Part shown: one piece after another, positions 1 through 64,000 of the stretch
How the letters are laid out: every line of letters starts with the position of its first letter
Numbering within the stretch: the first letter of the stretch is position 1
Assembly (NCBI GenBank): GCA_020348925.1
Contig: CP070758.1
Coordinates: forward strand, 3,106,026 to 3,170,025
DNA: 64,000 nt
Source of the DNA: Gemmatimonadota bacterium
GTDB lineage: Bacteria; JBHIER01; G020348925
Direction of reading: 5' to 3'
Notes under the pieces: model-generated
Database searches by the model: none
What the model was told of the DNA's origin: nothing
Seen by the model: the letters and a program-made list of their open reading frames with translations, nothing else
Program-made: the position numbers and the translations under genes

Positions 1-1383
1 GCCACGAATCCGGTCACCGGAAAACGGGAGTTCATGCTTATGAGCGAATCCCAGGAAATACAACTTGGCCGTGAAACCGATCCTCAAATTATAGCCTCTT
101 ACGGATTGTACCAGGACGATGCGCTCACCCGCTATATCGACGATCTCGGTCAGAGGATGGCCGTAATCTCCCATCGCCCACAGCTCCAGTTTACCTTCCG
201 GGTTCTCGACAGCCCTGTGGTGAATGCCTTCGCTGTACCCGGAGGATACGTCTACGTTACTCGCGGCATTCTATCCTTTATGAACAACGAGGCCGAGCTG
301 GCCGCGGTACTCGCTCACGAGATCGGTCATATCACGGCCAGGCACACGGCTCAACAATACAGCAAGGCTCAGCTGGCCGGTCTCGGACTGGGCGTGGGTC
401 AGATACTCTCCGAGAATTTTCGAAAATACGCCGGCTACGCCGAATTCGGCGTCGGGCTCCTCTTCCTGCGGTTCAGCCGGGACAACGAGCGCCAGGCCGA
501 TCAGCTCGGTGTCGAATACTCATCGAAAGTCGGCTACGATGCCACTAAAATGGCGGATTTCTTCACAAGCCTGGAACGACTGGCCGGGGGTGCGGAGCAG
601 GGTGGTTTGCCGGGCTGGTTCTCAACCCATCCGAATCCCGCCGACAGGGTCGCCGCGACTCGAAGAATGGCTAGAGAATGGCAGGGGAAACTGGCCACTG
701 GCGAGTGGAACGTGAACAGGGATCAGTATTTCGATACAATAGACGGACTCGTTTACGGTGAAGACCCGAGACAGGGTTTTGTCGAAAAGAACACTTTTTA
801 CCACCCCAGCCTCCGTTTCCAATTCCCCGTTCCTGAAGGCTGGAACGTCACCAATCTGCCGACACAAGTCCAGATCGCACCCGAGGCCCAGGATGCGATC
901 ATCATGCTGACCCTTGAAGAGGGCACAAATCCCGGAATCGCAGCCCAGAAATTCGCGGAAAAGACAGGAGCGACAATCCATTCTTCCCAGGAGGTAACGG
1001 TCAATGGCCTTCAGGCACACTCTCTTCTCTCGAACGTCCAATCCGGCGAGACCAACCTGAACCTTCTCTCCTACTTCATCGCCAAAGACAACCACATCTT
1101 TATCCTCCACGGCTTGAGCACACCGGACCGCTTTGCCGCGCATAGAAACACTTTCTCCCACACGATGACAAACTTCTCGACCCTCGATGAGCCCCACATT
1201 GTGAACGTCGAGCCGAACAGAATACAAATTGTAAGAGTAAAGGAAACAGCATCTTTCAGGACAATCCTGAATGCCTTCACCCAGGACGAGGACCGGCAAA
1301 AAGATCTGGCATTGCTGAATGGGGTCACGTTGGATGAAACCACCACCACCGGGACTCCATTTAAAATAACCACTTCAAAATAG
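1..1383 (+). CDS. M48 family zinc metalloprotease (5' end outside window)
   Basis: Periplasmic or membrane-associated zinc endopeptidase of the M48 family (BepA/YfgC-like), probably acting in envelope protein quality control. The frame is open from base 1: an NPVTGKREFMLM stretch precedes the first Met codons, and this stretch is normal in the family, so the true start lies upstream. The zinc site is complete: HEIGH near bases 316-330 and the third ligand in NERQAD near 484-501. A second domain of about 220 residues with a FPVPEGW segment follows the protease domain, and no TPR repeats are visible. It is followed by a 250-base gap before ftsE, so it is probably a separate unit. Confidence 0.9.
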   Translation, partial: ATNPVTGKREFMLMSESQEIQLGRETDPQIIASYGLYQDDALTRYIDDLGQRMAVISHRPQLQFTFRVLDSPVVNAFAVPGGYVYVTRGILSFMNNEAELAAVLAHEIGHITARHTAQQYSKAQLAGLGLGVGQILSENFRKYAGYAEFGVGLLFLRFSRDNERQADQLGVEYSSKVGYDATKMADFFTSLERLAGGAEQGGLPGWFSTHPNPADRVAATRRMAREWQGKLATGEWNVNRDQYFDTIDGLVYGEDPRQGFVEKNTFYHPSLRFQFPVPEGWNVTNLPTQVQIAPEAQDAIIMLTLEEGTNPGIAAQKFAEKTGATIHSSQEVTVNGLQAHSLLSNVQSGETNLNLLSYFIAKDNHIFILHGLSTPDRFAAHRNTFSHTMTNFSTLDEPHIVNVEPNRIQIVRVKETASFRTILNAFTQDEDRQKDLALLNGVTLDETTTTGTPFKITTSK

Positions 1384-1546
1384 AGTCTGATGAGACGGCG
1401 AGCCACGATGCCCGCGGCGGCGCGGCCCGTTGTGTCATTCTGTGCATCTTTGTGGCTTTGTATAATTTTTCGTGCATCCTTGCGGAGAGAGAACCGTACC
1501 GACGAAACGGACCTTACAAGCTCTCCCGTGATCCCCGTAAAAAGAG

Positions 1547-1591
1547 TTGATTGTCACCCTCGGTACTCTTATCTTTATGCACTAAGTGCAT
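1547..1591 (+). promoter_or_regulatory. Candidate promoter and palindrome upstream of ftsE
   Basis: TTGATT at 1547-1552 and TATCTT at 1570-1575 are separated by 17 bases, a plausible housekeeping promoter. A palindrome, ATGCAC-taa-GTGCAT, follows at 1577-1591 where a repressor could bind near the start site. It lies about 45 bases before the ftsE start. Only the sequence match supports it. Confidence 0.35.
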
Positions 1592-1633
1592 GAAGTATAT
1601 AGTATCTGTAGCATCAAAGGGGAGTCTGTCCTG

Positions 1634-2296
1634 ATGGTGGAGTTTGACCGTGTTTTTTTAAAATATACAAATTGGAATATTCTTGAGAACGTCTCATTTC
1701 GGATTGAGCGAGGCGAGTTTGTTTTTCTCACAGGTCCCTGCGGAGTGGGAAAAAGTACGATCCTTCGTCTCATCTACATGGCCGATTTTCCCACTCAGGG
1801 TCGTGTACGAGTCGACACCTTCCATTCAGATTCCGTTGGGCGCAAGGAGATACCTCTGCTACGGCGCAAACTCGGGATCGTTTTTCAGGACTTCAAACTG
1901 CTCACCGACAGAAGCGTCCTCCAAAACGTGGCCTTTGCTTTACGAGTGACAGGCACGAAAAAGAGCGAGATAAAAAAGAGGGCTCTGCACGCCCTCACAT
2001 CAGTTGGACTGCACCATAAACGCAATGCCATGCCCTTGGAGCTGTCCGGAGGAGAACAACAGCGAGTGGTCATTGCCAGAGCCATAGTCAACGAGCCCTT
2101 TCTCCTTCTTGCCGATGAGCCGACCGGAAATCTTGACGGTCAAGCGGCATCTGATATTCTTGACTTACTGGAAACGATCAATGCTCGTGGAACTGCCGTC
2201 TTAGTGGCAACGCACAACGATCATGACATTGAAAGCCATCGCCATCGTACCCTCCGCCTTGTGGACGGGAGATTGAGTGAATTGGGGGCGGTTTGA
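1634..2296 (+). CDS. ftsE: Cell division ATP-binding protein FtsE
   Basis: ABC ATPase that pairs with FtsX at the division site and powers activation of septal murein hydrolysis. All nucleotide-binding motifs are present: Walker [10 protein letters not shown], signature LSGGEQQR, Walker [12 protein letters not shown] and the switch His in ATHN. The ATG at 1634 gives 220 residues, normal for FtsE, and is preceded by AAAGGGGAG at about nine bases. An in-frame ATG at 1586 would add 16 residues unlike the family. ftsX and an EnvC-like gene follow in the same direction, the classic FtsE-FtsX-EnvC arrangement. Confidence 0.94.
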
Positions 2297-2423
2297 AGAA
2301 ATCTTGACATTCATGCCTACCGAACCGAATGAAATCAAACCTTGCCTTCAATCGGAGAAGCGCATGGAAATTTGAGAGACAACTTTTCACAGATATTTTC
2401 ATAAATTCCGACCGGTTTTCCAT

Positions 2424-3278
2424 ATGGGATATATTTTCAAGGAAGCTCTTCGAGGTCTGAAACAGTCGGGTGGAACCGCCGCCCTGTGCGTATCGTCCAT
2501 CGGGCTGTCACTTCTCATATTCGGACTTTTCTTAATGGTCACGGTGAACGTGCGAGAAACCGTCCAACGTCTCCGCGAAAAGGTAGAAATCGAGATTTTC
2601 CTAAAGGATACGGTAACGATCGAAGAAGCGCATACCTTTCTCGAAAAGATCAGAGGGCAGGAAGGTGTTATGGAAGCCGTTTACATTTCAAAAGAAGCGG
2701 CACTGCGCGATGCCCCTATCGACAGCGTCTACATCAATGCTGTGGGATCAAACCCGTTACCGGCATCAATTCGGGTACGACTGATGGAGGATTACCGATC
2801 GTCACATGGAATCGCACGCGTCGTCGGAAATATTGAAAATGCACCCGGTATCGAGGAAATTGCTTCCGGAAGCCAGTGGACTCAACAACTGGACCGATAC
2901 ATTCTTATACTCTCTGTGGCAACCATTATTGTCGGTCTTATCTTCGGACTGGCTTCAACGCTCGTTATCTCCAACACTGTCCAATTGACTATTTTTTCCC
3001 GCCGGGAGATCATTTCCATCATGCAGCTTATTGGTGCAAAGGACGGCTTTATCCGAGGTCCTTTCGTTGTCGAGGGAACAGTGGCAGGCGTTCTGGGCGG
3101 GATGTTCTCCGTGGGAGGGCTCACTGCTCTCCACTGGGCAGCCCAACAGAAGCTGAATCTGCTTCTCCCTCTCGGTCCATATACTCTATTGATGCTCATT
3201 CTTCTCGGCGGTCTCTTGGGAGCTCTGGGCAGCAATTATTCGGTCGGTAAATTCTTGAAGACCTACAGGACTCCATAA
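2424..3278 (+). CDS. ftsX: Cell division protein FtsX
   Basis: Membrane partner of FtsE (MacB-like permease fold) that passes ATP-driven movement to a periplasmic murein hydrolase activator. The 284 residues show one N-terminal membrane segment (about 20-42), a periplasmic domain of about 110 residues with NPLPASIRV, and three C-terminal segments (about 155-178, 215-235 and 250-270). This is the FtsX topology and usual length. It starts 127 bases after ftsE with no clear ribosome binding site, so the start is placed by family length. It lies 9 bases before the EnvC-like gene. Confidence 0.92.
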   Translation: MGYIFKEALRGLKQSGGTAALCVSSIGLSLLIFGLFLMVTVNVRETVQRLREKVEIEIFLKDTVTIEEAHTFLEKIRGQEGVMEAVYISKEAALRDAPIDSVYINAVGSNPLPASIRVRLMEDYRSSHGIARVVGNIENAPGIEEIASGSQWTQQLDRYILILSVATIIVGLIFGLASTLVISNTVQLTIFSRREIISIMQLIGAKDGFIRGPFVVEGTVAGVLGGMFSVGGLTALHWAAQQKLNLLLPLGPYTLLMLILLGGLLGALGSNYSVGKFLKTYRTP

Positions 3279-3287
3279 GGTGTTCCC

Positions 3288-4490
3288 ATGATCCGCATGC
3301 AAAGAAAATTATTATGGTCATCTCTCCTGCATGTATCGTTCGCCTGTGCACTTCTCGCACAACAGGCAGACATCGATGAGAAGATCACCCGTAAGGAGGG
3401 AAGCTTGAAGGAGATTCGTGCGCAAATTGAAGCGTGCAGACAGGAATTGGATCAGCTGCACGGCGTTGAAATGGGTATTTTGGATTCTCTGCAAATCGCC
3501 GAACAGGAGCTCACGTTAGTCCGGACGTTTCTTTCACGGTTGAACTCGCGTCAAAAAGAACTGAAAAAAGAGATTGATCTGGTGCAAACGGATTTCGCAG
3601 CGACACAAGAGCGCCTTGAAATCCTTCGTCGGAAGCTCGCCCTGAGGCTCCGCGACATATACAAACGTCGCCGAGGAGAACACCCGTTGGAGACTCTCAT
3701 GACGGCCGCTTCGCCTGTCACTCTCTTCCGGCAGTATAAATACTTACACGCGGCGGCGGAGACCGACAAAACGATTCTACTCGAAGTGGAACGTGACCAA
3801 GTTCGGTTGGAGAAAATCCAGGTTGAACTCGAAACAAAACACTCTGAGAACAGAAAGCTCCTTCTCGAAAAGGAGCAGGAGGAGAAGAGGGTCAAAATAC
3901 TTCAATCGCAGCGACGTCGCCACCTGGAGGTGGTCAGAACGCAAGTCAGCGTATCGACACAAGCCATGAAGGAACTGGAGGAGGAGGCCAAACTCATGGC
4001 GACCATCATCGCGAGGCTGGAGAAAGAACGACGCCGCATCCTTGCCCAAAAGCAGGCTGAGGGGATAGAAGTGGTCTCAGGAGATTTTGCCCAGTATCGG
4101 GGGCAACTTCCCTGGCCCACAAAAGGTCACATCCTTTCTACCTTTGGACCCCATCGTCATCCCATCTTTAAAACGACAACCCTCAACAAAGGTATCGATA
4201 TTCAAGCCCCTTACGGATCTCACATTTTCGCCGTGGCGTCAGGCAACGTCATCATGATCGACTGGCTCAGAGGATATGGAAAATTTCTCATTATCGATCA
4301 TCAGTGCGGCTATTACACGCTCTATGCTCACGCTTCGGAAATTTTCGTAGAGGAGAACGATCACGTTATGGGTGGTGAAATCATCGCCAAGGTAGGTGAT
4401 ACGGGTTCCCTCCAGGGTGCCATGCTCCACTTTGAAATCAGAGAGGGGAAAAACGAAGTCGATCCCATGCTGTGGCTGAGGAAGGAGTGA
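3288..4490 (+). CDS. envC: EnvC-like murein hydrolase activator (degenerate M23/LytM)
   Basis: Predicted periplasmic activator of septal amidases, controlled by FtsEX. It has an N-terminal signal sequence (about 1-25), a long coiled coil (about 27-265) and a C-terminal LytM domain (about 275-400). Two metal ligands of active M23 peptidases are replaced: the first His of the HxGID motif is Asn (LNKGIDIQAP), and the first His of HLHFEI is Met (MLHFEI). The domain should therefore be non-catalytic, as in E. coli EnvC, which recruits and activates AmiA/AmiB. No amidase is in this window. Position directly after ftsEX supports the role. ATG at 3300 is an alternative start. Confidence 0.88.
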   Translation: MIRMQRKLLWSSLLHVSFACALLAQQADIDEKITRKEGSLKEIRAQIEACRQELDQLHGVEMGILDSLQIAEQELTLVRTFLSRLNSRQKELKKEIDLVQTDFAATQERLEILRRKLALRLRDIYKRRRGEHPLETLMTAASPVTLFRQYKYLHAAAETDKTILLEVERDQVRLEKIQVELETKHSENRKLLLEKEQEEKRVKILQSQRRRHLEVVRTQVSVSTQAMKELEEEAKLMATIIARLEKERRRILAQKQAEGIEVVSGDFAQYRGQLPWPTKGHILSTFGPHRHPIFKTTTLNKGIDIQAPYGSHIFAVASGNVIMIDWLRGYGKFLIIDHQCGYYTLYAHASEIFVEENDHVMGGEIIAKVGDTGSLQGAMLHFEIREGKNEVDPMLWLRKE

Positions 4491-4492
4491 AC

Positions 4493-5557
4493 GTGGCTTT
4501 TGAGGAGATCATCGGGCAAAAGAGAGTGAAAGAAATCCTTGCAGCGTCGGCTCACAAGAATCGTATTCCCCATGCTTTCCTGTTCTATGGTCCTGAAGGA
4601 GTGGGAAAGGATGCCATGGCATGTGCTCTGGCCAAGCACCTCAACTGTTCCGATCCTCCATGTCACACATGTTCGTCCTGTCTCAAGATATCGAAAGGCC
4701 AGCACCCTGATGTGAAGATGTTGTTTCCCCATCCATCCTCTTTAAAGCCGGAGGAGATTGGGGCACTCATCCGTGAAAAAGCCCAGCAACCTTACGGGAA
4801 GGCGACCTTCACCAAGCAAGCCTCGATATCCATCGAGACGGTCAGGGAACTGCAGAGGACACTCCCCTACAGACCTTACGAAGGCACATACAAAGTGGTG
4901 ATCATGAGTGACGCCGATAAAATGACGATCGAGGCCGCCAATGCACTTCTCAAGACTCTGGAAGAACCGCCAGCAGCGACACTCCTCATTTTGACGACGG
5001 GCCGGCCTCACGCGCTTCTGCCGACCATTGTCTCCCGCTGTCAGAAGGTTCGTTTTGATCCGTTGAAGGATGAGGAGGTCGAAAAAGTCCTGATTGAAAA
5101 ACACGAGGCAGATCCGGCCAAAGCGCGTTTCGCCTCCCGCTTGGCAGCGGGGAACTACTGGAAAGCCCAGGAGTTTTTAAATGAAGACATTCATCGCCTC
5201 AGGGACGAGGCGCTCAACATATTCGTCACCGCAATGTCAGGGGGGATAGCACAGATCGTGGAGACGGCCGCAGGCATAACGAACCGTTTTTACGGTGACG
5301 AATTGAAGGACGTGTTGCGTATTGCCCTCCTGTGGTCTCGGGATCTTCTCCTGCTCCATGAAAAGAAGGAGGACAGGGAGATTGTCAATATCGACCGTAT
5401 CACAGCCCTGCGGAAATACATTGAGCAATATTCGTCCTCCGAGATCCACAATTGGATCGATGAGCTCAAAGAAACGCTCGAGTTGATTGATAGGAATGTC
5501 AATCAACATCTGGCTCTCATCGGATTGATGCTGCAATTGGAAAAGAGAAAAATCTGA
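4493..5557 (+). CDS. holB: DNA polymerase III, delta-prime subunit
   Basis: Clamp-loader AAA+ subunit that helps place the sliding clamp during replication. Visible are the P-loop GPEGVGKD, a zinc-binding cluster of four Cys (CSDPPCHTCSSC), the TLEEPP segment after the Walker B region, and the SRC sensor motif. The preferred start is GTG at 4493, two bases after the envC-like stop and preceded by AAGGAG. An ATG at 4472 overlaps the upstream gene and would add seven residues. At 354 residues it is slightly longer than E. coli HolB and close to the Bacillus type. ricT follows at once. Confidence 0.9.
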   Translation: MAFEEIIGQKRVKEILAASAHKNRIPHAFLFYGPEGVGKDAMACALAKHLNCSDPPCHTCSSCLKISKGQHPDVKMLFPHPSSLKPEEIGALIREKAQQPYGKATFTKQASISIETVRELQRTLPYRPYEGTYKVVIMSDADKMTIEAANALLKTLEEPPAATLLILTTGRPHALLPTIVSRCQKVRFDPLKDEEVEKVLIEKHEADPAKARFASRLAAGNYWKAQEFLNEDIHRLRDEALNIFVTAMSGGIAQIVETAAGITNRFYGDELKDVLRIALLWSRDLLLLHEKKEDREIVNIDRITALRKYIEQYSSSEIHNWIDELKETLELIDRNVNQHLALIGLMLQLEKRKI

Positions 5558-5587
5558 GATAAAATCTTCGAAATGGAGAACAAGAGC

Positions 5588-6424
5588 ATGATTGAAATAT
5601 TGGAAGTGGCATTCAAACGAGAACGCAAAGAGTACTATCTAAATAACCTCAATATCCCCTTCACTATAGGTGACTACGCTATTGTCTCTGCTGAGAGGGG
5701 AGAAGATATGGGTCGTGTTTTTCAAAAGGGAAGACTCCCCCAGCCGAAAAAGGGACGGGAGCCGTTAGAGAACGTTCTCCGTAAGGCAACGGAAGAGGAT
5801 CAAAACAAATTGCTGGAATTGAGAAATAAAGAGGGAGGCATTTTTCGAACGTGCAAAGCGAAGATCGAAGAGCACGGGCTGGCCATGAAGCTCGTCGACG
5901 TCGAATATCGTTTTGATGCTCATAAAATCACTTTTTATTTCACAGCGGACAAGAGAATCGACTTTCGAGCCCTGGTGAAAGATTTGGCCGCAATTTATCG
6001 CACCCGTATTGAGATGCACCAGATTGGCGTCAGAGAGGAAGCTCGCCGCGTCGGGGGATACGGATGCTGCGGATTGAAACTGTGTTGCACGACCGTCATT
6101 GAGGATTTCGACCCTGTGACGACGCAAATGGCCAAGGATCAAAATCTCATTCTGACACCGTCAAAACTTTCCGGAGTATGCGGCCGCCTCATGTGTTGCC
6201 TGGCCTATGAATGGAATCTGTATAAAGCCGAGATGGAGCGATTCCCCCAAGTCGGGAAAAAAATTACGACGGAGAAGGGAAAAGGGAAAATTGAACGGGC
6301 CGACATCTTTCGAAATCTGATTTACATCAGCTACGAAAGCGGAGGGGAGGAGAAAATAACCTTGGAAAAATACGAAAATCTCAAAAAGAAAAAGAAAGGT
6401 GCCCCCGAACAAGCGAAGACATGA
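5588..6424 (+). CDS. ricT: PSP1-domain protein, RicT (YaaT) family
   Basis: Member of the PSP1 C-terminal domain family. In Bacillus, RicT works with RicA and RicF in a cytoplasmic iron-sulfur complex that supports RNase Y-dependent mRNA maturation. The conserved Cys clusters YGCCGLKLCC and CGRLMCCLAYEWN mark the PSP1 domain at about residues 140-225. The C terminus is Lys-rich (KKKKK). ATG at 5588 has GGAG nine bases upstream; ATG at 5573 would add five residues. The holB-ricT neighbourhood is seen in many bacteria. No ricA or ricF homologue is visible here. Confidence 0.87.
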   Translation: MIEILEVAFKRERKEYYLNNLNIPFTIGDYAIVSAERGEDMGRVFQKGRLPQPKKGREPLENVLRKATEEDQNKLLELRNKEGGIFRTCKAKIEEHGLAMKLVDVEYRFDAHKITFYFTADKRIDFRALVKDLAAIYRTRIEMHQIGVREEARRVGGYGCCGLKLCCTTVIEDFDPVTTQMAKDQNLILTPSKLSGVCGRLMCCLAYEWNLYKAEMERFPQVGKKITTEKGKGKIERADIFRNLIYISYESGGEEKITLEKYENLKKKKKGAPEQAKT

Positions 6425-6557
6425 CACCCGGACGGCTCACGAACCTTATCTCGTTCGACGGTTTGCCAAGCGGCCCAGAAAAGGCTTGCCGTCACTCTCT
6501 ATCTGCCATATTTTTAAAGTGTTCAAAGAATAGTCAGGACTCTCCAAAGGAGCGTTT

Positions 6558-8462
6558 ATGAAGGAGAAATTCTATATCACCACCGCTATCGATTACGTCA
6601 ATTCGCTTCCCCATATTGGCACGGCCTACGAGAAAATCGGGGCCGATTGCATCGCCCGATTCAAGCGGATGGACGGCTTCGATGTTCACTTTCTCATGGG
6701 CAACGACGAGCACAGCATCAACGTCAAAAAAGCGGCGGTGGAACAGGGTCTGACACCTGAAGCGTACTGCGATCGGATGGCCGAACAGTTTCAGCGGATC
6801 TGGAGAAAGCTCGATATCTCCTACGACGATTTTATTCGGACCACCGAAGAGAGGCATTGTGCCGCAGTCCAGAAGCTGTTCTTGAAAATCCATGAGAACG
6901 GTGATATTTACAAGGACAGCTACGAAGGCTGGTACTGCGAATCCTGCGAGGCTTTTCTCCAGGAGAAGGACCTGGCCGACGGGAAATGTCCCAACCACGG
7001 TTCGCAGCCCAAGTGGATAGAGGAGGAGAACCATTTCTTCGCCCTGTCGAAATACGGCGACAGATTGCTCCGACACATCGAGGCCAACCCGCGCTTCATC
7101 TTGCCTGAAATCCGGCGGAACGAAATCGTCAACGTCATCAAAGGTGGCCTGGAGGACATCAGCATTTCCCGCTCAAGTTTTGACTGGGGCATTCCGCTGC
7201 CTATCGATCCATCCCACGTGGTTTACGTTTGGTTCGATGCCCTCATCAATTACATTTCAGCCGCGGGATACGGCAGTGACGAGGACCTGTTTTCCCGCAG
7301 ATGGCCGGCCGACGCTCACGTCATCGGTAAGGACATCACCCGCTTTCACTGCATCATCTGGCCCTCGATGCTCATGGCCGCCGGCGTTCCCTTGCCCAGG
7401 ACCGTCTTCGGCCACGGCTTCGTCTATCTCAAAGGAGCAAAGATGAGCAAATCCTTGGGCCACGTCGTGGAGCCTCTGGACGTCGTTGATACGTACGGCG
7501 CCGATCCCCTGCGATACTACCTGCTGCGAGAGGGCAGTTTCGGACGGGACGGCGATTTCACCTGGGAGAATTTCATCGACCGTTACAACAGCGACCTGGC
7601 CAACGATCTGGGAAATCTTCTCAATCGAACCCTGAGCATGATCGTCCGATATCAGGAGGGTGTTGTGCGCGCGCCGTCCGGGTGTGAGGCGGTGGATGAA
7701 GCGCTTCAAGCATCCGGCATCGGGGCTCTCGCTCACATTCGGCATTCTTTTTCAGAAGTCGCCGACGATATCGAATTTCACACCGCCTTGACTCACATAT
7801 GGAACATCGTCGGGCGTGCCAATAAATATATCGACGAAACAGCCCCCTGGACCCTCAACAAACAGGGGAAAAAAGAGCGCCTCGCCACCGTCCTCTACAA
7901 TACGGTTGAAACGTTGCGCATTACGACTCTCCTGATTGCCCCTTTTATGCCCAACACGGCACGTACGATGTGGACCCAGCTGGGACTCGAGAGCACACCC
8001 TTCGAGGATCAGACCTTTGACAATATTGAACCGTGGGGCCAGATTCCGGAGGGAACAGAGGTCCATGTGTCCGCACCCCTCTTTCCGAGAATCGAACGCA
8101 CAGAAAAGGAGGAGACAACAATGGAACAGCCCGAGGAGCACCTGATCGACTTTAATGAGTTTCAAAAAATGGATCTTCGCATTGCCGATATCCTCTCCGC
8201 AGAAAGGGTCGAAGGAGCCAACAAGCTGGTGAAGATGGAAATCGATATTGGGGAGGAACATCGTCAGATTGTGGCCGGTATCGCCGAACACTATGCTCCC
8301 GAAGATCTCGTGGGGAAAAAAATAGTTGTCGTCGTCAATTTAAAACCGGCGGTGATTCGAGGTGTCGAGTCTCGGGGAATGCTCCTGGCAGCCGAAGAGG
8401 GCAACACACTTGCCCTCGTGACCTTGGATAGGGACGTCGGAGCCGGTGCCAAGGTGCGATAA
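6558..8462 (+). CDS. metG: Methionyl-tRNA synthetase with C-terminal tRNA-binding domain
   Basis: Class I aminoacyl-tRNA synthetase that charges tRNA(Met). HIGH appears as LPHIGT near residue 18 and KMSKS as GAKMSKSLG near 297. A Cys-containing knuckle (WYCESCEAF ... KCPNHG) lies at about 127-150. The last ~110 residues are a tRNA-binding OB domain of the EMAPII/Trbp111 type, joined by an acidic linker, giving a 634-residue full-length enzyme. The ATG has AAAGGAG at good spacing. tatD follows 23 bases downstream, a frequent partner order. Confidence 0.96.
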   Translation: MKEKFYITTAIDYVNSLPHIGTAYEKIGADCIARFKRMDGFDVHFLMGNDEHSINVKKAAVEQGLTPEAYCDRMAEQFQRIWRKLDISYDDFIRTTEERHCAAVQKLFLKIHENGDIYKDSYEGWYCESCEAFLQEKDLADGKCPNHGSQPKWIEEENHFFALSKYGDRLLRHIEANPRFILPEIRRNEIVNVIKGGLEDISISRSSFDWGIPLPIDPSHVVYVWFDALINYISAAGYGSDEDLFSRRWPADAHVIGKDITRFHCIIWPSMLMAAGVPLPRTVFGHGFVYLKGAKMSKSLGHVVEPLDVVDTYGADPLRYYLLREGSFGRDGDFTWENFIDRYNSDLANDLGNLLNRTLSMIVRYQEGVVRAPSGCEAVDEALQASGIGALAHIRHSFSEVADDIEFHTALTHIWNIVGRANKYIDETAPWTLNKQGKKERLATVLYNTVETLRITTLLIAPFMPNTARTMWTQLGLESTPFEDQTFDNIEPWGQIPEGTEVHVSAPLFPRIERTEKEETTMEQPEEHLIDFNEFQKMDLRIADILSAERVEGANKLVKMEIDIGEEHRQIVAGIAEHYAPEDLVGKKIVVVVNLKPAVIRGVESRGMLLAAEEGNTLALVTLDRDVGAGAKVR

Positions 8463-8485
8463 GCCATATATGAATTATTGTTCTC

Positions 8486-9262
8486 ATGGTCATTGATACC
8501 CACGCCCATCTCGACTTTCGGCACTACGACAGTGACAGGCCTCAGGTCATCGAGCGTGCCTTTCAAAACGGCCTCTCGGCCATAATCAACGTCGGCGTCG
8601 ACCTTGAAAGCAGCAAGGCCTGTCTCCGCCTGTCCGAGGAACATCAGGATTTGTACACAGTGGTCGGATTCCACCCGCACCACGCCGAGCAGGTCAACAG
8701 CTCGACCCTGACCCAGCTGACGGCCCTGGCGCGGCTCGAAAAAGTGGTGGCCATCGGGGAGATCGGTCTCGATTATTACCGGAACTACGCACCGCATTCG
8801 ACCCAGAAGGACGCCTTCCGACGTCAGATCCGTCTGGCCAGAAAGCTGAAACTCCCCATCGTCGTCCACATCCGCCAGGCCTACGAGGACGCCATGACGA
8901 TCATCGAGGAGGAAGGCGCCTCCGAAACAGGGGGGGTTCTCCACTGCTTCTCCGGCGACGATGCCGAGGCCCGGTGGGCCATCGACCGTGGATTCCATCT
9001 CTCCTTCCCCGGTGTCGTCACCTTCCCCCGAAGCCGTGCCCTGGATATCGCAGCCTCAGTCCCGCCTGATCGGCTTCTTTTAGAGACGGACTGTCCTTTT
9101 CTCGCCCCACATCCCTACCGGGGAAAGCGAAACGAACCTTCGTACGTCAAACTCGTTGCACAATCAATCGCCCGTGCTCGCGGCACAACGTTCGAAAAAC
9201 TTGCCCAAGAAACAACCGATAATGCCAAAAAGGTGTTTCGACTTTCTAACACAAAGTATTGA
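8486..9262 (+). CDS. tatD: TatD family metal-dependent hydrolase
   Basis: Amidohydrolase-fold metal-dependent DNase of the TatD/YcfH family, thought to act as a 3'-5' exonuclease in DNA repair or turnover. The N-terminal DTHAHLD metal motif, GFHPHHA, the catalytic Glu in AIGEIGLDYY, HIRQAYEDA, LHCFSGD and the late ETDCPFLAPHPYRG motif are all present. The length of 258 is typical. It sits between metG and rsmA, a widespread order. The ribosome binding site is weak, and translation may follow metG. Confidence 0.93.
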   Translation: MVIDTHAHLDFRHYDSDRPQVIERAFQNGLSAIINVGVDLESSKACLRLSEEHQDLYTVVGFHPHHAEQVNSSTLTQLTALARLEKVVAIGEIGLDYYRNYAPHSTQKDAFRRQIRLARKLKLPIVVHIRQAYEDAMTIIEEEGASETGGVLHCFSGDDAEARWAIDRGFHLSFPGVVTFPRSRALDIAASVPPDRLLLETDCPFLAPHPYRGKRNEPSYVKLVAQSIARARGTTFEKLAQETTDNAKKVFRLSNTKY

Positions 9263-9334
9263 ACGTCCTTCGACTCCTGCAGACTTCGCACCATTCGATC
9301 GAACAGTATTCTACCAGAGGACGGTGAGACGGAT

Positions 9335-10192
9335 ATGAAGGGGAACAGCGAAATTTTTCGAAAATATGCCATCAGGCCCAAGAAGCGCCTGGGCCAGCAT
9401 TTTCTAAAGGATCGAAACATCGCCCGGAGGATCGTGGATGCCCTCTCACCGGAGGCCGGCGACACCGTGCTCGAGATCGGTCCAGGGCTGGGCGTGCTCA
9501 CCCGCCATCTCCTCGACATCGCTGGAACCGTCATCGCCGTCGAGATCGACGATAAAGTGAGCGATCTCCTTGAGGACACCTTCGGCCGTCACGCTCACTT
9601 TCATCTCATCCGCAGCGACATCCTGAAAACGTCCCTCCGGGAGATATGCTCGCAACACAATAACGATACACTGAAGGTGGTCGGCAATCTCCCCTATTCA
9701 ATCACCACACCGGTACTCTTTTTCCTCCTTCAATGGAAATCCGAGATCGAGAGCATCGTCATCACGATTCAAAAGGAGGTCGCTCGGCGGATCGTCTCTC
9801 CCCCCGGGACGAAGGATTACGGCGCGCTGTCAGTGGCCGTCCAGTACCACACCACCCCGGAACGGGTCTTCGACATTCCGGCGGCCGCCTTTTCACCCAA
9901 ACCGAAGGTCGACTCCACCGTTCTCAGACTGGGCATCCGAGAATCTCCCGCCGTCGCAGTGCAAGATGAGGACTTCTATTTCCGGGTGGTGCGAGCCGCC
10001 TTCGGGCAGAGAAGGAAGATGCTCCGCAACGCCCTCTCCGGGATCTTCCACCTCTCATCGCAGCAATATAAAACCATTTCAGATCACTCGGGGATTGACA
10101 TGAAACGGAGAGGAGAAACCCTCAGCCTGGTGGAGTTCGCCAGGCTCTCCGACTCGGTGCTGAAATTTGCTGAAGACTATTCCGACGAATAG
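9335..10192 (+). CDS. rsmA: 16S rRNA dimethyladenosine transferase
   Basis: Methylates the two adjacent adenines in helix 45 near the 3' end of 16S rRNA, using S-adenosylmethionine, late in small-subunit assembly. The opening KKRLGQHFLKD, the SAM motif EIGPGLGVLT and the catalytic VGNLPYSITTPV are intact. The C-terminal helical domain has FGQRRKMLRNAL. At 285 residues it is full length. A small zinc-ribbon ORF starts two bases after its stop. Confidence 0.95.
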   Translation: MKGNSEIFRKYAIRPKKRLGQHFLKDRNIARRIVDALSPEAGDTVLEIGPGLGVLTRHLLDIAGTVIAVEIDDKVSDLLEDTFGRHAHFHLIRSDILKTSLREICSQHNNDTLKVVGNLPYSITTPVLFFLLQWKSEIESIVITIQKEVARRIVSPPGTKDYGALSVAVQYHTTPERVFDIPAAAFSPKPKVDSTVLRLGIRESPAVAVQDEDFYFRVVRAAFGQRRKMLRNALSGIFHLSSQQYKTISDHSGIDMKRRGETLSLVEFARLSDSVLKFAEDYSDE

Positions 10193-10194
10193 GT

Positions 10195-10350
10195 ATGACC
10201 TGTCCGAGATGTAAAACAAAAATGGTGGAAGAGAAACGATCCTTCCACAAGCAGCGGAAATGGATCTGTCCGAACTGTGGGAAAGTCGGTTTTCAAAAGG
10301 CAGGAAAGACGCGCGGGCAAAAAAGAACGGGAAATTCGTCTGTACGTTGA
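10195..10350 (+). CDS. Small zinc-ribbon protein (51 residues)
   Basis: A short ORF whose ATG lies two bases after the rsmA stop codon, so it is probably translated by coupling. It encodes 51 residues with two CxxC knuckles (CPRC at 3-6 and CPNC at 25-28) separated by a basic segment, and a Lys/Arg-rich tail. This is the layout of a compact zinc ribbon that could bind nucleic acid. The start codon, Cys spacing and basic composition argue against chance. The role is unknown; position after rsmA hints at RNA or ribosome biology, but that is only a guess. Confidence 0.6.
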   Translation: MTCPRCKTKMVEEKRSFHKQRKWICPNCGKVGFQKAGKTRGQKRTGNSSVR

Positions 10351-10488
10351 GACTCGTGACGCCGGTCGATGGGTGATGGGACTGGCGCATTGCTGTTTGA
10401 AGCGTGATGTCCAAAGTCTGTAATTTTTTTATCCGTGTAGTCGCCTCACAAGCCTCAAGAAACCAGTATCAGGATTCGATATGCAATA

Positions 10489-11532
10489 TTACGTGATCCT
10501 CGTCACCTTCCCCCCCTCCCCTTCGCTCCCCTCCACCTCAAACTTGACGGGCAGGAACTGCTCCACGACCCAAATACAGGTGAGCAGATGCTGTGTGATG
10601 CGAGACGTCACGATAGAGGACTGTCCCTGGGCCAGGGCCATGTAGATGACGAGCTGATCGGCCAGATGCTCGTCAACGGCGGCTCCGGAATCCATGAACT
10701 CGAGAAACTGGCGAACCGTGCTCCCGGCGACCTCCTCCGCGGGACGACCCCGCCGTCCCAAGGTGCTGAAACCGGCCCGGCTGTTTTCGAATTCAGCCCA
10801 GAGAAAAAATATCGTTCCGGGACAGGAGGCGGGAGTTTCGAACATCCTGATCTGAGCGTCGTATCCTGCCTCCCGAAGAAGTTGATCGCCCTTCCGCCTC
10901 TGGCGTTTCGAAATCATCATCGGCAATTTCGAAGAGACGGATAATCCCCGCAAAGCCTCCAGCGCACCGCGCTGTTCGAGGTGCACCGGAATGAGCTCCT
11001 GCAGCGGTTCGACATCAATAGTCACCGTTCCCTTTCCTTTGGGATACCATCCCCAACGGGTGAGATTCATGCTTCCATGAGCACCCATCTTCAGCACGGT
11101 AGGAAGAAAGACATGAAGGAGATAGTGAACCGGGGGGCTCCACTCCACGTGCGTCCCTCCGCGGATCATGACACGTGATCTTTCAGGTCCATAGAGAAGC
11201 GGAGGCAAAAGGGCTTGAAGTATCAGTGTCACCGAACCCGCACTCGACTTAAGATCGGCCACATTAAAGGAGAACTCACCGGAGCGAAGTGTTTTCGGCT
11301 CAAAGACAACTTCCATGGAATTGATCTTTCCGCCGACAACAGATGCATTCGTCAAAGCGGCTAAAGCCTGAACACACATAACATGCTGAGGCTTCAGTCC
11401 TGGATTCTTCCTGTTCGCACGAATGTTGACAACACGTACAGGAACCTTGAGTATGCTTGCCAGGGCCAATCCTGTGCGTAAAATCTGGCCACCGCCCTCT
11501 CCGTATGCTCCATCCAACTCAACCATGTTCAC
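10489..11532 (-). CDS. rtcA: RNA 3'-terminal phosphate cyclase
   Basis: Converts RNA 3'-phosphate ends to 2',3'-cyclic phosphates using ATP through a covalent enzyme-AMP intermediate. The start ELDGAYGEGGGQILRTG is the family hallmark, followed by IRANRKNPGLKPQH, GGTHVEWSPP and a C-terminal AVDEHLADQLVIYMALA segment with the His expected for adenylylation. At 347 residues it is full length; ATG at 11526 is an alternative start. Its start lies about 15 bases after the vWA gene, so it appears to be the last gene of the moxR-DUF58-vWA operon. No RtcB ligase or RtcR regulator is in the window. Confidence 0.93.
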   Translation of the reverse strand: MNMVELDGAYGEGGGQILRTGLALASILKVPVRVVNIRANRKNPGLKPQHVMCVQALAALTNASVVGGKINSMEVVFEPKTLRSGEFSFNVADLKSSAGSVTLILQALLPPLLYGPERSRVMIRGGTHVEWSPPVHYLLHVFLPTVLKMGAHGSMNLTRWGWYPKGKGTVTIDVEPLQELIPVHLEQRGALEALRGLSVSSKLPMMISKRQRRKGDQLLREAGYDAQIRMFETPASCPGTIFFLWAEFENSRAGFSTLGRRGRPAEEVAGSTVRQFLEFMDSGAAVDEHLADQLVIYMALAQGQSSIVTSRITQHLLTCIWVVEQFLPVKFEVEGSEGEGGKVTRIT

Positions 11533-11547
11533 CGCACCTGTTTCCGT

Positions 11548-13647
11548 TTATGATTCCTCAACGCCATCATCCCTTCGCTTCTCCCTGGCAATAAGCATCT
11601 CGGCACACATAAGAAGAAAAGCCACCAGCAGAAACTGTTTCCACAGCTCACGACCGTATCTCGTTCGCAGAACATACTCTTCCACAGATTCCTCTTGATC
11701 AACGTTGTGGACCGAGACACCTTGCAACGCCTCCTCAATACGGTCCATCTCTATCCGGGTCATATCCGATTCAGAAGGATCCGCATTGACTGCAAAATTC
11801 TTGAGATCCTCATGCTCCGTGACCAGACGGTAAATGCCGGGGCTTTCAGTGTGTTCATACTCAACAAAGAAACTCCCCCCGGAACTCTTGAGCTCTATGG
11901 CCCTCTCTTCCCCTGTCGGCTCGATACAGCGCACCCTCTGATGAAATTCCAAACCGCCCACCTCCTTTCGAACAACAGTTCCTACGAGGTTGTGCTCCTC
12001 GATCTCCGAGAGATCGGTCGCCAGGTATTGGACCACTCTGTACAAGAGCGGGACATAGATGCCTTTCCGCATGAGATTTGTCCACTGAGGATCAGCGGCC
12101 GACGTGAACAAGACGGTCCTCCCACGTCCTGTGCGCGTTTCGGCCAAAGCCACTTTTCCGTTGCTGTAGGAGATGATGGGGATCACCACGGCAGAGGGTT
12201 TGACGTCGTATATGAGATAAAATTCCGGGGATTCAATTGTCTCTCTTTTCTGGAGAAGCCCCTTGAATATCGGATGCTCGCTTTCGATTTGACCGAAGGT
12301 AAGAAAACTACTTTTCTCACCTAAGGTCCCAAGAGGAGCCCCTATCGTCGAGGGGAAAAGCGTCGGCAGAAGCTGTGAATTATAGTAGCGAGGATCGATA
12401 TCATTTCCCAAAAGGATGACCACGCTTCGACCGCCCTCGACATAGCTCTGCAAGCGAGAACGTTGCGCTTCACTCAGACGTGGGACGTTGGTTAAGAGTA
12501 CCACATCAAAATCTCCCAGTGCATACCGGCCTAATTGATCCACGGAACTCACGGTGGGGAGAACGAGAGACTGTGACGTTTCGAAGGGATTCAGGGCAAG
12601 CCTTAAATAATGGGCATCGGCTTCCCTGCGCCCCACGATGAGGACTCGAATCTTTTCCGGTACTGCTATGGAAAAATATTCTCTGTTATCGACGAGAAGA
12701 TCATCATCTTCAACCTCGACATAACCGGAGATCTGCCCAGGCTTGTCGAAAACAACGACAAAATCGGCATTCTGTGTACGGTGCGCTTCAATATCGAGTG
12801 TTGTCTGGCCCATTCGTTTCCCGTTGGTGAATAACTGAACCAAAATATTTTCCCTCTTACGATCCGAATGGTTCGTCACAACGGCTCGCAGACCCACAGG
12901 TTTCCCAACCTCCAGAAGGCGATCGAGAAACGCCACCCCGTCGATACTGATATTCTCGGTCTGCCCGGAAGACACGGGAAGAACAAAGAGCGTCGCGTCT
13001 TCGACGAAGGGCACGGCTTCACCTTGCGCAAGGTCCTGCCAGCCGTTCCGACGCATGTCCGTGATGAGGTACACCTCTTTGTTGGCATTTCTCGATTGGG
13101 CCAACACTTCTGTCGCTGAGATGAGGGCGGATCGCATATGTGTCGTTCGATTGGAGAGATCGAAGCTTTCGATCGTCTCCCGCAATTCGGTAAAGTTCTG
13201 GGTATACTGTTGAAAAGCGGAAACATCGGACACCAGGTGAACCCAAGTTTCGTCACCATTTCTCAACAGCCCGACAACTTCTTGAGCCCTCCCCCGGGCT
13301 ATGTCAAAGAGTGTCCCCCTGGGGGTGTTCACCCCCATGCTGAAGGAGTTATCGAGAAGAAGAACGGCACTCGTCCTAGCTCGCGCACTGAGTCCCGCGG
13401 AGAAGACCCCTTTCAAAACAGGCCGGGCAAAGGCCAGCACGACACTGAGAACAATAAGGGTTCTGAGAAGCAACAGAATCAGTTGGCGAAGTTTTACTCT
13501 TCGCATCTTCTGACGCTGGAGCAGTTTTAAAAACTCCAGCGACGAGAAGGATATGATCTTGATCTTCTGGCGATTCAACAAATGAATGAGAAGAGGGACC
13601 GCAGCTGCGGCCAACGCAAAAAGAAAGATTGTATTCAGAAATGCCAT
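11548..13647 (-). CDS. BatA-type membrane protein with von Willebrand A domain
   Basis: Inner-membrane protein of the Bat / aerotolerance group. The N terminus has the BatA-type double membrane anchor (MAFLNTIFLFALAAAAVPLL, then LRQLILLLLRTLIVLSVVLA around residues 55-75) with the LNRQKI linker. The vWA domain that follows keeps the metal site DxSxS (LLDNSFSMG). After it come a beta-rich region, a domain resembling a glutamine-amidotransferase fold (about 330-480), another beta region and a C-terminal membrane helix near 675. The length of 699 fits this group. It lies downstream of moxR and DUF58, the usual partners. Confidence 0.83.
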   Translation of the reverse strand: MAFLNTIFLFALAAAAVPLLIHLLNRQKIKIISFSSLEFLKLLQRQKMRRVKLRQLILLLLRTLIVLSVVLAFARPVLKGVFSAGLSARARTSAVLLLDNSFSMGVNTPRGTLFDIARGRAQEVVGLLRNGDETWVHLVSDVSAFQQYTQNFTELRETIESFDLSNRTTHMRSALISATEVLAQSRNANKEVYLITDMRRNGWQDLAQGEAVPFVEDATLFVLPVSSGQTENISIDGVAFLDRLLEVGKPVGLRAVVTNHSDRKRENILVQLFTNGKRMGQTTLDIEAHRTQNADFVVVFDKPGQISGYVEVEDDDLLVDNREYFSIAVPEKIRVLIVGRREADAHYLRLALNPFETSQSLVLPTVSSVDQLGRYALGDFDVVLLTNVPRLSEAQRSRLQSYVEGGRSVVILLGNDIDPRYYNSQLLPTLFPSTIGAPLGTLGEKSSFLTFGQIESEHPIFKGLLQKRETIESPEFYLIYDVKPSAVVIPIISYSNGKVALAETRTGRGRTVLFTSAADPQWTNLMRKGIYVPLLYRVVQYLATDLSEIEEHNLVGTVVRKEVGGLEFHQRVRCIEPTGEERAIELKSSGGSFFVEYEHTESPGIYRLVTEHEDLKNFAVNADPSESDMTRIEMDRIEEALQGVSVHNVDQEESVEEYVLRTRYGRELWKQFLLVAFLLMCAEMLIAREKRRDDGVEES

Positions 13648-13709
13648 ACGATGAGTTCACACGGGAAAAAGTGTTTCTTGTTTTTCCTCTGGAGACAACA
13701 CAGAATGTC

Positions 13710-14603
13710 TTAATGCAACCTTTTTCTTTTATTCAAATAGGAGAACAGCGCGTAATCGAAATCGACCGATGTATCCATGAGGACGTAATCTATCAGGTCT
13801 GCCCGACATTCACGCTTAAACGTTTCGATACGTTCTTTCATCAACTCACGATACTCAGTCCAAATGTGCCAGGGTTGCGTGGGGAGTTCCTCCTCCGTCT
13901 CCATGTCCTTAAATCTGGCTTCGGCCTGATAGGCGAACGTTCGCTCAAAGGGATCGAGCACGTGAAAAATGATCACCTCATGCTTCTTGTGCCGGAAATG
14001 TTTCAAGCCCAGCATTATTTTTTGCGGATCATCGAAAAGATCAGAGATAACGATAATCAATCCGCGCCTTTTTATGCGCTCTGCGAGTTGATGAAAGGTG
14101 GCCGAGACATTCGTCTCCGCGGATGCTGCAACACCGTTCAACTCCTTCAACACAACGTTGAGATGGCCCATAATCGATCGTGGAGCGATGTACCGACGAA
14201 TCCCCGAATCGAAAATCGCCAGACCAACAGCATCGCGCTGAGTCAGCATAAGGTACGTCAGTGCGGCGGACACATAGGAGCCGTATTCCAACTTTGTCAG
14301 GCCGTTCGATTGATAGGCCATCGAGCCGCTGGCGTCAAGCAAAATGTAGGATTTCAGATTCGTCTCCTCTTCATATTCCTTCACGTAATATCTGTCCGAT
14401 TTAGCATAGACTTTCCAGTCGATGTGTCGTATCGAATCACCCGGCATATATTGACGGTGTTCAGCAAACTCGACACTGAACCCATGATAGGGACTTTTGT
14501 GCAGGCCCGTAATGAAACCTTCCACCACAAGCCTCGCTTTGAGATCCATGTTCGACAATTTCGAAACAACTTCAGGGTTGAGGAACCGCCGATAGTCTTT
14601 CAT
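13710..14603 (-). CDS. DUF58 domain protein
   Basis: Member of the DUF58 family, which resembles vWA domains and nearly always lies next to MoxR ATPases. The family marker GDSIRHIDWKVYAKSDRYYVK is visible around residues 55-75, and a metal-site-like DxSxS occurs in LLDASGSMAY. No membrane segment is evident, so it is probably cytoplasmic, with 297 residues. It begins five bases after the moxR stop, which indicates translational coupling. It is thought to act with MoxR in folding or metal insertion, but the substrate here is unknown. Confidence 0.88.
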   Translation of the reverse strand: MKDYRRFLNPEVVSKLSNMDLKARLVVEGFITGLHKSPYHGFSVEFAEHRQYMPGDSIRHIDWKVYAKSDRYYVKEYEEETNLKSYILLDASGSMAYQSNGLTKLEYGSYVSAALTYLMLTQRDAVGLAIFDSGIRRYIAPRSIMGHLNVVLKELNGVAASAETNVSATFHQLAERIKRRGLIIVISDLFDDPQKIMLGLKHFRHKKHEVIIFHVLDPFERTFAYQAEARFKDMETEEELPTQPWHIWTEYRELMKERIETFKRECRADLIDYVLMDTSVDFDYALFSYLNKRKRLH

Positions 14604-14608
14604 CGTTT

Positions 14609-15613
14609 CTACTCTTTGATTTCCCGCTTAAGATCGTTGATGATACGAACGGTATCGACACCATCGGCTTCAGCATTGAAATTCGTCACAATCCTGTGTC
14701 TCAAGACGGGGAGTGCGACCCCCTGCACGTCCTCAATGGAGGGACTGTACCGGCCATCGAGCACGGCTCTTGTTTTGGCTCCCAGAATCATATACTGAGA
14801 TGCTCGAGGCCCGGCACCCCAACTCACCCAGTCGTTAATAAACTTCGGGACACCATCATCTCCGGGTCTCGTGTTCCGGGCCAATTTCACCGCGTACTGG
14901 ATGACGTGGTCGGACACCGGCACTTTGCGCACAAGACGCTGGAGGGCCACAATATCATCGGCGCTCAAAATCCGGTTCAACTCCGCGGAGTAAGCGCTCG
15001 TCGTCGTCTTCACGATCTCCTCTTCTTCGGATCCACTGGGATAATCAATCCAGATGTTGAACATGAACCGATCCAACTGGGCCTCAGGAAGCGGGTAGGT
15101 CCCCTCCTGCTCGATGGGATTTTGAGTGGCCAAGACGTAAAAAGGTTCATGCAGCGTATACGTCTCTCCGGCGGCCGTCACCTCATGCTCCTGCATGGCT
15201 TGAAGCAGGGCCGACTGTGTCTTGGGAGGCGTGCGGTTAATCTCATCGGCCAGAATGATGTTGGCGAAGACCGGCCCTTTCACAAACTTAAAGGCTTTTC
15301 TGCCGGTCGATACATCCTCCTCAATAATCTCGGTACCTGTGATATCGGACGGCATGAGATCCGGGGTAAATTGAATGCGACTGAATTTGAGATTGAGAAC
15401 CCTCGCCAGCGTACTGATGAGCAACGTCTTTGCCAGCCCCGGCACACCGATGAGGAGACAATGGCCGTTGGCCAACAGAGCAATCATCAGTTCGTGAATA
15501 ATCTCGTCCTGTCCCACAATCACCTTCCTGATCTCTTGGAGAATGTTCTCGCGAGCCTCTTTTAACCGTTCGACTGTCTCTAAATCGCTTCCCAATACTT
15601 CCTCATGTGACAT
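14609..15613 (-). CDS. MoxR family AAA+ ATPase
   Basis: AAA+ ATPase of the MoxR group, chaperone-like proteins that work with vWA partners. Walker A is GVPGLAKTLL, Walker B is ILADEINRTPPKTQ, and the family stretch QEHEVTAAGETYTL and the sensor ATQNPIEQEGTYPLPEAQLDR are present. The start at 15613 is preceded by GGAGG at five bases; in-frame codons further upstream (to 15679) encode an unrelated Phe-rich stretch and are rejected. The length is 334 residues. It heads the operon moxR / DUF58 / vWA / rtcA. Confidence 0.91.
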   Translation of the reverse strand: MSHEEVLGSDLETVERLKEARENILQEIRKVIVGQDEIIHELMIALLANGHCLLIGVPGLAKTLLISTLARVLNLKFSRIQFTPDLMPSDITGTEIIEEDVSTGRKAFKFVKGPVFANIILADEINRTPPKTQSALLQAMQEHEVTAAGETYTLHEPFYVLATQNPIEQEGTYPLPEAQLDRFMFNIWIDYPSGSEEEEIVKTTTSAYSAELNRILSADDIVALQRLVRKVPVSDHVIQYAVKLARNTRPGDDGVPKFINDWVSWGAGPRASQYMILGAKTRAVLDGRYSPSIEDVQGVALPVLRHRIVTNFNAEADGVDTVRIINDLKREIKE

Positions 15614-15826
15614 GAAATCCTCCATAGTATCAAAGAAAACAAAGATGTGAAAAGAAACGGTGAAGATGTATTCATACATATAGTACCATGCGAAATGGCC
15701 TCTTTTCCTCTGGAACTGAATTGAACCGTTTGAAAAACTTAAGCCTTACGATCCCCTATTCCAACACACTGAAACGTCTCAGAGTGGTTTCGGTTCCCTT
15801 TTTGAACAGGATGCATATATTCAAAA

Positions 15827-15860
15827 AAAACCGCCGGATAGGCATCAGTCCGGCGGTTTT
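15827..15860 (-). terminator. Intrinsic terminator after the 740-residue exported protein
   Basis: Perfect inverted repeat with 12-base arms (15827-15838 and 15849-15860), GC-rich core CCGCCGGA and a 10-base loop. On the minus strand it is followed by eight T. It lies 23 bases past the stop of the 15883-18105 gene and also marks the boundary with the moxR operon. Confidence 0.9.
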
Positions 15861-15882
15861 CAAATACATTCAAAGAAATATT

Positions 15883-18105
15883 CTACTTGAGCAGCAGCAT
15901 CGATTTCGTATCGAAAAACTCTCCCGCCTGCAGCCTGTAAAAGTAAACGCCGCTGGCCACAGACAAGCCATCCTTGTCCAAGCCGTCCCACGTGACTGTG
16001 TACGTACCTGCTTCCTGTTTCACATTGACCAGGGTCCGGATGTGCTGTCCTAAAACATTGAACACCTCAAGACTGACCTCATGCACCTGGGGTAAACGGT
16101 ATTCAATCGTCGTTTCCGGATTAAAGGGATTCGGGTAGTTCTGAACGAGAACGTACTCCTCGGGCATGGGAAGCTCCGGATGCGGCTCAACGGCTACCCA
16201 GACAGTATACGTAATTGTCAGCGTATCGTCGGCCTCAAATTGAGCACAGGTGACATCCCGCATGTTGATTTCATCGTTGAGGACGAATTGGCCGTTGGGA
16301 AAATCATTCGGATTCCAGCAGATCTCACCCTCGGTACCCTCGGTCACAAGAGTCCACACCACCATGCTGTCCAGGGAACTCCGAATATCCGTACAGAGCT
16401 GCTTGAAAACAGGGTGATCCAGGGGAAAGTACGCGAATAAATCAGGCGGTAAAGGAGGATGCGGGGGACACGGAGAATCCAAACCGACGTCGAGCCCCTC
16501 AGTGCCACTCGGATCGGCGCCGAAAAAGGCCCTGACCGTGTCATCATGTGCGCTGCTTCCCAGGGTAAGCAGAATCGCATACGACCCGGCGTTCGGTTCC
16601 ACATCAACGGACACGCCCCCACTCTCGTTGCCGACTTCATCGTAGGCCGTTACCGTCAGAGTATAGATGCAAAGATTGGCCAACCCTATGACCTCATAAT
16701 AGGAAACATCTCCCACATCAAACTCATCCACTGGGACCCCTGCACTGTCGACGTACACTTTGTAGCCCCGCACATCTTCGGAGGTACTGGCTGTCCACAT
16801 CAACGTCACTTTACCATCACCAGCCAGTCCCTGCAAACCGGTCACGTCGGCCGGTGGCGTTTGATCCTCGTAGGAATAAGTGATCGTGTAGCTCTGCCCT
16901 GCTTCAAACTCCATGGAATTGCTCTCTCCCATGTCGACTCCGTCGAACATGATGTCGGCATCGGGGGGCAGCGCTGCCGTATCCCACGTGAATGTTCCGG
17001 CGACACCCTTTGTTTCCAAAGTCCAGATCACCGTCAGGACGGTCGAACTCCGAACATCTTTTGTGAGTCGGTTTAATACCGCATCAATCGAGAAGTAGGC
17101 CTCAAAATCAACTCCAGGCGGTGTGGGTGCTTTTGGCTCATCAAGATCTGGATCAAAATCATCCGTTCCATCCGGATCGACCCCAAAAATAAGATCGACG
17201 GTAGGTTCCTCAACATCATTGGGTGTGGCCGTCACTGTAACCGACCACGCATCACCAGACGGCCCGGTCACCACAAACATGCCGTCGACAACATCGGTGG
17301 GAATCTCTTGTCCTTCGAAATTGGCCAGGACGACATCTGTCAAAGTGAGGGCATACTCACCTAAAAGGGCTTCCGATGACACATCAATGTAAAAAATGGC
17401 CACAGGACCCGATCCGGGCGCTATCGTATCTCCCTCACGATCAGCAATGACGAGAATAACCTGACCGGTTCCGTACTCCAGGTTCGCCTCGAAAATACTC
17501 ATGTCGGCCGCTCTGATCCCGGGCACCACCTCCGTCGGGTCCAGTATATCCGCATCAAAATTGAGAACGAAGTTCATCCCCGCCAATCCAACTGAGTTAT
17601 TCATCGTAATCACGACTTTGTTATGCGTCGTTCCCGGATCACCATAACCGTTCTCAACAGACACAGTGGCCTCCATATCTATACCACCGGCACCGCTCCC
17701 GTTGAGAGGAACTTCCACCGTCGGCTGAACAGGATCGTTGCTGGTGACGGTCAGTGTTCCTGTGATCACTCCCTCACTTCCAGGCGTAAAGGAAACCGTA
17801 ACGTTGGAGGAAGAACCACCTGAAACCGTCACGGTTGTTGGTTCTACGGCGAACGCCCGGTTATCCAAGGCCATTTCAGATACGATGAGATCTTCAGTCC
17901 CTTCATTCGAGATCGTCAGAGTCCTCTGGGCCGTTTCGCCCACGGTGACCTCACCAAAGTCGATGGAGGTCGGATCGAGGAGGATCTCCTGAGCCGGAAC
18001 AGAACCGGACATGACGACCAATAATACAAAGAGGACCATGAGACAAGCGACGGGCCGTATCTCTCCCGTGAATCTCCTGTGCTGTTCCTTCATAAATGTG
18101 CCCAT
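15883..18105 (-). CDS. Exported multidomain protein with cohesin-like, Fn3 and C-terminal sorting domains
   Basis: Secreted or surface protein of 740 residues. ATG at 18105 has AAGGAAGGGG upstream, and a signal sequence ends near residue 39 (SGSVPAQ). In order: an ASH-like beta domain (DFGEVTVGETAQRTLTISNEG, about 40-135), a cohesin-like domain (about 140-280), copy 1 of an unnamed module (about 290-410), a fibronectin III-like domain (about 412-500), copy 2 of the module (about 505-635), and the sorting domain ([17 protein letters not shown] ... GVYFYRLQAGEF). The unnamed module recurs in the next two exported proteins. The role is unknown; adhesion or surface assembly is possible. It ends at a strong terminator. 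Confidence 0.82.
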   Translation of the reverse strand: MGTFMKEQHRRFTGEIRPVACLMVLFVLLVVMSGSVPAQEILLDPTSIDFGEVTVGETAQRTLTISNEGTEDLIVSEMALDNRAFAVEPTTVTVSGGSSSNVTVSFTPGSEGVITGTLTVTSNDPVQPTVEVPLNGSGAGGIDMEATVSVENGYGDPGTTHNKVVITMNNSVGLAGMNFVLNFDADILDPTEVVPGIRAADMSIFEANLEYGTGQVILVIADREGDTIAPGSGPVAIFYIDVSSEALLGEYALTLTDVVLANFEGQEIPTDVVDGMFVVTGPSGDAWSVTVTATPNDVEEPTVDLIFGVDPDGTDDFDPDLDEPKAPTPPGVDFEAYFSIDAVLNRLTKDVRSSTVLTVIWTLETKGVAGTFTWDTAALPPDADIMFDGVDMGESNSMEFEAGQSYTITYSYEDQTPPADVTGLQGLAGDGKVTLMWTASTSEDVRGYKVYVDSAGVPVDEFDVGDVSYYEVIGLANLCIYTLTVTAYDEVGNESGGVSVDVEPNAGSYAILLTLGSSAHDDTVRAFFGADPSGTEGLDVGLDSPCPPHPPLPPDLFAYFPLDHPVFKQLCTDIRSSLDSMVVWTLVTEGTEGEICWNPNDFPNGQFVLNDEINMRDVTCAQFEADDTLTITYTVWVAVEPHPELPMPEEYVLVQNYPNPFNPETTIEYRLPQVHEVSLEVFNVLGQHIRTLVNVKQEAGTYTVTWDGLDKDGLSVASGVYFYRLQAGEFFDTKSMLLLK

Positions 18106-18241
18106 GTTTACCCCTTCCTTTTTAGGTGGAACTTTCCGCTGTTTGTATCCTCAGAACACATCGAGAATAATCATATTCGTTTGCTCGCTTCACGAAAAGG
18201 TGCCACTCTCAACAACACCCCGTCACAAATACCTTCCATCT

Positions 18242-18616
18242 CTATCGAATGACAACCCGTGGCACCAGCCAAATATTGATCACAAAATACACCAAAATTG
18301 TAGCCACAAGACCTCCGGCTACAAACCACATAAATGTTTTCAGACCTTTCAGTTGTTTTTGGAGACCTTGAGTCCGCTCATCGAATTCCCCTTTCAGTTC
18401 ATCGATGGCCCGATTGAGTTCCTCGTGAACGTTGATCCGACCCCGGACGTCCTCAATCTGTCTCTCGATCTCTTCCTTCATTCCGTGAATGTAATCGTTG
18501 ATATTTGCCCCAACGTAAAAGACGACGTCTTTAGGGTTTGCATTATCCCAGCCTCCCTTGCGTATCCGATCCAACGCATCACGAACCTGGGGGCTGTCTT
18601 TGAAATTATTACTCAT
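18242..18616 (-). CDS. Small tail-anchored-like membrane protein, unknown function
   Basis: A 124-residue protein I do not recognise. The first ~95 residues are charged and helical, with a likely coiled coil (EEIERQIEDVRGRINVHEEL, then ELKGEFDERTQGLQKQLKGL). The C terminus is one hydrophobic helix (FMWFVAGGLVATILVYFVIN) with only a few residues after it. It could be inserted in the membrane by its tail and oligomerise. It lies between two large exported-protein genes in the same direction. Coding is supported by the consistent helical heptad pattern and the clean membrane segment. Confidence 0.6.
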   Translation of the reverse strand: MSNNFKDSPQVRDALDRIRKGGWDNANPKDVVFYVGANINDYIHGMKEEIERQIEDVRGRINVHEELNRAIDELKGEFDERTQGLQKQLKGLKTFMWFVAGGLVATILVYFVINIWLVPRVVIR

Positions 18617-18728
18617 TCGAAGAAATCACGAAAACGCAGAGCATCTTCGGTCCGTAAGTTGCGATACGGTGTGCGTTCCTTTTTCAACTCTGCGGAAGAA
18701 CCCCACATTCTGCTACCTTTAGGACTGA

Positions 18729-18764
18729 GCCGGACTGCAGAAACCTTCTCTTCTGCAGTCCGGC
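18729..18764 (-). terminator. Strong hairpin after the 1236-residue gene, no U tract
   Basis: Perfect inverted repeat with 14-base arms (18729-18742 and 18751-18764; GCCGGACTGCAGAA) and an 8-base loop. It lies 39 bases past the 18803 stop. No run of T follows on the minus strand, so it may be a 3'-end protecting structure or a terminator that needs other factors. Confidence 0.65.
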
Positions 18765-18802
18765 ACCAGCTCCATATCTCAAACACTCTCACCCTGAGTG
18801 TT

Positions 18803-21800
18803 TTATTTCATCAACACCATTCTCTTGGTTGAAGTGAAATCGCTGGCCTGCATCTGATAGAAGTAGATACCGCTGGCGACTTCCTCCCCCGTGTCGCTTC
18901 GTCCATCCCAGGTCAACAGGTGCACGCCGGCCTGCTGTTTCTCATTCACGAGAATCTTCACCACCTGACCCAGGACATTGTACACTGTCACAGAGACTTG
19001 AGTTTCTTGCGGCAGCGAATACAGAATCTCCGTCTCAGGGTTGAAGGGATTCGGATAGTTCTGTGCGAGATTGAAATCAGAGGGCATAACGAGCCCCTTA
19101 CCTACGGAAATCTCACATTGGCTGTTCCCTTCCAACGTAAGGGACCTCATTGTTCTCATGTTGACAACCCGATCGTTCACTCTCATGAGGACATCGAGAT
19201 CCGGGGGGATCGCCGCTACATCCCAATCCAGCGTGAACTCGCCGCGTTCCTTCACTTCCAGAACATACGTGGCCGTCGTTCCGAACGGACGCACGTCCCG
19301 GCTGTATCTGTCGAAGATTTCATGGTCACTGGCAAAGTACGCCTCGAAAGTGGCTGCCATCGGACTCGGGGGTGGTGTGGGTTTATCGCAATGCCTATCG
19401 AAACCGGGCGTCGCAGTGGGTGCAAGACCGAACTCTAAGACCTGAGACTTCGTGCCCTTCGTCACGGTCACAGAAGCCAGCGGCAATGTCTCCTCCGCAA
19501 CACCTGTGACGGTTTTGGCCGCAGGCATTTCCCCACTCAACGTCAAGGTTCCGGCATAAAGTGCTGCCAACCAGTAGCCCTTTCCAGATTGAACGACTCC
19601 CGTTATTTTATAAATCCCGAGAGCCGGATCGTACCACTGCAGTGTCTTCGGCAAAATATTGCCCGCCGGAGTATCAACAAAAGCTCCTGTGTCGGTTTCA
19701 GCGGCTATGGATCCGACCATGTTCCAGCCGGCAAGAATATCACTTGTGTAGTTCATGACCGGAATACCTGACAGCACTACTGTTTGAGGCGTCTCCACGG
19801 CCAGCCAGTATCCGTCGCCGATCTCAAAAACATCGACCTCCACATAATCGGATCCGTTCCAGCCGAAAGCACCGACATTCCCCGGAAAGAGGACATCGAC
19901 GTCGTAATCGTCAGGAACAACCGACAGGGAGACCATGTTCCAACCGGCTGCCAAATCCACCGATACTTCGAAGGGGATAACTGTTACTGGGATCGCATCG
20001 GTAAACGTGACATTATAGGTTCCAGAAATCTCCCAGCTTCCGATCTGACACGCCTCATAAACATTATCCGTAAAGGAGCCACAGGGGTCCGTTGTACCGA
20101 ATTCAGTCACCCCAGTGACATCGGTCTCATTTCCGGCTTCATCATAAGCCATGGCTGTATAGGCCATCTCACTCCCGGAAACCACCGTTGTCTCAGGAGT
20201 AACTTCGATGCCCACAATAGGACCCATGGTGACATGGACAAGGGCCGTATCAGACAGCTCAGCATACAAACCAATAACAGCCCACGTTCCGACGTAACAG
20301 GCCTGGTAGATATTGTTGAACCACTGACTGCAGGAGTCGGTCGCGTCAAAAATGGTTGAATCGGTTACCTCCCATTCGACGTTGCCATCCGTAGCCATCG
20401 CCCGGTATGTCACCGTCTGACCTGACGCTACCGTTGTATCCTGAGGATAGACTGTGATTCCGATGATCTGTCCGCGAGGGACAATGGTTACATGCGCCGA
20501 ATCGACCAGCTCACCGTCAGTGGCGAAGACCCAGCCTTCCATCTCCAGAGAATCGGCTGTAAAACAGCCGGTCGCCGGATTCATCGTTCCTATTTCAGGA
20601 GGCGTCACCGACCACGTCGGCGAAACGGCCACAGGATTGTCGTTCAAGTCAAAGCCTGAAGCTATGAAACAGAACTCCTGACCGTATCCCAGCTCCTTTG
20701 AGGCCGGTGTGACATCAATCCGCACCAACCCTTCGGCGACAACAGTCACGGAGACGGAATCCTTGGCCGAACCCTCGGCGATAACCCAGCCGTCACCGGC
20801 CTTTATTCCTGTGAACAGACCGGCGGCATCGATGTTCCCCAGCTCGGGCGGTGAGACCGACCACGTCGGAGTTGCCGCGAACTCATTGCCGCAGGCGTCC
20901 AGACCCTGGGCCGTATATTGCAGTGTTTCGCCTGAGATGACCACTTCACCGTCCGGGGAAACCTCCAGTGTGATCGGAGCCCCGGGGATAACGGTCACAT
21001 CTGCTGAATCAACAAATCCGGCGGCACTGGCTATGACCCAACCGCTTCCAACCTGATCCCCGACGAGCACACCGCCCTCGGTAATGGTCCCCAGCGTCGC
21101 AGGAGAAACGCTCCACGTTGGATCCACGGTGAACGGATTGCCGCACCCGTCATCGCCGAGGACTGCGAACTGCTGCTCGGCTCCGCAGGCGACACTTACC
21201 GGATCCGGGGAGATCACAATCATACTCATATCACCGGCGTTGACGGTTACGGCCGCAGAATCGACCAAACCGTCCAAGGTTGCAATCACCCAACCCGAAC
21301 CGGCGAGACCTGGTGTGAAAAGTCCGTCAACCGACATGGTACCCAGTGTCGTTGGCGAAACACTCCAGTCAGGCGTAGGTGTGGTGGGATTGCCGTTGGC
21401 ATCGACGCCGGAAGCAGTAAACTGGATCGTTTCAGGACAGGTCACGGTTCCTTCGTCAGGAGCTATCGTCATCGTCACGGAGGGACCGGCAACGACCGTC
21501 ACAAAAGCGGAATCTACCGGATTCGTAGATGCGACAATCCATCCCTCACCGGCCAGAACGGCCGTAAACAATCCCGCCTCATCGATAGTTCCCAGGTCAG
21601 CCGGATGCACCTCCCAGTCAACATCAACAGGAAGTGCATTGTCACAGGCGTCGTATCCTGTTGCCGTATATTGCTGATCCGATCCGGAGGCAACTGTGGC
21701 GTCATCAGGTGTGACATCAATGTAATCCAGTTCACCGGCTGTCACTGTCACAGCCGCAGAATCAACAATAGTAGTTTCAGTGGTATTGTCCGTCGCAATA

Positions 21801-22513
21801 ATCCATCCCTGCCCAGCCTGATCGGCCGTAAACATGCCCGTGACGTCGATCGTTCCCAGTGTCGCAGGGGCGACGCTCCAGACCGGATCGGTCGGTGCAG
21901 CGTTGTCAAACTCGTCAAAGCCTTGAGCAGTATATTGCTGATTTGCACCACACACGACCTGCGCCCCCTCGGGTGTAACCTCGATTCTCACCAGTTCTCC
22001 GACAAAGGATCGGGTTATCGTGAACCCGTACTCATAATCCCCAGATATGGGATTCAGCGTGCCGGTCACCATCTGGGAATCGACGGTTCTCATGTCAACG
22101 GTATCATTGAACATGAAATTACCCGTATCCGGCAGAGCGGCAGGATCCCACGCGAAGAAGTACGTTTCAGAATCCGAGATAATAGCACCTTGCCATACGA
22201 TTTCGATGTCTACATCCGGTCTGATGTCCTTCCAAAACTTGTAGGGAGCCACCAGAAAAAACACGTCCAACTTGTGAGGCGGTGGCGTCGGAGGTGGACT
22301 CTGGACATCCAAACTGTCGAGGCCATCATCTGCCGCTGGATCGACACCGATTGTGAGATTGACAAGTCCCGCGAGAGGGTCTGAGCTCGAGACTTCAATA
22401 CCCACTTCCCAGGTGGGATCGGCAGCAGACACATTAGCCATGAAGCTAACGCACAAGAACGAGAGTCCCACAATAATCGCCCAGCGGGCTTTCGCACTCT
22501 GAACCACGTTCAT
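18803..22513 (-). CDS. Exported protein with eight Ig-like (BIG/Big_2-type) repeats and sorting domain
   Basis: Surface or secreted protein of 1236 residues. ATG at 22513 is preceded by AAGGAGG and starts a clear signal sequence (AIIVGLSFLCVSFMANVSAA); codons further upstream are not signal-like. In order: unnamed module copy (about 33-165), eight tandem beta repeats of 80-90 residues (six close copies with a TLGTID..GLFTA..AGSGWVIA pattern, two divergent with Cys pairs), a paired GWNMV module (about 845-1010), a second module copy (about 1015-1130) and the sorting domain ending TKRMVLMK. The repeats resemble bacterial Ig-like stalks of adhesins. The ligand is unknown. Confidence 0.82.
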   Translation of the reverse strand: MNVVQSAKARWAIIVGLSFLCVSFMANVSAADPTWEVGIEVSSSDPLAGLVNLTIGVDPAADDGLDSLDVQSPPPTPPPHKLDVFFLVAPYKFWKDIRPDVDIEIVWQGAIISDSETYFFAWDPAALPDTGNFMFNDTVDMRTVDSQMVTGTLNPISGDYEYGFTITRSFVGELVRIEVTPEGAQVVCGANQQYTAQGFDEFDNAAPTDPVWSVAPATLGTIDVTGMFTADQAGQGWIIATDNTTETTIVDSAAVTVTAGELDYIDVTPDDATVASGSDQQYTATGYDACDNALPVDVDWEVHPADLGTIDEAGLFTAVLAGEGWIVASTNPVDSAFVTVVAGPSVTMTIAPDEGTVTCPETIQFTASGVDANGNPTTPTPDWSVSPTTLGTMSVDGLFTPGLAGSGWVIATLDGLVDSAAVTVNAGDMSMIVISPDPVSVACGAEQQFAVLGDDGCGNPFTVDPTWSVSPATLGTITEGGVLVGDQVGSGWVIASAAGFVDSADVTVIPGAPITLEVSPDGEVVISGETLQYTAQGLDACGNEFAATPTWSVSPPELGNIDAAGLFTGIKAGDGWVIAEGSAKDSVSVTVVAEGLVRIDVTPASKELGYGQEFCFIASGFDLNDNPVAVSPTWSVTPPEIGTMNPATGCFTADSLEMEGWVFATDGELVDSAHVTIVPRGQIIGITVYPQDTTVASGQTVTYRAMATDGNVEWEVTDSTIFDATDSCSQWFNNIYQACYVGTWAVIGLYAELSDTALVHVTMGPIVGIEVTPETTVVSGSEMAYTAMAYDEAGNETDVTGVTEFGTTDPCGSFTDNVYEACQIGSWEISGTYNVTFTDAIPVTVIPFEVSVDLAAGWNMVSLSVVPDDYDVDVLFPGNVGAFGWNGSDYVEVDVFEIGDGYWLAVETPQTVVLSGIPVMNYTSDILAGWNMVGSIAAETDTGAFVDTPAGNILPKTLQWYDPALGIYKITGVVQSGKGYWLAALYAGTLTLSGEMPAAKTVTGVAEETLPLASVTVTKGTKSQVLEFGLAPTATPGFDRHCDKPTPPPSPMAATFEAYFASDHEIFDRYSRDVRPFGTTATYVLEVKERGEFTLDWDVAAIPPDLDVLMRVNDRVVNMRTMRSLTLEGNSQCEISVGKGLVMPSDFNLAQNYPNPFNPETEILYSLPQETQVSVTVYNVLGQVVKILVNEKQQAGVHLLTWDGRSDTGEEVASGIYFYQMQASDFTSTKRMVLMK

Positions 22514-22734
22514 AATAAAATCCCTCCTTGAATAAGGTGAATAATGTGATACTTTTTCTCTTCGTGATGGTCGCAACCGACTGGCCATGCACTTATCAAT
22601 GGTAAAATTGTTTTCGACCTCTAAAACCTCCAACACATGCTCTTTGAAAAGTATGCAAACCACAAGTGTAGGGTACGAACAACTCTTTTCGATTACCTAA
22701 TGAAACCTCTCAATAAACCTCTCAATGTACCGTG

Positions 22735-22820
22735 AAAGCAGAACTTGTGTCTGATGGAATCATCATGGATGTGATACCTCTGTGATGACGCACCAATGAT
22801 GACGAATCAAGTTCTGCTTT
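22735..22820. repeat. 13-base inverted repeat with a 60-base spacer
   Basis: The arms AAAGCAGAACTTG (22735-22747) and CAAGTTCTGCTTT (22808-22820) are perfect complements. The second arm is followed by TTT on the plus strand, although no plus-strand gene lies upstream. The spacer carries several ATGATG / CATCAT motifs that could form inner pairs. It is upstream of the 1236-residue exported-protein gene. Confidence 0.55.
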
Positions 22821-22885
22821 TTTCTCTACTATCCTTTATCCTTCGGACTCAGGTCTTACGGCACGTCTGTGCCTCTCTCTCATTA

Positions 22886-22926
22886 TTCTCCGGCCAAGGC
22901 TGTTCGCACACGCCCTGGCCGGAGAA
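22886..22926 (-). terminator. Second hairpin after the giant exported-protein gene
   Basis: Inverted repeat with 14-base arms (22886-22899 TTCTCCGGCCAAGG and 22913-22926), one mismatch and a 13-base loop. It has no T run. It lies just past the hairpin at 22951-22984, so the two form a tandem 3'-end structure. Confidence 0.55.
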
Positions 22927-22950
22927 TACGAAAACGTCTTTCTTGAAAGG

Positions 22951-22984
22951 ATAGGCTGTCACCTTTCGCAAGGTAACAGCCTAT
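22951..22984 (-). terminator. Hairpin directly after the giant exported-protein gene
   Basis: Two stacked stems: ATAGGCTGT with ACAGCCTAT (9 pairs), one mismatch, then ACCTT with AAGGT (5 pairs) closed by a four-base loop. It lies 35 bases after the stop at 23019. No clear U tract follows on the minus strand. Confidence 0.65.
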
Positions 22985-23018
22985 GTTGTATCATAACGTT
23001 CCGGCTTCAAGAGCCGTA

Positions 23019-26000
23019 TTACTTCACAAGGACCATACGCTTGGTATCGACGTACCGGCCAGCCATGATACTGTAGATGTACACACCGGTCGAGACCATC
23101 TCGCCGTTGTCGTTCGTGCCGTCCCAGATGACTGTGTAGTAACCGGCGGACTGCTGCTCGTTCACGAGCGTCCTGATCTCCTGACCGAGGACGTTGTACA
23201 CCTTCATAACCACAGTGCCATCCTCAGGCAACCCGTAGGTGATGTTCGTCTCCGGGTTGAAGGGATTGGGATAGTTCTGAGCCAGTTCAAAGGTCTTCGG
23301 AACGGTCCTGACAACAATGTCAAGATCGTGCGGTCCCTTGGCCAGGCTGATGCTGTTCTGCGAACGCATATCGACCTCAACGCCATCAATCCGGAGTCTG
23401 GCAGCCATGTCCTGAGGAACGGCCAAGACATCCCAGGTTATGGTGAGGGCCGATTCAGCATCCACATTCAGCCTCCATGAGTTATCCTCCAATCCCCGCA
23501 CGTCTCTCCAGAAGTTGGAGACGATACCGAAGTCACTGGTGAAGTGCGCCACGAAGTCAGTCGAGGGAACGTCCGGCGGAGCAGGTCGGTCGATGCGCCG
23601 ATCGTAGGCGCTGGTGGCCAACTCTTCAGCACCGAACTCCAACGTCTTCACTTCGGAATCGCTCTGGACAGTGATCCTCGACATCCAGGTCGGCTCGATC
23701 ATCTCTTCGGTCACGACCGGAACTCTGGCCACGGACGCATCCACAACAGCCACCTCGATGGTACCGCTCTCCTCGGCCAGCATCCAGACCGAACCACCGG
23801 CCTTGATCGTACCGGTCGGCAGATAACCGCTGCCTCCCCATGCCCAGATGTTCATCGGGCTAATCCAGGTCGGGAACATACCCGTGCTCACATCCACGAT
23901 GGTGGAGATGGCCACGTCCTCGAAACAGGATCCGACCAGGTTCCAGCCGGCTGTGAGATCCTTCTGGAAGGTTCGGATCGGCAGACCGGTGATCTCCTCG
24001 AGATCAGCGGCACCGTACAGCAGCCAGTACCCTTCACCCTCAGCCGCTTCTTCAGCGGTCTGATAACCGCCGTTGTACTTCCAACTGGCCACGGCGTCGG
24101 GGAAGAGGGTGGTCAAGGTGGCATCATCAGGAACCACCGGCACCGACACCATGTTCCAACCGGCACTCATGTTGTACGCGAAGGGCTCCTCGCAGGTGAT
24201 GACCGTGACGGCCGTCGAAGCGCTCTCGTTGCCGGCGTGGTCCGTAGCGGTCACGTAAACAACATCGCCCGCTGTCAGAGCCGCACCAATCGTGGCGCTG
24301 AAACTACCGTCGTTGTTCGCATCGAACTCGACCAACACATCGGTCAACATGCTGCCGCTGTAAATGGTGACCCTGAGCGCGTTGAGATCCGGATACCACT
24401 CGGTGCCCACCGCTGAAGGATCGCCGGTAGCTTGACCGTTGTCGCAGATGGTGATCTTCGTCTCATCAGGAGCACCGGGTGCCGTCACATCGATGAGAAT
24501 GTGGAGACCGGTGTTCCCGGCTCCCTCGGCTTCCTCGATATCGACGAGGTTGCCGGCGGTATCCCGCTCCTTGACGAAGACGTCGGCCACACCCTCGGAG
24601 GTTTGGTTCGCATTGGTGACGTTCCAGGTGTAGTGGTAATCGGTGGTATCTTCCATTGGCGGACGGTTCATCCAGCGATCGAAGGTTTCGCCCAGACCGC
24701 ACGGCACGAGTTCGTCACCGCAGGCCGGCACACCGTCGATGTCCACCAGCTCACCGGGAGCGTAAACGAAGATGTCCATCCAGCACCACAGCCGTCCGTC
24801 GCCGGGCAGCTCGGGCTTGACCGTCTGGTCGACCTCAATGTGAACGTCGACCAACTGCCTCGTCGTCACCGGGATCATGCCGTAAATGGGATGCTCAATC
24901 ATGGGCAGCGGTCCCCCATCAGCCTCGAACTCGTAGGTGATGTGGTAGATGGGATCCTCGCTGTCCAGAATGATGTAGGCCACATCCGGGAACTCGGTAC
25001 CGTCAACATAAATCTCGGAGTTGACGATCCACAGTCCGTCGTTCGGCGCGGTCTCATCGTAGACCACCCAGTTGTAGCCGTAGTAATCAAACCCATTGTA
25101 ATTGGTCAGCACAACCCACGTCCCGGAATTCGGTCCGCCATCCCGGTAAATGGGATTTCTCGGGAAATTACTCGTCCCCTTGGCCGGGATGTGCGTCAGG
25201 ATCGAATCGACCGGCGTCCCTGTTCCAACCCTGTACGTGACGAAGAGATTGTCTCCTGGATAGAGACGACCCCTGACCGTGCACGGCGTCCAATACAGAT
25301 CGCAATCAGGATCGTATGTGTAGGTGGTGATGGGAATCCAGTAGATATCGCCCATGGGATCGTCAAGCCCCCACAGACCTGGCCAATCCGTTTCGATGGC
25401 ATTCACGAACGCATCGGGCAGATCCATGGCACGCCCGCCGCGCTCAAAGCCGACGAGGATGGCTCTCCAGAAGAAGGTCACGTCTTCGCAACCCACCAGT
25501 CCGGCGCAGTCGGTCACCCTCAGGCGGAGCAGGTACTCGGCCAGGGTGTTCTCCGGCATCCAGTGATGGGGATTGTCGACCTCGTACCACGTCTCACCGT
25601 CATCCAGGGAGTAGTGCCATTCCGTATCGGCCAGGCAGACCTCGTTGGTCACCTCAAAGGTGAGGGCCAGATAGTCGGCGGTCACCACCTGATCCTGGAC
25701 AGGATTGGTGATGGTCACATCCGGCGGATCGTTGTCAACGACAATATCGATCTCCACCAAGGACGTATCGGTATCGAGAGGACCACAGTCGGAGATGACC
25801 CTCAGGTCGATGGTCGCCACCTGACCGAAGGCGGCCGCATCGAGCGTGCTCCAGGAGTAACACGTGCAGTCGTCGATCTCGCCATACTCGGTGGCCGTGA
25901 TGTCGTTCCAGGCCACACCATCGTGGAACTGCCAGGTGACGTCACTCAGCAGCTCGGGATGGGAGAAGTAGGCGCACAGCAGCGCGTAGTGCTGGTTATT

Positions 26001-29000
26001 GGTGCACGAGTCATCCGGTGCAAAGCCCGAGATGTAGTCACCCTCGAGAGGCGAGCAGATCTCGGGTGGATCGCAGCCCTTGAAGAGCTTGAAGTCGCAG
26101 TACCACGGCTTCATCTGGTTGCAGGCCGTATCGCTGAAGCGGTAGAGCATCATGGTCGCATCGCCCTGCTCCATGCGGTGGTCGTCGAGATCCATGACGC
26201 CGACCCAGGTCTTGTCGTCGGACCCGATCCAGCCGGGCCTCGTCACCTCGACCATGTCGGCCCGGGCCTTGGGATAGTCGTCCTGAGTCACACCGCGGAC
26301 CGTCCAGACCTTGCCGGCGGCGTCCTCGAACTTCACCGAGAAATCCTCCTCGGCCACATCCATGTTATCGTTCCAATGGACGAAGCAATAGACGCGGCTG
26401 GGCATGTTCAGGGTCGTCTGACCGTCGCACTCACCGATGATATCCTGGCCGTACACGTCGTAGGCGAATTCGACCTTCACCGGCATGGGCTTGACGTTAT
26501 CGAGGATCAAATACTCGCCGTAATCCCTCGAATCGACAACCCGGACATTGCCCAGATTGTCGGAGACGAAGATCTTTGCGTACAGGGTATCCTCAGGCAC
26601 ATCGAGCCAGACGCAACCCCAGTCATAAGGATGGAGCTTGTAATAGCAGTCGACACCTTCCCACGGTACGAGAGGATACCAATAATAGTAGTACTCGTTC
26701 ATCTCCAACCATTCCCAGACCCAGTCGGGAACATGCTGCTCAAAGAAGGTGCCCTCCGGTTGCTCGAAAACATCTTTCATGAAGTCCGGCACCCACTCCG
26801 GCCACTCACGTGCAGGGATTTCCATATCAAGATCGTTCCACTTCGTGAGCGCTGATACCAGATAGAAGTTGATATGCGCGTATTGAAAATCCCTTAATAG
26901 ATTATCGTCGACTTGATCCCTGGATTCGGCCTTGACCTCGTCGGTTAGGACTCGATCAAAGAGCCAAAACCAATCGCAGTCAAAACCGACACCGCACTCG
27001 GTATTGTCGACGACGCCCTCGATCCACAGCTGGAAGTTACCGTAATCTTCATCAGTAACCTGATGCGGATTGAGGTTGCACGAGCTGACGTCCTCGTACC
27101 CCTTGACCGTGTGGAGGTTCATGTCAACAATTTCCGGCCCCTCCACATCAAAGATGAAGGTATGGACATCGACGTACGTCGTATCCGGGATGCCGTCGTA
27201 GCAGGCGCATACGTCCCAATCGGTCTCCCCACCATTCACAAGACAATCGCCGTTCTTCTCCGGCGGTATGAGATCTTTGTTGGGCTCGGGCGGACATTCC
27301 TCGCACCACAGATCGAGGAGACTGTCCGGTCCGAAGAGGGCGAAATCGGCCTGGGCCGAGACGCTCACCTCGACCACATCGCAGTGCTGGAAGTGGAGAT
27401 ACTGCGGGTAGAACGGACCGTCAGGCCCCTGCTGCTCTCCCAGATCCCAGACCGTGGGCAGGACCAGCTTGAGGTTGATCCGCTCAGGGGTATAGTGACC
27501 GTCCACGCAGACCCGGTTGTCCCCTTCGTACCAACCCCACAGGTCGCACTCCTCGCAGCCCGGCTGATAATACGCATCGTAGGCCACATGCCACTGATCG
27601 TTCCGCTTCACCCTGACTTTCATCCTGGCCGTGTCGAAGAAGAAGTGGTCGGTGTTCGTGTTGATGGAATGGCCGACCACCGGGCCGTGTATCCGATCTT
27701 GACAACCGCCGCAGGGAGGGAAACACTCAAAAAAGAGCGTGTACCAGTTGGCATATTCGGCCGGAAACATACCCTGACAGAAATGCCACTCCCAGCAATC
27801 GCCATTATCAAGAAGTGTCTCACACGTTTCCCAGGTCCTCAACGAGTAATCGAAAGGATGGTACTCGTCCGACCAGTACCTGTGCGGTTCCATGAAGGGG
27901 AAGCGCTCGATGTCGATCTCGAAGTAGGTCGAGCCGCAGTTGGCCGTTTCCCAACGAGGTACCGGGCACGGCTCGCACAGCTGGCAGCTGATGTTCTTCC
28001 ACTCGACATCGCAGTGGTCGCACCAACCGACTCTGACGCCGATGGTGGTGATGCCCTTGGTGTAAAATTCATTGAAGAAGTAATGGGCGGCCTGACAGTT
28101 GAGATGCGCTCCGAAGAGCTTTATCCAGTTATGCCTCCGACCGCAATTGCCGTCAGGCCAGACGGCATCATAACAATCGAACCACCAGCCCATCTCGTCA
28201 GGATGGTTCCAGTGGATCCTCCTGCTGCCTTCCCAGCCTTCCAGGGTGTCGCGTTTCCCATCGGCCTCAACCTCGAATTGCAACCAGACTCTGTTCTTGT
28301 TCACGCCGCTGAAGAGGCAGTTGAACTCCTGGTTGAACCACTCGGGCCATTCGAGGGGCCAATTCATGAACCACATCAGGGTGTCCATCTCGGCCTGCGG
28401 CACATCGACGATGGCGAAGGAGACGAAGTTGGAATCGAGCTCGCAGCAGTGCTCGTACCAGTGATCCCAGTGCCACACCATCCTGGGGGTGTACTCGTCC
28501 ACGTTGAAATCCCACGTGTACGGTATCTCAGGGATGTTGTAGGGCGCGTCGCAGCAGACCGATTCATCGTAGGGCAGTATCTGGACGCAAATATGGTCGC
28601 CATCGTAGTAGGGCAAGCTGCCGTCATCCAGATAGTCCTCGAGCCACTCCGGAGGATTGAAAATGACGGTGTCCTGATGACCGGCAACTTCGGCCTCGTG
28701 CGTGAAGTTGGCCACATCCATCCAGCCGCCTGTCCCCGGATTATCTCTGTCGAAAGGTGACCCGTGGCCGGGGATCCGTTCGCCCACTGAGTTGAAATGG
28801 AACTTACCACCGTCGATGTCGGTGATCTTGATCTTCATCCAACCGCCGCCGACCCCGCTCCCATAACCGCAATGCGGGGACCCGCTCCCACCGCAGATCT
28901 GATCGTAGATCTGACACATGATGGGCGTGCAGGAGTCGCTGGTGTAGGAATCGTCCGGCGGATAGATCGACGATTCGTCCACATAGGGCGGTTCGGTATC

Positions 29001-30956
29001 GACGCAGAAGCACGGATTGTCCTGCGTGTCGGACTCGAGCCAGGCGCAGTTCTTCTCGAAGCAGTCCTCCTCGCCACAGCAATCATCGTTCTGCTGAGCC
29101 TTGCCTGCCCGAGCGCAGGACCACGAGTTCTCGTCCCACGGCACATTGACCGCATCGCAGGCGTAGACATCGATGCAGACGTGATCGCCGGTCTTGTAGT
29201 AGCAGTCCGGCGGATCGAAGATCAAGTAGGGCGGTTCCCATCTGACGTAGTTGATGGTACTATCAATGATGGTGCCCAGACCAGGGCCTTGAAGCTCACC
29301 GGCGGGGGAGTAATACCTCATATATGGAGGTTGAGAACACCCCTCCACCTCCACCGCAATCATGAGGGAGTCGGGATCGACACCCGCAGGTTCGATTTCG
29401 CAGGCGCAGGCCTGACCAATGTCATCCACGACCTTCCAGCGGACCATCTGCCCTGTGTCACTGGTGTAACACAGCGTGCTGTAGGTGACATCCTTCCAGG
29501 CGACACCGTCGTGGCTGCACTCCATGTCCGCGATCTTGGGCGGTGTGCGGTCCACGGTGAAACTCCAGTGGACGTCCCTGTTCCAAATACCTCCCTGATC
29601 CTTGGCGTGGACGTGGACCGAGACGAGCCAGCCGTCCTTCCATTCTAAATCCGGCGCTCCGTACCCAGGATGCCCCGGAGCGATCTTGACCGAATCGATG
29701 CACTCCTTGCCCAGGAAGACGGTGAATCCTAATTCCAGGTCATCCCTGGCATGCTGTCTGTTGTACCCGGGACTCGCATTCAAGTATTCGCAAGGCCACG
29801 GCGGCCCTGGACAGGCACAAGGTTGATAGACCGGCTCATACCCGTTGAATTGTCCGGTGCCCGTATAGTAGAGCAGCTGATACATCCACAGCGTATCCGG
29901 ATTGCCGTCGCCGTTCACGTCGAGCCACCCGGCTCCCGGACCGGTCCCGAAGGCCTCGGTGCAGGTATCGATGAGGACGTAGGAGGAGCACCAGTCGACG
30001 CACTGGCCGAAATCCCAGGCCCTGAATCGGATCACCTGAAAGAGGTCGCTGGTATAACTGCCGTCCGGAGGACTGATGATCTCAACCTCCGGTCCCTCCT
30101 CAACATCGTATCCGCGAATATACTGGGCCTGGTCGTACCATTCCGGTCCGCTTCGATAGTCGTGATCTTCGGTGAAGTTGATCTCGGTGCGCTCCGTGGT
30201 CGGGTCGTAAAATGCGGATCCGTCAGGACCGTTGATCGTCACGTCCTCCATATCTTGGATGAGGACCGCAAAGGTGTCGTTCGGAGCCAACCCACCCATT
30301 TTGTAACCTCCCTCGACCAGGTGGCATCCTTGACTCCGGACGATCATCCACACCCGGATATGCTCGAGCCGTATCTGGCCCGCATACTCGGTGACCTCAT
30401 CGATCTCAATACCGTACCCTTGAAAATCGAAGAGAGCCTCCCACGTATTCGGGTCAACAAGGTTCCAGGTGTCATCTCCGGTTCCCGGTCCATTAATATC
30501 CGCAATACGAACTTGAATATCCTCGATGGGGATGAACTCGTGAGGATGGGCTCCGTTCTCCAGGTAGAACTGCACGCCGGCTGTCGTGTCCTTCCCTGCA
30601 AGAAGGGGTTTGATGTCCTGATCCGGATCGAAGTTTGCCCCTCGACCAATGAGGGTCACCAACACCGAATCCATGGCCGCACCTTCCTGATCGTGACGAT
30701 AGTCGAACCGGATCACCGGCGTCCGCTTGCTCGAATAGAGCATCGAATCCGGTGTGGCTGGAGTGCAGGCAGTCCTCGTACCCCAAGGATTGGTGATCGA
30801 CCCGAAGGTCGAAGGAATGCAGTCCGGCACATCCGCCGTGTCGGGTTTGACCAAATTCCACACTTCCTCATGGCGCCATTGCGCGTTCGCTGTAGAGCTG
30901 AGCACAATGAGCACCCCCACAATTCCCAGAGTCAATAGTAACCTAAACTTATTCAT
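23019..30956 (-). CDS. Giant exported Cys- and Trp-rich protein with sorting domain
   Basis: Predicted surface protein of 2645 residues. ATG at 30956 has AAAGGAG upstream and opens a signal sequence ending TANAQ; an upstream TTG/ATG run to 31034 is not signal-like. Most of the length is a series of beta-domain segments introduced by PPDGSYTSD, PPKIADMECS, PPYVDESSIYPPDD or DNDPPDVTITNP, resembling Ig-like domains. They are unusually rich in Cys, Trp, Tyr and Asp (for example CACPGPPWPCEY and CCGEEDCFEKNC). Near the C terminus come a paired GWNMV module, one copy of the unnamed module and the sorting domain ending TKRMVLVK. Function is unknown. Abundant Cys suggests disulfides or metal binding outside the cytoplasm. 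Confidence 0.82.
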   Translation of the reverse strand: MNKFRLLLTLGIVGVLIVLSSTANAQWRHEEVWNLVKPDTADVPDCIPSTFGSITNPWGTRTACTPATPDSMLYSSKRTPVIRFDYRHDQEGAAMDSVLVTLIGRGANFDPDQDIKPLLAGKDTTAGVQFYLENGAHPHEFIPIEDIQVRIADINGPGTGDDTWNLVDPNTWEALFDFQGYGIEIDEVTEYAGQIRLEHIRVWMIVRSQGCHLVEGGYKMGGLAPNDTFAVLIQDMEDVTINGPDGSAFYDPTTERTEINFTEDHDYRSGPEWYDQAQYIRGYDVEEGPEVEIISPPDGSYTSDLFQVIRFRAWDFGQCVDWCSSYVLIDTCTEAFGTGPGAGWLDVNGDGNPDTLWMYQLLYYTGTGQFNGYEPVYQPCACPGPPWPCEYLNASPGYNRQHARDDLELGFTVFLGKECIDSVKIAPGHPGYGAPDLEWKDGWLVSVHVHAKDQGGIWNRDVHWSFTVDRTPPKIADMECSHDGVAWKDVTYSTLCYTSDTGQMVRWKVVDDIGQACACEIEPAGVDPDSLMIAVEVEGCSQPPYMRYYSPAGELQGPGLGTIIDSTINYVRWEPPYLIFDPPDCYYKTGDHVCIDVYACDAVNVPWDENSWSCARAGKAQQNDDCCGEEDCFEKNCAWLESDTQDNPCFCVDTEPPYVDESSIYPPDDSYTSDSCTPIMCQIYDQICGGSGSPHCGYGSGVGGGWMKIKITDIDGGKFHFNSVGERIPGHGSPFDRDNPGTGGWMDVANFTHEAEVAGHQDTVIFNPPEWLEDYLDDGSLPYYDGDHICVQILPYDESVCCDAPYNIPEIPYTWDFNVDEYTPRMVWHWDHWYEHCCELDSNFVSFAIVDVPQAEMDTLMWFMNWPLEWPEWFNQEFNCLFSGVNKNRVWLQFEVEADGKRDTLEGWEGSRRIHWNHPDEMGWWFDCYDAVWPDGNCGRRHNWIKLFGAHLNCQAAHYFFNEFYTKGITTIGVRVGWCDHCDVEWKNISCQLCEPCPVPRWETANCGSTYFEIDIERFPFMEPHRYWSDEYHPFDYSLRTWETCETLLDNGDCWEWHFCQGMFPAEYANWYTLFFECFPPCGGCQDRIHGPVVGHSINTNTDHFFFDTARMKVRVKRNDQWHVAYDAYYQPGCEECDLWGWYEGDNRVCVDGHYTPERINLKLVLPTVWDLGEQQGPDGPFYPQYLHFQHCDVVEVSVSAQADFALFGPDSLLDLWCEECPPEPNKDLIPPEKNGDCLVNGGETDWDVCACYDGIPDTTYVDVHTFIFDVEGPEIVDMNLHTVKGYEDVSSCNLNPHQVTDEDYGNFQLWIEGVVDNTECGVGFDCDWFWLFDRVLTDEVKAESRDQVDDNLLRDFQYAHINFYLVSALTKWNDLDMEIPAREWPEWVPDFMKDVFEQPEGTFFEQHVPDWVWEWLEMNEYYYYWYPLVPWEGVDCYYKLHPYDWGCVWLDVPEDTLYAKIFVSDNLGNVRVVDSRDYGEYLILDNVKPMPVKVEFAYDVYGQDIIGECDGQTTLNMPSRVYCFVHWNDNMDVAEEDFSVKFEDAAGKVWTVRGVTQDDYPKARADMVEVTRPGWIGSDDKTWVGVMDLDDHRMEQGDATMMLYRFSDTACNQMKPWYCDFKLFKGCDPPEICSPLEGDYISGFAPDDSCTNNQHYALLCAYFSHPELLSDVTWQFHDGVAWNDITATEYGEIDDCTCYSWSTLDAAAFGQVATIDLRVISDCGPLDTDTSLVEIDIVVDNDPPDVTITNPVQDQVVTADYLALTFEVTNEVCLADTEWHYSLDDGETWYEVDNPHHWMPENTLAEYLLRLRVTDCAGLVGCEDVTFFWRAILVGFERGGRAMDLPDAFVNAIETDWPGLWGLDDPMGDIYWIPITTYTYDPDCDLYWTPCTVRGRLYPGDNLFVTYRVGTGTPVDSILTHIPAKGTSNFPRNPIYRDGGPNSGTWVVLTNYNGFDYYGYNWVVYDETAPNDGLWIVNSEIYVDGTEFPDVAYIILDSEDPIYHITYEFEADGGPLPMIEHPIYGMIPVTTRQLVDVHIEVDQTVKPELPGDGRLWCWMDIFVYAPGELVDIDGVPACGDELVPCGLGETFDRWMNRPPMEDTTDYHYTWNVTNANQTSEGVADVFVKERDTAGNLVDIEEAEGAGNTGLHILIDVTAPGAPDETKITICDNGQATGDPSAVGTEWYPDLNALRVTIYSGSMLTDVLVEFDANNDGSFSATIGAALTAGDVVYVTATDHAGNESASTAVTVITCEEPFAYNMSAGWNMVSVPVVPDDATLTTLFPDAVASWKYNGGYQTAEEAAEGEGYWLLYGAADLEEITGLPIRTFQKDLTAGWNLVGSCFEDVAISTIVDVSTGMFPTWISPMNIWAWGGSGYLPTGTIKAGGSVWMLAEESGTIEVAVVDASVARVPVVTEEMIEPTWMSRITVQSDSEVKTLEFGAEELATSAYDRRIDRPAPPDVPSTDFVAHFTSDFGIVSNFWRDVRGLEDNSWRLNVDAESALTITWDVLAVPQDMAARLRIDGVEVDMRSQNSISLAKGPHDLDIVVRTVPKTFELAQNYPNPFNPETNITYGLPEDGTVVMKVYNVLGQEIRTLVNEQQSAGYYTVIWDGTNDNGEMVSTGVYIYSIMAGRYVDTKRMVLVK

Positions 30957-31810
30957 TGGCTCACTCCTTTTAAGAGTTAGACGTTTTTGGTGCTTCCAAC
31001 TTATTGGACTCGTCTTTTCGTCCATACGCTCCATCCTCCTTTCGGTTTTAATGGTTTGAATGATATGAAGAAATATACCAATAGAAATAAGTACGTTCGT
31101 TCCTCCCCCCTTTCGTAATGTAAATGTTATTAAGTGATTTCATTCGTAAACACATATGATACTTTAAAAATACTTAAAACCCACCCTTCCCCCTGGTACC
31201 CAAGTCCCAAAAGACGCTACACGATATGGATGGTGACTCTGTTCAATCCTTATGTCAAGTTTAACATATACGAAGCCCCTTGTCAAGTCTTTTTTTACAG
31301 TTTTCACAACTTTTAGTAATCCAGGTTGACGCCTTAAGTATTCGCTTTCAACTGTCGGAGAAAATGTAAGATATAACATCACACATGTCAAGCATTTTTT
31401 ACATATTCTCCTTCGCCCGAACAGCCTTAAAAATCGTTGTAATATATCAGACAAACCCCTCATTTGTCAAGCTTTTTTTTTAAAAAAAATGAAAAAAATT
31501 CAATGCCTTAGGAATTAAAAAATGATTCTTTGCTCCAGCGTATTGATTTTCAAGCACTTATTGAATCCCGCGGAATATCCGCTTTTACGCAATATATTGG
31601 GTTTGTACCTGGAACAAACGCCTAAATATGGTATATTGTGCTTGACTTTTCGTTTATGAGCGGACAGAATCGAAGGCGGAGTTCTCCGAGAGAAAAAGTG
31701 TTCTCCGTCCATGAAACAGGGCCGGCAAAACAGCTCCGGTGATGCGAAATTTTTGTCAGGGTGAATCCCGCTCTCGTCGTGGCGTCTCTTCGAGGTCTCT
31801 GTTCTCCCGG
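30957..31810. other. AT-rich intergenic region upstream of the giant gene
   Basis: About 850 bases without a credible gene, much more AT-rich than its flanks. It contains the ribosome binding site of the giant gene, four TTGACA boxes on the minus strand (described separately), homopolymer T/A runs at 31471-31500 and a short GCGGA-ata-TCCGC hairpin followed by TTTT on the plus strand near 31570-31586. No clear terminator for the epimerase gene ending at 31811 was found. Confidence 0.6.
31230..31470 (-). promoter_or_regulatory. Tandem sigma70-like promoter boxes for the giant gene
   Basis: Four perfect TTGACA boxes on the minus strand at 31465-31470, 31386-31391, 31281-31286 and 31253-31258. 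Matching -10 boxes are TATATT (31441-31446, spacer 18), TACATT (31363-31368, spacer 17) and TAAACT (31258-31263, spacer 17); the last box has only CACCAT. The first two are convincing. All point toward the gene starting at 30956, giving a leader of 300-480 bases. Confidence 0.6.
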
Positions 31811-32752
31811 TCACAATTGATAGACTTCCCGAACCCATGACATCTCCCTCTGCAAACCCTCTTCAAGCTGAACCTTGGGTCTGTAATGAAGCAGTTCTTC
31901 AATTTTACTGAGATCCGCCCAGGTGTGGCGAACGTCCCCCTTCTGCACGTGCGTCCATTTTATTTTTGGCGCTCTTCCCAGGAGATCCCCCAGTGTTTCC
32001 ACCACACCCCTCAGCGATACTCTGCTCCCCCCACCCACATTGAGAACTTCACCAGGAGTCGCATCGAGGGCTAAAAGATGCGCCTCCGTCACATCCGATA
32101 CAAAGGTATAGTCCCTCGTCGACGAACCATCACCGTATACCTCAAACTCATCATCACGCAACAGCGCCTTTATAAATTTGTGAAAGGCCATGTCCGGGCG
32201 CTGGCGCGGACCGTAGACCGAAAATAAACGGAGCGCGACAACAGGCACATCATAACTCTTCCAATAGAGATGGCACAGATGTTCGGCCGCCAGCTTGGAA
32301 ACACCGTACGGGGAAACAGGTCTGCACGCAGCATCCTCCCTCATGGGAAGATCGTTCGTATCGCCGTATACGGAGGAGCTGGAGGTGAAGATGAATCTTT
32401 TGAGGGGACAGGCCGTCGCCGCTTCCAAAAGCTTTTGCGTCGCCAGGATATTGTTTTTCGCATAAATGTCGAAGTGGGTTCCCCAGCTCGATCGAACGCC
32501 GGCCTGAGCGGCCAAATGAAAAACGTATTCGACACGACTCAGGAGTTGTCCGAAATCCACATCAAGGATGTTCTCCTCAAGAAACGTGAACCCGCCGTCT
32601 CCACGCAGAGCACTCATATTGGATTCTTTCAACCGCCGCGGATAAAAGCCCTCAAAAGAATCGATCCCAATGACCTCGAAGCCTCGTGTGATCAACTCCT
32701 GTGCTACGTGAGATCCGATAAATCCTGCCACGCCTGTGACCAGAGCTTTCAT
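31811..32752 (-). CDS. NAD-dependent sugar epimerase (SDR family)
   Basis: Extended short-chain dehydrogenase acting on a nucleotide sugar, probably a UDP-glucose or UDP-glucuronate 4-epimerase. The nucleotide-binding motif is TGVAGFIGSHV; the active site has SSSSVYG and YGVSK, and the binding site has RLFSVYGPRQRPDMA. The length of 313 is normal. GVRSSWG and the overall pattern are closest to the GalE/uronate epimerase group, but the substrate cannot be fixed from sequence alone. It is last in a run of four sugar-nucleotide genes and 123 bases after rmlB. Confidence 0.86.
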   Translation of the reverse strand: MKALVTGVAGFIGSHVAQELITRGFEVIGIDSFEGFYPRRLKESNMSALRGDGGFTFLEENILDVDFGQLLSRVEYVFHLAAQAGVRSSWGTHFDIYAKNNILATQKLLEAATACPLKRFIFTSSSSVYGDTNDLPMREDAACRPVSPYGVSKLAAEHLCHLYWKSYDVPVVALRLFSVYGPRQRPDMAFHKFIKALLRDDEFEVYGDGSSTRDYTFVSDVTEAHLLALDATPGEVLNVGGGSRVSLRGVVETLGDLLGRAPKIKWTHVQKGDVRHTWADLSKIEELLHYRPKVQLEEGLQREMSWVREVYQL

Positions 32753-32875
32753 AGATCTCCCTCTTCAAATCGCCTCATGTCCTCACGTCCGACGTCACAA
32801 TCACTTCGTACCTGTGGTGCTCGATCGTCTCCCCGACAGTTGGGTTGCACATGCGCCCTCATCCTTTATATACCT

Positions 32876-33910
32876 TTATATACTTTTATACACGTTTTCG
32901 TAATACTCCAAATATTCCTGAGTCATGACGCTGTTCAGCCAGGCCCGATTCTCAAGATACCACTCGATCGTTCGCTCCAAACTGCTGTTGAACTCCGCCT
33001 GAGGACGCCACCCCAGGGTCTGCTCTATCTTTCGATTATCGAGAGCATATCGAAAGTCGTGGGCCGCACCGCGAGGGTCTTCGATGAAACGAATCTTTGC
33101 TCTCAATCCTCGCTTCCCGATCTTCTGCTCCAGGAGAATGCAGATGATCTCCACGATGTCGATATTTTTTCTCTCGCACTTCCCGCCCGCATTGTAAATC
33201 TCTCCCACCTTTCCCTGCTGCAATATCGCGTCGATGGCGCGACAGGTATCCTCAACGTACAGCCAGTCCCGGACATGATTCCCCTCCCCGTAGACGGGGA
33301 GCTCCTTATCGGTGAGCGCATTCTGTATCATTAAAGGGATGAGCTTCTCGGGAAATTGATAGGGGCCGTAATTGTTCGAGCTCCTCGCGATGAGGACCGG
33401 CACCCCGTAGGTCCGATAGTACGCCTGGCAGAGCATATCGGCGGCAGCCTTGCTGGCCGCGTACGGAGAACTCGGGTTCACGGGGGACACCTCGGAGAAC
33501 GTCCCGGACGCCCCCAACGATCCGTACACTTCATCCGTTGATATCTGAACAAATTTTTCCACCGGGTACTGACGTACCACCTCAAGCAGAACCCGAGTCC
33601 CCATGACATTGGTCTCAAGAAAAGGCGCCGCATCAAGGATACTTCTGTCCACATGAGACTCCGCGGCGAAATGCACCACGGCCTTGAACCGCTCCCCCTT
33701 GAACAGCGAACGCACAAGGGTACGATCACCGATGTCTCCTTTTCGAAATGAATAGCGGGGGTCGCCCTCCACATCTTTCAAGTTCAGGAGATTTCCGGCA
33801 TACGTCAGCTTGTCCAAATTCGTAATCCGACACTCCGGACGCTGCCGCAACACAAAGCGGATGAAGTTGCTGCCGATAAAACCGGCTCCACCCGTTATTA
33901 AAAGATTCAT
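32876..33910 (-). CDS. rmlB: dTDP-glucose 4,6-dehydratase
   Basis: Makes dTDP-4-keto-6-deoxyglucose, the branch-point precursor of rhamnose and other deoxysugars. ITGGAGFIGSNFIRFVL, HFAAESHVDRSI, STDEVYGSLG, YAASKAAAD and RSSNNYGPYQFPEKLIP are all RmlB hallmarks. ATG at 33910 gives 344 residues and aligns with the family start; codons upstream to 33955 overlap the cupin gene. It starts one base after the cupin stop, so the two are coupled. RmlA and RmlD are not in the window. Confidence 0.93.
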   Translation of the reverse strand: MNLLITGGAGFIGSNFIRFVLRQRPECRITNLDKLTYAGNLLNLKDVEGDPRYSFRKGDIGDRTLVRSLFKGERFKAVVHFAAESHVDRSILDAAPFLETNVMGTRVLLEVVRQYPVEKFVQISTDEVYGSLGASGTFSEVSPVNPSSPYAASKAAADMLCQAYYRTYGVPVLIARSSNNYGPYQFPEKLIPLMIQNALTDKELPVYGEGNHVRDWLYVEDTCRAIDAILQQGKVGEIYNAGGKCERKNIDIVEIICILLEQKIGKRGLRAKIRFIEDPRGAAHDFRYALDNRKIEQTLGWRPQAEFNSSLERTIEWYLENRAWLNSVMTQEYLEYYENVYKSI

Positions 33911-33911
33911 C

Positions 33912-34385
33912 TCATTCACGTCTCCTGTTCCAATCGTAGGGAATCGAAGGATCATCGTAGGGGACGCGGTATTCGTCCGGCTTTTCGTAATTGTACAGTT
34001 GTGTCGGGAAATTGATCATGAGCACCGGCCGGTCACTCTCCGAGGTGAACCCGTGGTACACCAGCGGAGGAATTTTGATCAAGGCGGGTTGTGACGCATC
34101 AACGCGGAATTCGTTCACAGCGCCTCTCGTCGGACTGTTCTCCCTGGGATCATACAGAACGATTCTCGCCACACCCTGAATACAGACAAAGTGATCCCAC
34201 TGCGCAGTATGGTAATGCCACGCCTTGACGACTCCGGGGTAACAGGCGGTCGCGTAACACTGGGCAAATGTCTCAAACTCCGGCCAGTCGCTCCGCAACA
34301 TCTCCACGAGATATCCGCGGTCATCCGAGATACGCCTGAGATCTTTCACCCGAACACCCTCAATCGGATGTGTCGGGACTGCCAT
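33912..34385 (-). CDS. RmlC-like cupin sugar epimerase
   Basis: Cupin-fold protein of the dTDP-4-dehydrorhamnose 3,5-epimerase family, 157 residues. The start at 34385 has a very strong ribosome binding site (AGGAGGGGGGAG); an in-frame codon at 34412 is less likely. Family features include DDRGYLVEMLR, the metal-free cupin His cluster KAWHYHTAQWDHF, VYDPR-like LYDPREN and IPPLVYHGF. It is shorter than classical RmlC (about 180), so it could be an RmlC paralogue working on another keto sugar. It is coupled to rmlB. Confidence 0.8.
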   Translation of the reverse strand: MAVPTHPIEGVRVKDLRRISDDRGYLVEMLRSDWPEFETFAQCYATACYPGVVKAWHYHTAQWDHFVCIQGVARIVLYDPRENSPTRGAVNEFRVDASQPALIKIPPLVYHGFTSESDRPVLMINFPTQLYNYEKPDEYRVPYDDPSIPYDWNRRRE

Positions 34386-34496
34386 CTCCCCCCTCCTGTC
34401 AGGACGAGCCATGCGAGATCACCTTGTGATTACAGGAGAGGAATGGAAATTGTCCTGCTTCTCGTCTCCCTCTTGTCGTCCTCTCCATCTCAAACT

Positions 34497-35840
34497 CTAA
34501 ACCTTCACAATCTTTTCCCGCTGGCCAACGGTCCTGCGGGTTGCATTTCTGGTATCGATAATCAGGTGCGCGGCGTCGACAATCCACTGGTAATCGTACG
34601 ACGAATGATCGGTGGCGATGAGGACGCAATCCATCTCGGACAGGAGGTCCTGCTCCAGTGCGACGGATACGACCTCCCCCTGCTTGCCGTGAGAGGGAGC
34701 ATACTCCGCAACAAACGGATCATTGTAAGAAACAACAGCTCCTTTGTCTTGAAGCAGCTCCATGATTTTCAGAGCGGGCGATTCTCTCAAATCGCCAACG
34801 TCTCTCTTATAGGTTATACCCAGTATCAAAATTTTGGACCCTTTGAGGCTCTTCCCTCGGTTATTGAGTGCTTCCATGGTACGGCCGACCACGTAGTAGG
34901 GCATGTTTGTATTGATCTCACCGGAGAGCTCAATAAACCTCGCCGAGAAATCATACTCCTTGGCCTTCCATGAGAGATAAAAGGGATCTATCGGAATGCA
35001 GTGGCCGCCCAGACCCGGACCCGGATAAAAAGGCATGAAGCCGAAAGGCTTCGTGGCGGCTGCCTCGATAACCTCCCACACATCAATGCCCATTCTCTCG
35101 GCCAACATTTTCAATTCGTTGACCAAAGCGATATTGACGCTTCGAAATACGTTCTCGAACAACTTAGTAAGTTCCGCAGCTTTCGCTGAAGAGACGGGAA
35201 CCACGTTCTCAACGATAGCGCCGTACAGAGTGGTCGCGGCCTGCAAACAGGCGGGTGTGATTCCTCCCACCACTTTCGGCGTCGTCCGAATCGAATAGTC
35301 TCTATTGCCGGGGTCCTCCCTCTCCGGTGAATAGGCCAAGTAAAAGTCCCGGCCGACACGCATTCCCCTCTCCTCGAATATGGGCAGCAACAGCTCCTCC
35401 GTGGTTCCGGGATATGTTGTGCTTTCGAGGACGATCAACTGGCCTCTCCTGAGATACCGGGCCACCTCCCGTGCGGTCGTCTCGACGAAACTCAGATCCG
35501 GCTCCCTCTTCGTTCCGAGGGGTGTGGGAACGCAGATGTGGATGCTGTCCACTCCGGACAAGAGGGAGAAATCATTGGTGACCGTGATCCGTCCCGCTTG
35601 TTGTATTCTCTGTATTCTCTCCGAAGAGATATAGCTGATGTAACTTTCCCCCCCCTTCAGCTTCACTATCTTGATGTCATCGATATCAAACCCCAGAACG
35701 CCAAAAGACGCCTCCCCAAATTCCATGAGTAAGGGCAAACCAACGTATCCTAAGCCAATAATCCCGATCGTTGTTTCTTTGCGTTCGATCTTTGTCACAA
35801 AATCTTTGAGCCCGTCAGTTCCCATATTCATGACTTGCAT
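34497..35840 (-). CDS. UDP-N-acetyl-sugar 6-dehydrogenase (WbpA type)
   Basis: Oxidises the C6 hydroxyl of a UDP-N-acetylhexosamine to a carboxylate with NAD, giving precursors for surface polysaccharide. The N-terminal Rossmann motif is GIIGLGYVGLP. The catalytic Cys lies in PGPGLGGHCIPIDPFYLSWK, a signature matching WbpA/UDP-GlcNAc dehydrogenases. Other family marks are ESTTYPGTTEE and GITYKRDVGDLRESPA. ATG codons at 35840, 35831 and 35825 are all possible, none with a strong ribosome binding site; the frame stays open to 35921. The length is about 447 residues. Confidence 0.87.
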   Translation of the reverse strand: MQVMNMGTDGLKDFVTKIERKETTIGIIGLGYVGLPLLMEFGEASFGVLGFDIDDIKIVKLKGGESYISYISSERIQRIQQAGRITVTNDFSLLSGVDSIHICVPTPLGTKREPDLSFVETTAREVARYLRRGQLIVLESTTYPGTTEELLLPIFEERGMRVGRDFYLAYSPEREDPGNRDYSIRTTPKVVGGITPACLQAATTLYGAIVENVVPVSSAKAAELTKLFENVFRSVNIALVNELKMLAERMGIDVWEVIEAAATKPFGFMPFYPGPGLGGHCIPIDPFYLSWKAKEYDFSARFIELSGEINTNMPYYVVGRTMEALNNRGKSLKGSKILILGITYKRDVGDLRESPALKIMELLQDKGAVVSYNDPFVAEYAPSHGKQGEVVSVALEQDLLSEMDCVLIATDHSSYDYQWIVDAAHLIIDTRNATRRTVGQREKIVKV

Positions 35841-35997
35841 TCCGAGGCGAAAGAGAGGATTCAGGATACTCAACCTGTACCATGCTCTCGAATGAACGAA
35901 AGGCGTCGACGAAGGGGACAAACGCGGAGACTCCTTTGAAATGTGTACGGCATCGTTCGAAAAGGGTCATCCCGTTCGTGCTGGCGACGTCACTCAT
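35815..35997 (-). CDS. Possible 60-residue ORF coupled to V-ATPase subunit D
   Basis: The ATG overlaps the subunit D stop as ATGA and is preceded by GGAGG, which is typical of translational coupling. The product of 60 residues (MSDVASTNGMTLFERC ...) has no motif I recognise, no membrane segment and one Cys. Its stop overlaps the possible start codons of the UDP-sugar dehydrogenase. It could be a real small protein, or a leader that carries ribosomes to the next gene, or chance. Confidence 0.3.
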   Translation of the reverse strand: MSDVASTNGMTLFERCRTHFKGVSAFVPFVDAFRSFESMVQVEYPESSLSPRNASHEYGN

Positions 35998-36614
35998 CGT
36001 TCCTCCGCCATCTCTTTGATTTTCATCAATCGTGTCAGGTTGGATCGCTCCAGCTCCTCCAATTTCATCGTAATAAACCGGATGGTCTCCTTGAGACTGG
36101 GAATCAGGGTGTACTCGAGAGCGTTGACCCGACGCCGCGTCCTGTCGATCTCATCGGCCAACAGCATGATCGTCTTCTCAGTCTGAGCCAGCTCGAGAAG
36201 CCGGAGGAGAACGGCGTCCAGGGAGCGGAGAGAAACATCGAGCTCGCCGGAGGTATTCGCGAAACCGTAACAGTAAATCCTGCCCTCGGCCCTGGGCTCG
36301 AACAGCGGCACTTCGACGTTCATAATACGCTGGGTCGTCACTCCAACATCGAGTCGCTTTCCCGGCAGGGCCAGGGCCTCCTCCACCGATGCCCGCGACA
36401 TGACCGACCGAGCCATCGTAAACCGTTCGAAAGCCCGGTGCAAGTCCCGCTCCACCTCCTGTCGCAGGCCTTGAATCTGTTTCACAAGATCCATAAACCG
36501 TCGCATCAACTCGTCCTGTTTGTCCTTGAGCAACTTATGCCCCCGGATGGCGAGCTTCAGCCGCTTCTTCAACCTCAGAAGATGCATGCGTGTTGGATTC
36601 GCCGCTAAGAGCAT
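35994..36614 (-). CDS. atpD: V-type ATPase subunit D (central stalk)
   Basis: Rotor shaft of the V-type ATPase, turned inside the A3B3 headpiece. The start MLLAANPTRMHLLRLKKRL is characteristic (normally NPTRMELLRLKKRL), followed by long N- and C-terminal helices, with EIDRTRRRVNALEYTLIP as the strongly conserved C-terminal block. The length of 206 is normal. It follows subunit B by about 60 bases and closes the ATPase operon. Gene symbol follows archaeal-type V-ATPase naming. Confidence 0.94.
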   Translation of the reverse strand: MLLAANPTRMHLLRLKKRLKLAIRGHKLLKDKQDELMRRFMDLVKQIQGLRQEVERDLHRAFERFTMARSVMSRASVEEALALPGKRLDVGVTTQRIMNVEVPLFEPRAEGRIYCYGFANTSGELDVSLRSLDAVLLRLLELAQTEKTIMLLADEIDRTRRRVNALEYTLIPSLKETIRFITMKLEELERSNLTRLMKIKEMAEER

Positions 36615-36673
36615 GGTTCAGCCCTCAAAGAATGTTTCACAATAATATAGAATGCCAACCAAAAGATCAGACG

Positions 36674-38099
36674 TCATGAGGAGGAGATCCCAGATTCTGC
36701 AACCGCTTCGACCTTCTCACCCTTCCGAAATCGAGGCAGATATTTTTCGATCCACTCCGGTCTGATCCTCTTCAACTCCACTGTGGGAAAGACCGACAGG
36801 AGTTGCCAGCCCAAATCGAGCGTCTCCTCGATCGTCCGGTCCTCATATTCTCCTTGCGAGACGTATCCGGCCTCGAATTTGTCGGCGAAATTGAAAAACA
36901 TTCGATCCGCCTCGCTCAGAGCCGCCTCCCCCAGGATGACGGCCAGTTCCTGAGCCTCCTTCCCCCGGGCGTATGCGGCGAAGAGCTGGTTGAAGATATC
37001 GGAGTGATCCTCCCTGGTTTTGCCCTCCCCGATTCCTTTATCTTTGAGACGGGAGAGCGAGGGGAGGACATCAATGGGAGGTGACACACCTTTTTTGTGC
37101 AAGGCTCTTGAAAGAATGACCTGACCCTCGGTGATATAGCCGGTGAGATCCGGAATGGGGTGGGTCTTGTCGTCCTCCGGCATGGTCAGAATAGGAATGA
37201 GCGTTAATCGAGCCCCGTTTCCCCTTGATGCGGCCCGCTCTCTCGTAGAGTGAAGCCAAATCCGTGTAGAGATAGCCCGGATAGCCTCGGCGCCCGGGCA
37301 CCTCCTTTCGAGCGGCGGAGACCTCCCGCAGGGCTTCGCAGTAATTGGTCATATCGGTTAAAATAACGAGAACGTGCATATCCTTTTCAAAAGCCAAATA
37401 TTCGGCTGCGGTGAAGGCCATGCGGGGTGTCGCGATCCGTTCGATTGCGGGATCGTCGGCCAGATTCAGGAACAGAACCGCTCTTTCGATGGCCCCGGTC
37501 TGGCGAAAATCGGAGGTGAAAAAATCGGCCTCCTCGAAGGTGATGCCCATGGCGGAAAAGACGACGGCGAAGACCTCCTCCTTGCCCAATACCTTGGCCT
37601 GTCGAGCGATCTGGGCGGCCAAACGATTGTGGGGCAATCCGAAGCCCGAGAAGATGGGCAGCTTTTGGCCCCGGACGCACGTATTCAGCCCATCGATGGC
37701 CGAGATGCCTGTCTGAATAAACTCCGAAGGATACTCCCGGGCGTAGGGGTTGATGGGATTGCCGTTGATGTCCACCCGCTTCTCCGGCAGAATATCCGGC
37801 CCCTTGTCGATGGGGCGGCCCAACCCGTCAAAGACGCGACCCAACATGTCCTCCGAGACCCCCAGTTCGATCCCCTTGCCCAGAAAGGTGACACGACTCT
37901 GAAAGACATCCACCCCCGTCGCTTCCTCGAAAAGCTGGACCAGGGCTTTATCCCCATCCACCTCAAGAACTTTTCCCCGCCGTCGCTCCCCGTTGGGCAG
38001 TTGCAGTTCCACCAGCTCCTCATACTTCACACCCTCCACCTCCTCCACCAAAACCAGAGGACCGGCAATCTCACGAATAGTCAGGTACTCTTTCAGCAT
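36674..38099 (-). CDS. atpB: V-type ATPase subunit B, interrupted by a one-base frameshift
   Basis: Non-catalytic nucleotide-binding subunit of the headpiece. The N-terminal part (from ATG 38099, AGGAG at eight bases) runs [17 protein letters not shown] to [20 protein letters not shown] and is normal through about residue 298. One extra T on the plus strand at 37204-37205 then breaks the frame inside the conserved [15 protein letters not shown] block. Removing one base restores a continuous 474-residue protein through [11 protein letters not shown] to the end at 36674. Both halves are well conserved, so a sequencing or assembly error is more likely than a dead gene, because the complex needs this subunit. 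Confidence 0.88.
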
Positions 38100-38127
38100 A
38101 TGCACTTCTCCTGCATCATTTCTTGCG

Positions 38128-40398
38128 CTACTTGATCAAAACACCCTTTTTCGTATGCATCTCTTGACCGGCTCTGAGAACGTAATAATAAACGCCACTG
38201 GGTACTTCGTTTCCGTCGCAATCCCTTCCGTCCCAGGTGACAGTGTAAAAACCGGGTTCCTTCGATTCATCCACAAGCGTCCTCAACTCCTGGCCCAAAA
38301 TATTCAATACTTTCAAGGTCGTGCGGACGGCATATCCCCTGCCCCTTATCCGATATTCGATATCTGTCTGAGGATTGAAAGGATTCGGGTAATTTTGAAG
38401 GAGAGCCGTCTCCTCTGGAAGCGTTGTCCCCTCATCGAAGAGAACAGCCGTGGGTCCAAAAACCGTTACCAAGATCGTGTCTCTATCGCTGGCCAGACTG
38501 TCGTCCGTCACGGTGAAGATGATTTCGGCTATTCCCTCAAAATCAGGAGCCCGAATTATAGATTGCGCTCCTTCTATCTCAACCGATACTGCTTCGACCA
38601 AAGTCAGGGCAGACCATGTCAGCGCCGATTCCGGGGTATCGACATCTTCCACATAATCATTGAGATCGAGGACGACCGAATCCCCGGAGACGAAGCTCGT
38701 ATCCGGCAGAGGAAGAATAATCGGCGGGTCGTTCACGGCAAGAACAGTGACACGCACCCCGAGACTGTCCGACAGCAGACCGTCCGAGGCAATGACGACA
38801 AAGCCCGTATCCGCCGTGCCCTCAACAGGCGTCCCGGCGATCACGGAATCGGACGGGGTCAGCCAGCCGGGATAATCTGAAAAGAAGAACGTGACGGAAT
38901 CGCCGTTCGGATCCGTCGCCTTTCCTATATATGAAAAGGGTTCATCCTCAACGGCCGTGACCGCGGAGTCAGAGACTATTTCAGGCGGGACATTGGCTGA
39001 CACAACCGTCACAAGCACGGTGTCCCTATCGCTGGCCAGACTATCGTCCGTTACGGTGAAAAAAACCTCGGCCGTCCCTTCAAAATCTGGCGCGGTCAGA
39101 ACGGCCTGACCCTCTCCAATCGTGACGATCACCGCCTCCGTCGACGTCAGGGCAGACCACGTCAGTGCCCATTCCGGCGTGTCGACGTCCTCGACATGGC
39201 CGCCGAGATCGAGAACGACCGAATCCCCGGAGACGAAGCTCGTATCCGGCAGAGGAAGAATAATCGGCGGGTCGTTCACGGCCTTAACGGTCACATTGAC
39301 TACAAGACTGTCGGAGAGCAAACCGTCAGTGGCCGTCACGAGGAAGCTTGTATCCAGTGTCCCTTCACCCGGCGTGCCCATAATTGTCGAATCGGAAGGG
39401 GACAGCCACATCGGATAATGGGCGAAGGAGTAAGACACAGGATTGTTATCTGGGTCAGTGGCCCGGGCGATATACGAAAAGAGCCGATCCTCGAAAGCGG
39501 TCGCTGTTGCGGCGGAACTTATCTCCGGGGGTCTGTTCGAAATGGCGTTGGTCCGATACAACCGACGCACCCGGCTGGCCACGGTAAAACCTGGATTCGT
39601 CTCACCGGGACGACTTGTGACCGCCGCCACTGGACCTACATTCTCAGCGTTCCAATCGTACGTAATCACCGTTTGTGTTGAATCCAATACAGACACGAAA
39701 TTAATCCCAGAAAACGCGGACACATCCAAGCGAGTGACCTCATGCCGTCTGACTCGGAGCACTTGGTACTGACCCTGCGGAACGATCATTGTGCCCCACG
39801 CATCCACCTCACCCCGGCTCACAAATCCTATCTCAACTTTCGCATCAAGATACGGATCGGAAGAGAATATCGGATATAAAGGATTTTCGACTATATCCTC
39901 AAAAATGTTCGAATAGAACGTCGAATCGGACCACGACGCCCCATATTCCAGGGGAAGCGGCAGTGACATCAGTGACGAATCCAGGACAATGGACAGAGGC
40001 ACGCCGAAAATATTTTCGCTGGCCGCCCCCAGAAGAGCCATTTCTCCTTCCTCGAGCCTCCAGTACATGTACCCCGCCGCCGTATCGATGCCGGCGATGT
40101 TGATGCCATCCGTATCATAGACCACATTGGCCTCGGGAAACTCCCCGCCGAAGGGTGTCTCCCCCTTGGCGACAATCGCCTCAGCCTCTGAATCGGTCGT
40201 CGGTCCCTGGCTGAAGTCCCACACCCGCGGACCCCCGCTCTCGCCCACATCGACCGGCACACTTCTCCCTCTCTCCACATAATATTCGTTGACGATGCCG
40301 GGGTCGGAGGGAATCTCATGTCTTGTCAGAACAATCTGGGCCTGACTCGAAGACCCCGCCCAGAGCAAGGCCAGGCATAGAACACAGGTGCCTTTCAT
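38128..40398 (-). CDS. Exported protein with cadherin/He_PIG-like repeats and sorting domain, inside the V-ATPase operon
   Basis: Predicted surface protein of 756 residues. ATG at 40398 lies one base after the subunit A stop and opens a signal sequence ([20 protein letters not shown]). The first ~270 residues are unlike anything I recognise. Two near-identical units of about 181 residues follow, each with an Ig-like domain ([32 protein letters not shown]) and a [17 protein letters not shown] ... VEDVDTPE segment, resembling He_PIG and cadherin-like modules. The C terminus is the sorting domain ([16 protein letters not shown] ... [13 protein letters not shown]). It ends 28 bases before subunit B, so it is truly embedded in the ATPase operon. 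The unnamed module of the 15883-30956 block is absent. Confidence 0.84.
38672..39282. repeat. 68-base perfect direct repeat inside the embedded exported-protein gene
   Basis: Bases 38672-38739 are identical to 39215-39282. The offset is 543 bases (181 codons), so the duplication keeps frame and coincides with the protein repeat unit. Flanking sequence is similar but diverged, which suggests either recent gene conversion between the two units or selection on this stretch. Confidence 0.85.
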
Positions 40399-40399
40399 A

Positions 40400-42154
40400 C
40401 TATTTTTTCCCAATGGAAGCCAAAGTTTCATCGACGTCCGTAAATATCTCATCAATTTTTACCAGCTCCTTCTCCGGCGTATATCTGGCCCTGGCGATCT
40501 TCTCCCGCAACGGCAGCTCCGAAAGTTGGTCAACCGTTGCCCCTCTCTCCAGGGCCTCCTTGGACCTCTCGTGCATATTCAAAATGAGTTTCAACATCTT
40601 ATATTGCTTATCCACCGAGGCATACGTGTCCACTTCGTGAAAGGCGTTCTGATGGAGAAAATCCTCCCGCAGCGACCGCGAGGTCTCCAGAATGAGCCGG
40701 TCGTCCTGAGATAGGGCATCGACACCGACGAGCCGGACGATCTCCTCGAGCTCTGCCTCCTGCTGCAAAAGTTTCAAGGCCTCGGACCGCATCTCGATGA
40801 AGTCCGACCCCACCTCCTTGACATAGTAATCATCGATGTTCTCATAATAAAGGGAATAGCTGTTGAGCCACGAGATGGCGGGAAAATGTCTCCGGAAGGC
40901 CAAAATGTCCTCCAGACTCCAGAACACCTTCACCACCCTCAGGGTAGCCTGGACCACAGGGTCGGAAAGATCTCCGCCGGGCGGCGAAACGGCTCCGACA
41001 ATCGTCAACGCTCCCTCCCTGTTGTCGCTGCCGTGGCAGGTGACGCGCCCAGCCCGTTCGTAAAACTCGGCCACCCGCCTCCCCAGATAGGCCGGATAAC
41101 CCTCCTCACCCGGCATCTCCTCCAACCGGCCCGAGATCTCGCGCATCGCTTCCGCCCATCGCGAGGTGGAATCGGCCATGACGGCCACCGAATACCCCAT
41201 GTCCCGGAAATACTCGGCAATCGTGATGCCGGTGTAGACGGACGCCTCCCGGGCCGCCACGGGCATGTTGGACGTGTTGGCCACGAGCACCGTCCGTTTC
41301 ATGAGCGGCTCGCCGGTGCGCGGATCCTCCAGCTCCGGGAACTCCAGAAGCACGTTGGCCATTTCGTTCCCCCGTTCACCGCACCCGATGTAGACGATAA
41401 TGTCCGCATCGGCCCATTTCGCCAGGAGGTGTTGGATCACCGTCTTGCCACTGCCAAAGGGACCGGGTACGCAGGCGGTTCCGCCTTTCCCTATCGGAAA
41501 GAAAGTGTCGAAAACCCGCTGCCCGGTGATTAAGGGCACGTATGGAACCAGTTTTTCCTGATACGGCCTCGCCTTTCTGACAGGCCATCTCTGCAGCATC
41601 GTCACCTCTTTGATGCCTTCGGCCGTCTCTATGGTAACCACCCTTTCCTCTATAGTGAATTCACCTTGGCGGATGTCCTTGACCCGACCCTCCAGACCGT
41701 AGGGTACCATGATTTTATGAACGCACGTGCTCGTCTCGTTGACGATACCCAGGACGTCGCCTGAGACCACAGCATCTCCAGCCTGAACCTGCGGCTGGAA
41801 CAGCCATTTCTTCTCACGATCCAAACCGGGCACATCAATACCACGAGTAATGTAATCGCCCACAGCGTCGCGGATGACGTTGAGGGGCCGCTGGATCCCG
41901 TCGTAAATCGACTCCATGAGACCGGGCCCCAACTCCACTGAGAGGGGCATCCCGGTTGAGAAAACCGGCTCACCCGGACCCAACCCCCCGGTCTCCTCAT
42001 AGACCTGAATGGAGGCCCGATCGCCCTTCAACTCGATCACCTCCCCGATGAGTTTCTTCTCGCTGACGCGAACCACGTCGTACATCCTGGCCTCATCCAT
42101 CCCCTCGGCCACAACCAGCGGACCTGAAACCTTGACGATAGTGCCCTGTTTCAT
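40400..42154 (-). CDS. atpA: V-type ATPase subunit A (catalytic)
   Basis: Catalytic subunit of the V-type ATPase, 584 residues. The start [17 protein letters not shown] is typical. The subunit A-specific non-homologous insertion precedes the P-loop GPFGSGKTV, then [19 protein letters not shown] with the catalytic Glu, and [39 protein letters not shown]. The length and all motifs are intact, so the enzyme should be active. It is one base from the following exported-protein gene and 109 bases after subunit F. Confidence 0.96.
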
Positions 42155-42263
42155 TGAGTACTCTCCTTACAATGCTTGATAATTTCAATCATGACCGGTA
42201 CCAACTTTTTCACTGCTCCTTATCCCGTTCCTGTTCCACGGCATGGACCCAAGGCCGGCCGCT

Positions 42264-42590
42264 TCATTCGTCCTCCTGCATGATGTCGGCACCCACCGCC
42301 TTCCTGACAACATGCCGCAGTGTTTCGAGACCGTAACCGAGGCTTCCGCGATTATTCGGAATGAGGACGATACTGGGGAGCGGCCTCCAGGCTGCCTCCC
42401 GCAACCGCTCTTCGATATGAATTGCAGACTGCTCGGTAATAAAAATCACCGCATACCCCCCCTCGTAGACCTGATCAAAAGCGGCTTTCACGTCGTCGGC
42501 CTTTTCAGCGGGATAGACATCAACGCCTACGGCGTGAAAACAGAAGATCGAATCCCGATCACCAATGACGGCTATATTAGAGGTAGACAT
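42264..42590 (-). CDS. atpF: V-type ATPase subunit F
   Basis: Small central-stalk subunit that helps regulate ATP hydrolysis. ATG at 42590 opens MSTSNIAVIGDRDSIFCFHA, the normal family start, giving 108 residues. The middle holds GYAVIFITEQSA and the end IVLIPNNRGSLGYGLETLRH. Codons upstream to 42671 overlap subunit C and are not conserved. It overlaps the subunit C stop by 14 bases, which suggests translational coupling. Confidence 0.9.
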   Translation of the reverse strand: MSTSNIAVIGDRDSIFCFHAVGVDVYPAEKADDVKAAFDQVYEGGYAVIFITEQSAIHIEERLREAAWRPLPSIVLIPNNRGSLGYGLETLRHVVRKAVGADIMQEDE

Positions 42591-43626
42591 CCGGTAATCG
42601 CTCCTGTATCGATTCAGGCGGGAGATGATTCCACTTACAGGTGAAGATGGTCCGAATTGCCTTAATTTCATACTCTTTGATCAGCACATAGGCCATCAAA
42701 GGCTCAAGACCGAAGGTGGTCAGGCGGGCACGCCCTAAATAGGTGATGAGAAAACCATCGCACAGCTGCTCCAGACGGGCAAATGACCCTTTTGTCTGAA
42801 GGGAGGCGATCCCCTCGTCGAGGAGTCTCGCATATCGCGTCTGTCCAAAACGCTGCGGCAGCCCATCGAGCGGCTCCTCCTGAAGCATTCGATAGAACTC
42901 CACCGCCAACGATCCCCCGTCGCACAGGTTTGTCTTCAACAGTTCAGGGGCCTGCTGACTCCACAGCAGTCGCACAAATGTTTTGATGTTGAGCAGATCG
43001 ATCTCCCGTTCCAGCCAGCCCCAGAGAAACATCATGCCCACCTTCATCACGACCGAGAGAAAATGGGAGAACATCGCCTTGTCCACAAGGACGTCCAGGC
43101 TCTGGGGTTCGATTTCATCGGAAGGAGAGAACCCCTCGATGGTCTGGATGGTCTGTCTCAGGTATCCGGGAAGATGGCCGACATCTTCGTCACGGATCGC
43201 TCGTAACAGGACAGCGGGCGGAACCTGACCCGAGGGCGAGAGGAAAAATTCCATATCTCGGCCGGAGATGCTGCCCTTCAGGAGAATTTTCAAATTGTAA
43301 TAGTCGGAGCGCATTTTCAAAAGATCCGTCACCTCAGGGTTCTTGGAAAGATGGACAATAAGGTTCAGTGTCGAGGCCATATGTCCACTGAGAAAATCCT
43401 CAAAGTGATCCGGATCGCTCAGGGATGGTACGGTCTCCCCGTAATCTGTCTCCCCCAGGATGCGAAGGAATGCATCCGTATCCTCGGCTCCCACGAGACG
43501 AGAGATATCGTGTCGCCGGAGAAGTCGTGTTTCCAAAGCCCGAATACGTCCGACTCCGTAAGCATAGTGAGTATTATATGTAAATGGCAATCGATATTCT
43601 GAAAGTTGTTTCACGCGAAACTCCAA
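42577..43626 (-). CDS. atpC: V-type ATPase subunit C (d-type)
   Basis: Socket subunit that links the central stalk to the membrane ring. The 349 residues begin with a short extra segment and then YAYGVGRIRALETRLL, which is typical, and continue with KMRSDYYNLKILLKG and the conserved C-terminal LMAYVLIKEYEIKAIRTI. A possible parS site overlaps its first codons. It follows subunit E by about 50 bases. Confidence 0.9.
   Translation of the reverse strand: MEFRVKQLSEYRLPFTYNTHYAYGVGRIRALETRLLRRHDISRLVGAEDTDAFLRILGETDYGETVPSLSDPDHFEDFLSGHMASTLNLIVHLSKNPEVTDLLKMRSDYYNLKILLKGSISGRDMEFFLSPSGQVPPAVLLRAIRDEDVGHLPGYLRQTIQTIEGFSPSDEIEPQSLDVLVDKAMFSHFLSVVMKVGMMFLWGWLEREIDLLNIKTFVRLLWSQQAPELLKTNLCDGGSLAVEFYRMLQEEPLDGLPQRFGQTRYARLLDEGIASLQTKGSFARLEQLCDGFLITYLGRARLTTFGLEPLMAYVLIKEYEIKAIRTIFTCKWNHLPPESIQERLPDVYL
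43607..43622. promoter_or_regulatory. Candidate parS centromere site within subunit C
   Basis: TGTTTCACGCGAAACT matches the chromosomal parS consensus TGTTTCACGTGAAACA at 14 of 16 positions; the two differences are at positions 10 and 16. It lies inside the second to seventh codons of the subunit C gene. parA-parB are about 6 kb away, and parS sites usually cluster near them. The match is the only evidence. Confidence 0.45.
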
Positions 43627-43677
43627 CGTCGCTTTGGCCGGTGTCGACGAAGGTGAGCGTTGATATCGCTCCGGTCG

Positions 43678-44286
43678 TCAGGAGGCCCTTTCTCCCCACA
43701 GGATGTTGGCCACCTCAAATTCCATCGCTTCCCGCATGGATTCGACAATGAGCTTGAGATCGCAATTGATCTCCTTCCTGCCCTTGCGGAGTACGAAGCC
43801 CCCGGCCATCTCCCGCGTTTCCCCCGAGAGAGCCAACGCCCCCTTACGATTTTGAGCTGAAAGCTGTCGATTCACATCCGAAAGCAGTCCACTCCAATCG
43901 ATCCCTTTATCGTGCGAAGCCAAGATGACCTCCTCATCACCCTCTTCCACGCTCTGCAGGAAGAGTTTCTTCATAAGCGCCGAGTACTTTTCGGCATTCA
44001 GCTCGGCGAGCGATGCGAACGCCTTTCGAAAGGATTCGTCAATGAGGTTCTGTTTCTCCGCCAGAAGCTCTTTTCTCATTTCAGCCTGTGCTCTGGAGAC
44101 GATCCTCCTTTTCTGTTGTTCCGCCTCCTTCGCGGCCTCCTCTCGAGCTTTCCCTTCAATCTCAGTGACCGTCTTGGCCGTGTCGGCCTTTACCGTTTCA
44201 ATTTCGTTGTCGGCTTTGGCCAGAATTTCTTTGGCCTCGGCTTCGGCATCCTCCATGATCTTTTTGGTTATCCGATCTATGGCCAT
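43678..44286 (-). CDS. atpE: V-type ATPase subunit E (peripheral stalk)
   Basis: Peripheral stalk subunit that pairs with the H subunit to hold the headpiece against rotation. The 202 residues show a long helical charged N-terminal half (ITKKIMEDAEAEAKEILAKA) and a globular C-terminal domain with GGFVLRKGRKEINCDLKL, as in the archaeal and bacterial E family. It starts 6 bases after subunit K. Confidence 0.9.
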   Translation of the reverse strand: MAIDRITKKIMEDAEAEAKEILAKADNEIETVKADTAKTVTEIEGKAREEAAKEAEQQKRRIVSRAQAEMRKELLAEKQNLIDESFRKAFASLAELNAEKYSALMKKLFLQSVEEGDEEVILASHDKGIDWSGLLSDVNRQLSAQNRKGALALSGETREMAGGFVLRKGRKEINCDLKLIVESMREAMEFEVANILWGERAS

Positions 44287-44292
44287 GTCGGT

Positions 44293-44868
44293 CTACCCCC
44301 GAATCCTGGTCAACAGAATGATGGACATGAGAAAACCGAGAACAGCGTAGAACTCGACAAAGACGCCGAGGACGAGCGCCTTGCCCACCTCATTCGGTTT
44401 CTTCGCCGTCATTTCGACGCCAGCGGCGCAGACCCTGCCCTGATGAATGGCCGACAGGAACCCGGCCAGGGCAACGGGTATACTGCTGAAGAAAAACTGC
44501 CACCCCTCCTGGATGGTCAGCGTGGCTGTTTCTCCGCCGAAAATGCCGCTCCAGAGCATGACCAAAAAACCGATCACAAAGCCGTATATCCCTTGAGTCC
44601 CAGGTAAGGCCGTGAGCATAAGGTATCTGGCAAAATTGGCCGTGTCTTCACTCATGGCGCCCAGGCTGGTCTGTCCGGCATATCCGATCCCTATGGCCGA
44701 TCCAATTCCGGCCAAACCAACAGCAACGGCCGCACCAGCGATACAGAGTGCGACCGGACCCAGCAGAGCCCAGCTCGAACCTGTCATCTGCTGAGCAGAG
44801 GACACCGAAGCCCAGAGGGTCACGGCGAAGAATACGACGACGAACACAAACAGGGTTCTCTTTGTCAT
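44293..44868 (-). CDS. atpK: V-type ATPase subunit K (membrane ring proteolipid)
   Basis: Membrane rotor ring subunit, 191 residues, with two hairpins. ATG at 44868 has AAGGAG at six bases and is followed by a signal-like hydrophobic segment (residues about 5-22, ending VSSAQ). The first hairpin has LPGTQGIYG and the second has HQGRVCAAGV and VEFYAVLGF. These match the Enterococcus hirae NtpK sodium ligands L61, T64, Q65, Q110 and E139 in order and spacing, so sodium rather than proton transport is predicted. The codons upstream to 44904 lie in a repeat of the leader and are not used. Confidence 0.92.
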   Translation of the reverse strand: MTKRTLFVFVVVFFAVTLWASVSSAQQMTGSSWALLGPVALCIAGAAVAVGLAGIGSAIGIGYAGQTSLGAMSEDTANFARYLMLTALPGTQGIYGFVIGFLVMLWSGIFGGETATLTIQEGWQFFFSSIPVALAGFLSAIHQGRVCAAGVEMTAKKPNEVGKALVLGVFVEFYAVLGFLMSIILLTRIRG

Positions 44869-44952
44869 AGTGTACTCCTTCTGCTTGCTTGGGATGAGAG
44901 TCATCGTGTGCTCCTTCTGCTTGCTGTGTACGAAAGTACTCGTGTGCTCATA

Positions 44953-46935
44953 TTATTCCCTTACAATGATGGTGTGTTGATTCTTCTCCTGAAACGGCTC
45001 AAATGGTTTTCCCCCTCCCTCATAAAACTTCGAAAAGAATTCGACAAAGTGCAGTCTGGCGGTATGGACAAAGGCCCCCAGACAGGTTATGACGAGATAG
45101 ACGAGGTGGGCGACGACGACCATCACGGCCGTGATGAGAATTCCGACATAGGGAATCTTTAATGCCATGCCTCCCAGGATGTCGATGACACCAGCAACCA
45201 CAGCCGTGGCCAAACCCAAGGCCAACAAACGCGAATAGCTCAGGATATCCCCGAAAACACCGATGATGCCGTACAGTCCTCCCAACCCCTTGCCGACATG
45301 CACCAAGAGATTCTTACTGCCCAATCCCTGAAAGAGAAATATCCCCCCCGCACCGCACAACAGCAGGAACGTGCCCGCCTTCACCACGGGCGAGGGCAGT
45401 GTTATAATAAATCCGATCATCGAGAGGCCCAAACCGACTGTGGCCATGAGCCAGGGAACATGAATGAGAATTGAACGAACAGCGTTCCCCGACGCGATCC
45501 CCCCGTAGAGTTTCACCACATACCCGACAAAGACATGGACCACGCCACAGCCCAATGCCAAGGCAAAAAAAGTCATAGCATTCTCAAGGGGATCAAACAC
45601 CTTCAAGCTGTAAGCAGTGATCACAAAGGGATGATTTGGATCCATTGTGGTCAGATCGAGCCCAAAATATCCTCCGGTGACAATTCCCGCCACAATCGTC
45701 AGGAGTCCGCTCGCCAGGAGCAGTTGAAAAAGTTTTCTCATCCCGGGCCCGGGTCGCAGCTTCCTCAGCGCCAGGAGCGAAATAAGGGAGAGCATGAGTC
45801 CGTAGCCGGCGTCAGTCACACACAGTGCGAAGAACACGGCAAAGAATGGGGACAGAACAGGTGTCGGGTCTATCTCGGTGTATTTCGGCCTTCCGTAGAG
45901 ATCGGTAACCATTTCGAAAGGCTTCGCCCATTCCCTGTTTTCCAACGCAACCGGAGGAACGTCCTCTGCCCGTCCCTCCGTTTCCAGGACGCTCACAGTT
46001 TGAAATTTCGCCTCGAGATCCGCGCGCACTCTGTCGACATCTTTTCTCTTCATCCACCCTTCAATCAGACACGCACTGTCCGTAAAAGCCAGACGCTCTC
46101 GCACCGTTTCTCTCTCCAGATCATTCATCACATGATCCATAACAATCAGAAGTCGCGGCCGGTTTTCCGCCAACCGACGCCCCCTCTCATCAATCCGTTT
46201 GTTCTCCTCATGCAGGGCGGAGATCTCCTCCTGAATGTCCTGCACCGCCTCCCTGGGCGTCCCGCTGAATCCGGAGAGCGAGACCTCGGTGATGTCGAAG
46301 CGTTTCAGGTGCTCAGTGACCGCCTCTTCCATCTCCTTGAGGAACAGGAGAGCGAAGTACGTCTGTGTTTGATCTTGGTGAACCGTTTCACAGTGAACGG
46401 TCTCTGCCATATCCTGGATCATCTCCGTATAATCGGAAGTGAGCATGGTACAGAAGCGGAGACCGACCCTCTCCGTTGAAGTCAGCTCGTCGAGGGGCAC
46501 TCCAATGGATGTCCACGGATTCAGGAATGCCTTTCTGGACCGGAGTTTCTCCAGACGAGACCTGAGTTCAGCCGCCTGTCGGGAGAGGTCCACGCATTCG
46601 CCAACGAGTCCGTCAAAGTCGAACTCTTGGGTAACCCAGTAGTAATCCTGGGGTGTAATTTCAACTTTTTCTCCACCCAATTTTGACAGGACGCCCTGTT
46701 GCGGCATATACGGTTTTAAAAACTCCGCTGCCGTCTGCACCGCCGCAAGTCTCTCGGACAACCCCTGCGGGAACTCACGTGTGTGCGGGATAAATTGTGC
46801 CGATTCCGGCTCGGGGTGATTCTCTTTGAAATGGCTTATTTCCAAAAGACCGAGGGCCTGCATCTCCTTGATCAGAGCGGAGCGCTCCGAGAGATGGCAT
46901 ACAATGGAAACCTTTGACATGGGGACAACGGCCAT
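44953..46935 (-). CDS. atpI: V-type ATPase subunit I (stator, a-type)
   Basis: Membrane stator subunit carrying the ion half-channels, 660 residues. The N-terminal ~330 residues are cytoplasmic and helical with MSKVSIVCHLSERSALI at the start. The C-terminal part has about eight membrane helices, including FFALCVTDAGYGL and the helix GDILSYSRLLALGLAT, which holds the essential Arg facing the ring. The first ATG overlaps the H subunit stop (TAATG); ATG at 46920 is an alternative that fits the family start better. Confidence 0.93.
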   Translation of the reverse strand: MAVVPMSKVSIVCHLSERSALIKEMQALGLLEISHFKENHPEPESAQFIPHTREFPQGLSERLAAVQTAAEFLKPYMPQQGVLSKLGGEKVEITPQDYYWVTQEFDFDGLVGECVDLSRQAAELRSRLEKLRSRKAFLNPWTSIGVPLDELTSTERVGLRFCTMLTSDYTEMIQDMAETVHCETVHQDQTQTYFALLFLKEMEEAVTEHLKRFDITEVSLSGFSGTPREAVQDIQEEISALHEENKRIDERGRRLAENRPRLLIVMDHVMNDLERETVRERLAFTDSACLIEGWMKRKDVDRVRADLEAKFQTVSVLETEGRAEDVPPVALENREWAKPFEMVTDLYGRPKYTEIDPTPVLSPFFAVFFALCVTDAGYGLMLSLISLLALRKLRPGPGMRKLFQLLLASGLLTIVAGIVTGGYFGLDLTTMDPNHPFVITAYSLKVFDPLENAMTFFALALGCGVVHVFVGYVVKLYGGIASGNAVRSILIHVPWLMATVGLGLSMIGFIITLPSPVVKAGTFLLLCGAGGIFLFQGLGSKNLLVHVGKGLGGLYGIIGVFGDILSYSRLLALGLATAVVAGVIDILGGMALKIPYVGILITAVMVVVAHLVYLVITCLGAFVHTARLHFVEFFSKFYEGGGKPFEPFQEKNQHTIIVRE

Positions 46936-47246
46936 TATCCGAGAACCCTTTCCATAATGCGCGCCACAGCTCTGTCCATGTTCTTATGCCCCTGTGTCTG
47001 GAGGTCATCGCGCTTCATCTGGTGTTGATCCCGGAGATCCCCTGTCTCCCGCTCGGCCTCCTTTTCAGCCGAATCAAGAGCTTGTTGGATCGCAGTTTTC
47101 GCCTGTGCGCGGGCTTTTTCGATCTCCTCACGGGCGGCCTTTTTGGCAGCAGCCAGCCGTTCGGCCGCCTGGTGGCGCGCCTCTTCGACCCGTCGGACTG
47201 CCCGGATCTCCGTACTCTTAATATCTTTCAAAGCTTCAAGGCTCAA
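46935..47246 (-). CDS. atpH: V-type ATPase subunit H/G-type peripheral stalk protein
   Basis: Small helical protein of 103 residues, almost entirely charged coiled coil (VRRVEEARHQAAERLAAAKK, then EIEKARAQAKTAI). This is the pattern of the archaeal AhaH/subunit H that forms the peripheral stalk with subunit E. It is the first gene of the ATPase operon and ends with TAATG overlapping subunit I. Assignment rests on position, length and helical pattern rather than a unique motif. Confidence 0.83.
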   Translation of the reverse strand: MSLEALKDIKSTEIRAVRRVEEARHQAAERLAAAKKAAREEIEKARAQAKTAIQQALDSAEKEAERETGDLRDQHQMKRDDLQTQGHKNMDRAVARIMERVLG

Positions 47247-47475
47247 AGGAACTCTCCTTGCACAAGAGATATTGAATTATTGCTCAAACAATGAATGTGT
47301 CGGAACGAACTGACTGCCGTGGTAGAAAAAGAACTATCGGTCGACCCTGCGGGCCGAATGAGATGGCAGATCGTATTGGACCTGGCTCGATTTTGTATTC
47401 TGGGAAATACTGATCTCCATTTTGGGTGGTAGAAAGGAGGCGTATCATATCCAATCGCAGTCAGGAACGGAAATC

Positions 47476-47913
47476 TCAAAGAGATATTGTGCTCTGAGTG
47501 GATTTCTCCTCTTCAAGTTCTTTTGATTTTTTCGGGAAGAGACTCTCCCTTTTCTCAAGTAATGATTTCTCCTCTCCCATCGAGCAGTTTCCATTGAAGA
47601 CCGCTCCCTCATGAACGACGAGGCTGCTCGTTTTTAAATCTCCAAGAAGAACGGCTTTCGACTCTAAAACAGTCTGGTCAGACGCCACCAGGCAGCCTAA
47701 AATCCGACCACCGACAGTGGCTTTCTTCACTTGAATGTCCGCTTCCACGACACCCGTCGGGCCCACAATCAATGTATCCGAGGAGACGAGTTTCCCTTTT
47801 AACGTTCCATCAATTCGGATACTGCTTTCAATTTCAACCGTCCCTTCAAATATCGAACCGCCGCCAATGATTGTGTTGAGCCGACCGGTGTCGACTTTTT
47901 CTTTGTTGGTCAT
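47476..47913 (-). CDS. bacA: Bactofilin
   Basis: Polymer-forming cytoskeletal protein that makes filaments without nucleotide and often positions cell wall enzymes. The right-handed beta-helix core is clear (GGGSIFEGTVEIESSIRIDG, then TLKGKLVSSDTLIVGPTGVV and VGGRILGCLVAS). A short charged C-terminal tail follows (SLFPKKSKELEEEKS). The length of 145 is normal. The start has AGGAGGGAG upstream. It lies 50 bases after an M23 peptidase gene, a common pairing in which the two act on cell shape. Confidence 0.93.
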   Translation of the reverse strand: MTNKEKVDTGRLNTIIGGGSIFEGTVEIESSIRIDGTLKGKLVSSDTLIVGPTGVVEADIQVKKATVGGRILGCLVASDQTVLESKAVLLGDLKTSSLVVHEGAVFNGNCSMGEEKSLLEKRESLFPKKSKELEEEKSTQSTISL

Positions 47914-47962
47914 GCTCTTCTCCCTCCTGAATAAAGTTACTCTCCGATTCTTTCGGCTTCCG

Positions 47963-48826
47963 TCACCTCAACAGATACTCTCTGGGATTGACTGGAGATC
48001 CTTCCTTCCATATCTCAAAATGGAGATGGGGCGCCGAACTCCGCCCTGAGTTGCCCACAAATGCGATAGTCTGCCCCTTCCTCACCCGTTCACCCTGCCT
48101 GACGAGAACCCTGGAATTATGGCCGTAGCGAGTGGAGACGAACGCATCATGTTGAATCATGACGAGGTTTCCCAAATCGTGGGTCCAGTTCACAAACGTG
48201 ACAATACCATCGGCCGCGGCTCTCACAGGAGTGTCGGATGGAGCTGCGATATCAATTCCCGTGTGCCGCCTCCCCAGCGGACCCACATTCACATTGAATT
48301 CTGCGGAAACCCAGCCTTGAACGGGCCAGAGATTTGGCGTCGTCCGTAACCATTCTTCAGAAATGTCAAAAATGCGGTCTGGAACCTTTTCGGAATACCA
48401 TTCCTCAGACATTTCATGTGGTATGCCCACGTCCATCTTCTGAGCGAGCTGCAACAGTTGGCCGCTGCTCAAGGGTGTCTTCTCCTCGATGGCTAGACTG
48501 TCGGATTCGATCCGCGTTCCCGCCATTCTTCTCAACCGATGGTCGATCTCTTTCATTTCATACAGGGTTTTCTGAAGCTGCAGAACCTTTGAATTCTCTC
48601 TTCGCAAATGTCTGTTTTCTCTTTCCAGTATCTCCACCTTGTATGCGGTCCTCGCCATCCTCCAAAAATTCACCGTCATCAATATCACCCCGATGACGCA
48701 CAGAGCACCGACAAGACAAACGACCTTGCACCATGCGGAACTGAGGCGAAAACTGAACGTCCGATCATCACCATCCGGTATAACCAGAACCGAGAAATAT
48801 CTTCCCTTTTTGAATAGATTCAACAA
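47963..48826 (-). CDS. M23 family metallopeptidase (membrane-anchored LytM)
   Basis: Predicted periplasmic peptidoglycan endopeptidase, 287 residues. The N terminus has one membrane helix (about 32-52), a coiled coil (about 55-90) and the LytM domain at the C terminus. All metal ligands are intact (HTGIDIAAP and APHLHFEIW), unlike the EnvC-like protein at 3288. The start appears to be TTG at 48826 behind TTAGGACG. It lies 50 bases before bactofilin, and the strong promoter at 48882-48910 drives the pair. Confidence 0.9.
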   Translation of the reverse strand: MLNLFKKGRYFSVLVIPDGDDRTFSFRLSSAWCKVVCLVGALCVIGVILMTVNFWRMARTAYKVEILERENRHLRRENSKVLQLQKTLYEMKEIDHRLRRMAGTRIESDSLAIEEKTPLSSGQLLQLAQKMDVGIPHEMSEEWYSEKVPDRIFDISEEWLRTTPNLWPVQGWVSAEFNVNVGPLGRRHTGIDIAAPSDTPVRAAADGIVTFVNWTHDLGNLVMIQHDAFVSTRYGHNSRVLVRQGERVRKGQTIAFVGNSGRSSAPHLHFEIWKEGSPVNPREYLLR

Positions 48827-48881
48827 CGTCCTAAAATTGGTAAAATGAGACTACGGCAATACCCTTCAACGGTGGAGGAAC

Positions 48882-48910
48882 AATATATGCGTCCTCCTTG
48901 AAAATGTCAA
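48882..48910 (-). promoter_or_regulatory. Strong sigma70-type promoter for M23-bactofilin
   Basis: TTGACA (48905-48910), a 17-base spacer and TATATT (48882-48887) on the minus strand, close to the ideal housekeeping promoter. A start site near 48875 would give a leader of about 50 bases before the M23 gene. It could also feed the ATPase operon through bactofilin. Confidence 0.75.
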
Positions 48911-49018
48911 TAGCTTTTTACGGTTACAGTCGCCCTTTGCCGCTCTGCGCTCGCCTCTCAAGAACATGCTTTGCGGACAAAGCGCCGGAGCGTGGGACGA
49001 CGGGAAATCGCATTCCCC

Positions 49019-49882
49019 CTACCCCTCACCCAGGAGCAACTCGATGACGCGATCGAGATCCTCGGAGGAATAAAATTCGATCTCGATCTTCCCCTTATCG
49101 ATCGTCTGTCGAATTCGAACTTGCGTTCCGAAAAACTGCCGCAATTTTTCTTCCAGAGCCACAATTTGGGCCGGTTTCTTGGGACCACGACGACCGGTGC
49201 TCAGGGCCCGATCGTGCATGATGTTCCGAACCATCTCCTCGACACGCCTGACTGAAAGCCCGCGATGGACTATTTTATCGGAGAGTGATTCCTGATCACT
49301 CTCTTTCTCAAGCGCAAGCAACGCCCGGGCGTGACCCATAGTCAGGGAGCCCGTTTTCAGCTTCTCCTGAACAGAGACGGGCAATTGAAGCAGCCGTAGA
49401 AAATTGGCCACTGTCGAGCGATTTTTTCCCACTTTTTGAGCCACCTGATCTTGGGTCAGTGCGTACTCCTCCATGAGTCTCTGGTACGCTTTCGCCTGAT
49501 CGATGGCATTCAGATCCTCCCGCTGGATATTCTCGACCAGAGACAGCTCCAACATCTCTTCCGGACTCGTGACGTCCATAACGATGGCCGGTACCGTCTC
49601 CAACCGGGCCTCTTTGGCGGCTCGATATCTGCGCTCACCGGCAATGAGCTCGAAGCCATCCTCCGCTTGGCGAAGGATCAATGGCTGGAGAACACCCTTT
49701 TCAGTGATCGACCGCTTCAGATCTTCAAGGTTCGCATCGTCCATCTCCTCCCTCGGCTGATACGGATTGGGTTTGATCCGGGCGAGTTCAACCTGGATGA
49801 GCTGCTTCTCATCTTCAATGAGATGGGTATACGGTTCAGGAATGAGCGCCTGGAGCCCCTTACCCAAGACTTTCTTCGTCAT
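49019..49882 (-). CDS. parB: Chromosome partitioning protein ParB
   Basis: Binds parS and spreads along DNA as a CTP-dependent clamp to organise the origin region. The N terminus has KKVLGKGLQALIP, then the CTP-binding arginine patch in AGERRYRAAKEA, the DNA-binding region QDQVAQKVGKNRSTVANFLRLLQLP, and the C-terminal dimer domain. The length of 287 is normal. It overlaps parA by 23 bases, so the two are coupled. A candidate parS lies at 43607. Confidence 0.95.
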   Translation of the reverse strand: MTKKVLGKGLQALIPEPYTHLIEDEKQLIQVELARIKPNPYQPREEMDDANLEDLKRSITEKGVLQPLILRQAEDGFELIAGERRYRAAKEARLETVPAIVMDVTSPEEMLELSLVENIQREDLNAIDQAKAYQRLMEEYALTQDQVAQKVGKNRSTVANFLRLLQLPVSVQEKLKTGSLTMGHARALLALEKESDQESLSDKIVHRGLSVRRVEEMVRNIMHDRALSTGRRGPKKPAQIVALEEKLRQFFGTQVRIRQTIDKGKIEIEFYSSEDLDRVIELLLGEG

Positions 49883-50636
49883 GATTCATCACTTCCTTTG
49901 CCAGACTGAGGTAATTGTCAGCTCCCATCGATTGGGCATCGTAGAGGATGATGGGTTTTCCAAAACTGGGAGCTTCACTCAGGCGTATGTTTCTCCTGAT
50001 AACGGTTCTGTAAACCCGATCCTTAAAAAAACTCCGCGCCTCCTCTGCGACTTGCTTTGAGAGTCTGACCCGCGAATCGAACATTGTCAGCAGAACCCCT
50101 TCAATTCTGAGATTCGGATTGAGACGCCTTTGCACCAGCCGGATGGTATTGAGCAACTGACCCAATCCTTCCAGGGCGTAATACTCACATTGGATCGGAA
50201 TAATCGCAGAGTCGGCCGCTGTCAAAGCGTTTAACGTCAAGAGACCCAAAGAAGGGGGACAATCGATAATAATATAACGATAATCACTCTTGATCCTTTC
50301 AAGGGCCTTTCGCAATTGCATCTCTCGTGCCTGCATCCCGACCAATTCCACTTCGGCCCCAATGAGCCTGATATGGGAGGGTACAAGCTGGAGATGGGCC
50401 AGTTCCGTGTGATGCAGCGTCGCACCGAGAGATGCATCTCCCGTGAGCACCTCATAAATACATTCCATCTCAGGGCCAACCTCGATCCCCAGGCCGCTCG
50501 TGGCGTTGGCCTGGGGATCGACATCCACAAGCAACGTCGGTTCTTCGGCCACGGCGAGACAGGCTGAGAGATTGATTGCCGTGGTCGTCTTGCCCACGCC
50601 TCCCTTCTGATTGGCGATGACTATGGTCCTACTCAT
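49860..50636 (-). CDS. parA: Chromosome partitioning ATPase ParA (Soj)
   Basis: Walker-type ATPase that moves ParB-bound DNA to the poles. The deviant Walker A motif is NQKGGVGKTTTAINL, followed by LLVDVDPQANATSGLG and IIDCPPSLGLLTLNAL. The length of 258 with no extra N-terminal DNA-binding domain identifies the chromosomal Soj type. It overlaps parB and follows the OmpA-family gene by 60 bases. Confidence 0.95.
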   Translation of the reverse strand: MSRTIVIANQKGGVGKTTTAINLSACLAVAEEPTLLVDVDPQANATSGLGIEVGPEMECIYEVLTGDASLGATLHHTELAHLQLVPSHIRLIGAEVELVGMQAREMQLRKALERIKSDYRYIIIDCPPSLGLLTLNALTAADSAIIPIQCEYYALEGLGQLLNTIRLVQRRLNPNLRIEGVLLTMFDSRVRLSKQVAEEARSFFKDRVYRTVIRRNIRLSEAPSFGKPIILYDAQSMGADNYLSLAKEVMNHDEESLG

Positions 50637-50696
50637 ACTTGGGAGACACGCTTTTTCATTTCGAACTGGTCACTCCTTGGGTGGATACCCTGCCCC

Positions 50697-52700
50697 CTAT
50701 CTCGATTCCAAAATGACAAAATCGATTCTCCTGTTCAACTGACGCCCCTCTTCGGTGTCGTTGTCAGCCACTGGGCGTCTTTCACCAAAACCGACAGCGA
50801 CAATGCGGTTGGGATTTATCTGATGTCTGGTTATCAAATAATTCCGCACGGAATTGGCCCGGGCTTCCGAAAGTTTCTGGTTGTATTCGTCACTGCCCTT
50901 ACTGTCGGTATGGCCTTCGATTTGAACCTTGAGCTCCGGGATCTCTATCATGGTCTGAGCGGCATCATCCAGAATCGGATACGAGCCGGGTCGAATGGTC
51001 GATTTGTTGAATTCGAACGTAATGCCACGGAGGCGGATAACTTCACCCTTTTTCGGAATTCGTCGCAAGGCGAAGTTTTGAAGGGTCGTCTTTCCGTCTT
51101 CGATCACGACAGGTACCATCTTTTCGACATACCCATTAACAACAGCCTTCACACGATACGTCGCCGGTGATACTTCCACGGAGTAAATGCCCTCTTGATC
51201 GGTCCGAACCGAGGGGATATCGGTATCGATAAAGGTAACAAGGCCCACCAACACGGAGTCGGAAGCTATGTCCGTCATCTGTCCTGTAAGTTTCCCCATG
51301 GGCACGATCTGCGGCTCGAGACTGAAGTTCTTCACCTCGGTCTCGTCCCTCTTAATGACGACCGGTTCCGAGAGCGTCAGATAACCCTCACATTCAACTC
51401 TGACGACGACCGTTCCCTCGGGTAACGTCACCTCATACATGCCGGTGGCGGGAACCGCCTTCACACTCTCCACCGCAATCTCCGGGAAAGTGAGCGTCGC
51501 TGAAATCGGTTCGTTTGTTCTCTTGTCGACAATCTTGCCAGTAATCTTTCCCTCCTTCGGTCTGGCCTTGAGAGCTAAGTCCAATTGCGTTCTCTTCCCC
51601 GCCCTGATCAGGACCGCCTTCTTCGTCTGAGAATAGTAGTCGGGATTCGAAGCAAGGACCGTATACTCAGAGGGAGAAAGAGTGACTTCAAAAGCACCGG
51701 ATAACTGATCGGTGGAAATATTTTGGACCATGGTGCCAGGAAAACTCACCACGGCCGAAATCGGCTCTCCCGTCTCCTCGTCGATCACTTTTCCAAAAAG
51801 AATCCCGGTCGTCGGCCGCAGCATCGAACCCACGCTGAAACCCAGAATCACATTCCAGTCTGGCTGTCCCGATTCCTCCGGTGATAGCCGAAAATCAACC
51901 GCCACGTCCAACGGGATCGCCGGACCAAAAAGACGTACACCGGGGGTAACACGGAGGGCCATCTTCTCCTCGAGGAAATCCGCATCCGTATGCTCGCCTG
52001 TTATTTCCGCAAAGATGATCACTTTGGGACCGGCCTCGTATTCCACGCCACCCCCAAAGATGAATTGATTCGAAGCCGGACCGAACATGCCGGGAAAGAG
52101 ACTATCCTCGTTGACAGCCACATACCCTCCGTTCAGATAACACCCAAACTTTTCGAAATTGAGGTCGACGAGCAACCGGCCTCCGCCATACGTCTCATCT
52201 CTGGTAAAAAAGCCCTTGCGAACACCAACCACCCCTTGGTCGCTACTCCCTGTGGGGAGAACGACGAACCCCTGCAGGCCAAAATGAATGAATTCGGATA
52301 ACTCTCCAGGATAGCTGAGCTTCAAACCCAACTGCGTATCTCCGATCCCCTCACTGTCCTTATACTGCTTTCTGGGCCAGGTCTGCCGACCGACATCACT
52401 CAAAAAGAGAGTGGCCCCGGACACCTCCAGAAAATCCGTAATGCCGTAGGTGAGCCCAATATGGGTCGTCAAGTAGTACGCCTTGCCTGTGGCATCCGGT
52501 CTGTCAATTGGAATATACACATCTTTTTCATACCGACCTTCGTTGTGAAGGTTCACGGTCAACAGACCTTGACAGCAGCTTCGTGCCGAATGAACTCGAA
52601 GCAGACCTTGTTGACCGTACATCGTTACCCCAGCCTGGGCCAAACAAAATGCGAACAAAACGGTAAGCAGGCTCGAGGCAATCAGTATCTTTTTCTTCAT
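50697..52700 (-). CDS. OmpA-family outer-membrane protein with carboxypeptidase-regulatory-like repeats
   Basis: Outer-membrane protein of 667 residues. ATG at 52700 has AGGAAGGAG upstream and opens a signal sequence (ILIASSLLTVLFAFCLAQAG). The first ~290 residues look like a beta barrel with alternating hydrophobic strands. Then come three or four beta-sandwich repeats of about 75 residues (GKITGKIVDKRTNEPISATL; GKLTGQMTDIASDSVLVG), like CarboxypepD_reg domains. The C terminus is a peptidoglycan-binding OmpA domain (FEFNKSTIRPGSYPILDDAA, then EGHTDSKGSDEYNQKLSEAR). It could tether the outer membrane to the wall; the barrel's cargo is unknown. Confidence 0.86.
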   Translation of the reverse strand: MKKKILIASSLLTVLFAFCLAQAGVTMYGQQGLLRVHSARSCCQGLLTVNLHNEGRYEKDVYIPIDRPDATGKAYYLTTHIGLTYGITDFLEVSGATLFLSDVGRQTWPRKQYKDSEGIGDTQLGLKLSYPGELSEFIHFGLQGFVVLPTGSSDQGVVGVRKGFFTRDETYGGGRLLVDLNFEKFGCYLNGGYVAVNEDSLFPGMFGPASNQFIFGGGVEYEAGPKVIIFAEITGEHTDADFLEEKMALRVTPGVRLFGPAIPLDVAVDFRLSPEESGQPDWNVILGFSVGSMLRPTTGILFGKVIDEETGEPISAVVSFPGTMVQNISTDQLSGAFEVTLSPSEYTVLASNPDYYSQTKKAVLIRAGKRTQLDLALKARPKEGKITGKIVDKRTNEPISATLTFPEIAVESVKAVPATGMYEVTLPEGTVVVRVECEGYLTLSEPVVIKRDETEVKNFSLEPQIVPMGKLTGQMTDIASDSVLVGLVTFIDTDIPSVRTDQEGIYSVEVSPATYRVKAVVNGYVEKMVPVVIEDGKTTLQNFALRRIPKKGEVIRLRGITFEFNKSTIRPGSYPILDDAAQTMIEIPELKVQIEGHTDSKGSDEYNQKLSEARANSVRNYLITRHQINPNRIVAVGFGERRPVADNDTEEGRQLNRRIDFVILESR

Positions 52701-52844
52701 TTTCGATACTCCTTCCTGTGAAGTATTTTTACTCGAAGTGCTCAACAACTGCGTAATGCAACAAATATATAGGAAAGTTTGATCTTTCAATTCTAGACCT
52801 CCTCCTTGAATAGATGTTCAAATGCCTCTTACCAAATACTCTAT

Positions 52845-55571
52845 TCACCTCCTTTTTGGTTGTTTCATCTCTTTCACAACTGCTTGGGCAGCAGCCAGAC
52901 GGGCGATGGGCACCCGAAACGGAGAGCATGAAACGTAATTCATGCCCGCTCGATGACAGAACTCCACGGAAGCAGGATCTCCTCCGTGTTCGCCACAAAT
53001 CCCCACCTTCAAATTGGGGCGGGTCCTACGACCTTTCTTTATTCCAAGCTCTACCAATTGACCGACACCTGCTTGATCCAGTGATTGAAACGGATCATCC
53101 GGCAGAATCCCTTTGACGATATAATCATGAAGAAACTTGCCCACATCGTCCCGGCTGTAGCCGAAGGTCATTTGAGTCAGGTCGTTTGTGCCGAAGGAAA
53201 AGAACTCGGCCACTTCGGCGATGTCGTCGGCGATCAGTGCCGCCCTGGGGATTTCAATCATAGTCCCGACGGAATAGTTCACTCTCACTCCGGTTTTCTC
53301 GATGACCGCCTCAGCCGCATCAACGACGACTTTTCTTTGGTTCTCCAGCTCCTCCTTGGTTCCCACGAGGGGAATCATTATCTCGGGATAGACCTTGACC
53401 CCACCTTTGACCAGGCGACAGGCCGCTTCCATGATGGCCTGCGCCTGCATGTGCGTAATTTCCGGAAAGGCTACGCCCAGACGGCAGCCGCGATGGCCCA
53501 TCATGGGATTGGCCTCGTGCAGAGCCTCGATTTTCGTTCTGACGTGCTTGAGGGGAAGGCCCAGATCGCGGGCCAACTCTCTCTGCGCCGCCTCATCCTG
53601 GGGTAAAAACTCATGAAGAGGCGGATCCAAGGTGCGCACGGTGACCGGCAGACCGGCCATGGCTCGAAAGATTCCGGCGAAATCCCTCCGGTGAAGGGGA
53701 AGAAGCTTTTTCAGCGCTCTCCGCCGGCCATCTTCCGTATCCGCCAGAATCATCTCACGCACGGCCGTTATCCTCCCCGGGCCGAAGAACATGTGTTCGG
53801 TTCGGCACAGACCTATGCCTTCCGCTCCCAGCCTCCGCGCCGTAGTCGCATCCTCGGGACGGTCCGCATTGGTCCGGACGCCCAAGCGTCTGACGCCATC
53901 GGCCCATTTCATCAGATCCGTATAGGCTCGATTTCGCTCCGGATCGACAGCAATGAGAGGCAATGCTCCGGCGTAGACCGATCCCGTTGTTCCGTTGAGC
54001 GTAATCCAATCCCCCTCCTTCAAGATGCGTCCATCGACATGCAGCCTCTTCTTCGCACCCTGAATGTTCAAAGCACCGCACCCCACAATACAGCACTTGC
54101 CCCAGCCGCGGGCGACGAGAGCAGCGTGACTCGTCATCCCACCCGTGGCCGTCAGAATCGCCTCGGCGGCATGCATCCCGGCAACGTCCTCAGCGCTCGT
54201 TTCCGTTCGAACCAGAATAACCTTTTTGCCTGCCCGGGCCCACGTTTCAGCCTGTTCCGGGGTGAAGACGATCTGCCCGGAAGCCCCCCCCGGCCCTGCC
54301 GGGAGCCCCGTGGCCAAGAGATCGGCCTTGCGTTCGGCTTTCGGATCGATCATAGGGTGGAGAAGCTCATCCAGTTGATGCGGTCCGACCCGCAACAGTG
54401 CCTCCTCCCTGGAAATGAGTCGCTGGCGGCACATATCCACCGCCATCTTCACCGCCGCCACACCATTTCGCTTGCCAACCCGGGTCTGGAGAATATAGAG
54501 GGTCCCGTGCTCGATGGTGAATTCGAGATCCTGCATGTCCCGATAGTGTTTTTCGAGCCTATTCCGGACGCCCATCAGCTGTCTGTATAATTGAGGCATC
54601 AATCGCTCGAGAGAGGGAAGATGTTTCGACGCCTCGGTTTTGGATGTCTCATTGATCGCCTGTGGCGTTCTCGTCCCAGCCACCACATCCTCCCCCTGGG
54701 CGTTGACCAAGAACTCCCCGTAGAAGTTGTTTTCTCCGGTGGCCGGATTCCGGGTGAAAGCCACACCGGTGGCGGAATGCTCACCCATGTTTCCGAAGAC
54801 CATGGTCTGGACGTTGACGGCGGTTCCCCATCCATCCGGAATCCCCTCGATCCTTCGATAGGATACGGCCCGCTTGCCCATCCACGATCGAAAGACGGCC
54901 CCCACGGCCATCCACAGCTGCTCTCGCGCATCTTCGGGAAAATCGACCTTCAGAACGTTCTTGACCTTTTGTCGAAAGAGCGCGCACAGCTTCTTGAGAT
55001 CTTCGGCATCCAGTCCGGTATCGTCCTTGATCCCTCGGGCTTTTTTCATCTTGCCCATTTCATGCTCGAGCTGCTGACGAATACCGACCCCGCCTTTCGG
55101 TTCGATTCCCGCCGCCTTCTCCAACACGACATCGGAAAACATCATGATGAGCCGGCGATAGGCGTCGTAGGCGAAGCGTTCGTTTCCGCTTCTGGCGACG
55201 AGACCGGGCAGCGTTTTTTCTGTCAGCCCGATGTTGAGCACCGTCTCCATCATACCGGGCATTGAAACTCTGGCCCCGGACCTGACCGAAAAGAGGAGAG
55301 GGTTCGAGGGATCACCGAAGGTGCGTCCCATCAGTTTTTCAACCCGCGCCAGTGTCTGTTCAACTTCACTTTTCAACCCGCGGGGATATTTCCCCCCGGT
55401 CCGCATGTAGTGGGTACAGCTTTCAGTGGACAGGGTAAAACCTGGAGGAACCGGGATGCCCAAGCGTGACATTTCGGCCAGATTGGCCCCCTTTCCCCCC
55501 AGAAGGTTCTTCATGGTGGCATGCCCGTCAGCCCTGCCATCACCGAAAAAATAGACATACTTTTGTGCCAC
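52845..55571 (-). CDS. ppdK: Pyruvate, phosphate dikinase
   Basis: Interconverts pyruvate, ATP and phosphate with phosphoenolpyruvate, AMP and pyrophosphate in central carbon metabolism. The N-terminal nucleotide-binding domain has KNLLGGKGANLAEM. The swivelling domain carries the phosphohistidine in GGMTSHAALVARGWGK, and the C-terminal PEP/pyruvate domain ends with the catalytic Cys region. At 908 residues it is full length. The start is GTG at 55571 behind GGAGG, and a good promoter lies at 55641-55669. Confidence 0.96.
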   Translation of the reverse strand: MAQKYVYFFGDGRADGHATMKNLLGGKGANLAEMSRLGIPVPPGFTLSTESCTHYMRTGGKYPRGLKSEVEQTLARVEKLMGRTFGDPSNPLLFSVRSGARVSMPGMMETVLNIGLTEKTLPGLVARSGNERFAYDAYRRLIMMFSDVVLEKAAGIEPKGGVGIRQQLEHEMGKMKKARGIKDDTGLDAEDLKKLCALFRQKVKNVLKVDFPEDAREQLWMAVGAVFRSWMGKRAVSYRRIEGIPDGWGTAVNVQTMVFGNMGEHSATGVAFTRNPATGENNFYGEFLVNAQGEDVVAGTRTPQAINETSKTEASKHLPSLERLMPQLYRQLMGVRNRLEKHYRDMQDLEFTIEHGTLYILQTRVGKRNGVAAVKMAVDMCRQRLISREEALLRVGPHQLDELLHPMIDPKAERKADLLATGLPAGPGGASGQIVFTPEQAETWARAGKKVILVRTETSAEDVAGMHAAEAILTATGGMTSHAALVARGWGKCCIVGCGALNIQGAKKRLHVDGRILKEGDWITLNGTTGSVYAGALPLIAVDPERNRAYTDLMKWADGVRRLGVRTNADRPEDATTARRLGAEGIGLCRTEHMFFGPGRITAVREMILADTEDGRRRALKKLLPLHRRDFAGIFRAMAGLPVTVRTLDPPLHEFLPQDEAAQRELARDLGLPLKHVRTKIEALHEANPMMGHRGCRLGVAFPEITHMQAQAIMEAACRLVKGGVKVYPEIMIPLVGTKEELENQRKVVVDAAEAVIEKTGVRVNYSVGTMIEIPRAALIADDIAEVAEFFSFGTNDLTQMTFGYSRDDVGKFLHDYIVKGILPDDPFQSLDQAGVGQLVELGIKKGRRTRPNLKVGICGEHGGDPASVEFCHRAGMNYVSCSPFRVPIARLAAAQAVVKEMKQPKRR

Positions 55572-55640
55572 TCACACCTCCAGTTCTTGCACGTCCATAA
55601 AATTTATCGCGAAATTTCTCAATCGATTCTTAATGGGACA

Positions 55641-55669
55641 AATATATCGAAGGGGATAAAAAATTGCAA
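55641..55669 (-). promoter_or_regulatory. ppdK promoter
   Basis: TTGCAA (55664-55669), a 17-base spacer and TATATT (55641-55646) on the minus strand. The leader to the GTG at 55571 would be about 63 bases. The -10 box is identical to that of the M23-bactofilin promoter. Confidence 0.6.
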
Positions 55670-55882
55670 TGAGAAAATTGAATTTTTGGTTCCATAGAAA
55701 AATTAAAGAACCCTCATTCGATGAATTCATAAACAACTATGGTGCACTACTTACAGAAATGGCTATGTTGAGCTTTCGTCTTTGAGCTGACCTGAGGAAT
55801 TTGTCGGGTTTGGAATACATATCATAGCGAATTGCAATCGTCTCTCTGTCTCAGTGTCTCTGGGGCGAAGCATCCGGGCGAA

Positions 55883-55918
55883 ACAAAAGAGGTAGAGCGG
55901 GTGCTCTACCTCTTTTGT
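55883..55918 (-). terminator. Strong terminator closing the cohesin/dockerin unit
   Basis: Perfect inverted repeat with 16-base arms (55883-55898 and 55903-55918) and a four-base loop. It lies 25 bases after the 55943 stop. On the minus strand the second arm ends CTCTTTTGT and is followed by TTC, a short interrupted T run. Confidence 0.88.
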
Positions 55919-55942
55919 CAGAAGATGTGGTTTCCCTTGATT

Positions 55943-58900
55943 CTATTTTATCAGCACCATCCTTCGGGTTTCGAGAAAATCACCGGCTTCGAACTCGTAA
56001 AAGTACACACCGCTCGGGAGATCGGCCCCGGCATCATCCCTTCCGTCCCAGCGCACGCTGTACCGTCCGGCAGCCCTCACTCCATCAACAAGAATCCGCA
56101 CAGACTGACCGAGAAGGTTATAGATCTGGAGCCGGACATGACCGGTCTCGGGAAATCCGAACTGAATCTCGGTCTCGGGATTGAAGGGATTGGGATAATT
56201 CTGCGAAAGGTGATACGTTGACGGAATGGCATCGGTTCCGATGGTCAGATGAACATTCCGGTTCATCAGGGGAATGGTGCGGTTCATGATATCCCTCAAT
56301 CCTGAGGTCTCAATACGGATGTCGGTGGTGCCTTCTCGTTTCGGCGTGAACCTCAGGACGGCCACCGTACCGGATCCGTCGACGCCAAGCGGTTGTCCAC
56401 CCAAAGCAACGACGCTTATTTCGATCGATCCGTGATGGGCGTCCACGCCTTTCACCATCGAAATGAGCGCGCCGTTGTTGCCCAGAAACGGGCCCTGCTC
56501 AACGTCAGCGACCTCCAAGATGTCGGGATCGAACCGAACCTGCGCCATCGCTCCCAAAAGACGGTTGACCTGTTCAACCTCAAGACGGAGCGCAAACACC
56601 TCCCCTACCGGGACAGACGCCTCAGCCTTGAGCATGACCAGGGCTTGACCCGCCATCTCCGGATCGGAGACATATTTCGCCCCACCGCCTCTGACCGCCT
56701 CCTTGTACCAGTTGTACATCAGGGCGAACACCACGTGATCCTCAAAATCGATGACACCTTCTCCGGGAAACGGATAGTTCGTCTTGGACCAGGGCGGGCT
56801 TCCGGCACCGCCGGGACCGGGATATCTGGCCACATCCCCGGTCAGATCGTCCGGATCGGCGTTCCAGTATTGGAGAAACAGGGCGTAGTCGGCGAAATCG
56901 ACATCGTCATCGTTATCGAAATCACACAGCAGATCTCCATCCCCTATGCCCTCAAACCGCCCGTCATCGTGGGTCACGTCAATGGTCGCATTGAGCGTGT
57001 CGCGCAGGGTGTAGTTTCCAAAAGGAAGATCACTGGACGGATCCGCCACTTTGGCCTTAAAGGTCAGTTTGGCAATGGTCCCGCCTCCGGATATCCCCTT
57101 CGGAATCCCCCCCAAAAGAGAAAACTCAACGGAACCGGTCCCGTTCGTGTTATCAAAATCAGACATGAACCCCGTATTGTCCGGGTTGTTCTGGTACAGA
57201 AAACTCCCTTCGGATATACTCAACAGCTCCACCTTGTTCGTCACGAAGAAGAAGGTGATGCTGGCTCCCAACAGGTTTTTTACATCCCTGATTTTCAGAT
57301 GGACAACTGAGGAGACCGATCCGAAGAGATAGCATGGATCCGGTTCGAAATAGAGTTGCGCCGTTGCAGAAGAGCCTATTGTTTTAAAAACTTCATTGTT
57401 CCCCTCGTTCCACTCCTCGACGGCTCCATCAGGATCGATACGGACATAGATATCGTGGGCATCAAGGTCCGGCATGGTCCATGAAATCTGAACGGTTCTG
57501 CTGTCACCGTCGGTGAGATTGAACACCTCCTGGTCGCTGCCGATGGGATTGACAACGACGTCCGGATCACCGTCGTAGAATCGAATCGTGACTGCAGCCA
57601 CTGTGGCGCCTTGATCGGTGTGACAATGGATCGTTGCCGAAATGGTGACACTCTCCCCCATATTTGGAAACATGTTGGAAATGGTGAGGTCGTCCGTCGC
57701 GATGCTGAGATCTCTCAGTGACGTCCAAACCGAGGTGGTTTGCGATTCTCCTATGGCTCCGTTCGAATCGGTCACTCTGAGGCGCACAAAGCCCGAGTAT
57801 TCCACATTCCAGGTCATGGTGGTGGTCACACCTGTGGCATCGTCGTATGCATCATCCCCATCCAGATCCCACTCGTACAACACAATGTTGTCTCCCTGAT
57901 CAGGATCGTATGAGCCGCTCCCATCAAAGGTGATCTGTTGGCCGACGTGGGCCGCGTAGGGGCCTCCGGCATCGGCCACGGGGGGATGGTTGCCTCGGTT
58001 CACAATGATCGCATGTTCGTCGGTGTCGGTCATCGTGGGACTGCTATCGTCCGTCACCTGAAGGGTCACATAGACCGTATCCCGATCGACCCCGAGGGGC
58101 AATGAGTAGCCAGACCCGTTTGTCACCGCTTTGCCCTCGGCATCCGGATTGTTCCAATTGACCCCGTCGGATTTATCGAAATCCCACTTCCAGGAGAGGA
58201 TATGTTTGTCCGGATCCTGATGCCACGACTGGGAGCCATCGAGGTCCACCGGGCTGTTCGGGGGCACAGAATCGGCGGCCACGACGACGGCAACCGGGGG
58301 CAGCTCGAACACCCCGGGACTGAGAATGAGGACGCCAAAAGCCGTCGACAACTCCTCAATCGATCCCCCCCAACCACTCCACTGACCCACAGGCCAACTC
58401 CCATTCATATCATGACCATAGCTGGCATCGTAGATCAGATAATCGACGTATTCGTCATACCAGTTGTGGGCTCCAATGGTGACAATATTGGAGCCATCGG
58501 GGTATCGAATGGTCCGACAGCCTTTGGCCACGGCGTACATGCCGTAATAATTACCGTTCATATGCTCCCGCCAGCCGTATTCATCGGACGTATCATTCCA
58601 GTGGTTGACCATAAACTGGATCGCATTTTCGATGGCCGTGTCACTGGCGGATGTCTTCAGATAGGAATGGGAGCAGATCGCAGCACCCGTCTTTGTGATA
58701 TTATCGATCTCCTCATCATAGGTGTAACCAAAGCCTCCAAAATCATCGCTTCTCGGATTCTTCACCTGGCTGTTGTACAACCATTTTGCCAGCTCCGTCT
58801 TGACAAAACCCGAGGCCACTATGCCCCACGAGTTTTCCGCCGCTTCGAGAGCCAGGGCCGGCCACTGCACGGCGGAATTATCGCTGCTGCCGTAATCAGC

Positions 58901-59896
58901 CGTGCTGGAAGAATACCGCCACCCGCCCCGACCGGCGCGGGTCGTATCCGTCTGGCTCCAGACCAGACAGTCCGCAGCGTTGATCATGAACTGGCGATAC
59001 GTGACGCCGTTGACATAGGTCTGCGGCCCGGACGTGATGACGGCATCCGGGGTGTTGCTGGCTACGATGGCCAACAGCGCAATCCCGTTGGCGTAGTTGT
59101 TGCTCGTCACATACGTCCCTTTTCCATCCCCATTCGCGTCCGGATCTCCGGCAAGCTGCATCCCGATATCCACCACCCCGACATGAGAAGAGGCAAAAAG
59201 CCAGTCCAGACCCAACTTGACATACTCAGCATAAATGTCCGTATCGATATCATTGGCCGGGAGATGCCCCTGGTTCTCAAAAGCCAAAATACACAGACCG
59301 GTGGTGCCCACCCCGTACTCGTAGGACGTTGTATACCAGTAGCCCTGCGAATACTGTTGCGTATAGAGGTAGCGAAGACCGTCTTCGATGGCGGCCAGTC
59401 GCCTGGTTTCGGTCACATCGGCCAGAACATTGATCCGAACCTCATCGGAGTCCGAGGCCCCGTCACCGTCGGTAACCGTCAGCCTGGCCGTCTTCACTCC
59501 GAAGGTCGTAAACGTGTGGTTCACGGCGATGTAATGATCATCTGTCACCGTTCCGGTATAGACACTGTCTCCGACAACCCATTCGTACGTTCCTGTCCCC
59601 GAATCGCCCCAGTGGACATTGCCCCAGACGACGATTTCACGATTGGGCCACGTGTAGTACGTCGGCATCACGTTGACCCGCGGATCCGAATTTGCGTTCT
59701 TCATCGCCCCTCTCCAAGTGCTGGCCGGATCGATCTGTGTCTCCTCACGCACCTGCGGAACCGAGGGTCGATATGTCTTCAATAAGTCCTTCGCTCTCTT
59801 CAGCACGGCGTCCTCTTGGCCGATTCCCAACGAACAAAAAGACATCAGGACGATGAGACTTAAGGCACTCACGGCAAAACGATTTGATCGAAACAT
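55943..59896 (-). CDS. Exported protein with alpha/alpha toroid, PKD, cohesin, dockerin and sorting domains
   Basis: Secreted protein of 1317 residues with a signal sequence ending LGIGQ. Approximate order: a PKD-like domain (60-160); an alpha/alpha toroid with prenyltransferase/squalene-oxidase-like repeats (165-530; QYSQGYWYTTSYEYGVGTTG); two PKD domains (535-735); a CARDB-like domain (740-835); cohesin 1 (840-985; LTFKAKVADPSSDLPFGNYT); a dockerin (990-1075); cohesin 2 (1080-1215); and the sorting domain ([17 protein letters not shown]). The first dockerin loop (DFDNDDDVDFAD) fits every calcium position; the second (GEGVIDFED) keeps only its later positions. Having both partners in one protein could allow chain assembly. 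No glycosidase domain is seen, so a classical cellulosome role is unlikely. Confidence 0.85.
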   Translation of the reverse strand: MFRSNRFAVSALSLIVLMSFCSLGIGQEDAVLKRAKDLLKTYRPSVPQVREETQIDPASTWRGAMKNANSDPRVNVMPTYYTWPNREIVVWGNVHWGDSGTGTYEWVVGDSVYTGTVTDDHYIAVNHTFTTFGVKTARLTVTDGDGASDSDEVRINVLADVTETRRLAAIEDGLRYLYTQQYSQGYWYTTSYEYGVGTTGLCILAFENQGHLPANDIDTDIYAEYVKLGLDWLFASSHVGVVDIGMQLAGDPDANGDGKGTYVTSNNYANGIALLAIVASNTPDAVITSGPQTYVNGVTYRQFMINAADCLVWSQTDTTRAGRGGWRYSSSTADYGSSDNSAVQWPALALEAAENSWGIVASGFVKTELAKWLYNSQVKNPRSDDFGGFGYTYDEEIDNITKTGAAICSHSYLKTSASDTAIENAIQFMVNHWNDTSDEYGWREHMNGNYYGMYAVAKGCRTIRYPDGSNIVTIGAHNWYDEYVDYLIYDASYGHDMNGSWPVGQWSGWGGSIEELSTAFGVLILSPGVFELPPVAVVVAADSVPPNSPVDLDGSQSWHQDPDKHILSWKWDFDKSDGVNWNNPDAEGKAVTNGSGYSLPLGVDRDTVYVTLQVTDDSSPTMTDTDEHAIIVNRGNHPPVADAGGPYAAHVGQQITFDGSGSYDPDQGDNIVLYEWDLDGDDAYDDATGVTTTMTWNVEYSGFVRLRVTDSNGAIGESQTTSVWTSLRDLSIATDDLTISNMFPNMGESVTISATIHCHTDQGATVAAVTIRFYDGDPDVVVNPIGSDQEVFNLTDGDSRTVQISWTMPDLDAHDIYVRIDPDGAVEEWNEGNNEVFKTIGSSATAQLYFEPDPCYLFGSVSSVVHLKIRDVKNLLGASITFFFVTNKVELLSISEGSFLYQNNPDNTGFMSDFDNTNGTGSVEFSLLGGIPKGISGGGTIAKLTFKAKVADPSSDLPFGNYTLRDTLNATIDVTHDDGRFEGIGDGDLLCDFDNDDDVDFADYALFLQYWNADPDDLTGDVARYPGPGGAGSPPWSKTNYPFPGEGVIDFEDHVVFALMYNWYKEAVRGGGAKYVSDPEMAGQALVMLKAEASVPVGEVFALRLEVEQVNRLLGAMAQVRFDPDILEVADVEQGPFLGNNGALISMVKGVDAHHGSIEISVVALGGQPLGVDGSGTVAVLRFTPKREGTTDIRIETSGLRDIMNRTIPLMNRNVHLTIGTDAIPSTYHLSQNYPNPFNPETEIQFGFPETGHVRLQIYNLLGQSVRILVDGVRAAGRYSVRWDGRDDAGADLPSGVYFYEFEAGDFLETRRMVLIK

Positions 59897-59959
59897 GATT
59901 CACAATCCTCCTTTTGAGCAGGCCATTCTGAAAGAATTCGATTATGAGACCGCGGTCCG

Positions 59960-60529
59960 TTACTGCGGTGGAAGAATTTCCCCGTGGTTGAAGCAGACAT
60001 CCGCAACCGGTACCGGTGGATTCGCCACAGGATAGTCGTACAATTCGACGGTCTCAAACGTGAGATCCGTTGTAGGATCGGCCACCTTGGCCCGAAACGT
60101 AATATCAGCAATCGGCCCGTCCCCGGAAACGCCCTGAAATCCCTCTTTTCTCCCAAGAAGCCCGAAAATGACCGTGCCGGGTGTAGAGTAGTCCATTTCC
60201 GAGACGACAATACTCGCCCCGGTGCTGGTAAAGAGGTTGTCGGCCAATCCGGTGATATCGATGCCGGTCACCTCCACTTTGTCGGCATCATACGTGATGA
60301 CGACCCTGGCCGCGGTAAGATTCTCCGGATTGAGGATCTTCACTTCCAGGGTGACACTGTTGCCTGCGGACACGTAGGCTGGACTCGGACTGAAGGACAG
60401 TTGTAAGCGCCCGGCAGCACAGCCATCCGAGGGCCCCGTTCCACCATCACCGTCCTCACCGCAACTCACGACCAAAAAAGCAACCGCAACAAGTACCGTC
60501 ACCATCCCCAATTTTCGGAAATACCGCAT
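59960..60529 (-). CDS. Cohesin-domain lipoprotein
   Basis: Small lipoprotein of 189 residues. ATG at 60529 follows GGAGGG, and the signal peptide ends at a lipobox (AFLVVSC) with an acidic-Gly linker (GEDGDGGTGPSDG). The rest is one cohesin-like beta domain (LQLSFSPSPAYVSAGNSVTL; ITFRAKVADPTTDLTFETVE). It resembles cohesin 1 of the next gene. A membrane-anchored cohesin next to a dockerin protein suggests it is the anchor for that dockerin, which is an inference. Codons upstream to 60646 are not signal-like. Confidence 0.8.
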   Translation of the reverse strand: MRYFRKLGMVTVLVAVAFLVVSCGEDGDGGTGPSDGCAAGRLQLSFSPSPAYVSAGNSVTLEVKILNPENLTAARVVITYDADKVEVTGIDITGLADNLFTSTGASIVVSEMDYSTPGTVIFGLLGRKEGFQGVSGDGPIADITFRAKVADPTTDLTFETVELYDYPVANPPVPVADVCFNHGEILPPQ

Positions 60530-60616
60530 AGTAACCCTCCTTCTTTTAGAGTGAACGACCGATAGAGAAATCTGGAGATCCTCAACACCTCCCCCCCACC
60601 CATGATCTGACAAGTA

Positions 60617-60646
60617 TAAATATGGTAATTCCAACAGAATTGTCAA
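60617..60646 (-). promoter_or_regulatory. Promoter for the cohesin lipoprotein
   Basis: TTGACA at 60641-60646 and ATATTT at 60618-60623 (spacer 17), or TATTTA at spacer 18, on the minus strand. The context AAAGCTTGACAAT repeats the context of the -35 box at 31465. A start site near 60610 gives a leader of about 80 bases. Confidence 0.5.
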
Positions 60647-60700
60647 GCTTTAATTGCGTCAGGCTGCGGGAGCAGGGATCGCAAGCGCTCTCTGAGATCT

Positions 60701-61894
60701 TTACTCCTCCAGCTCTTTCAGCGAAAGGGCTTGCTCAAGGGCCAAGATCGCGTAGGCCGTCACGAGATCCTTATTATTCTCCCACCATCGTCCCACCTGG
60801 TTCACCCAATACCCGTCGCCGTGCTGAAGGCTTATGACCTTTTTCAGAAACTCCTCTCGCCAGTTATGTTCGACGTTGTTCTTATCGGTGACGATCTCCT
60901 CCCCGTAGACGTCCAAGGCTTTGGCCATGGTGTGATAGTAATAGTACAGGCCCTGGTCACCCATCTCGGGATTTTTATCCAAAGTGAAATGATCTCGAAT
61001 CCAATCATACGCCGCTTGAACCCGCGGATCGTGACGGTCCACTTGGGCGTAGATAAAGCTCCTCATGCCCGCATACGTCATCGTCCCGTATGACGTCGTG
61101 CCACCGGCCTGACTGAATCCGGGGTAGTATACAAATCCGCCGTCATCGGAGGCCCATTCCTGATCGTTCGACTCCCTCAGATTTTGACAGCGTTGAAGGA
61201 ACAGAATCGCTTTTTCCCAGAAGAGCTCTTTGGAGCCGGCGGCGGTGCCGGTCACGGTCTGAGAATAGACCAGCGTCTCTCCCGTCCCTTCGCTCGTCGG
61301 TCGATAATTTTCCGACTCCTTGAGAGCCTCCAGGGCAAACTGCATATTGGACATATCCGGCCGTTCGTCACCACCGTACCCGATGCCGCCGTAGAAAACG
61401 TTGCTGGCATCATATCCTTCCTCCTCGTCCGCCTGGAGGTCGATCAGAAAATCCCTGGCTCGCCGGATCGTCTCCGTATAGTCGGGATTGTCCGCAGCCA
61501 CCAGAGCGACCAGAGCGACGGACGTATTGTACCCCGGCATATCGTGTAAGTAAATCCCACCATCCGGCTGAACACAGCGCAACAAAAATTGAATGCCGTT
61601 GTACACCGCGGCATTATTCTCCTCAGTATACCCTCTGGGGCTTCTCAGGAAGGCCGTAATAACCAAAGAGGTGATACCAGGGTATGAGCTCCAGGAACCG
61701 TCATCCAGCTGGTTTTGCTCAAGCCAGTTGAGCCCCACCTCGATAGCATGCTCGACCTCCTTTTGGAGGGAGATCTCGATAACAGGTTCCGATCTCACCG
61801 AATCGCTTTTTTGAGCCAAGGCCAGGCTCGAGGGCAGGAAAACAATGAACCAGGCTGTCAAACCTTTTCGAAGAAGCTTCTTCTTGAATTTCAT
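60701..61894 (-). CDS. Secreted alpha/alpha-toroid protein (prenyltransferase/squalene-oxidase repeat type)
   Basis: Exported helical toroid protein of 397 residues with a signal sequence (GLTAWFIVFLPSSLALAQ). Successive helical pairs carry the repeat signature (GLNWLEQNQLDDGSWSSYPG, GIQFLLRCVQPDGGIYLHDM, RDFLIDLQADEEEGYD). The catalytic DxDD or DCTAE motifs of terpene cyclases are absent, so it is more likely a binding or scaffold protein than a cyclase. It is homologous in type to the toroid domain of the 55943-59896 protein. ATG at 61894 has AAGGA upstream; TTG at 61912 is less likely. It starts 14 bases after the YdjY gene. Confidence 0.82.
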   Translation of the reverse strand: MKFKKKLLRKGLTAWFIVFLPSSLALAQKSDSVRSEPVIEISLQKEVEHAIEVGLNWLEQNQLDDGSWSSYPGITSLVITAFLRSPRGYTEENNAAVYNGIQFLLRCVQPDGGIYLHDMPGYNTSVALVALVAADNPDYTETIRRARDFLIDLQADEEEGYDASNVFYGGIGYGGDERPDMSNMQFALEALKESENYRPTSEGTGETLVYSQTVTGTAAGSKELFWEKAILFLQRCQNLRESNDQEWASDDGGFVYYPGFSQAGGTTSYGTMTYAGMRSFIYAQVDRHDPRVQAAYDWIRDHFTLDKNPEMGDQGLYYYYHTMAKALDVYGEEIVTDKNNVEHNWREEFLKKVISLQHGDGYWVNQVGRWWENNKDLVTAYAILALEQALSLKELEE

Positions 61895-61908
61895 AGCAGA
61901 TATCCTTG

Positions 61909-62613
61909 TCAATCTTCAGTCCGCACATTCACGGCCTTTAGAATAAGGTTCACCGGCGTCCCTTTCTCAGGCACAAGGCTCTCGTTGACCCGATAGAGCG
62001 TGTCGTCTGCCCCGCTCGGCAGCGGATTGTTCAAGATCGCAAAGGGATCATGGAAGGTTGCAATGAGGCATCCCTCGAAATCAGCCATGAACGTTCCGTT
62101 TACGATTTTCGAACCTGTGAAGATCCACGGGGTCTGCTCCATCGTCCTCTTCTCAGCGATATTGTACACCAGATCCTCAGCCCGATGCCTCTCAGGCTTC
62201 CCGTTCTCCTGCCATTCCACCCAGACTTCCAACGAATCACCCTGGGGGGTGTTGGCATCCCCCTGGTACTCGATATTTCCGCCCGGTTCCAACCCCATGA
62301 GGAGCAGAGCCACTTGCAATTGATACGGCTCCACGTCCAGCACCAACGTACTTTCATGCAATTTCCCAAATCGCGTGCAGGCAAAATACTCAATCAAGCC
62401 TCGCTGCATGTTTATCTCGCCTTTCATGGAAAGCTCGTTGGTGTTCTGATCAAGGACGACAGCGCCGATTTGATAAACACCCTCAGCTATTTTTTCAACA
62501 GAGGGCTCATCCTTCTTCTGCGGTGTTTCCGATTCTTGACCGGACGTGGTGCCCAAAACGATGACGGTGGCCAAGAATCCGACCGCCATCGCCACTCTTC
62601 TGGATCGCGACAT
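61909..62613 (-). CDS. YdjY-domain exported protein
   Basis: Exported protein of 234 residues. ATG at 62613 follows GAGGA and begins a signal sequence (AMAVGFLATVIVLGTTSGQ). The mature part shows the YdjY pattern: conversion of a reactive N-terminal region with LSMKGEINMQRGLIEYFACT, KLHESTLVLDVEPYQLQVAL and LLLMGLEPGGNIEYQG. The family has no established activity that I know of; it often lies beside toroid-repeat proteins in environmental genomes. Codons upstream to 62742 lack signal character. It is coupled to the toroid gene. Confidence 0.75.
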   Translation of the reverse strand: MSRSRRVAMAVGFLATVIVLGTTSGQESETPQKKDEPSVEKIAEGVYQIGAVVLDQNTNELSMKGEINMQRGLIEYFACTRFGKLHESTLVLDVEPYQLQVALLLMGLEPGGNIEYQGDANTPQGDSLEVWVEWQENGKPERHRAEDLVYNIAEKRTMEQTPWIFTGSKIVNGTFMADFEGCLIATFHDPFAILNNPLPSGADDTLYRVNESLVPEKGTPVNLILKAVNVRTED

Positions 62614-62776
62614 GATGGTCCTCAACTTCCAAAAGTAAAAAAAAGAGTGCACGAAAGTCCTTTCCTGCGTCCTGTCGGTCTTCGTGCCTCGAGAATTCGG
62701 ACTGTTCATCCTCAATATAGTCTCAAAAATCACTCCGTGCAACGTTTAGGCTTCACAGCGCCTCTGGGCGGGCACG

Positions 62777-64000
62777 TCATATGGAGATCTCGGAAGATAC
62801 GATGAAGCACCTTCCTGGCCCGTCAATCCCCGACCCGTGCTCCCTGTAAGCCTTGTCCAGGATGTTCTCCAAACCAACGCTCGCTCGTACAACATCTGTC
62901 ACATGAAAACCGGCTCTGATATTGTGCGTGATCCATCCCGGGGTCCCCCCTATCGGGATTCGCACATCGGCCTCATCATCTGCGGACAGCTTATCCTGCC
63001 TGGTCGCAAATCGACTGAAACACTCGACCCACAGCCTCCGCTGAAGAGGACTCCATTGGACTCCGAGAAATCCGAAAGCCGGCGGAATCCGCCGCAGGGG
63101 CTCGTCCCTGCTGAGATCCCTTCCGGACGTCCAGGTGAAATGACCGAAGAGAGACCAACTCGGGACGACGAACCATTCCCCATGTGCCTCAAAACCCTTG
63201 ATGCGGGCTTCGTTGATATTGACTTTCCTCCAGACCTGCTCGCCATCGAGAGTTGGCGAACCATGGTATGTGCTCGGTTCGCGGTCAATAAGGTCATCCA
63301 ATTCAGTTACGTATGCGGCGACAGCGCCGCTCAGAGACCGAGATCTGACTTTCAGGCCAATTTCGTAAGTGATGCTCTTCTCCGGGTTCAAACCCGGACT
63401 GGGTACCTCGATGCCGGCGTGGAAATCGCCGAAGGTCGTTTCGTCATCGACATTGGGAGTCCGAAAGGCCTGGGCAATACTGAGAGTGACATTCACATGA
63501 TGTGTTAATCCGTACACCGCGCCGAAACTGCCGGTCACTGCGTCGGTCGCAGCGTCAATGGCCCCAAAGGTGGAATCTTGAAGATCGGCCTTCAATCCGA
63601 AACAACTGTATCTCCCCCCGACTGACACCGAAACGTTCGGAAGAATTGAGACTTCGTCCTGGACGTATACGGCATAACTCTGAAAAGATGATCCATCAGG
63701 ATACCTGGATCTCTTCGATTCGCTGAGCCCAGTCTCGACCTCGGTATCCCTCCTCTCGCTGCCGATGTCATCCCTGTAAGCCTCGACGCCGTATGTCAGG
63801 CGATGTCTCCGCCCGAGACTGGAATTCAGCTGGATACCGATACCCAGGGTTCTCGTGTTATCCTCCTCGACCGTCAACAGCGTCTCCCCTTCCTTCCGCT
63901 TCTTCCGCCCCTCATTCTGTCTGTGGTACGAAATCGTCGCTCTCAGCACTTCAATGTAGGGCGCCACGTGGCTCACACGGTAATCCACAAACAAGAGATC
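62777..64000 (-). CDS. TonB-dependent outer-membrane receptor, C-terminal part
   Basis: The last 407 residues of a TonB-dependent transporter barrel, cut by the window edge; the frame is open through base 64000. Visible are alternating amphipathic strands (RLTYGVEAYRDDIGSERR, YAVYVQDEVSILPNVSVSVG), the plug-to-barrel type loop NPEKSITYEIGLKV, AFRTPNVDDET, and the C-terminal signature ASVGLENILDKAYREHGSG with an aromatic-rich last strand. The substrate is unknown. It sits 163 bases upstream of the YdjY gene in the same direction, so it may bring in a ligand captured by the following exported proteins. Confidence 0.88.
   Translation of the reverse strand, partial: DLLFVDYRVSHVAPYIEVLRATISYHRQNEGRKKRKEGETLLTVEEDNTRTLGIGIQLNSSLGRRHRLTYGVEAYRDDIGSERRDTEVETGLSESKRSRYPDGSSFQSYAVYVQDEVSILPNVSVSVGGRYSCFGLKADLQDSTFGAIDAATDAVTGSFGAVYGLTHHVNVTLSIAQAFRTPNVDDETTFGDFHAGIEVPSPGLNPEKSITYEIGLKVRSRSLSGAVAAYVTELDDLIDREPSTYHGSPTLDGEQVWRKVNINEARIKGFEAHGEWFVVPSWSLFGHFTWTSGRDLSRDEPLRRIPPAFGFLGVQWSPLQRRLWVECFSRFATRQDKLSADDEADVRIPIGGTPGWITHNIRAGFHVTDVVRASVGLENILDKAYREHGSGIDGPGRCFIVSSEISI

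Follow-up and report, generated by a model that had tools for sequence, protein, structure and literature searches.

The gene on the minus strand at 23019..30956 of the window (the whole 64,000-nucleotide stretch of DNA analysed here) encodes a giant Cys- and Trp-rich T9SS cargo protein. Judged by profile alignment, it is a distant relative, over most of its length, of a family of giant proteins of about 3000-3350 aa. This family appears to span three deep-branching phyla, namely that of the window, the candidate phylum UBP14 and that of the genome G094, and the positions kept across the three support constraint on the Cys and Trp residues of the giant. A structural coat role would be its most likely role. 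Our leading, although tentative, interpretation is a T9SS-exported, surface-held, S-layer-like coat protein, for which we infer surface attachment, abundance, a lattice, further modules besides the single modelled one and a partnership with the companion protein encoded next to it.

The open frame runs on the minus strand from 31034 to 23019 (2671 codons). Met27 (position 30956) is the likelier start, since AAGGAG lies directly before it and a signal-peptide-like stretch, read by eye, follows it (MNKFRLLLTLGIVGVLIVLSSTANA, residues 27-51, 30882..30956, minus strand); residue 4, preceded by AGGAGG, is an alternative possible start. Counted from Met27, the protein has 2645 aa. The 2671 codons include 86 Cys (3.22%) and 105 Trp (3.93%), concentrated in the N-terminal part (80 of the 86 Cys within residues 1-1918 and 83 of the 105 Trp within residues 1-1900), with eight Cx(2-4)C motifs. 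Both motifs quoted by the first-pass annotation, CACPGPPWPCEY (residues 406-417, 29784..29819) and CCGEEDCFEKNCAW (residues 652-665, 29040..29081), are present on the same strand. The 36 other ORFs taken as genes in the window range from 0 to 2.83% Cys and from 0 to 2.79% Trp. Second to the giant in Cys among the 37 ORFs compared is a 283-residue ORF on the plus strand at 5573-6424 (2.83%). The annotation had also described a residue pattern unlike that of the two neighbouring exported proteins, which agrees with the lower content of both residues in the two downstream cargo proteins (1.32% Cys and 2.26% Trp at 18803-22663; 0.81% Cys and 1.08% Trp at 15883-18105).

As a yardstick for this composition we used 47 proteins with T9SS tails from the giant's own genome: four lie in the window, four at paralogue loci, and 39 come from 40 loci taken by match rank. 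The set omits L140, which the tail pattern missed, and one ranked locus with an internal stop; its entry for L041 is the longest tail-bearing ORF, not the paralogue itself, and masked letters in 5 of the 47 slightly lower the percentages. The median Cys content of these siblings is 1.21%. Three of them reach 3.22% Cys, one reaches 3.93% Trp, and none exceeds 3% in both. The density that had been called unusual is thus real, and it is unusual as a combination of Cys and Trp; Cys-rich cargo alone is not rare in this genome. One sibling (L138) has 98 Cys in 2259 residues, several others are Cys-rich as well, and in two (L117 and L120) short Cys motifs recur, for example CCLPDGSC and CCLADNSC. A known Cys-rich repeat, of the kind found in L138 (TSP3-like by reading), was considered as the source of the Cys and set aside, as no such Pfam repeat matches the giant.

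Searched against its own genome, with 150 of the 268 candidates from a first look scored, the giant gave at least 153 matches; among the matches listed, the majority cover the tail only. The 5.04 Mb genome, the sole sampled member of its phylum, holds more than 100 T9SS-type tail matches. Because of this number, a major role for the giant in particular is our inference. Three paralogues share with it, in whole or in part, the stretch of residues 1885-2278 (24201..25382, minus strand; 54% identity), and these paralogues are Cys-poor (0.33-0.81%, two of them partly masked). Elsewhere in the window, another T9SS-tail protein with Ig/cadherin-like stretches (38128-40455, minus strand) is encoded between the genes for the A (40400-42154) and B (37071-38105) subunits of the V-type ATPase.

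The first-pass annotation had called the giant exported, and this can be sharpened to T9SS cargo. A type A sorting domain (TIGR04183 / FlgD_ig) at residues 2588-2668 (23031..23273, minus strand) scores 30.3 bits against an NCBIfam cut-off of 23, while PF18962 on the same C-terminus scores 20.3 bits, below its Pfam cut-off of 27. The SprA/Sov translocon (TIGR04189) is encoded in the same genome, with neighbours, at 708.1 bits (cut-off 200). Because of the sorting domain and SprA, the giant is probably exported to the cell surface. It would cross the inner membrane by Sec, via the signal peptide at Met27, and the outer membrane by means of the type A domain, and would then probably be held on the cell surface. 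In T. forsythia, T9SS cargo is tied to a surface sugar from the Wbp/Vim pathway (excerpt of PMC7468200). In the body that precedes the tail, the only Pfam or NCBIfam match above cut-off is one Big_6 stretch.

The relatives in UBP14 came to light through a protein of the genome G003, which was reached via its tail and is a relative with 3095 residues. The N-terminal part of the giant matches P0004 by BLASTP (8e-12). Family matches are present in 14 of the 17 sampled UBP14 genomes and were not found in the other three (G059, G065 and G073). They comprise 12 complete ORFs of 2998-3353 residues and two partial ones, one cut by a contig end and one a fragment (G066). The UBP14 giants contain 1.28-2.37% Cys and 2.51-4.28% Trp. 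A profile of 13 of them aligns by hhalign with the window protein from position 15-3079 onto 19-2671 (2408 columns, 100% probability), and hmmsearch with the UBP14 profile gives a separate N-terminal match at 5.1e-15. The strength of this relationship is uneven along the protein: 349.5 of the 410.8 bits of the hmmsearch score come from the C-terminal 540 residues, the middle is weak segment by segment, and only four of eight segments rise above 6.5 bits. A plain protein search with residues 27-1980 matched none of the 17 UBP14 genomes.

A profile that included the window protein, run over 386 genomes, matched five of them, namely the protein's own genome, three UBP14 genomes and G094. The last, the one genome sampled of the third phylum, holds two partial copies, both running off their contigs. 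The window protein alone as query found no relative across the genome-contig collection, the UBP14 alignment found none across viral contigs, and PDB sequences matched neither the window protein (E up to 0.1) nor the UBP14 alignment (E up to 1). No description of the family was found among the papers listed by searches of open-licence PMC. Present in 14 of the 17 UBP14 genomes and with relatives in two further phyla, each from one sampled genome, the family gives the impression of a core part of the envelope in bacteria that are known chiefly from metagenomes. UBP14 giants such as L043 (from 4243) and L084 (from 4911) have a frame that is open upstream of the likely start; this upstream part closes with RKEKGVM or similar, as if a Shine-Dalgarno sequence had been translated.

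Conservation within the family bears directly on the Cys and Trp. The UBP14 alignment has 642 columns conserved at 90% or more, including 25 Cys and 41 Trp. The window protein covers 23 of these Cys columns and retains 11; of the Trp columns it covers 36 and retains 21. The numbers retained were identical in an earlier profile alignment (11 of 25 and 21 of 41), although not all at the same positions. The two G094 fragments retain 8 of 9 and 10 of 14 of the Cys columns, and 4 of 9 and 11 of 15 of the Trp columns. It could be argued that the Cys richness is an accident of composition in a large, loosely constrained surface protein, given that three of the 47 sibling cargo proteins are equally Cys-rich and that only 11 of the 86 Cys fall on family-conserved columns. 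However, the retained columns exceed the 3-4% expected from composition, even if the excess is somewhat inflated, as alignment programs favour such matches. Because these conserved Cys and Trp columns are kept, drift is largely disfavoured, and we regard it as highly improbable.

Whether the Cys form disulfides is a separate matter, and here the earlier suggestion of extensive disulfides is not supported. Even-Cys bias has been tied to DsbA and DsbB/VKOR (excerpts of PMC12453122 and PMC7678975). The giant's own Cys count is even (86). Cys counts of the 13 UBP14 giants, one of them truncated, are odd in 7 and even in 6, and among the 47 siblings 33 are odd, 12 even and 2 zero, so that odd counts outnumber even ones. 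For the 38 unmasked of 43 fetched siblings, counts made at six cut points gave 21-26 odd vs 10-15 even, with even never ahead. Parity is weak evidence, and it shows no even bias in either set. A search of the genome for disulfide machinery likewise gave no match to VKOR, Thioredoxin_4 (DsbA-like) or DsbB, families which matched in 3, 9 and 6 of 14 control genomes, respectively.

A disulfide-hardened extracellular fibre, in which Cys pairs lock the modules, would suit the 3.2% Cys, the conserved Cys columns and the Cys kept at 259 of 281 aligned positions over five pairs of sister genomes. Yet the Cys of neighbouring genes are about equally conserved (133 of 148), so this conservation is not special to the giant and we dropped it as evidence for disulfides; by reading, moreover, the Cys changes among sister genomes are mostly single. 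Together with the parity counts and the missing enzyme matches, this leaves the disulfide reading weakened, and we consider the fibre unlikely. Obligate anaerobes tend to keep Cys out of exported proteins, according to an excerpt of PMC12453122, a tendency that would apply here if this organism is such an anaerobe. Against that background, the question arises of how cargo that is in part Cys-rich is handled by a genome with no match to DsbB, VKOR or Thioredoxin_4.

The Cys could instead belong to a metal-loaded or free-thiol surface protein, whose CxxC/CxC clusters would act extracellularly, either as ligands of zinc, iron or copper or by reaction with sulfide. Twelve of the 13 UBP14 members and the third-phylum fragment L154 share a CxxC...C cluster, and the window protein has a CxxC at or near it: one alignment pairs CEEC...GDC (residues 1244-1264, 27243..27305, minus strand) with the CxxC...GC cluster of the UBP14 and third-phylum homologues, while the earlier profile alignment places the counterpart CEEC at residues 1160-1163 instead of 1244-1247. 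The eight Cx(2-4)C motifs and the failure to find the three oxidising families in the genome also fit such a protein. On the other hand, the remaining UBP14 member (G060) has lost the CxxC while retaining the following Cys, no metal-protein family in Pfam or NCBIfam scores above cut-off, and the structure prediction for this stretch is of low confidence. We therefore give this explanation only a small probability. Slightly less improbable, in our assessment, is a version that joins the two questions, i.e., a Cys/Trp-rich giant coat that is conserved in three deep phyla and, in this organism, occurs in the absence of the customary enzymes of disulfide formation, where the 86 Cys would be free thiols, metal ligands or residues oxidised extracellularly by an unknown route after T9SS export.

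Structure prediction gave a partial view of the body. AlphaFold models of residues 305-1060 and 1040-1670 have mean pLDDT of 34.5 and 37.8, with nearly all residues below 50 outside residues 1514-1652. That segment (26079..26495, minus strand) is predicted as an Ig-like beta sandwich, and over most of its length the pLDDT block means are about 50-80. Among its structural matches are two S-layer proteins, SbsC at Z 8.5 and SbsB at Z 8.3; TssM (9.4) and CopC (9.1) rank higher, so that the Ig-like likeness is generic. Foldseek on the predicted structure returned nothing at E 0.001. Under the coat interpretation, large Ig-like beta modules, strongly diverged from one another, would follow in series along the body, and Cys and Trp would sit both in the module cores and in the loops. 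There the conserved Trp residues, probably together with many of the Cys, would help to pack the modules and to cross-link them locally from within.

Ig-like modules and giant length are also typical of adhesins. The protein might accordingly be a giant adhesin, stalk or capsule tether, that is, an extended single-molecule surface protein which binds polysaccharide or cells and forms no lattice. Adhesins, however, often vary in repeat number, whereas the matching UBP14 genomes have one locus each, alignable over the whole length, and the modules are not near-identical repeats: slices of the UBP14 family compared with one another show faint internal repeats only (best 87.8% probability in 496 comparisons). 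The single-locus point is qualified by a further frame of 4375 aa in G060 (L106, G060:C54:10392-10553), beside that genome's own giant; this frame matches the giant profile weakly and in part (1.1e-6).

The gene neighbourhood is shared in part between the window and UBP14. A companion gene follows the giant in all 12 UBP14 loci that hold the downstream side, and all 12 companions match one another. A T9SS-like tail is visible in 4 of the 12, among them the complete companion of G003 (1587 residues); the others are cut before their end. We built a companion profile from 11 of the 12 (G072 left out) and ranked 49 tail-bearing ORFs of the window's genome against it, with tails removed. The best was the third T9SS-tail cargo of the window locus (15883..18105, minus strand; second gene downstream of the giant), and the third was the second T9SS-tail cargo (18803..22663, minus strand; next gene downstream, with Big_2 stretches); rank two went to L119, which is unlinked to the giant. 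By this ranking, relatives of the UBP14 companion appear to follow the giant in the window too. In the coat interpretation, the giant would join with a neighbouring second T9SS protein in an S-layer-like outer coat bound to a surface polysaccharide, on the model of TfsA and TfsB of Tannerella forsythia.

On the upstream side, an ORF of 490-518 residues (376 where cut) precedes the giant in all 12 UBP14 loci that hold it, and the one tested, that of G003, is Wzi-like (PF14052, 2.5e-10). Beyond it, G003 has genes for a dTDP-4-dehydrorhamnose reductase and a glycosyltransferase-like protein. The upstream genes of G060, G069, G071 and G074 resemble these by eye; six loci of one family (G061-G064, G067 and G068) have different genes beyond the Wzi-like ORF. 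No Wzi-like gene is adjacent to the window giant, whose upstream gene encodes an epimerase/dehydratase. It belongs to a set of nucleotide-sugar genes at 31811..35921 (minus strand), coding for an NAD-dependent epimerase/dehydratase, a dTDP-glucose 4,6-dehydratase and a nucleotide sugar dehydrogenase, the last of which might have a part in making an anchor sugar for T9SS cargo here, although it passes only the broad model TIGR03026. Because a glycan neighbourhood is not general in UBP14, the coat interpretation is weakened. The Wzi-like gene before the G003 copy and the sugar genes before that of the window count for the adhesin or tether as well, which on balance we consider possible but somewhat unlikely.

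Three promoter-like sites, found by consensus match, precede the giant on the minus strand: TTGACA-17-TAAACT (31258..31286), TTGACA-17-TACATT (31363..31391) and TTGACA-18-TATATT with TG before the second hexamer (31441..31470). Thus three of the five exact-TTGACA sites in the 64 kb stand in tandem within 213 bases upstream of the giant, an arrangement that, as far as sequence can indicate, fits strong expression. Two UBP14 homologues have 3 and 4 such sites vs 1.7 and 2.9 in shuffles. A/T-rich stretches lie upstream of the promoter-like sites (31258-31470), and the leader would measure about 230-490 bases, depending on site and start. Rfam gave nothing at gathering score in the window.

Compared with known systems, the giant is like other T9SS type A cargo in its C-terminal domain, its signal peptide (by eye) and the SprA of its genome, and it differs in a body that, apart from the Big_6 stretch, matches no family above cut-off. 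The Geobacillus proteins SbsB and SbsC resemble residues 1514-1652 at the level of fold only. They and the Deinococcus protein HPI are smaller than the giant, with different anchoring and secretion. HPI has seven Ig-like domains (excerpt of PMC12175726). The Mobiluncus mulieris adhesin, as described in an excerpt of PMC10619420, is likewise a giant Ig-like surface protein, with cross-links that include disulfides; it is built of 51 repeat domains in 7651 residues, in contrast to the faint repeats of the UBP14 family. The comparison that bears most on the coat interpretation is with Tannerella forsythia, a Gram-negative bacterium whose S-layer consists of two T9SS-dependent proteins, TfsA and TfsB, of 133.3 and 150.8 kDa without signal peptides (excerpts of PMC4175972 and PMC12175726), and is absent in T9SS mutants (excerpt of PMC4175972). 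The giant is likened to them by general features, namely two large T9SS-tail surface proteins (excerpt of PMC4175972). If true, the coat interpretation would extend the idea of a T9SS surface coat from Tannerella to deep uncultivated phyla.

What the first reader, a model, noticed from the sequence alone, without database searches (positions are those of the whole stretch)
38128..40398. Sorting-domain protein embedded between V-ATPase subunits A and B
The gene starts one base after the subunit A stop and ends 28 bases before subunit B, so it is co-transcribed with the ATPase. The A and B genes are normally adjacent, and an exported protein between catalytic subunits is unusual. It may be a chance insertion, or a surface protein whose expression is tied to ion energetics.
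Basis: seen in the sequence. Interest (0 to 1): 0.7.

Follow-up and report, generated by a model that had tools for sequence, protein, structure and literature searches.

The report
Stray surface-protein gene inside ATPase operon
A gene for an exported surface protein really does sit tightly between the two main genes of a rotary ion pump, but comparison with about 120 other operons points to one of several unrelated genes that have landed at this junction rather than to a new part or regulator of the pump.

Summary
On the minus strand, an intact 756-residue ORF (38128-40398) starts 1 nt after the stop of V-ATPase subunit A and ends 28 nt before the ATG of subunit B, inside an otherwise canonical I-K-E-C-F-A-B-D operon. 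The 64-kb window has no N runs, although the rest of this "single contig" is full of 100-N scaffold joins, so a scaffold misjoin is excluded. The protein has a signal peptide, a widespread exported N-domain, a duplicated cadherin/Ig unit and a C-terminal type IX (T9SS) sorting domain. The genome carries at least 150 such tails plus SprA and C25 proteases. Relatives of the N-domain occur in 13 other genomes, never beside a V-ATPase. A and B are directly adjacent in 117 of 124 other operons. In the other 7 the junction holds unrelated cargo (TnpB, AbiEii/HicAB, TPR proteins, GuaA-type), and it is the most often interrupted junction (p about 0.004, uncorrected for phylogeny). The best-matching complete relative (A 76%) lacks the insertion. 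Best reading: lineage-specific insertion of a T9SS cargo gene, probably co-transcribed, with no demonstrated link to ion energetics.

The parts
38128..40398 (-). Exported T9SS-type cargo gene X, 756 aa, between V-ATPase A and B
   Evidence: ORF and translation; domains
40339..40398 (-). Predicted signal peptide of X, residues 1-20 ([20 protein letters not shown], then QIVL)
   Evidence: sequence inspection; relatives share the AQI start after their hydrophobic leader
39535..40338 (-). N-terminal exported domain of X (no Pfam family), 46% identical to one stand-alone paralog
38446..39534 (-). Two tandem cadherin/Big_9-type units, a 543-nt internal duplication (76-78% DNA identity)
38128..38445 (-). 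C-terminal FlgD-Ig-like T9SS type A sorting domain
   Evidence: FlgD_ig; TIGR04183 23.3 bits vs cut-off 23; at least 150 copies in the genome
40400..42154 (-). V-ATPase subunit A (584 aa), intact
37071..38099 (-). V-ATPase subunit B, first reading frame; leaves the conserved frame after KRGSI and stops at 37071
36674..37183 (-). V-ATPase subunit B, remainder in a second frame
35994..36614 (-). V-ATPase subunit D
42264..42590 (-). V-ATPase subunit F
   Evidence: position between C and A; matches the F position in relatives by tblastn
42577..43626 (-). V-ATPase subunit C
43678..44286 (-). V-ATPase subunit E
44293..44904 (-). V-ATPase rotor subunit K; motifs LPGTQG, HQG and VEFY align with the sodium-type K ring 2bl2
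44953..46935 (-). V-ATPase subunit I
38555..38582 (-). Promoter-like site inside X, upstream of B (11 of 12 consensus bases); consensus match only

Best explanation
A gene of the genome's large T9SS cargo family came to lie in the A/B junction of the V-ATPase operon in this lineage, leaving both ATPase gene ends and the ribosome-binding site of B intact. It is probably read from the operon transcript, translated from its own weak start signal, exported by Sec and then placed on the surface by the type IX system. It has no mechanistic role in the ATPase. Shown: gene position, intact ends, domain content, T9SS component genes in the genome, adjacency of A and B in most relatives, unrelated inserts at the same junction in other lineages. 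Inferred: co-transcription, export, absence of a functional tie.
For: A-B adjacent in 117 of 124 operons; A-B is the junction most often interrupted (7/124 against 7/599 for all other junctions pooled, Fisher p 0.004; 6/45 against 6/197 in the set fetched around this genome, p 0.011). The inserts differ by lineage: TnpB-like gene (L093); GNAT, GuaA-type and DUF6998 proteins (L169); AbiEii, RAMA-domain, NYN and HicAB proteins (L171); Y1 transposase (L288); TPR proteins (L258, L263). The best-matching complete relative, G136 (A 76%, B 84.6%), has only 73 nt there. X belongs to a family with at least 150 tails in the genome, with SprA and C25 proteases present. N-domain relatives lie on contigs other than those holding the V-ATPase in every genome that has both. 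The closest paralog stands alone. Codon usage of X resembles that of its neighbours. X has a weaker predicted Shine-Dalgarno pairing (-4.2) than A (-9.6), B (-7.4) or D (-6.1).
Against: In 39 sampled cargo genes of this genome none was found wedged between two conserved housekeeping genes, so this placement is unusual for its family. A different T9SS cargo protein sits between F and A in two species of another genus (L171, L288), which could hint at a preference, although a rough estimate of cargo share among inserted genes gives about 1.3 expected against 2 seen (P about 0.36). No congener of this genome was available, so conservation of A-X-B could not be tested directly.
Confidence: 0.77

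Rival explanations
1. X is functionally tied to the V-ATPase: its synthesis is coupled to that of the pump so that surface display follows ion energetics.
For: 1-nt spacing after the A stop allows translational coupling; a second, different T9SS cargo gene lies between F and A in genus g4, orthologous in two species (56% identity), and its N-domain shows a weak profile match to that of X (hhalign E 1e-4, probability 56%, 64 columns).
Against: N-domain relatives in 13 other genomes are never V-ATPase-linked; the g4 N-domain has no match in G000 at E 0.01; nothing in X resembles an ATPase subunit; most V-ATPase operons lack any such gene.
Confidence: 0.08
2. The V-ATPase operon is decaying: the genome also has an F-type ATPase, B is frameshifted, and X landed in a dispensable locus.
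For: B frame break; F-type alpha, gamma and beta confirmed, a, b and delta by sequence.
Against: All other subunits are intact; both parts of B keep 82-85% identity to an intact relative; the break is a single net shift and could be a base-level assembly error.
Confidence: 0.1
3. The arrangement is an assembly chimera.
For: The genome is a scaffold with many 100-N joins, and its F-ATPase beta gene is split over two distant places.
Against: No N in the window; all gene ends intact; no repeat longer than 21 nt at the junctions in about 0.6 Mb compared; codon usage consistent.
Confidence: 0.05

Closest known systems
T9SS type A cargo proteins (TIGR04183 / Por_Secre_tail / FlgD_ig tails)
   Same: Signal peptide, modular exported domains, C-terminal sorting domain; SprA and C25 proteases in the genome
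   Different: Gene sits inside a V-ATPase operon instead of alone or among other cargo genes
Bacterial V/A-type ATPase operon I-K-E-C-F-A-B-D (clostridial/enterococcal ntp type)
   Same: Same subunits, same order, sodium-type K motifs
   Different: An unrelated exported gene between A and B; B out of frame in this assembly
Interrupted V-ATPase clusters, e.g. Candidatus Kuenenia stuttgartiensis with an unknown ORF between B and D (PMC2936114)
   Same: An extra ORF embedded in a V-ATPase cluster
   Different: Other junction, other gene

Membership tests
T9SS type A cargo protein | N-terminal Sec signal peptide | tested here: met
   Hydrophobic leader ending SSSQA before QIVL, by inspection and a simple script; no dedicated predictor available
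T9SS type A cargo protein | C-terminal sorting domain over the curated cut-off | tested here: met
   TIGR04183 23.3 vs 23 bits (marginal); FlgD_ig 37.3 vs 27; CHU_C 26.2 vs 27, below; at least 150 homologous tails in the genome
T9SS type A cargo protein | T9SS machinery encoded in the same genome | tested here: met
   SprA_N 153 bits; 14 C25 peptidase matches; other components not searched
T9SS type A cargo protein | Actually exported and surface-attached | not testable with these tools
   needs proteomics
V-ATPase subunit or dedicated accessory protein | Homology to a known subunit | tested here: not met
   no such match in Pfam or NCBIfam
V-ATPase subunit or dedicated accessory protein | Conserved presence in V-ATPase operons of relatives | tested here: not met
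   absent from the operons examined; N-domain relatives elsewhere in their genomes
Mobile genetic element | Terminal repeats or transposase | tested here: not met
   no inverted repeats and only internal direct repeats in 37900-40700; no transposase ORF in the insert

The most novel reading that the evidence does not exclude
Placement after A is selected: translation of a surface protein is coupled to V-ATPase synthesis, so that a surface layer follows the cell's sodium or proton budget. The same would apply to the different T9SS cargo gene found between F and A in another genus.
Probability: 0.07. Interest if true: 0.6.

Novelty: new member of a known kind. Interest (0 to 1): 0.25.

Why it matters
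It shows that even the tight A-B pair, whose products assemble as A3B3, tolerates an unrelated gene between them. In this survey that junction is the one most often opened. Gene-neighbour arguments should therefore not assign V-ATPase functions to such inserts.

Tried and rejected
AlphaFold of the N-domain without an alignment gave pLDDT 34 and was not used. A second fold request failed on a wrong frame. Solved structures and Pfam gave no family for the N-domain. A first profile comparison of the N-domain with the g4 cargo N-domain was negative. A later one gave probability 97.8%, but driven by the shared sorting domain; with the tails trimmed it is only weak. No phage family match. Phylum search found only this genome. 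No paper on A/B-junction insertions was found in the searches made. The idea that the B break is a programmed frameshift was considered: no slippery heptamer in the proper frame was seen by eye, so it was set aside.

Full report
What is there. The window lies at G000:C1:3106026-3170025 of a 5.04-Mb genome that is alone in its phylum in the held set. On the minus strand runs a V-ATPase operon I-K-E-C-F-A-X-B-D. X (38128-40398, 756 aa) begins 1 nt after the stop of A and ends 28 nt before the ATG of B. B has a good Shine-Dalgarno site in those 28 nt; X has a weaker one inside the end of A.

Is it an artefact? The genome, listed as one contig, is really a scaffold: 33 runs of exactly 100 N in 441 kb of fetched stretches. 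Its F-type beta gene is split between about 94 kb and about 1.04 Mb, each part ending at an N run and sharing a near-identical stretch. The 64-kb window has no N at all, all gene ends at both junctions are intact, and no exact match longer than 16-21 nt to about 0.6 Mb of other own-genome sequence lies at the junctions. A misjoin is therefore unlikely, though raw reads were not available.

What X is. It has a signal peptide, an N-domain of about 270 residues without a Pfam family, two tandem cadherin/Big_9 units that are an internal 543-nt duplication, and a C-terminal T9SS type A sorting domain (TIGR04183 at its cut-off, FlgD_ig above it). The genome has at least 150 such tails, SprA and C25 proteases. 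The N-domain occurs once more in this genome, in a stand-alone gene with the same kind of tail, and in 13 of 385 other genomes searched. The full-length aligned examples have the architecture leader + N-domain + sorting tail. Where such a genome also has a close V-ATPase A gene, the two are on different contigs.

How unusual is the position? In 124 other operons A and B are within 600 nt in 117. The seven exceptions carry unrelated genes: a TnpB-like gene in Caldicoprobacter (named from the sequence, no profile search), six genes including a GNAT protein and a GuaA-type protein, AbiEii, RAMA-domain, NYN and HicAB proteins, a related endonuclease-like protein with a Y1 transposase, TPR proteins and a small membrane protein. 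Pooled, A-B is interrupted more often than the other junctions (7/124 against 7/599; p 0.004). The operons are not phylogenetically independent: two pairs share a family or genus, so p is optimistic. Counting this genome, at least six lineages are involved. K-E, E-C and C-F were never interrupted. The best-matching complete relative (A 76%) has A and B 73 nt apart.

Is there a link to T9SS? In two species of another genus a different T9SS cargo protein lies between F and A. Its N-domain is at best weakly related to that of X. The genomes concerned carry 48 to 150 sorting tails each. Assuming about one gene per kb, a cargo gene among roughly 30 inserted genes is expected about 1.3 times by chance, against 2 seen (a rough estimate). 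In this genome, 39 sampled cargo genes gave no other case wedged between housekeeping genes, so the placement is unusual for its family while ordinary for the junction.

Mechanism. Most likely a lineage-specific insertion by ordinary recombination, kept because both neighbours retained their start and stop signals. X is presumably on the operon transcript and made at a lower rate, exported by Sec and the type IX system. A promoter-like site inside X upstream of B (38555-38582, 11 of 12 consensus bases) could give B and D independent transcription; this is a consensus match only.

Subunit B. In this assembly B leaves its frame after KRGSI and the remainder lies in another frame. Both parts keep 82-85% identity to an intact relative, so the break is either recent or a base-level error. 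Intact copies exist in relatives. This bears on whether the operon works at all and needs reads.

Verdict. Chance insertion is favoured; a tie to ion energetics is not supported.

Noticed in passing
window 36674-38099: V-ATPase subunit B is split over two reading frames in this assembly; relatives have it intact.
   Followed up: partly
L167:5400-6560 and L168:7000-9020: F-ATPase beta gene split over two places about 0.95 Mb apart, each part bounded by exactly 100 N; the single-contig genome is a scaffold with many 100-N joins.
   Followed up: partly
L171:9963-10889 (-) and L288:2643-3572 (+): A different T9SS cargo gene sits between V-ATPase F and A in two species of another genus.
   Followed up: yes
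L171, L288, L169, L256, L258, L263, L093: The V-ATPase A/B junction is interrupted by unrelated genes (toxin-antitoxin pairs, TPR proteins, TnpB, GuaA-type) in several lineages; F-A and B-D less often, K-E, E-C and C-F never.
   Followed up: partly
window 44293-44904: Subunit K carries the LPGTQG, HQG and VEFY motifs aligned with the E. hirae sodium-type K ring (2bl2), and has an extra signal-like N-terminus.
   Followed up: partly
window 40336-40398 and sample: Gln follows the predicted signal peptide in 8 of 29 cargo proteins with a crude predictor, and in X and most of its aligned N-domain relatives; the 'Q-rule' was described as Bacteroidetes-specific (PMC5837995).
   Followed up: partly
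window 15883-31034: Three large T9SS cargo genes in a row (740, 1286 and 2671 aa), and another at 55943-59896.
   Followed up: no
L195:3519-6025 and L204:1869-7461: Adjacent ORFs that look like one exported protein broken by a frameshift, so frame breaks may not be rare in this assembly.
   Followed up: no

Follow-up and report, generated by a model that had tools for sequence, protein, structure and literature searches.

Three known systems come closest to the locus described below. A non-cellulosomal cohesin-dockerin pair of Archaeoglobus fulgidus was reportedly described by Voronov-Goldman in 2011 (cited in PMC9705933), and PDB 2xdh is the cohesin of this pair. In A. fulgidus, the genes are adjacent, one encoding a lone cohesin and the other a cohesin plus a dockerin. 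The pair is non-cellulosomal and is used as an orthogonal one in PMC9705933. In the Cloacimonadota, a Gram-negative candidate phylum, 'Ca. Stygibacter' has a cellulosome-like system of cohesins and dockerins with a large scaffoldin that is attached to the cell by a conserved C-terminal domain (PMC8542988), and the ANME archaea have large, S-layer-based, non-cellulosomal cohesin and dockerin repertoires that include substrate-binding proteins with dockerins (PMC9012536). Many genomes are known to encode cohesins and dockerins of the non-cellulosomal kind, mostly without an assigned partner; a conserved two-gene cassette predicts the partner directly.

The locus considered here lies at one end of the window, i.e. 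the whole stretch of 64,000 nucleotides of Gemmatimonadota DNA that was analysed, and its genes and flanking signals are as follows.

62777-64000, minus strand: TonB-dependent receptor, the C-terminal 407 codons of which are inside the window (TonB_dep_Rec 5e-47, Plug 1.5e-21)
61909-62742, minus strand: exported protein with a YdjY domain, probable start codon ATG at 62613 (NF040466 E 8.2e-46, 156 bits, cut-off 50)
60701-61912, minus strand: secreted alpha/alpha-toroid protein, the YdjY partner, likely ATG at 61894 (SQHop_cyclase_C 1.6e-6)
60619-60646, minus strand: promoter-like site TTGACA-16-CATATT (consensus scan, 10/12 matches, weak)
59960-60529, minus strand: cohesin lipoprotein of 189 aa with a single cohesin, ATG at 60529, stop at 59960 (Pfam Cohesin E 2e-8)
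55943-59896, minus strand: T9SS-exported surface protein of 1317 aa, with PKD, toroid, PKD, CARDB, cohesin, dockerin-like module, cohesin and T9SS tail
55882-55919, minus strand: intrinsic terminator with a 17-bp perfect stem; the stretch folds at -33.1 kcal/mol, z -6.4

The five co-directional genes and the strong terminator that had been described in the sequence-only reading are all present where that reading placed them. Its expectation that the five would be conserved as one unit was overturned, as synteny splits the locus into two separately conserved cassettes and rules out a single conserved operon; the stretch is a composite of the two. Between the cassettes, i.e. between the toroid gene and the cohesin lipoprotein gene, there is a gap of 171 bp with the promoter-like site inside it, and the five genes are therefore not taken as a single operon. 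Across the region, the consensus scan found 10 promoter-like sites against 5.3 expected, and no hairpin above those of shuffled sequences was found between the cassettes.

The cassette nearest the terminator consists of the lipoprotein gene and the gene for the large protein, regions of which are listed below.

58262-59404, minus strand: second alpha/alpha-toroid region, residues 165-545 (toroid homologues 23-25% identical over ~390 aa, E 1e-6 to 1e-9)
56996-57331, minus strand: cohesin 1, residues 856-967 (own-genome cohesin HMM 5e-11)
56693-56932, minus strand: dockerin-like module, residues 989-1068 (family HMM 1e-34; profile matches PDB dockerin 2y3n_B at 1.5e-6)
56288-56626, minus strand: cohesin 2, residues 1091-1203 (own-genome cohesin HMM 8e-18; Pfam Cohesin)
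55946-56230, minus strand: T9SS type A sorting tail, residues 1223-1317 (TIGR04183 31.9 bits, cut-off 23)

As had been proposed, cohesins occur in two genes, one in the lipoprotein and two in the large protein, and the scores against PF00963 (36.3 and 48.9 bits, respectively) exceed the cut-off of 24.1. Cohesin 1 is 38% identical to the lipoprotein cohesin (E 6e-17), and the three are mutually closest among 40 cohesins sampled in the home genome, i.e. the genome that contains the window. When searched against the PDB with phmmer, the single lipoprotein sequence gave no match and a profile was needed; the profile of the lone-cohesin family matches both a solved cellulosomal cohesin (3l8q, E 7e-12) and 2xdh (E 0.0056). 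The lipoprotein has a bacterial lipobox, VVS-C (MRYFRKLGMVTVLVAVAFLVVS-C, identified by eye in the sequence), followed by an acidic stretch, and is predicted to be displayed on the outer surface. For the large protein, export as T9SS type A cargo is indicated by the tail, which scores over the cut-off, and by the full-length PorU of the home genome (one copy, 738 bits, cut-off 420), where at least 150 type A tails are found. The second toroid region has no Pfam match. The protein most closely related to the large protein, encoded in L019, shares 40% identity with it across residues 17-840 but has neither cohesins nor the dockerin-like module; in place of the cohesin, module and cohesin of the window protein, there is a carboxypeptidase-regulatory domain. 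Thus, the C-terminus has been swapped.

The dockerin-like module is, on the evidence of its sequence, a divergent dockerin that is recognised solely through its family profile. Earlier, it had been called a dockerin with an intact first calcium loop, and that loop (DFDNDDDVDFAD) is indeed intact; the call needs amending in that the second loop (PFPGEGVIDFED) is modified, without ligands at positions 1 and 3, and the single-sequence Dockerin_1 (PF00404) score is 14.1 bits, below the cut-off of 22.9. The Ser/Thr positions by which canonical dockerins are recognised cannot be made out, the own-genome dockerin HMM gives the module 0.2 bits, and phmmer found no match in the PDB for the single sequence. 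The family profile, in comparison, reaches 2y3n_B as well as 2ccl_B (4.7e-5), and it aligns with the canonical dockerins of the home genome at 82% and E 1e-5 in hhalign. Members of the family are W-rich modules of 70-80 aa, with a first loop DFDxDGDID, a W-ending helix, and the motifs GDIGP, PDGxVxxEDLxVF and MWNWY, in which two F-hand-like repeats can be discerned, the second modified. Eight of 14 members match Dockerin_1 at E up to 1, one of them strongly, and the G324 homologue passes Dockerin_1 at 31.5 bits. The module is unique within the home genome. Two other identities were rejected, namely, an ordinary dockerin of the home genome (given the 0.2 bits, and the dissimilarity to at least 148 canonical dockerins there) and a chance resemblance (given that the same module occurs in homologues of other genomes).

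Cohesin 1 plus the module served as the query for a homologue search in 386 genomes, and the upstream lone cohesin was not part of that query. In G318, G003, G045, G437, G322, G245, G324 and G402, the last having two pairs, the module gene is nevertheless directly preceded by a lone-cohesin gene; the pair is thus kept, clearly matched, in eight further lineages, and a more divergent case occurs in a ninth (G311). Among T9SS-tailed genes with upstream DNA visible, and with the window and G322 included, the lone-cohesin gene is immediately upstream of all ten module-bearing genes and of only two of 46 others (Fisher p 1.9e-9), a count in which G322, which spans two loci, was entered by hand, and in which G324, having been found through its own lone cohesin, is not independent, its omission leaving the picture unchanged. 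G080, with a weak module match under the counting threshold (E 5e-3), has no lone-cohesin gene directly upstream, and in G006 the contig ends before the C-terminus of the partner gene. The paired genes are on the same strand with gaps of -39 to 166 bp. Since most lone cohesins are lipoproteins and those of G402 carry T9SS tails, the constant feature is an anchored cohesin. The cargo of the module genes varies by lineage, including the toroid of the window, VWA, FG-GAP, NHL/BNR propellers and a beta-helix, as is expected for a display module. That a non-cellulosomal cohesin and dockerin unit exists here, as the sequence-only reading held, is therefore upheld by a pair that is kept across lineages and by two profiles that both match solved structures.

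We predict, with a probability of roughly 0.55 and from sequence comparisons, that the cohesin lipoprotein and the dockerin-like module form a dedicated latch for the display of T9SS cargo. According to this model, the first gene would give rise to an outer-membrane lipoprotein with one cohesin, and the second to a T9SS-exported protein, in which variable N-terminal cargo (in the window, the PKD/alpha-alpha-toroid/CARDB body) would be followed by a C-terminus of cohesin, dockerin-like Ca2+ module, sometimes another cohesin, and sorting tail. The lipoprotein cohesin would most likely dock the module of its neighbour, non-covalently and separately from the other cohesins and dockerins of the genome, and docking would hold or arrange the cargo on the outer surface. 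A private, orthogonal pair fits with the grouping together of the locus cohesins and with the absence of any other copy of the module from the genome. Slightly short of an even bet is the wider proposition that this is a general, previously undescribed latch of T9SS-bearing lineages, consisting of an anchored lone cohesin and a T9SS partner with the divergent module, with cargo that is interchangeable across many lineages, and orthogonal to the other cohesins and dockerins of the host.

Several observations count against a latch. The second Ca2+ loop and the recognition positions depart from the canonical pattern, as noted above; the homologue search included cohesin 1, G324 was reached via its lone cohesin, and the weak match in G080 is without a lone cohesin upstream. 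The cohesins could be acting as plain Ig-like domains. Also, the T9SS tail is itself the anchor of the cargo in known systems, and a second one beside it is not obviously needed. Docking in cis could occur as well, the large protein having its own cohesins beside the module. In the main rival, cohesin 1, the module and cohesin 2 of the large protein would pack against one another to form a stiff stem, stabilised by Ca2+, by the sorting tail, and the lipoprotein cohesin would be a structural or assembly helper that does not bind the module. Such a stem would suit the arrangement in most homologues, where a cohesin immediately precedes the module and often another follows it, and the occurrence of the cohesin-module order in two G487 lipoproteins that have no upstream lone-cohesin gene; it is nonetheless considered unlikely, as it leaves unexplained the lone anchored cohesin that precedes every counted module-T9SS gene and is rare elsewhere.

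The home genome is itself an outlier: it has 81 matches to cohesins and at least 148 to dockerins, the latter being a lower bound from 150 of 525 candidates scored, as compared to 2-11 and 1-49, respectively, in six genomes that have related loci. It also has, at 4334158-4340957 (L080), a scaffoldin-like cluster of two proteins with three cohesins and a dockerin each and one with six cohesins and a T9SS anchor. With such a repertoire at hand, the locus cohesins might dock some of the canonical dockerin proteins, leaving the local module as a relic. We regard this as improbable, because the cohesins of the locus group by themselves, a distance of 20.7 kb separates the locus from the nearest canonical dockerin, and the module is conserved across lineages and hence not a relic. 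Physical clustering was rejected as partner evidence, the proximity of cohesin and dockerin loci in the home genome showing no excess over random shifts. With no more co-location of these loci than chance would give, little can be concluded here from neighbourhood by itself.

The other cassette pairs YdjY with the secreted toroid. The YdjY gene occurs once, beside a toroid gene, in each of five genomes: the home genome, G045, G104, G224 (L019) and G225 (L020). In another phylum, that of G039, where the toroid family is present in 84 of 85 genomes, YdjY is part of a toroid fusion protein of ~800 aa (CARDB-toroid-YdjY in the G039 copy), and similarly long open frames contain YdjY in G141, G142, G143, G163 and G168. 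This pairing and fusion indicate that YdjY and the secreted alpha/alpha toroid work together. In L019 and L020, the pair is followed by genes for large toroid proteins with T9SS tails, the L020 copy being fused to an astacin protease, and G059 encodes a subtilase-toroid protein. The AF2 model of YdjY is confident (pLDDT 88.8, pTM 0.85), despite which its fold has no match in the PDB (best E 0.47). The toroid fold of the partner is secure at the level of its AF2 model (pLDDT 80.8, pTM 0.81), for which Foldseek returned squalene-hopene cyclases, AprG and GH76 at TM 0.5-0.6. Relative to those toroids, the fold is alike and the protein here is exported, lacks DxDD and is 12-15% identical; function is not transferable from them. 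Class II terpene cyclase chemistry was discarded (DxDD absent in all five aligned toroids), as was complement-like thioester chemistry (no CGEQ motif). In the home genome, the proposed latch cassette has been joined to this independently conserved pair, and the displayed toroid therefore presumably shares the pair's target.

The full TonB receptor gene encodes 794 aa (L009:8803-11187; genome 3168802-3171186) and is cut by the window end. It had been suggested that the surface assembly collects a ligand and passes it to this adjacent receptor, and adjacency in the window, together with a related receptor in L020 (32% identical, two genes upstream of YdjY, with another receptor between), speaks for such a relay. 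The receptor adjoins YdjY-toroid in just two of five genomes, i.e. the window and, less directly, L020, and a TonB gene is missing beside the pair in L019, G045 and G104; none was recognised beside the cohesin pairs of other lineages. The best family of the receptor is TonB-hemin-like rather than glycan-related (TIGR01785 274 bits, under the cut-off of 316.85), and a SusCD-type uptake system is not indicated, with TIGR04056 at 84.8 bits against a cut-off of 368 and a lipoprotein that is a cohesin rather than SusD-like. Delivery to the receptor is thus very improbable, and that part of the sequence-only reading did not hold up.

The same gene pair with different cargo in several unrelated lineages suggests a widespread, unstudied latch, and the cassette reduces the question of the partner to an experiment on two small proteins. 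Confirmed binding would add non-covalent display of T9SS cargo in phyla whose anchoring route is unknown, and surface-display work would gain a further orthogonal pair of proteins. The literature covered, mostly open-access, yielded no description of a cohesin-lipoprotein/T9SS gene pair, and an earlier description is possible.

Profile comparisons show the two module families to be homologues of those in the clostridial cellulosome (type I/II); the five genes include no CAZymes, CBM or multi-cohesin scaffoldin, such that the locus is not a cellulosome, and anchoring here is by outer-membrane lipid and T9SS. The earlier statement that carbohydrate-active enzymes are absent is true for the five genes; a gene resembling a GH (MGH1-like, E 1.5e-42) lies four genes upstream, beyond the window. 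The Stygibacter system, with its multi-cohesin scaffoldin and dockerin-bearing enzymes, is closer to the scaffoldin cluster of the home genome than to the locus, which has one cohesin lipoprotein and one adjacent, non-enzymatic surface protein. The substrate-binding dockerin proteins of ANME can be compared with G487 here, and no lipoprotein-T9SS gene pair is described for ANME in the part of PMC9012536 considered. Unlike the locus, with its divergent module, the A. fulgidus pair is archaeal, has a canonical dockerin and is without a T9SS tail or bacterial lipobox; both are non-cellulosomal, and the gene layout is the same.

Across its 5.04 Mb, the home genome of the window (G000) encodes 81 cohesins, together with a minimum of 148 canonical dockerins, and esterase, LamG and FG-GAP domains are present on the two dockerin proteins that were examined. 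Its cohesins include those of the following loci:

G000:C1:4334158-4340957 (L080:7159-13958), scaffoldin-like cluster
Window 15883-18105, T9SS-tailed protein of 740 aa with ASH and cohesin domains

The cluster comprises two proteins with three cohesins and a canonical dockerin, as well as one with six cohesins and a T9SS tail. The set has the look of a Gram-negative system akin to a cellulosome, with scaffoldins of the adaptor and the anchoring type. The protein at 15883-18105, a further cohesin-bearing T9SS-tailed protein, has no relation to the 55883-64000 locus.

Within that locus, the YdjY domain (window 61909-62742) probably adopts a fold without a solved example, because its AF2 model is confident (pLDDT 88.8, pTM 0.85) and yet matched no solved structure in Foldseek (best E 0.47). 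In the phylum of the compared genome G039, some proteins join YdjY to a toroid, the secreted toroid family occurs in 84 of 85 genomes, and MacB-like ABC transporter genes adjoin the toroid gene in several examined loci.

C-terminal cohesin domains also occur on proteins of L127, L138, L139, L143 and L148, loci from several genomes, where most of the cohesin-protein genes adjoin genes of the prepilin-like kind, in loci for a pilus or for type II secretion. Two other loci combine cohesins with a dockerin-like module:

L145:1-12176, lone-cohesin/T9SS genes alternating with large cohesin-module-cohesin-T9SS genes (two such pairs and the beginning of a third)
L126:2958-15105, two lipoproteins, each with an N-terminal cohesin and a dockerin-like module

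The C-terminal part of the shorter L126 lipoprotein resembles a peptide-binding (OppA-like) protein, and the pair may be likened, by analogy, to the dockerin-bearing substrate-binding proteins of ANME.
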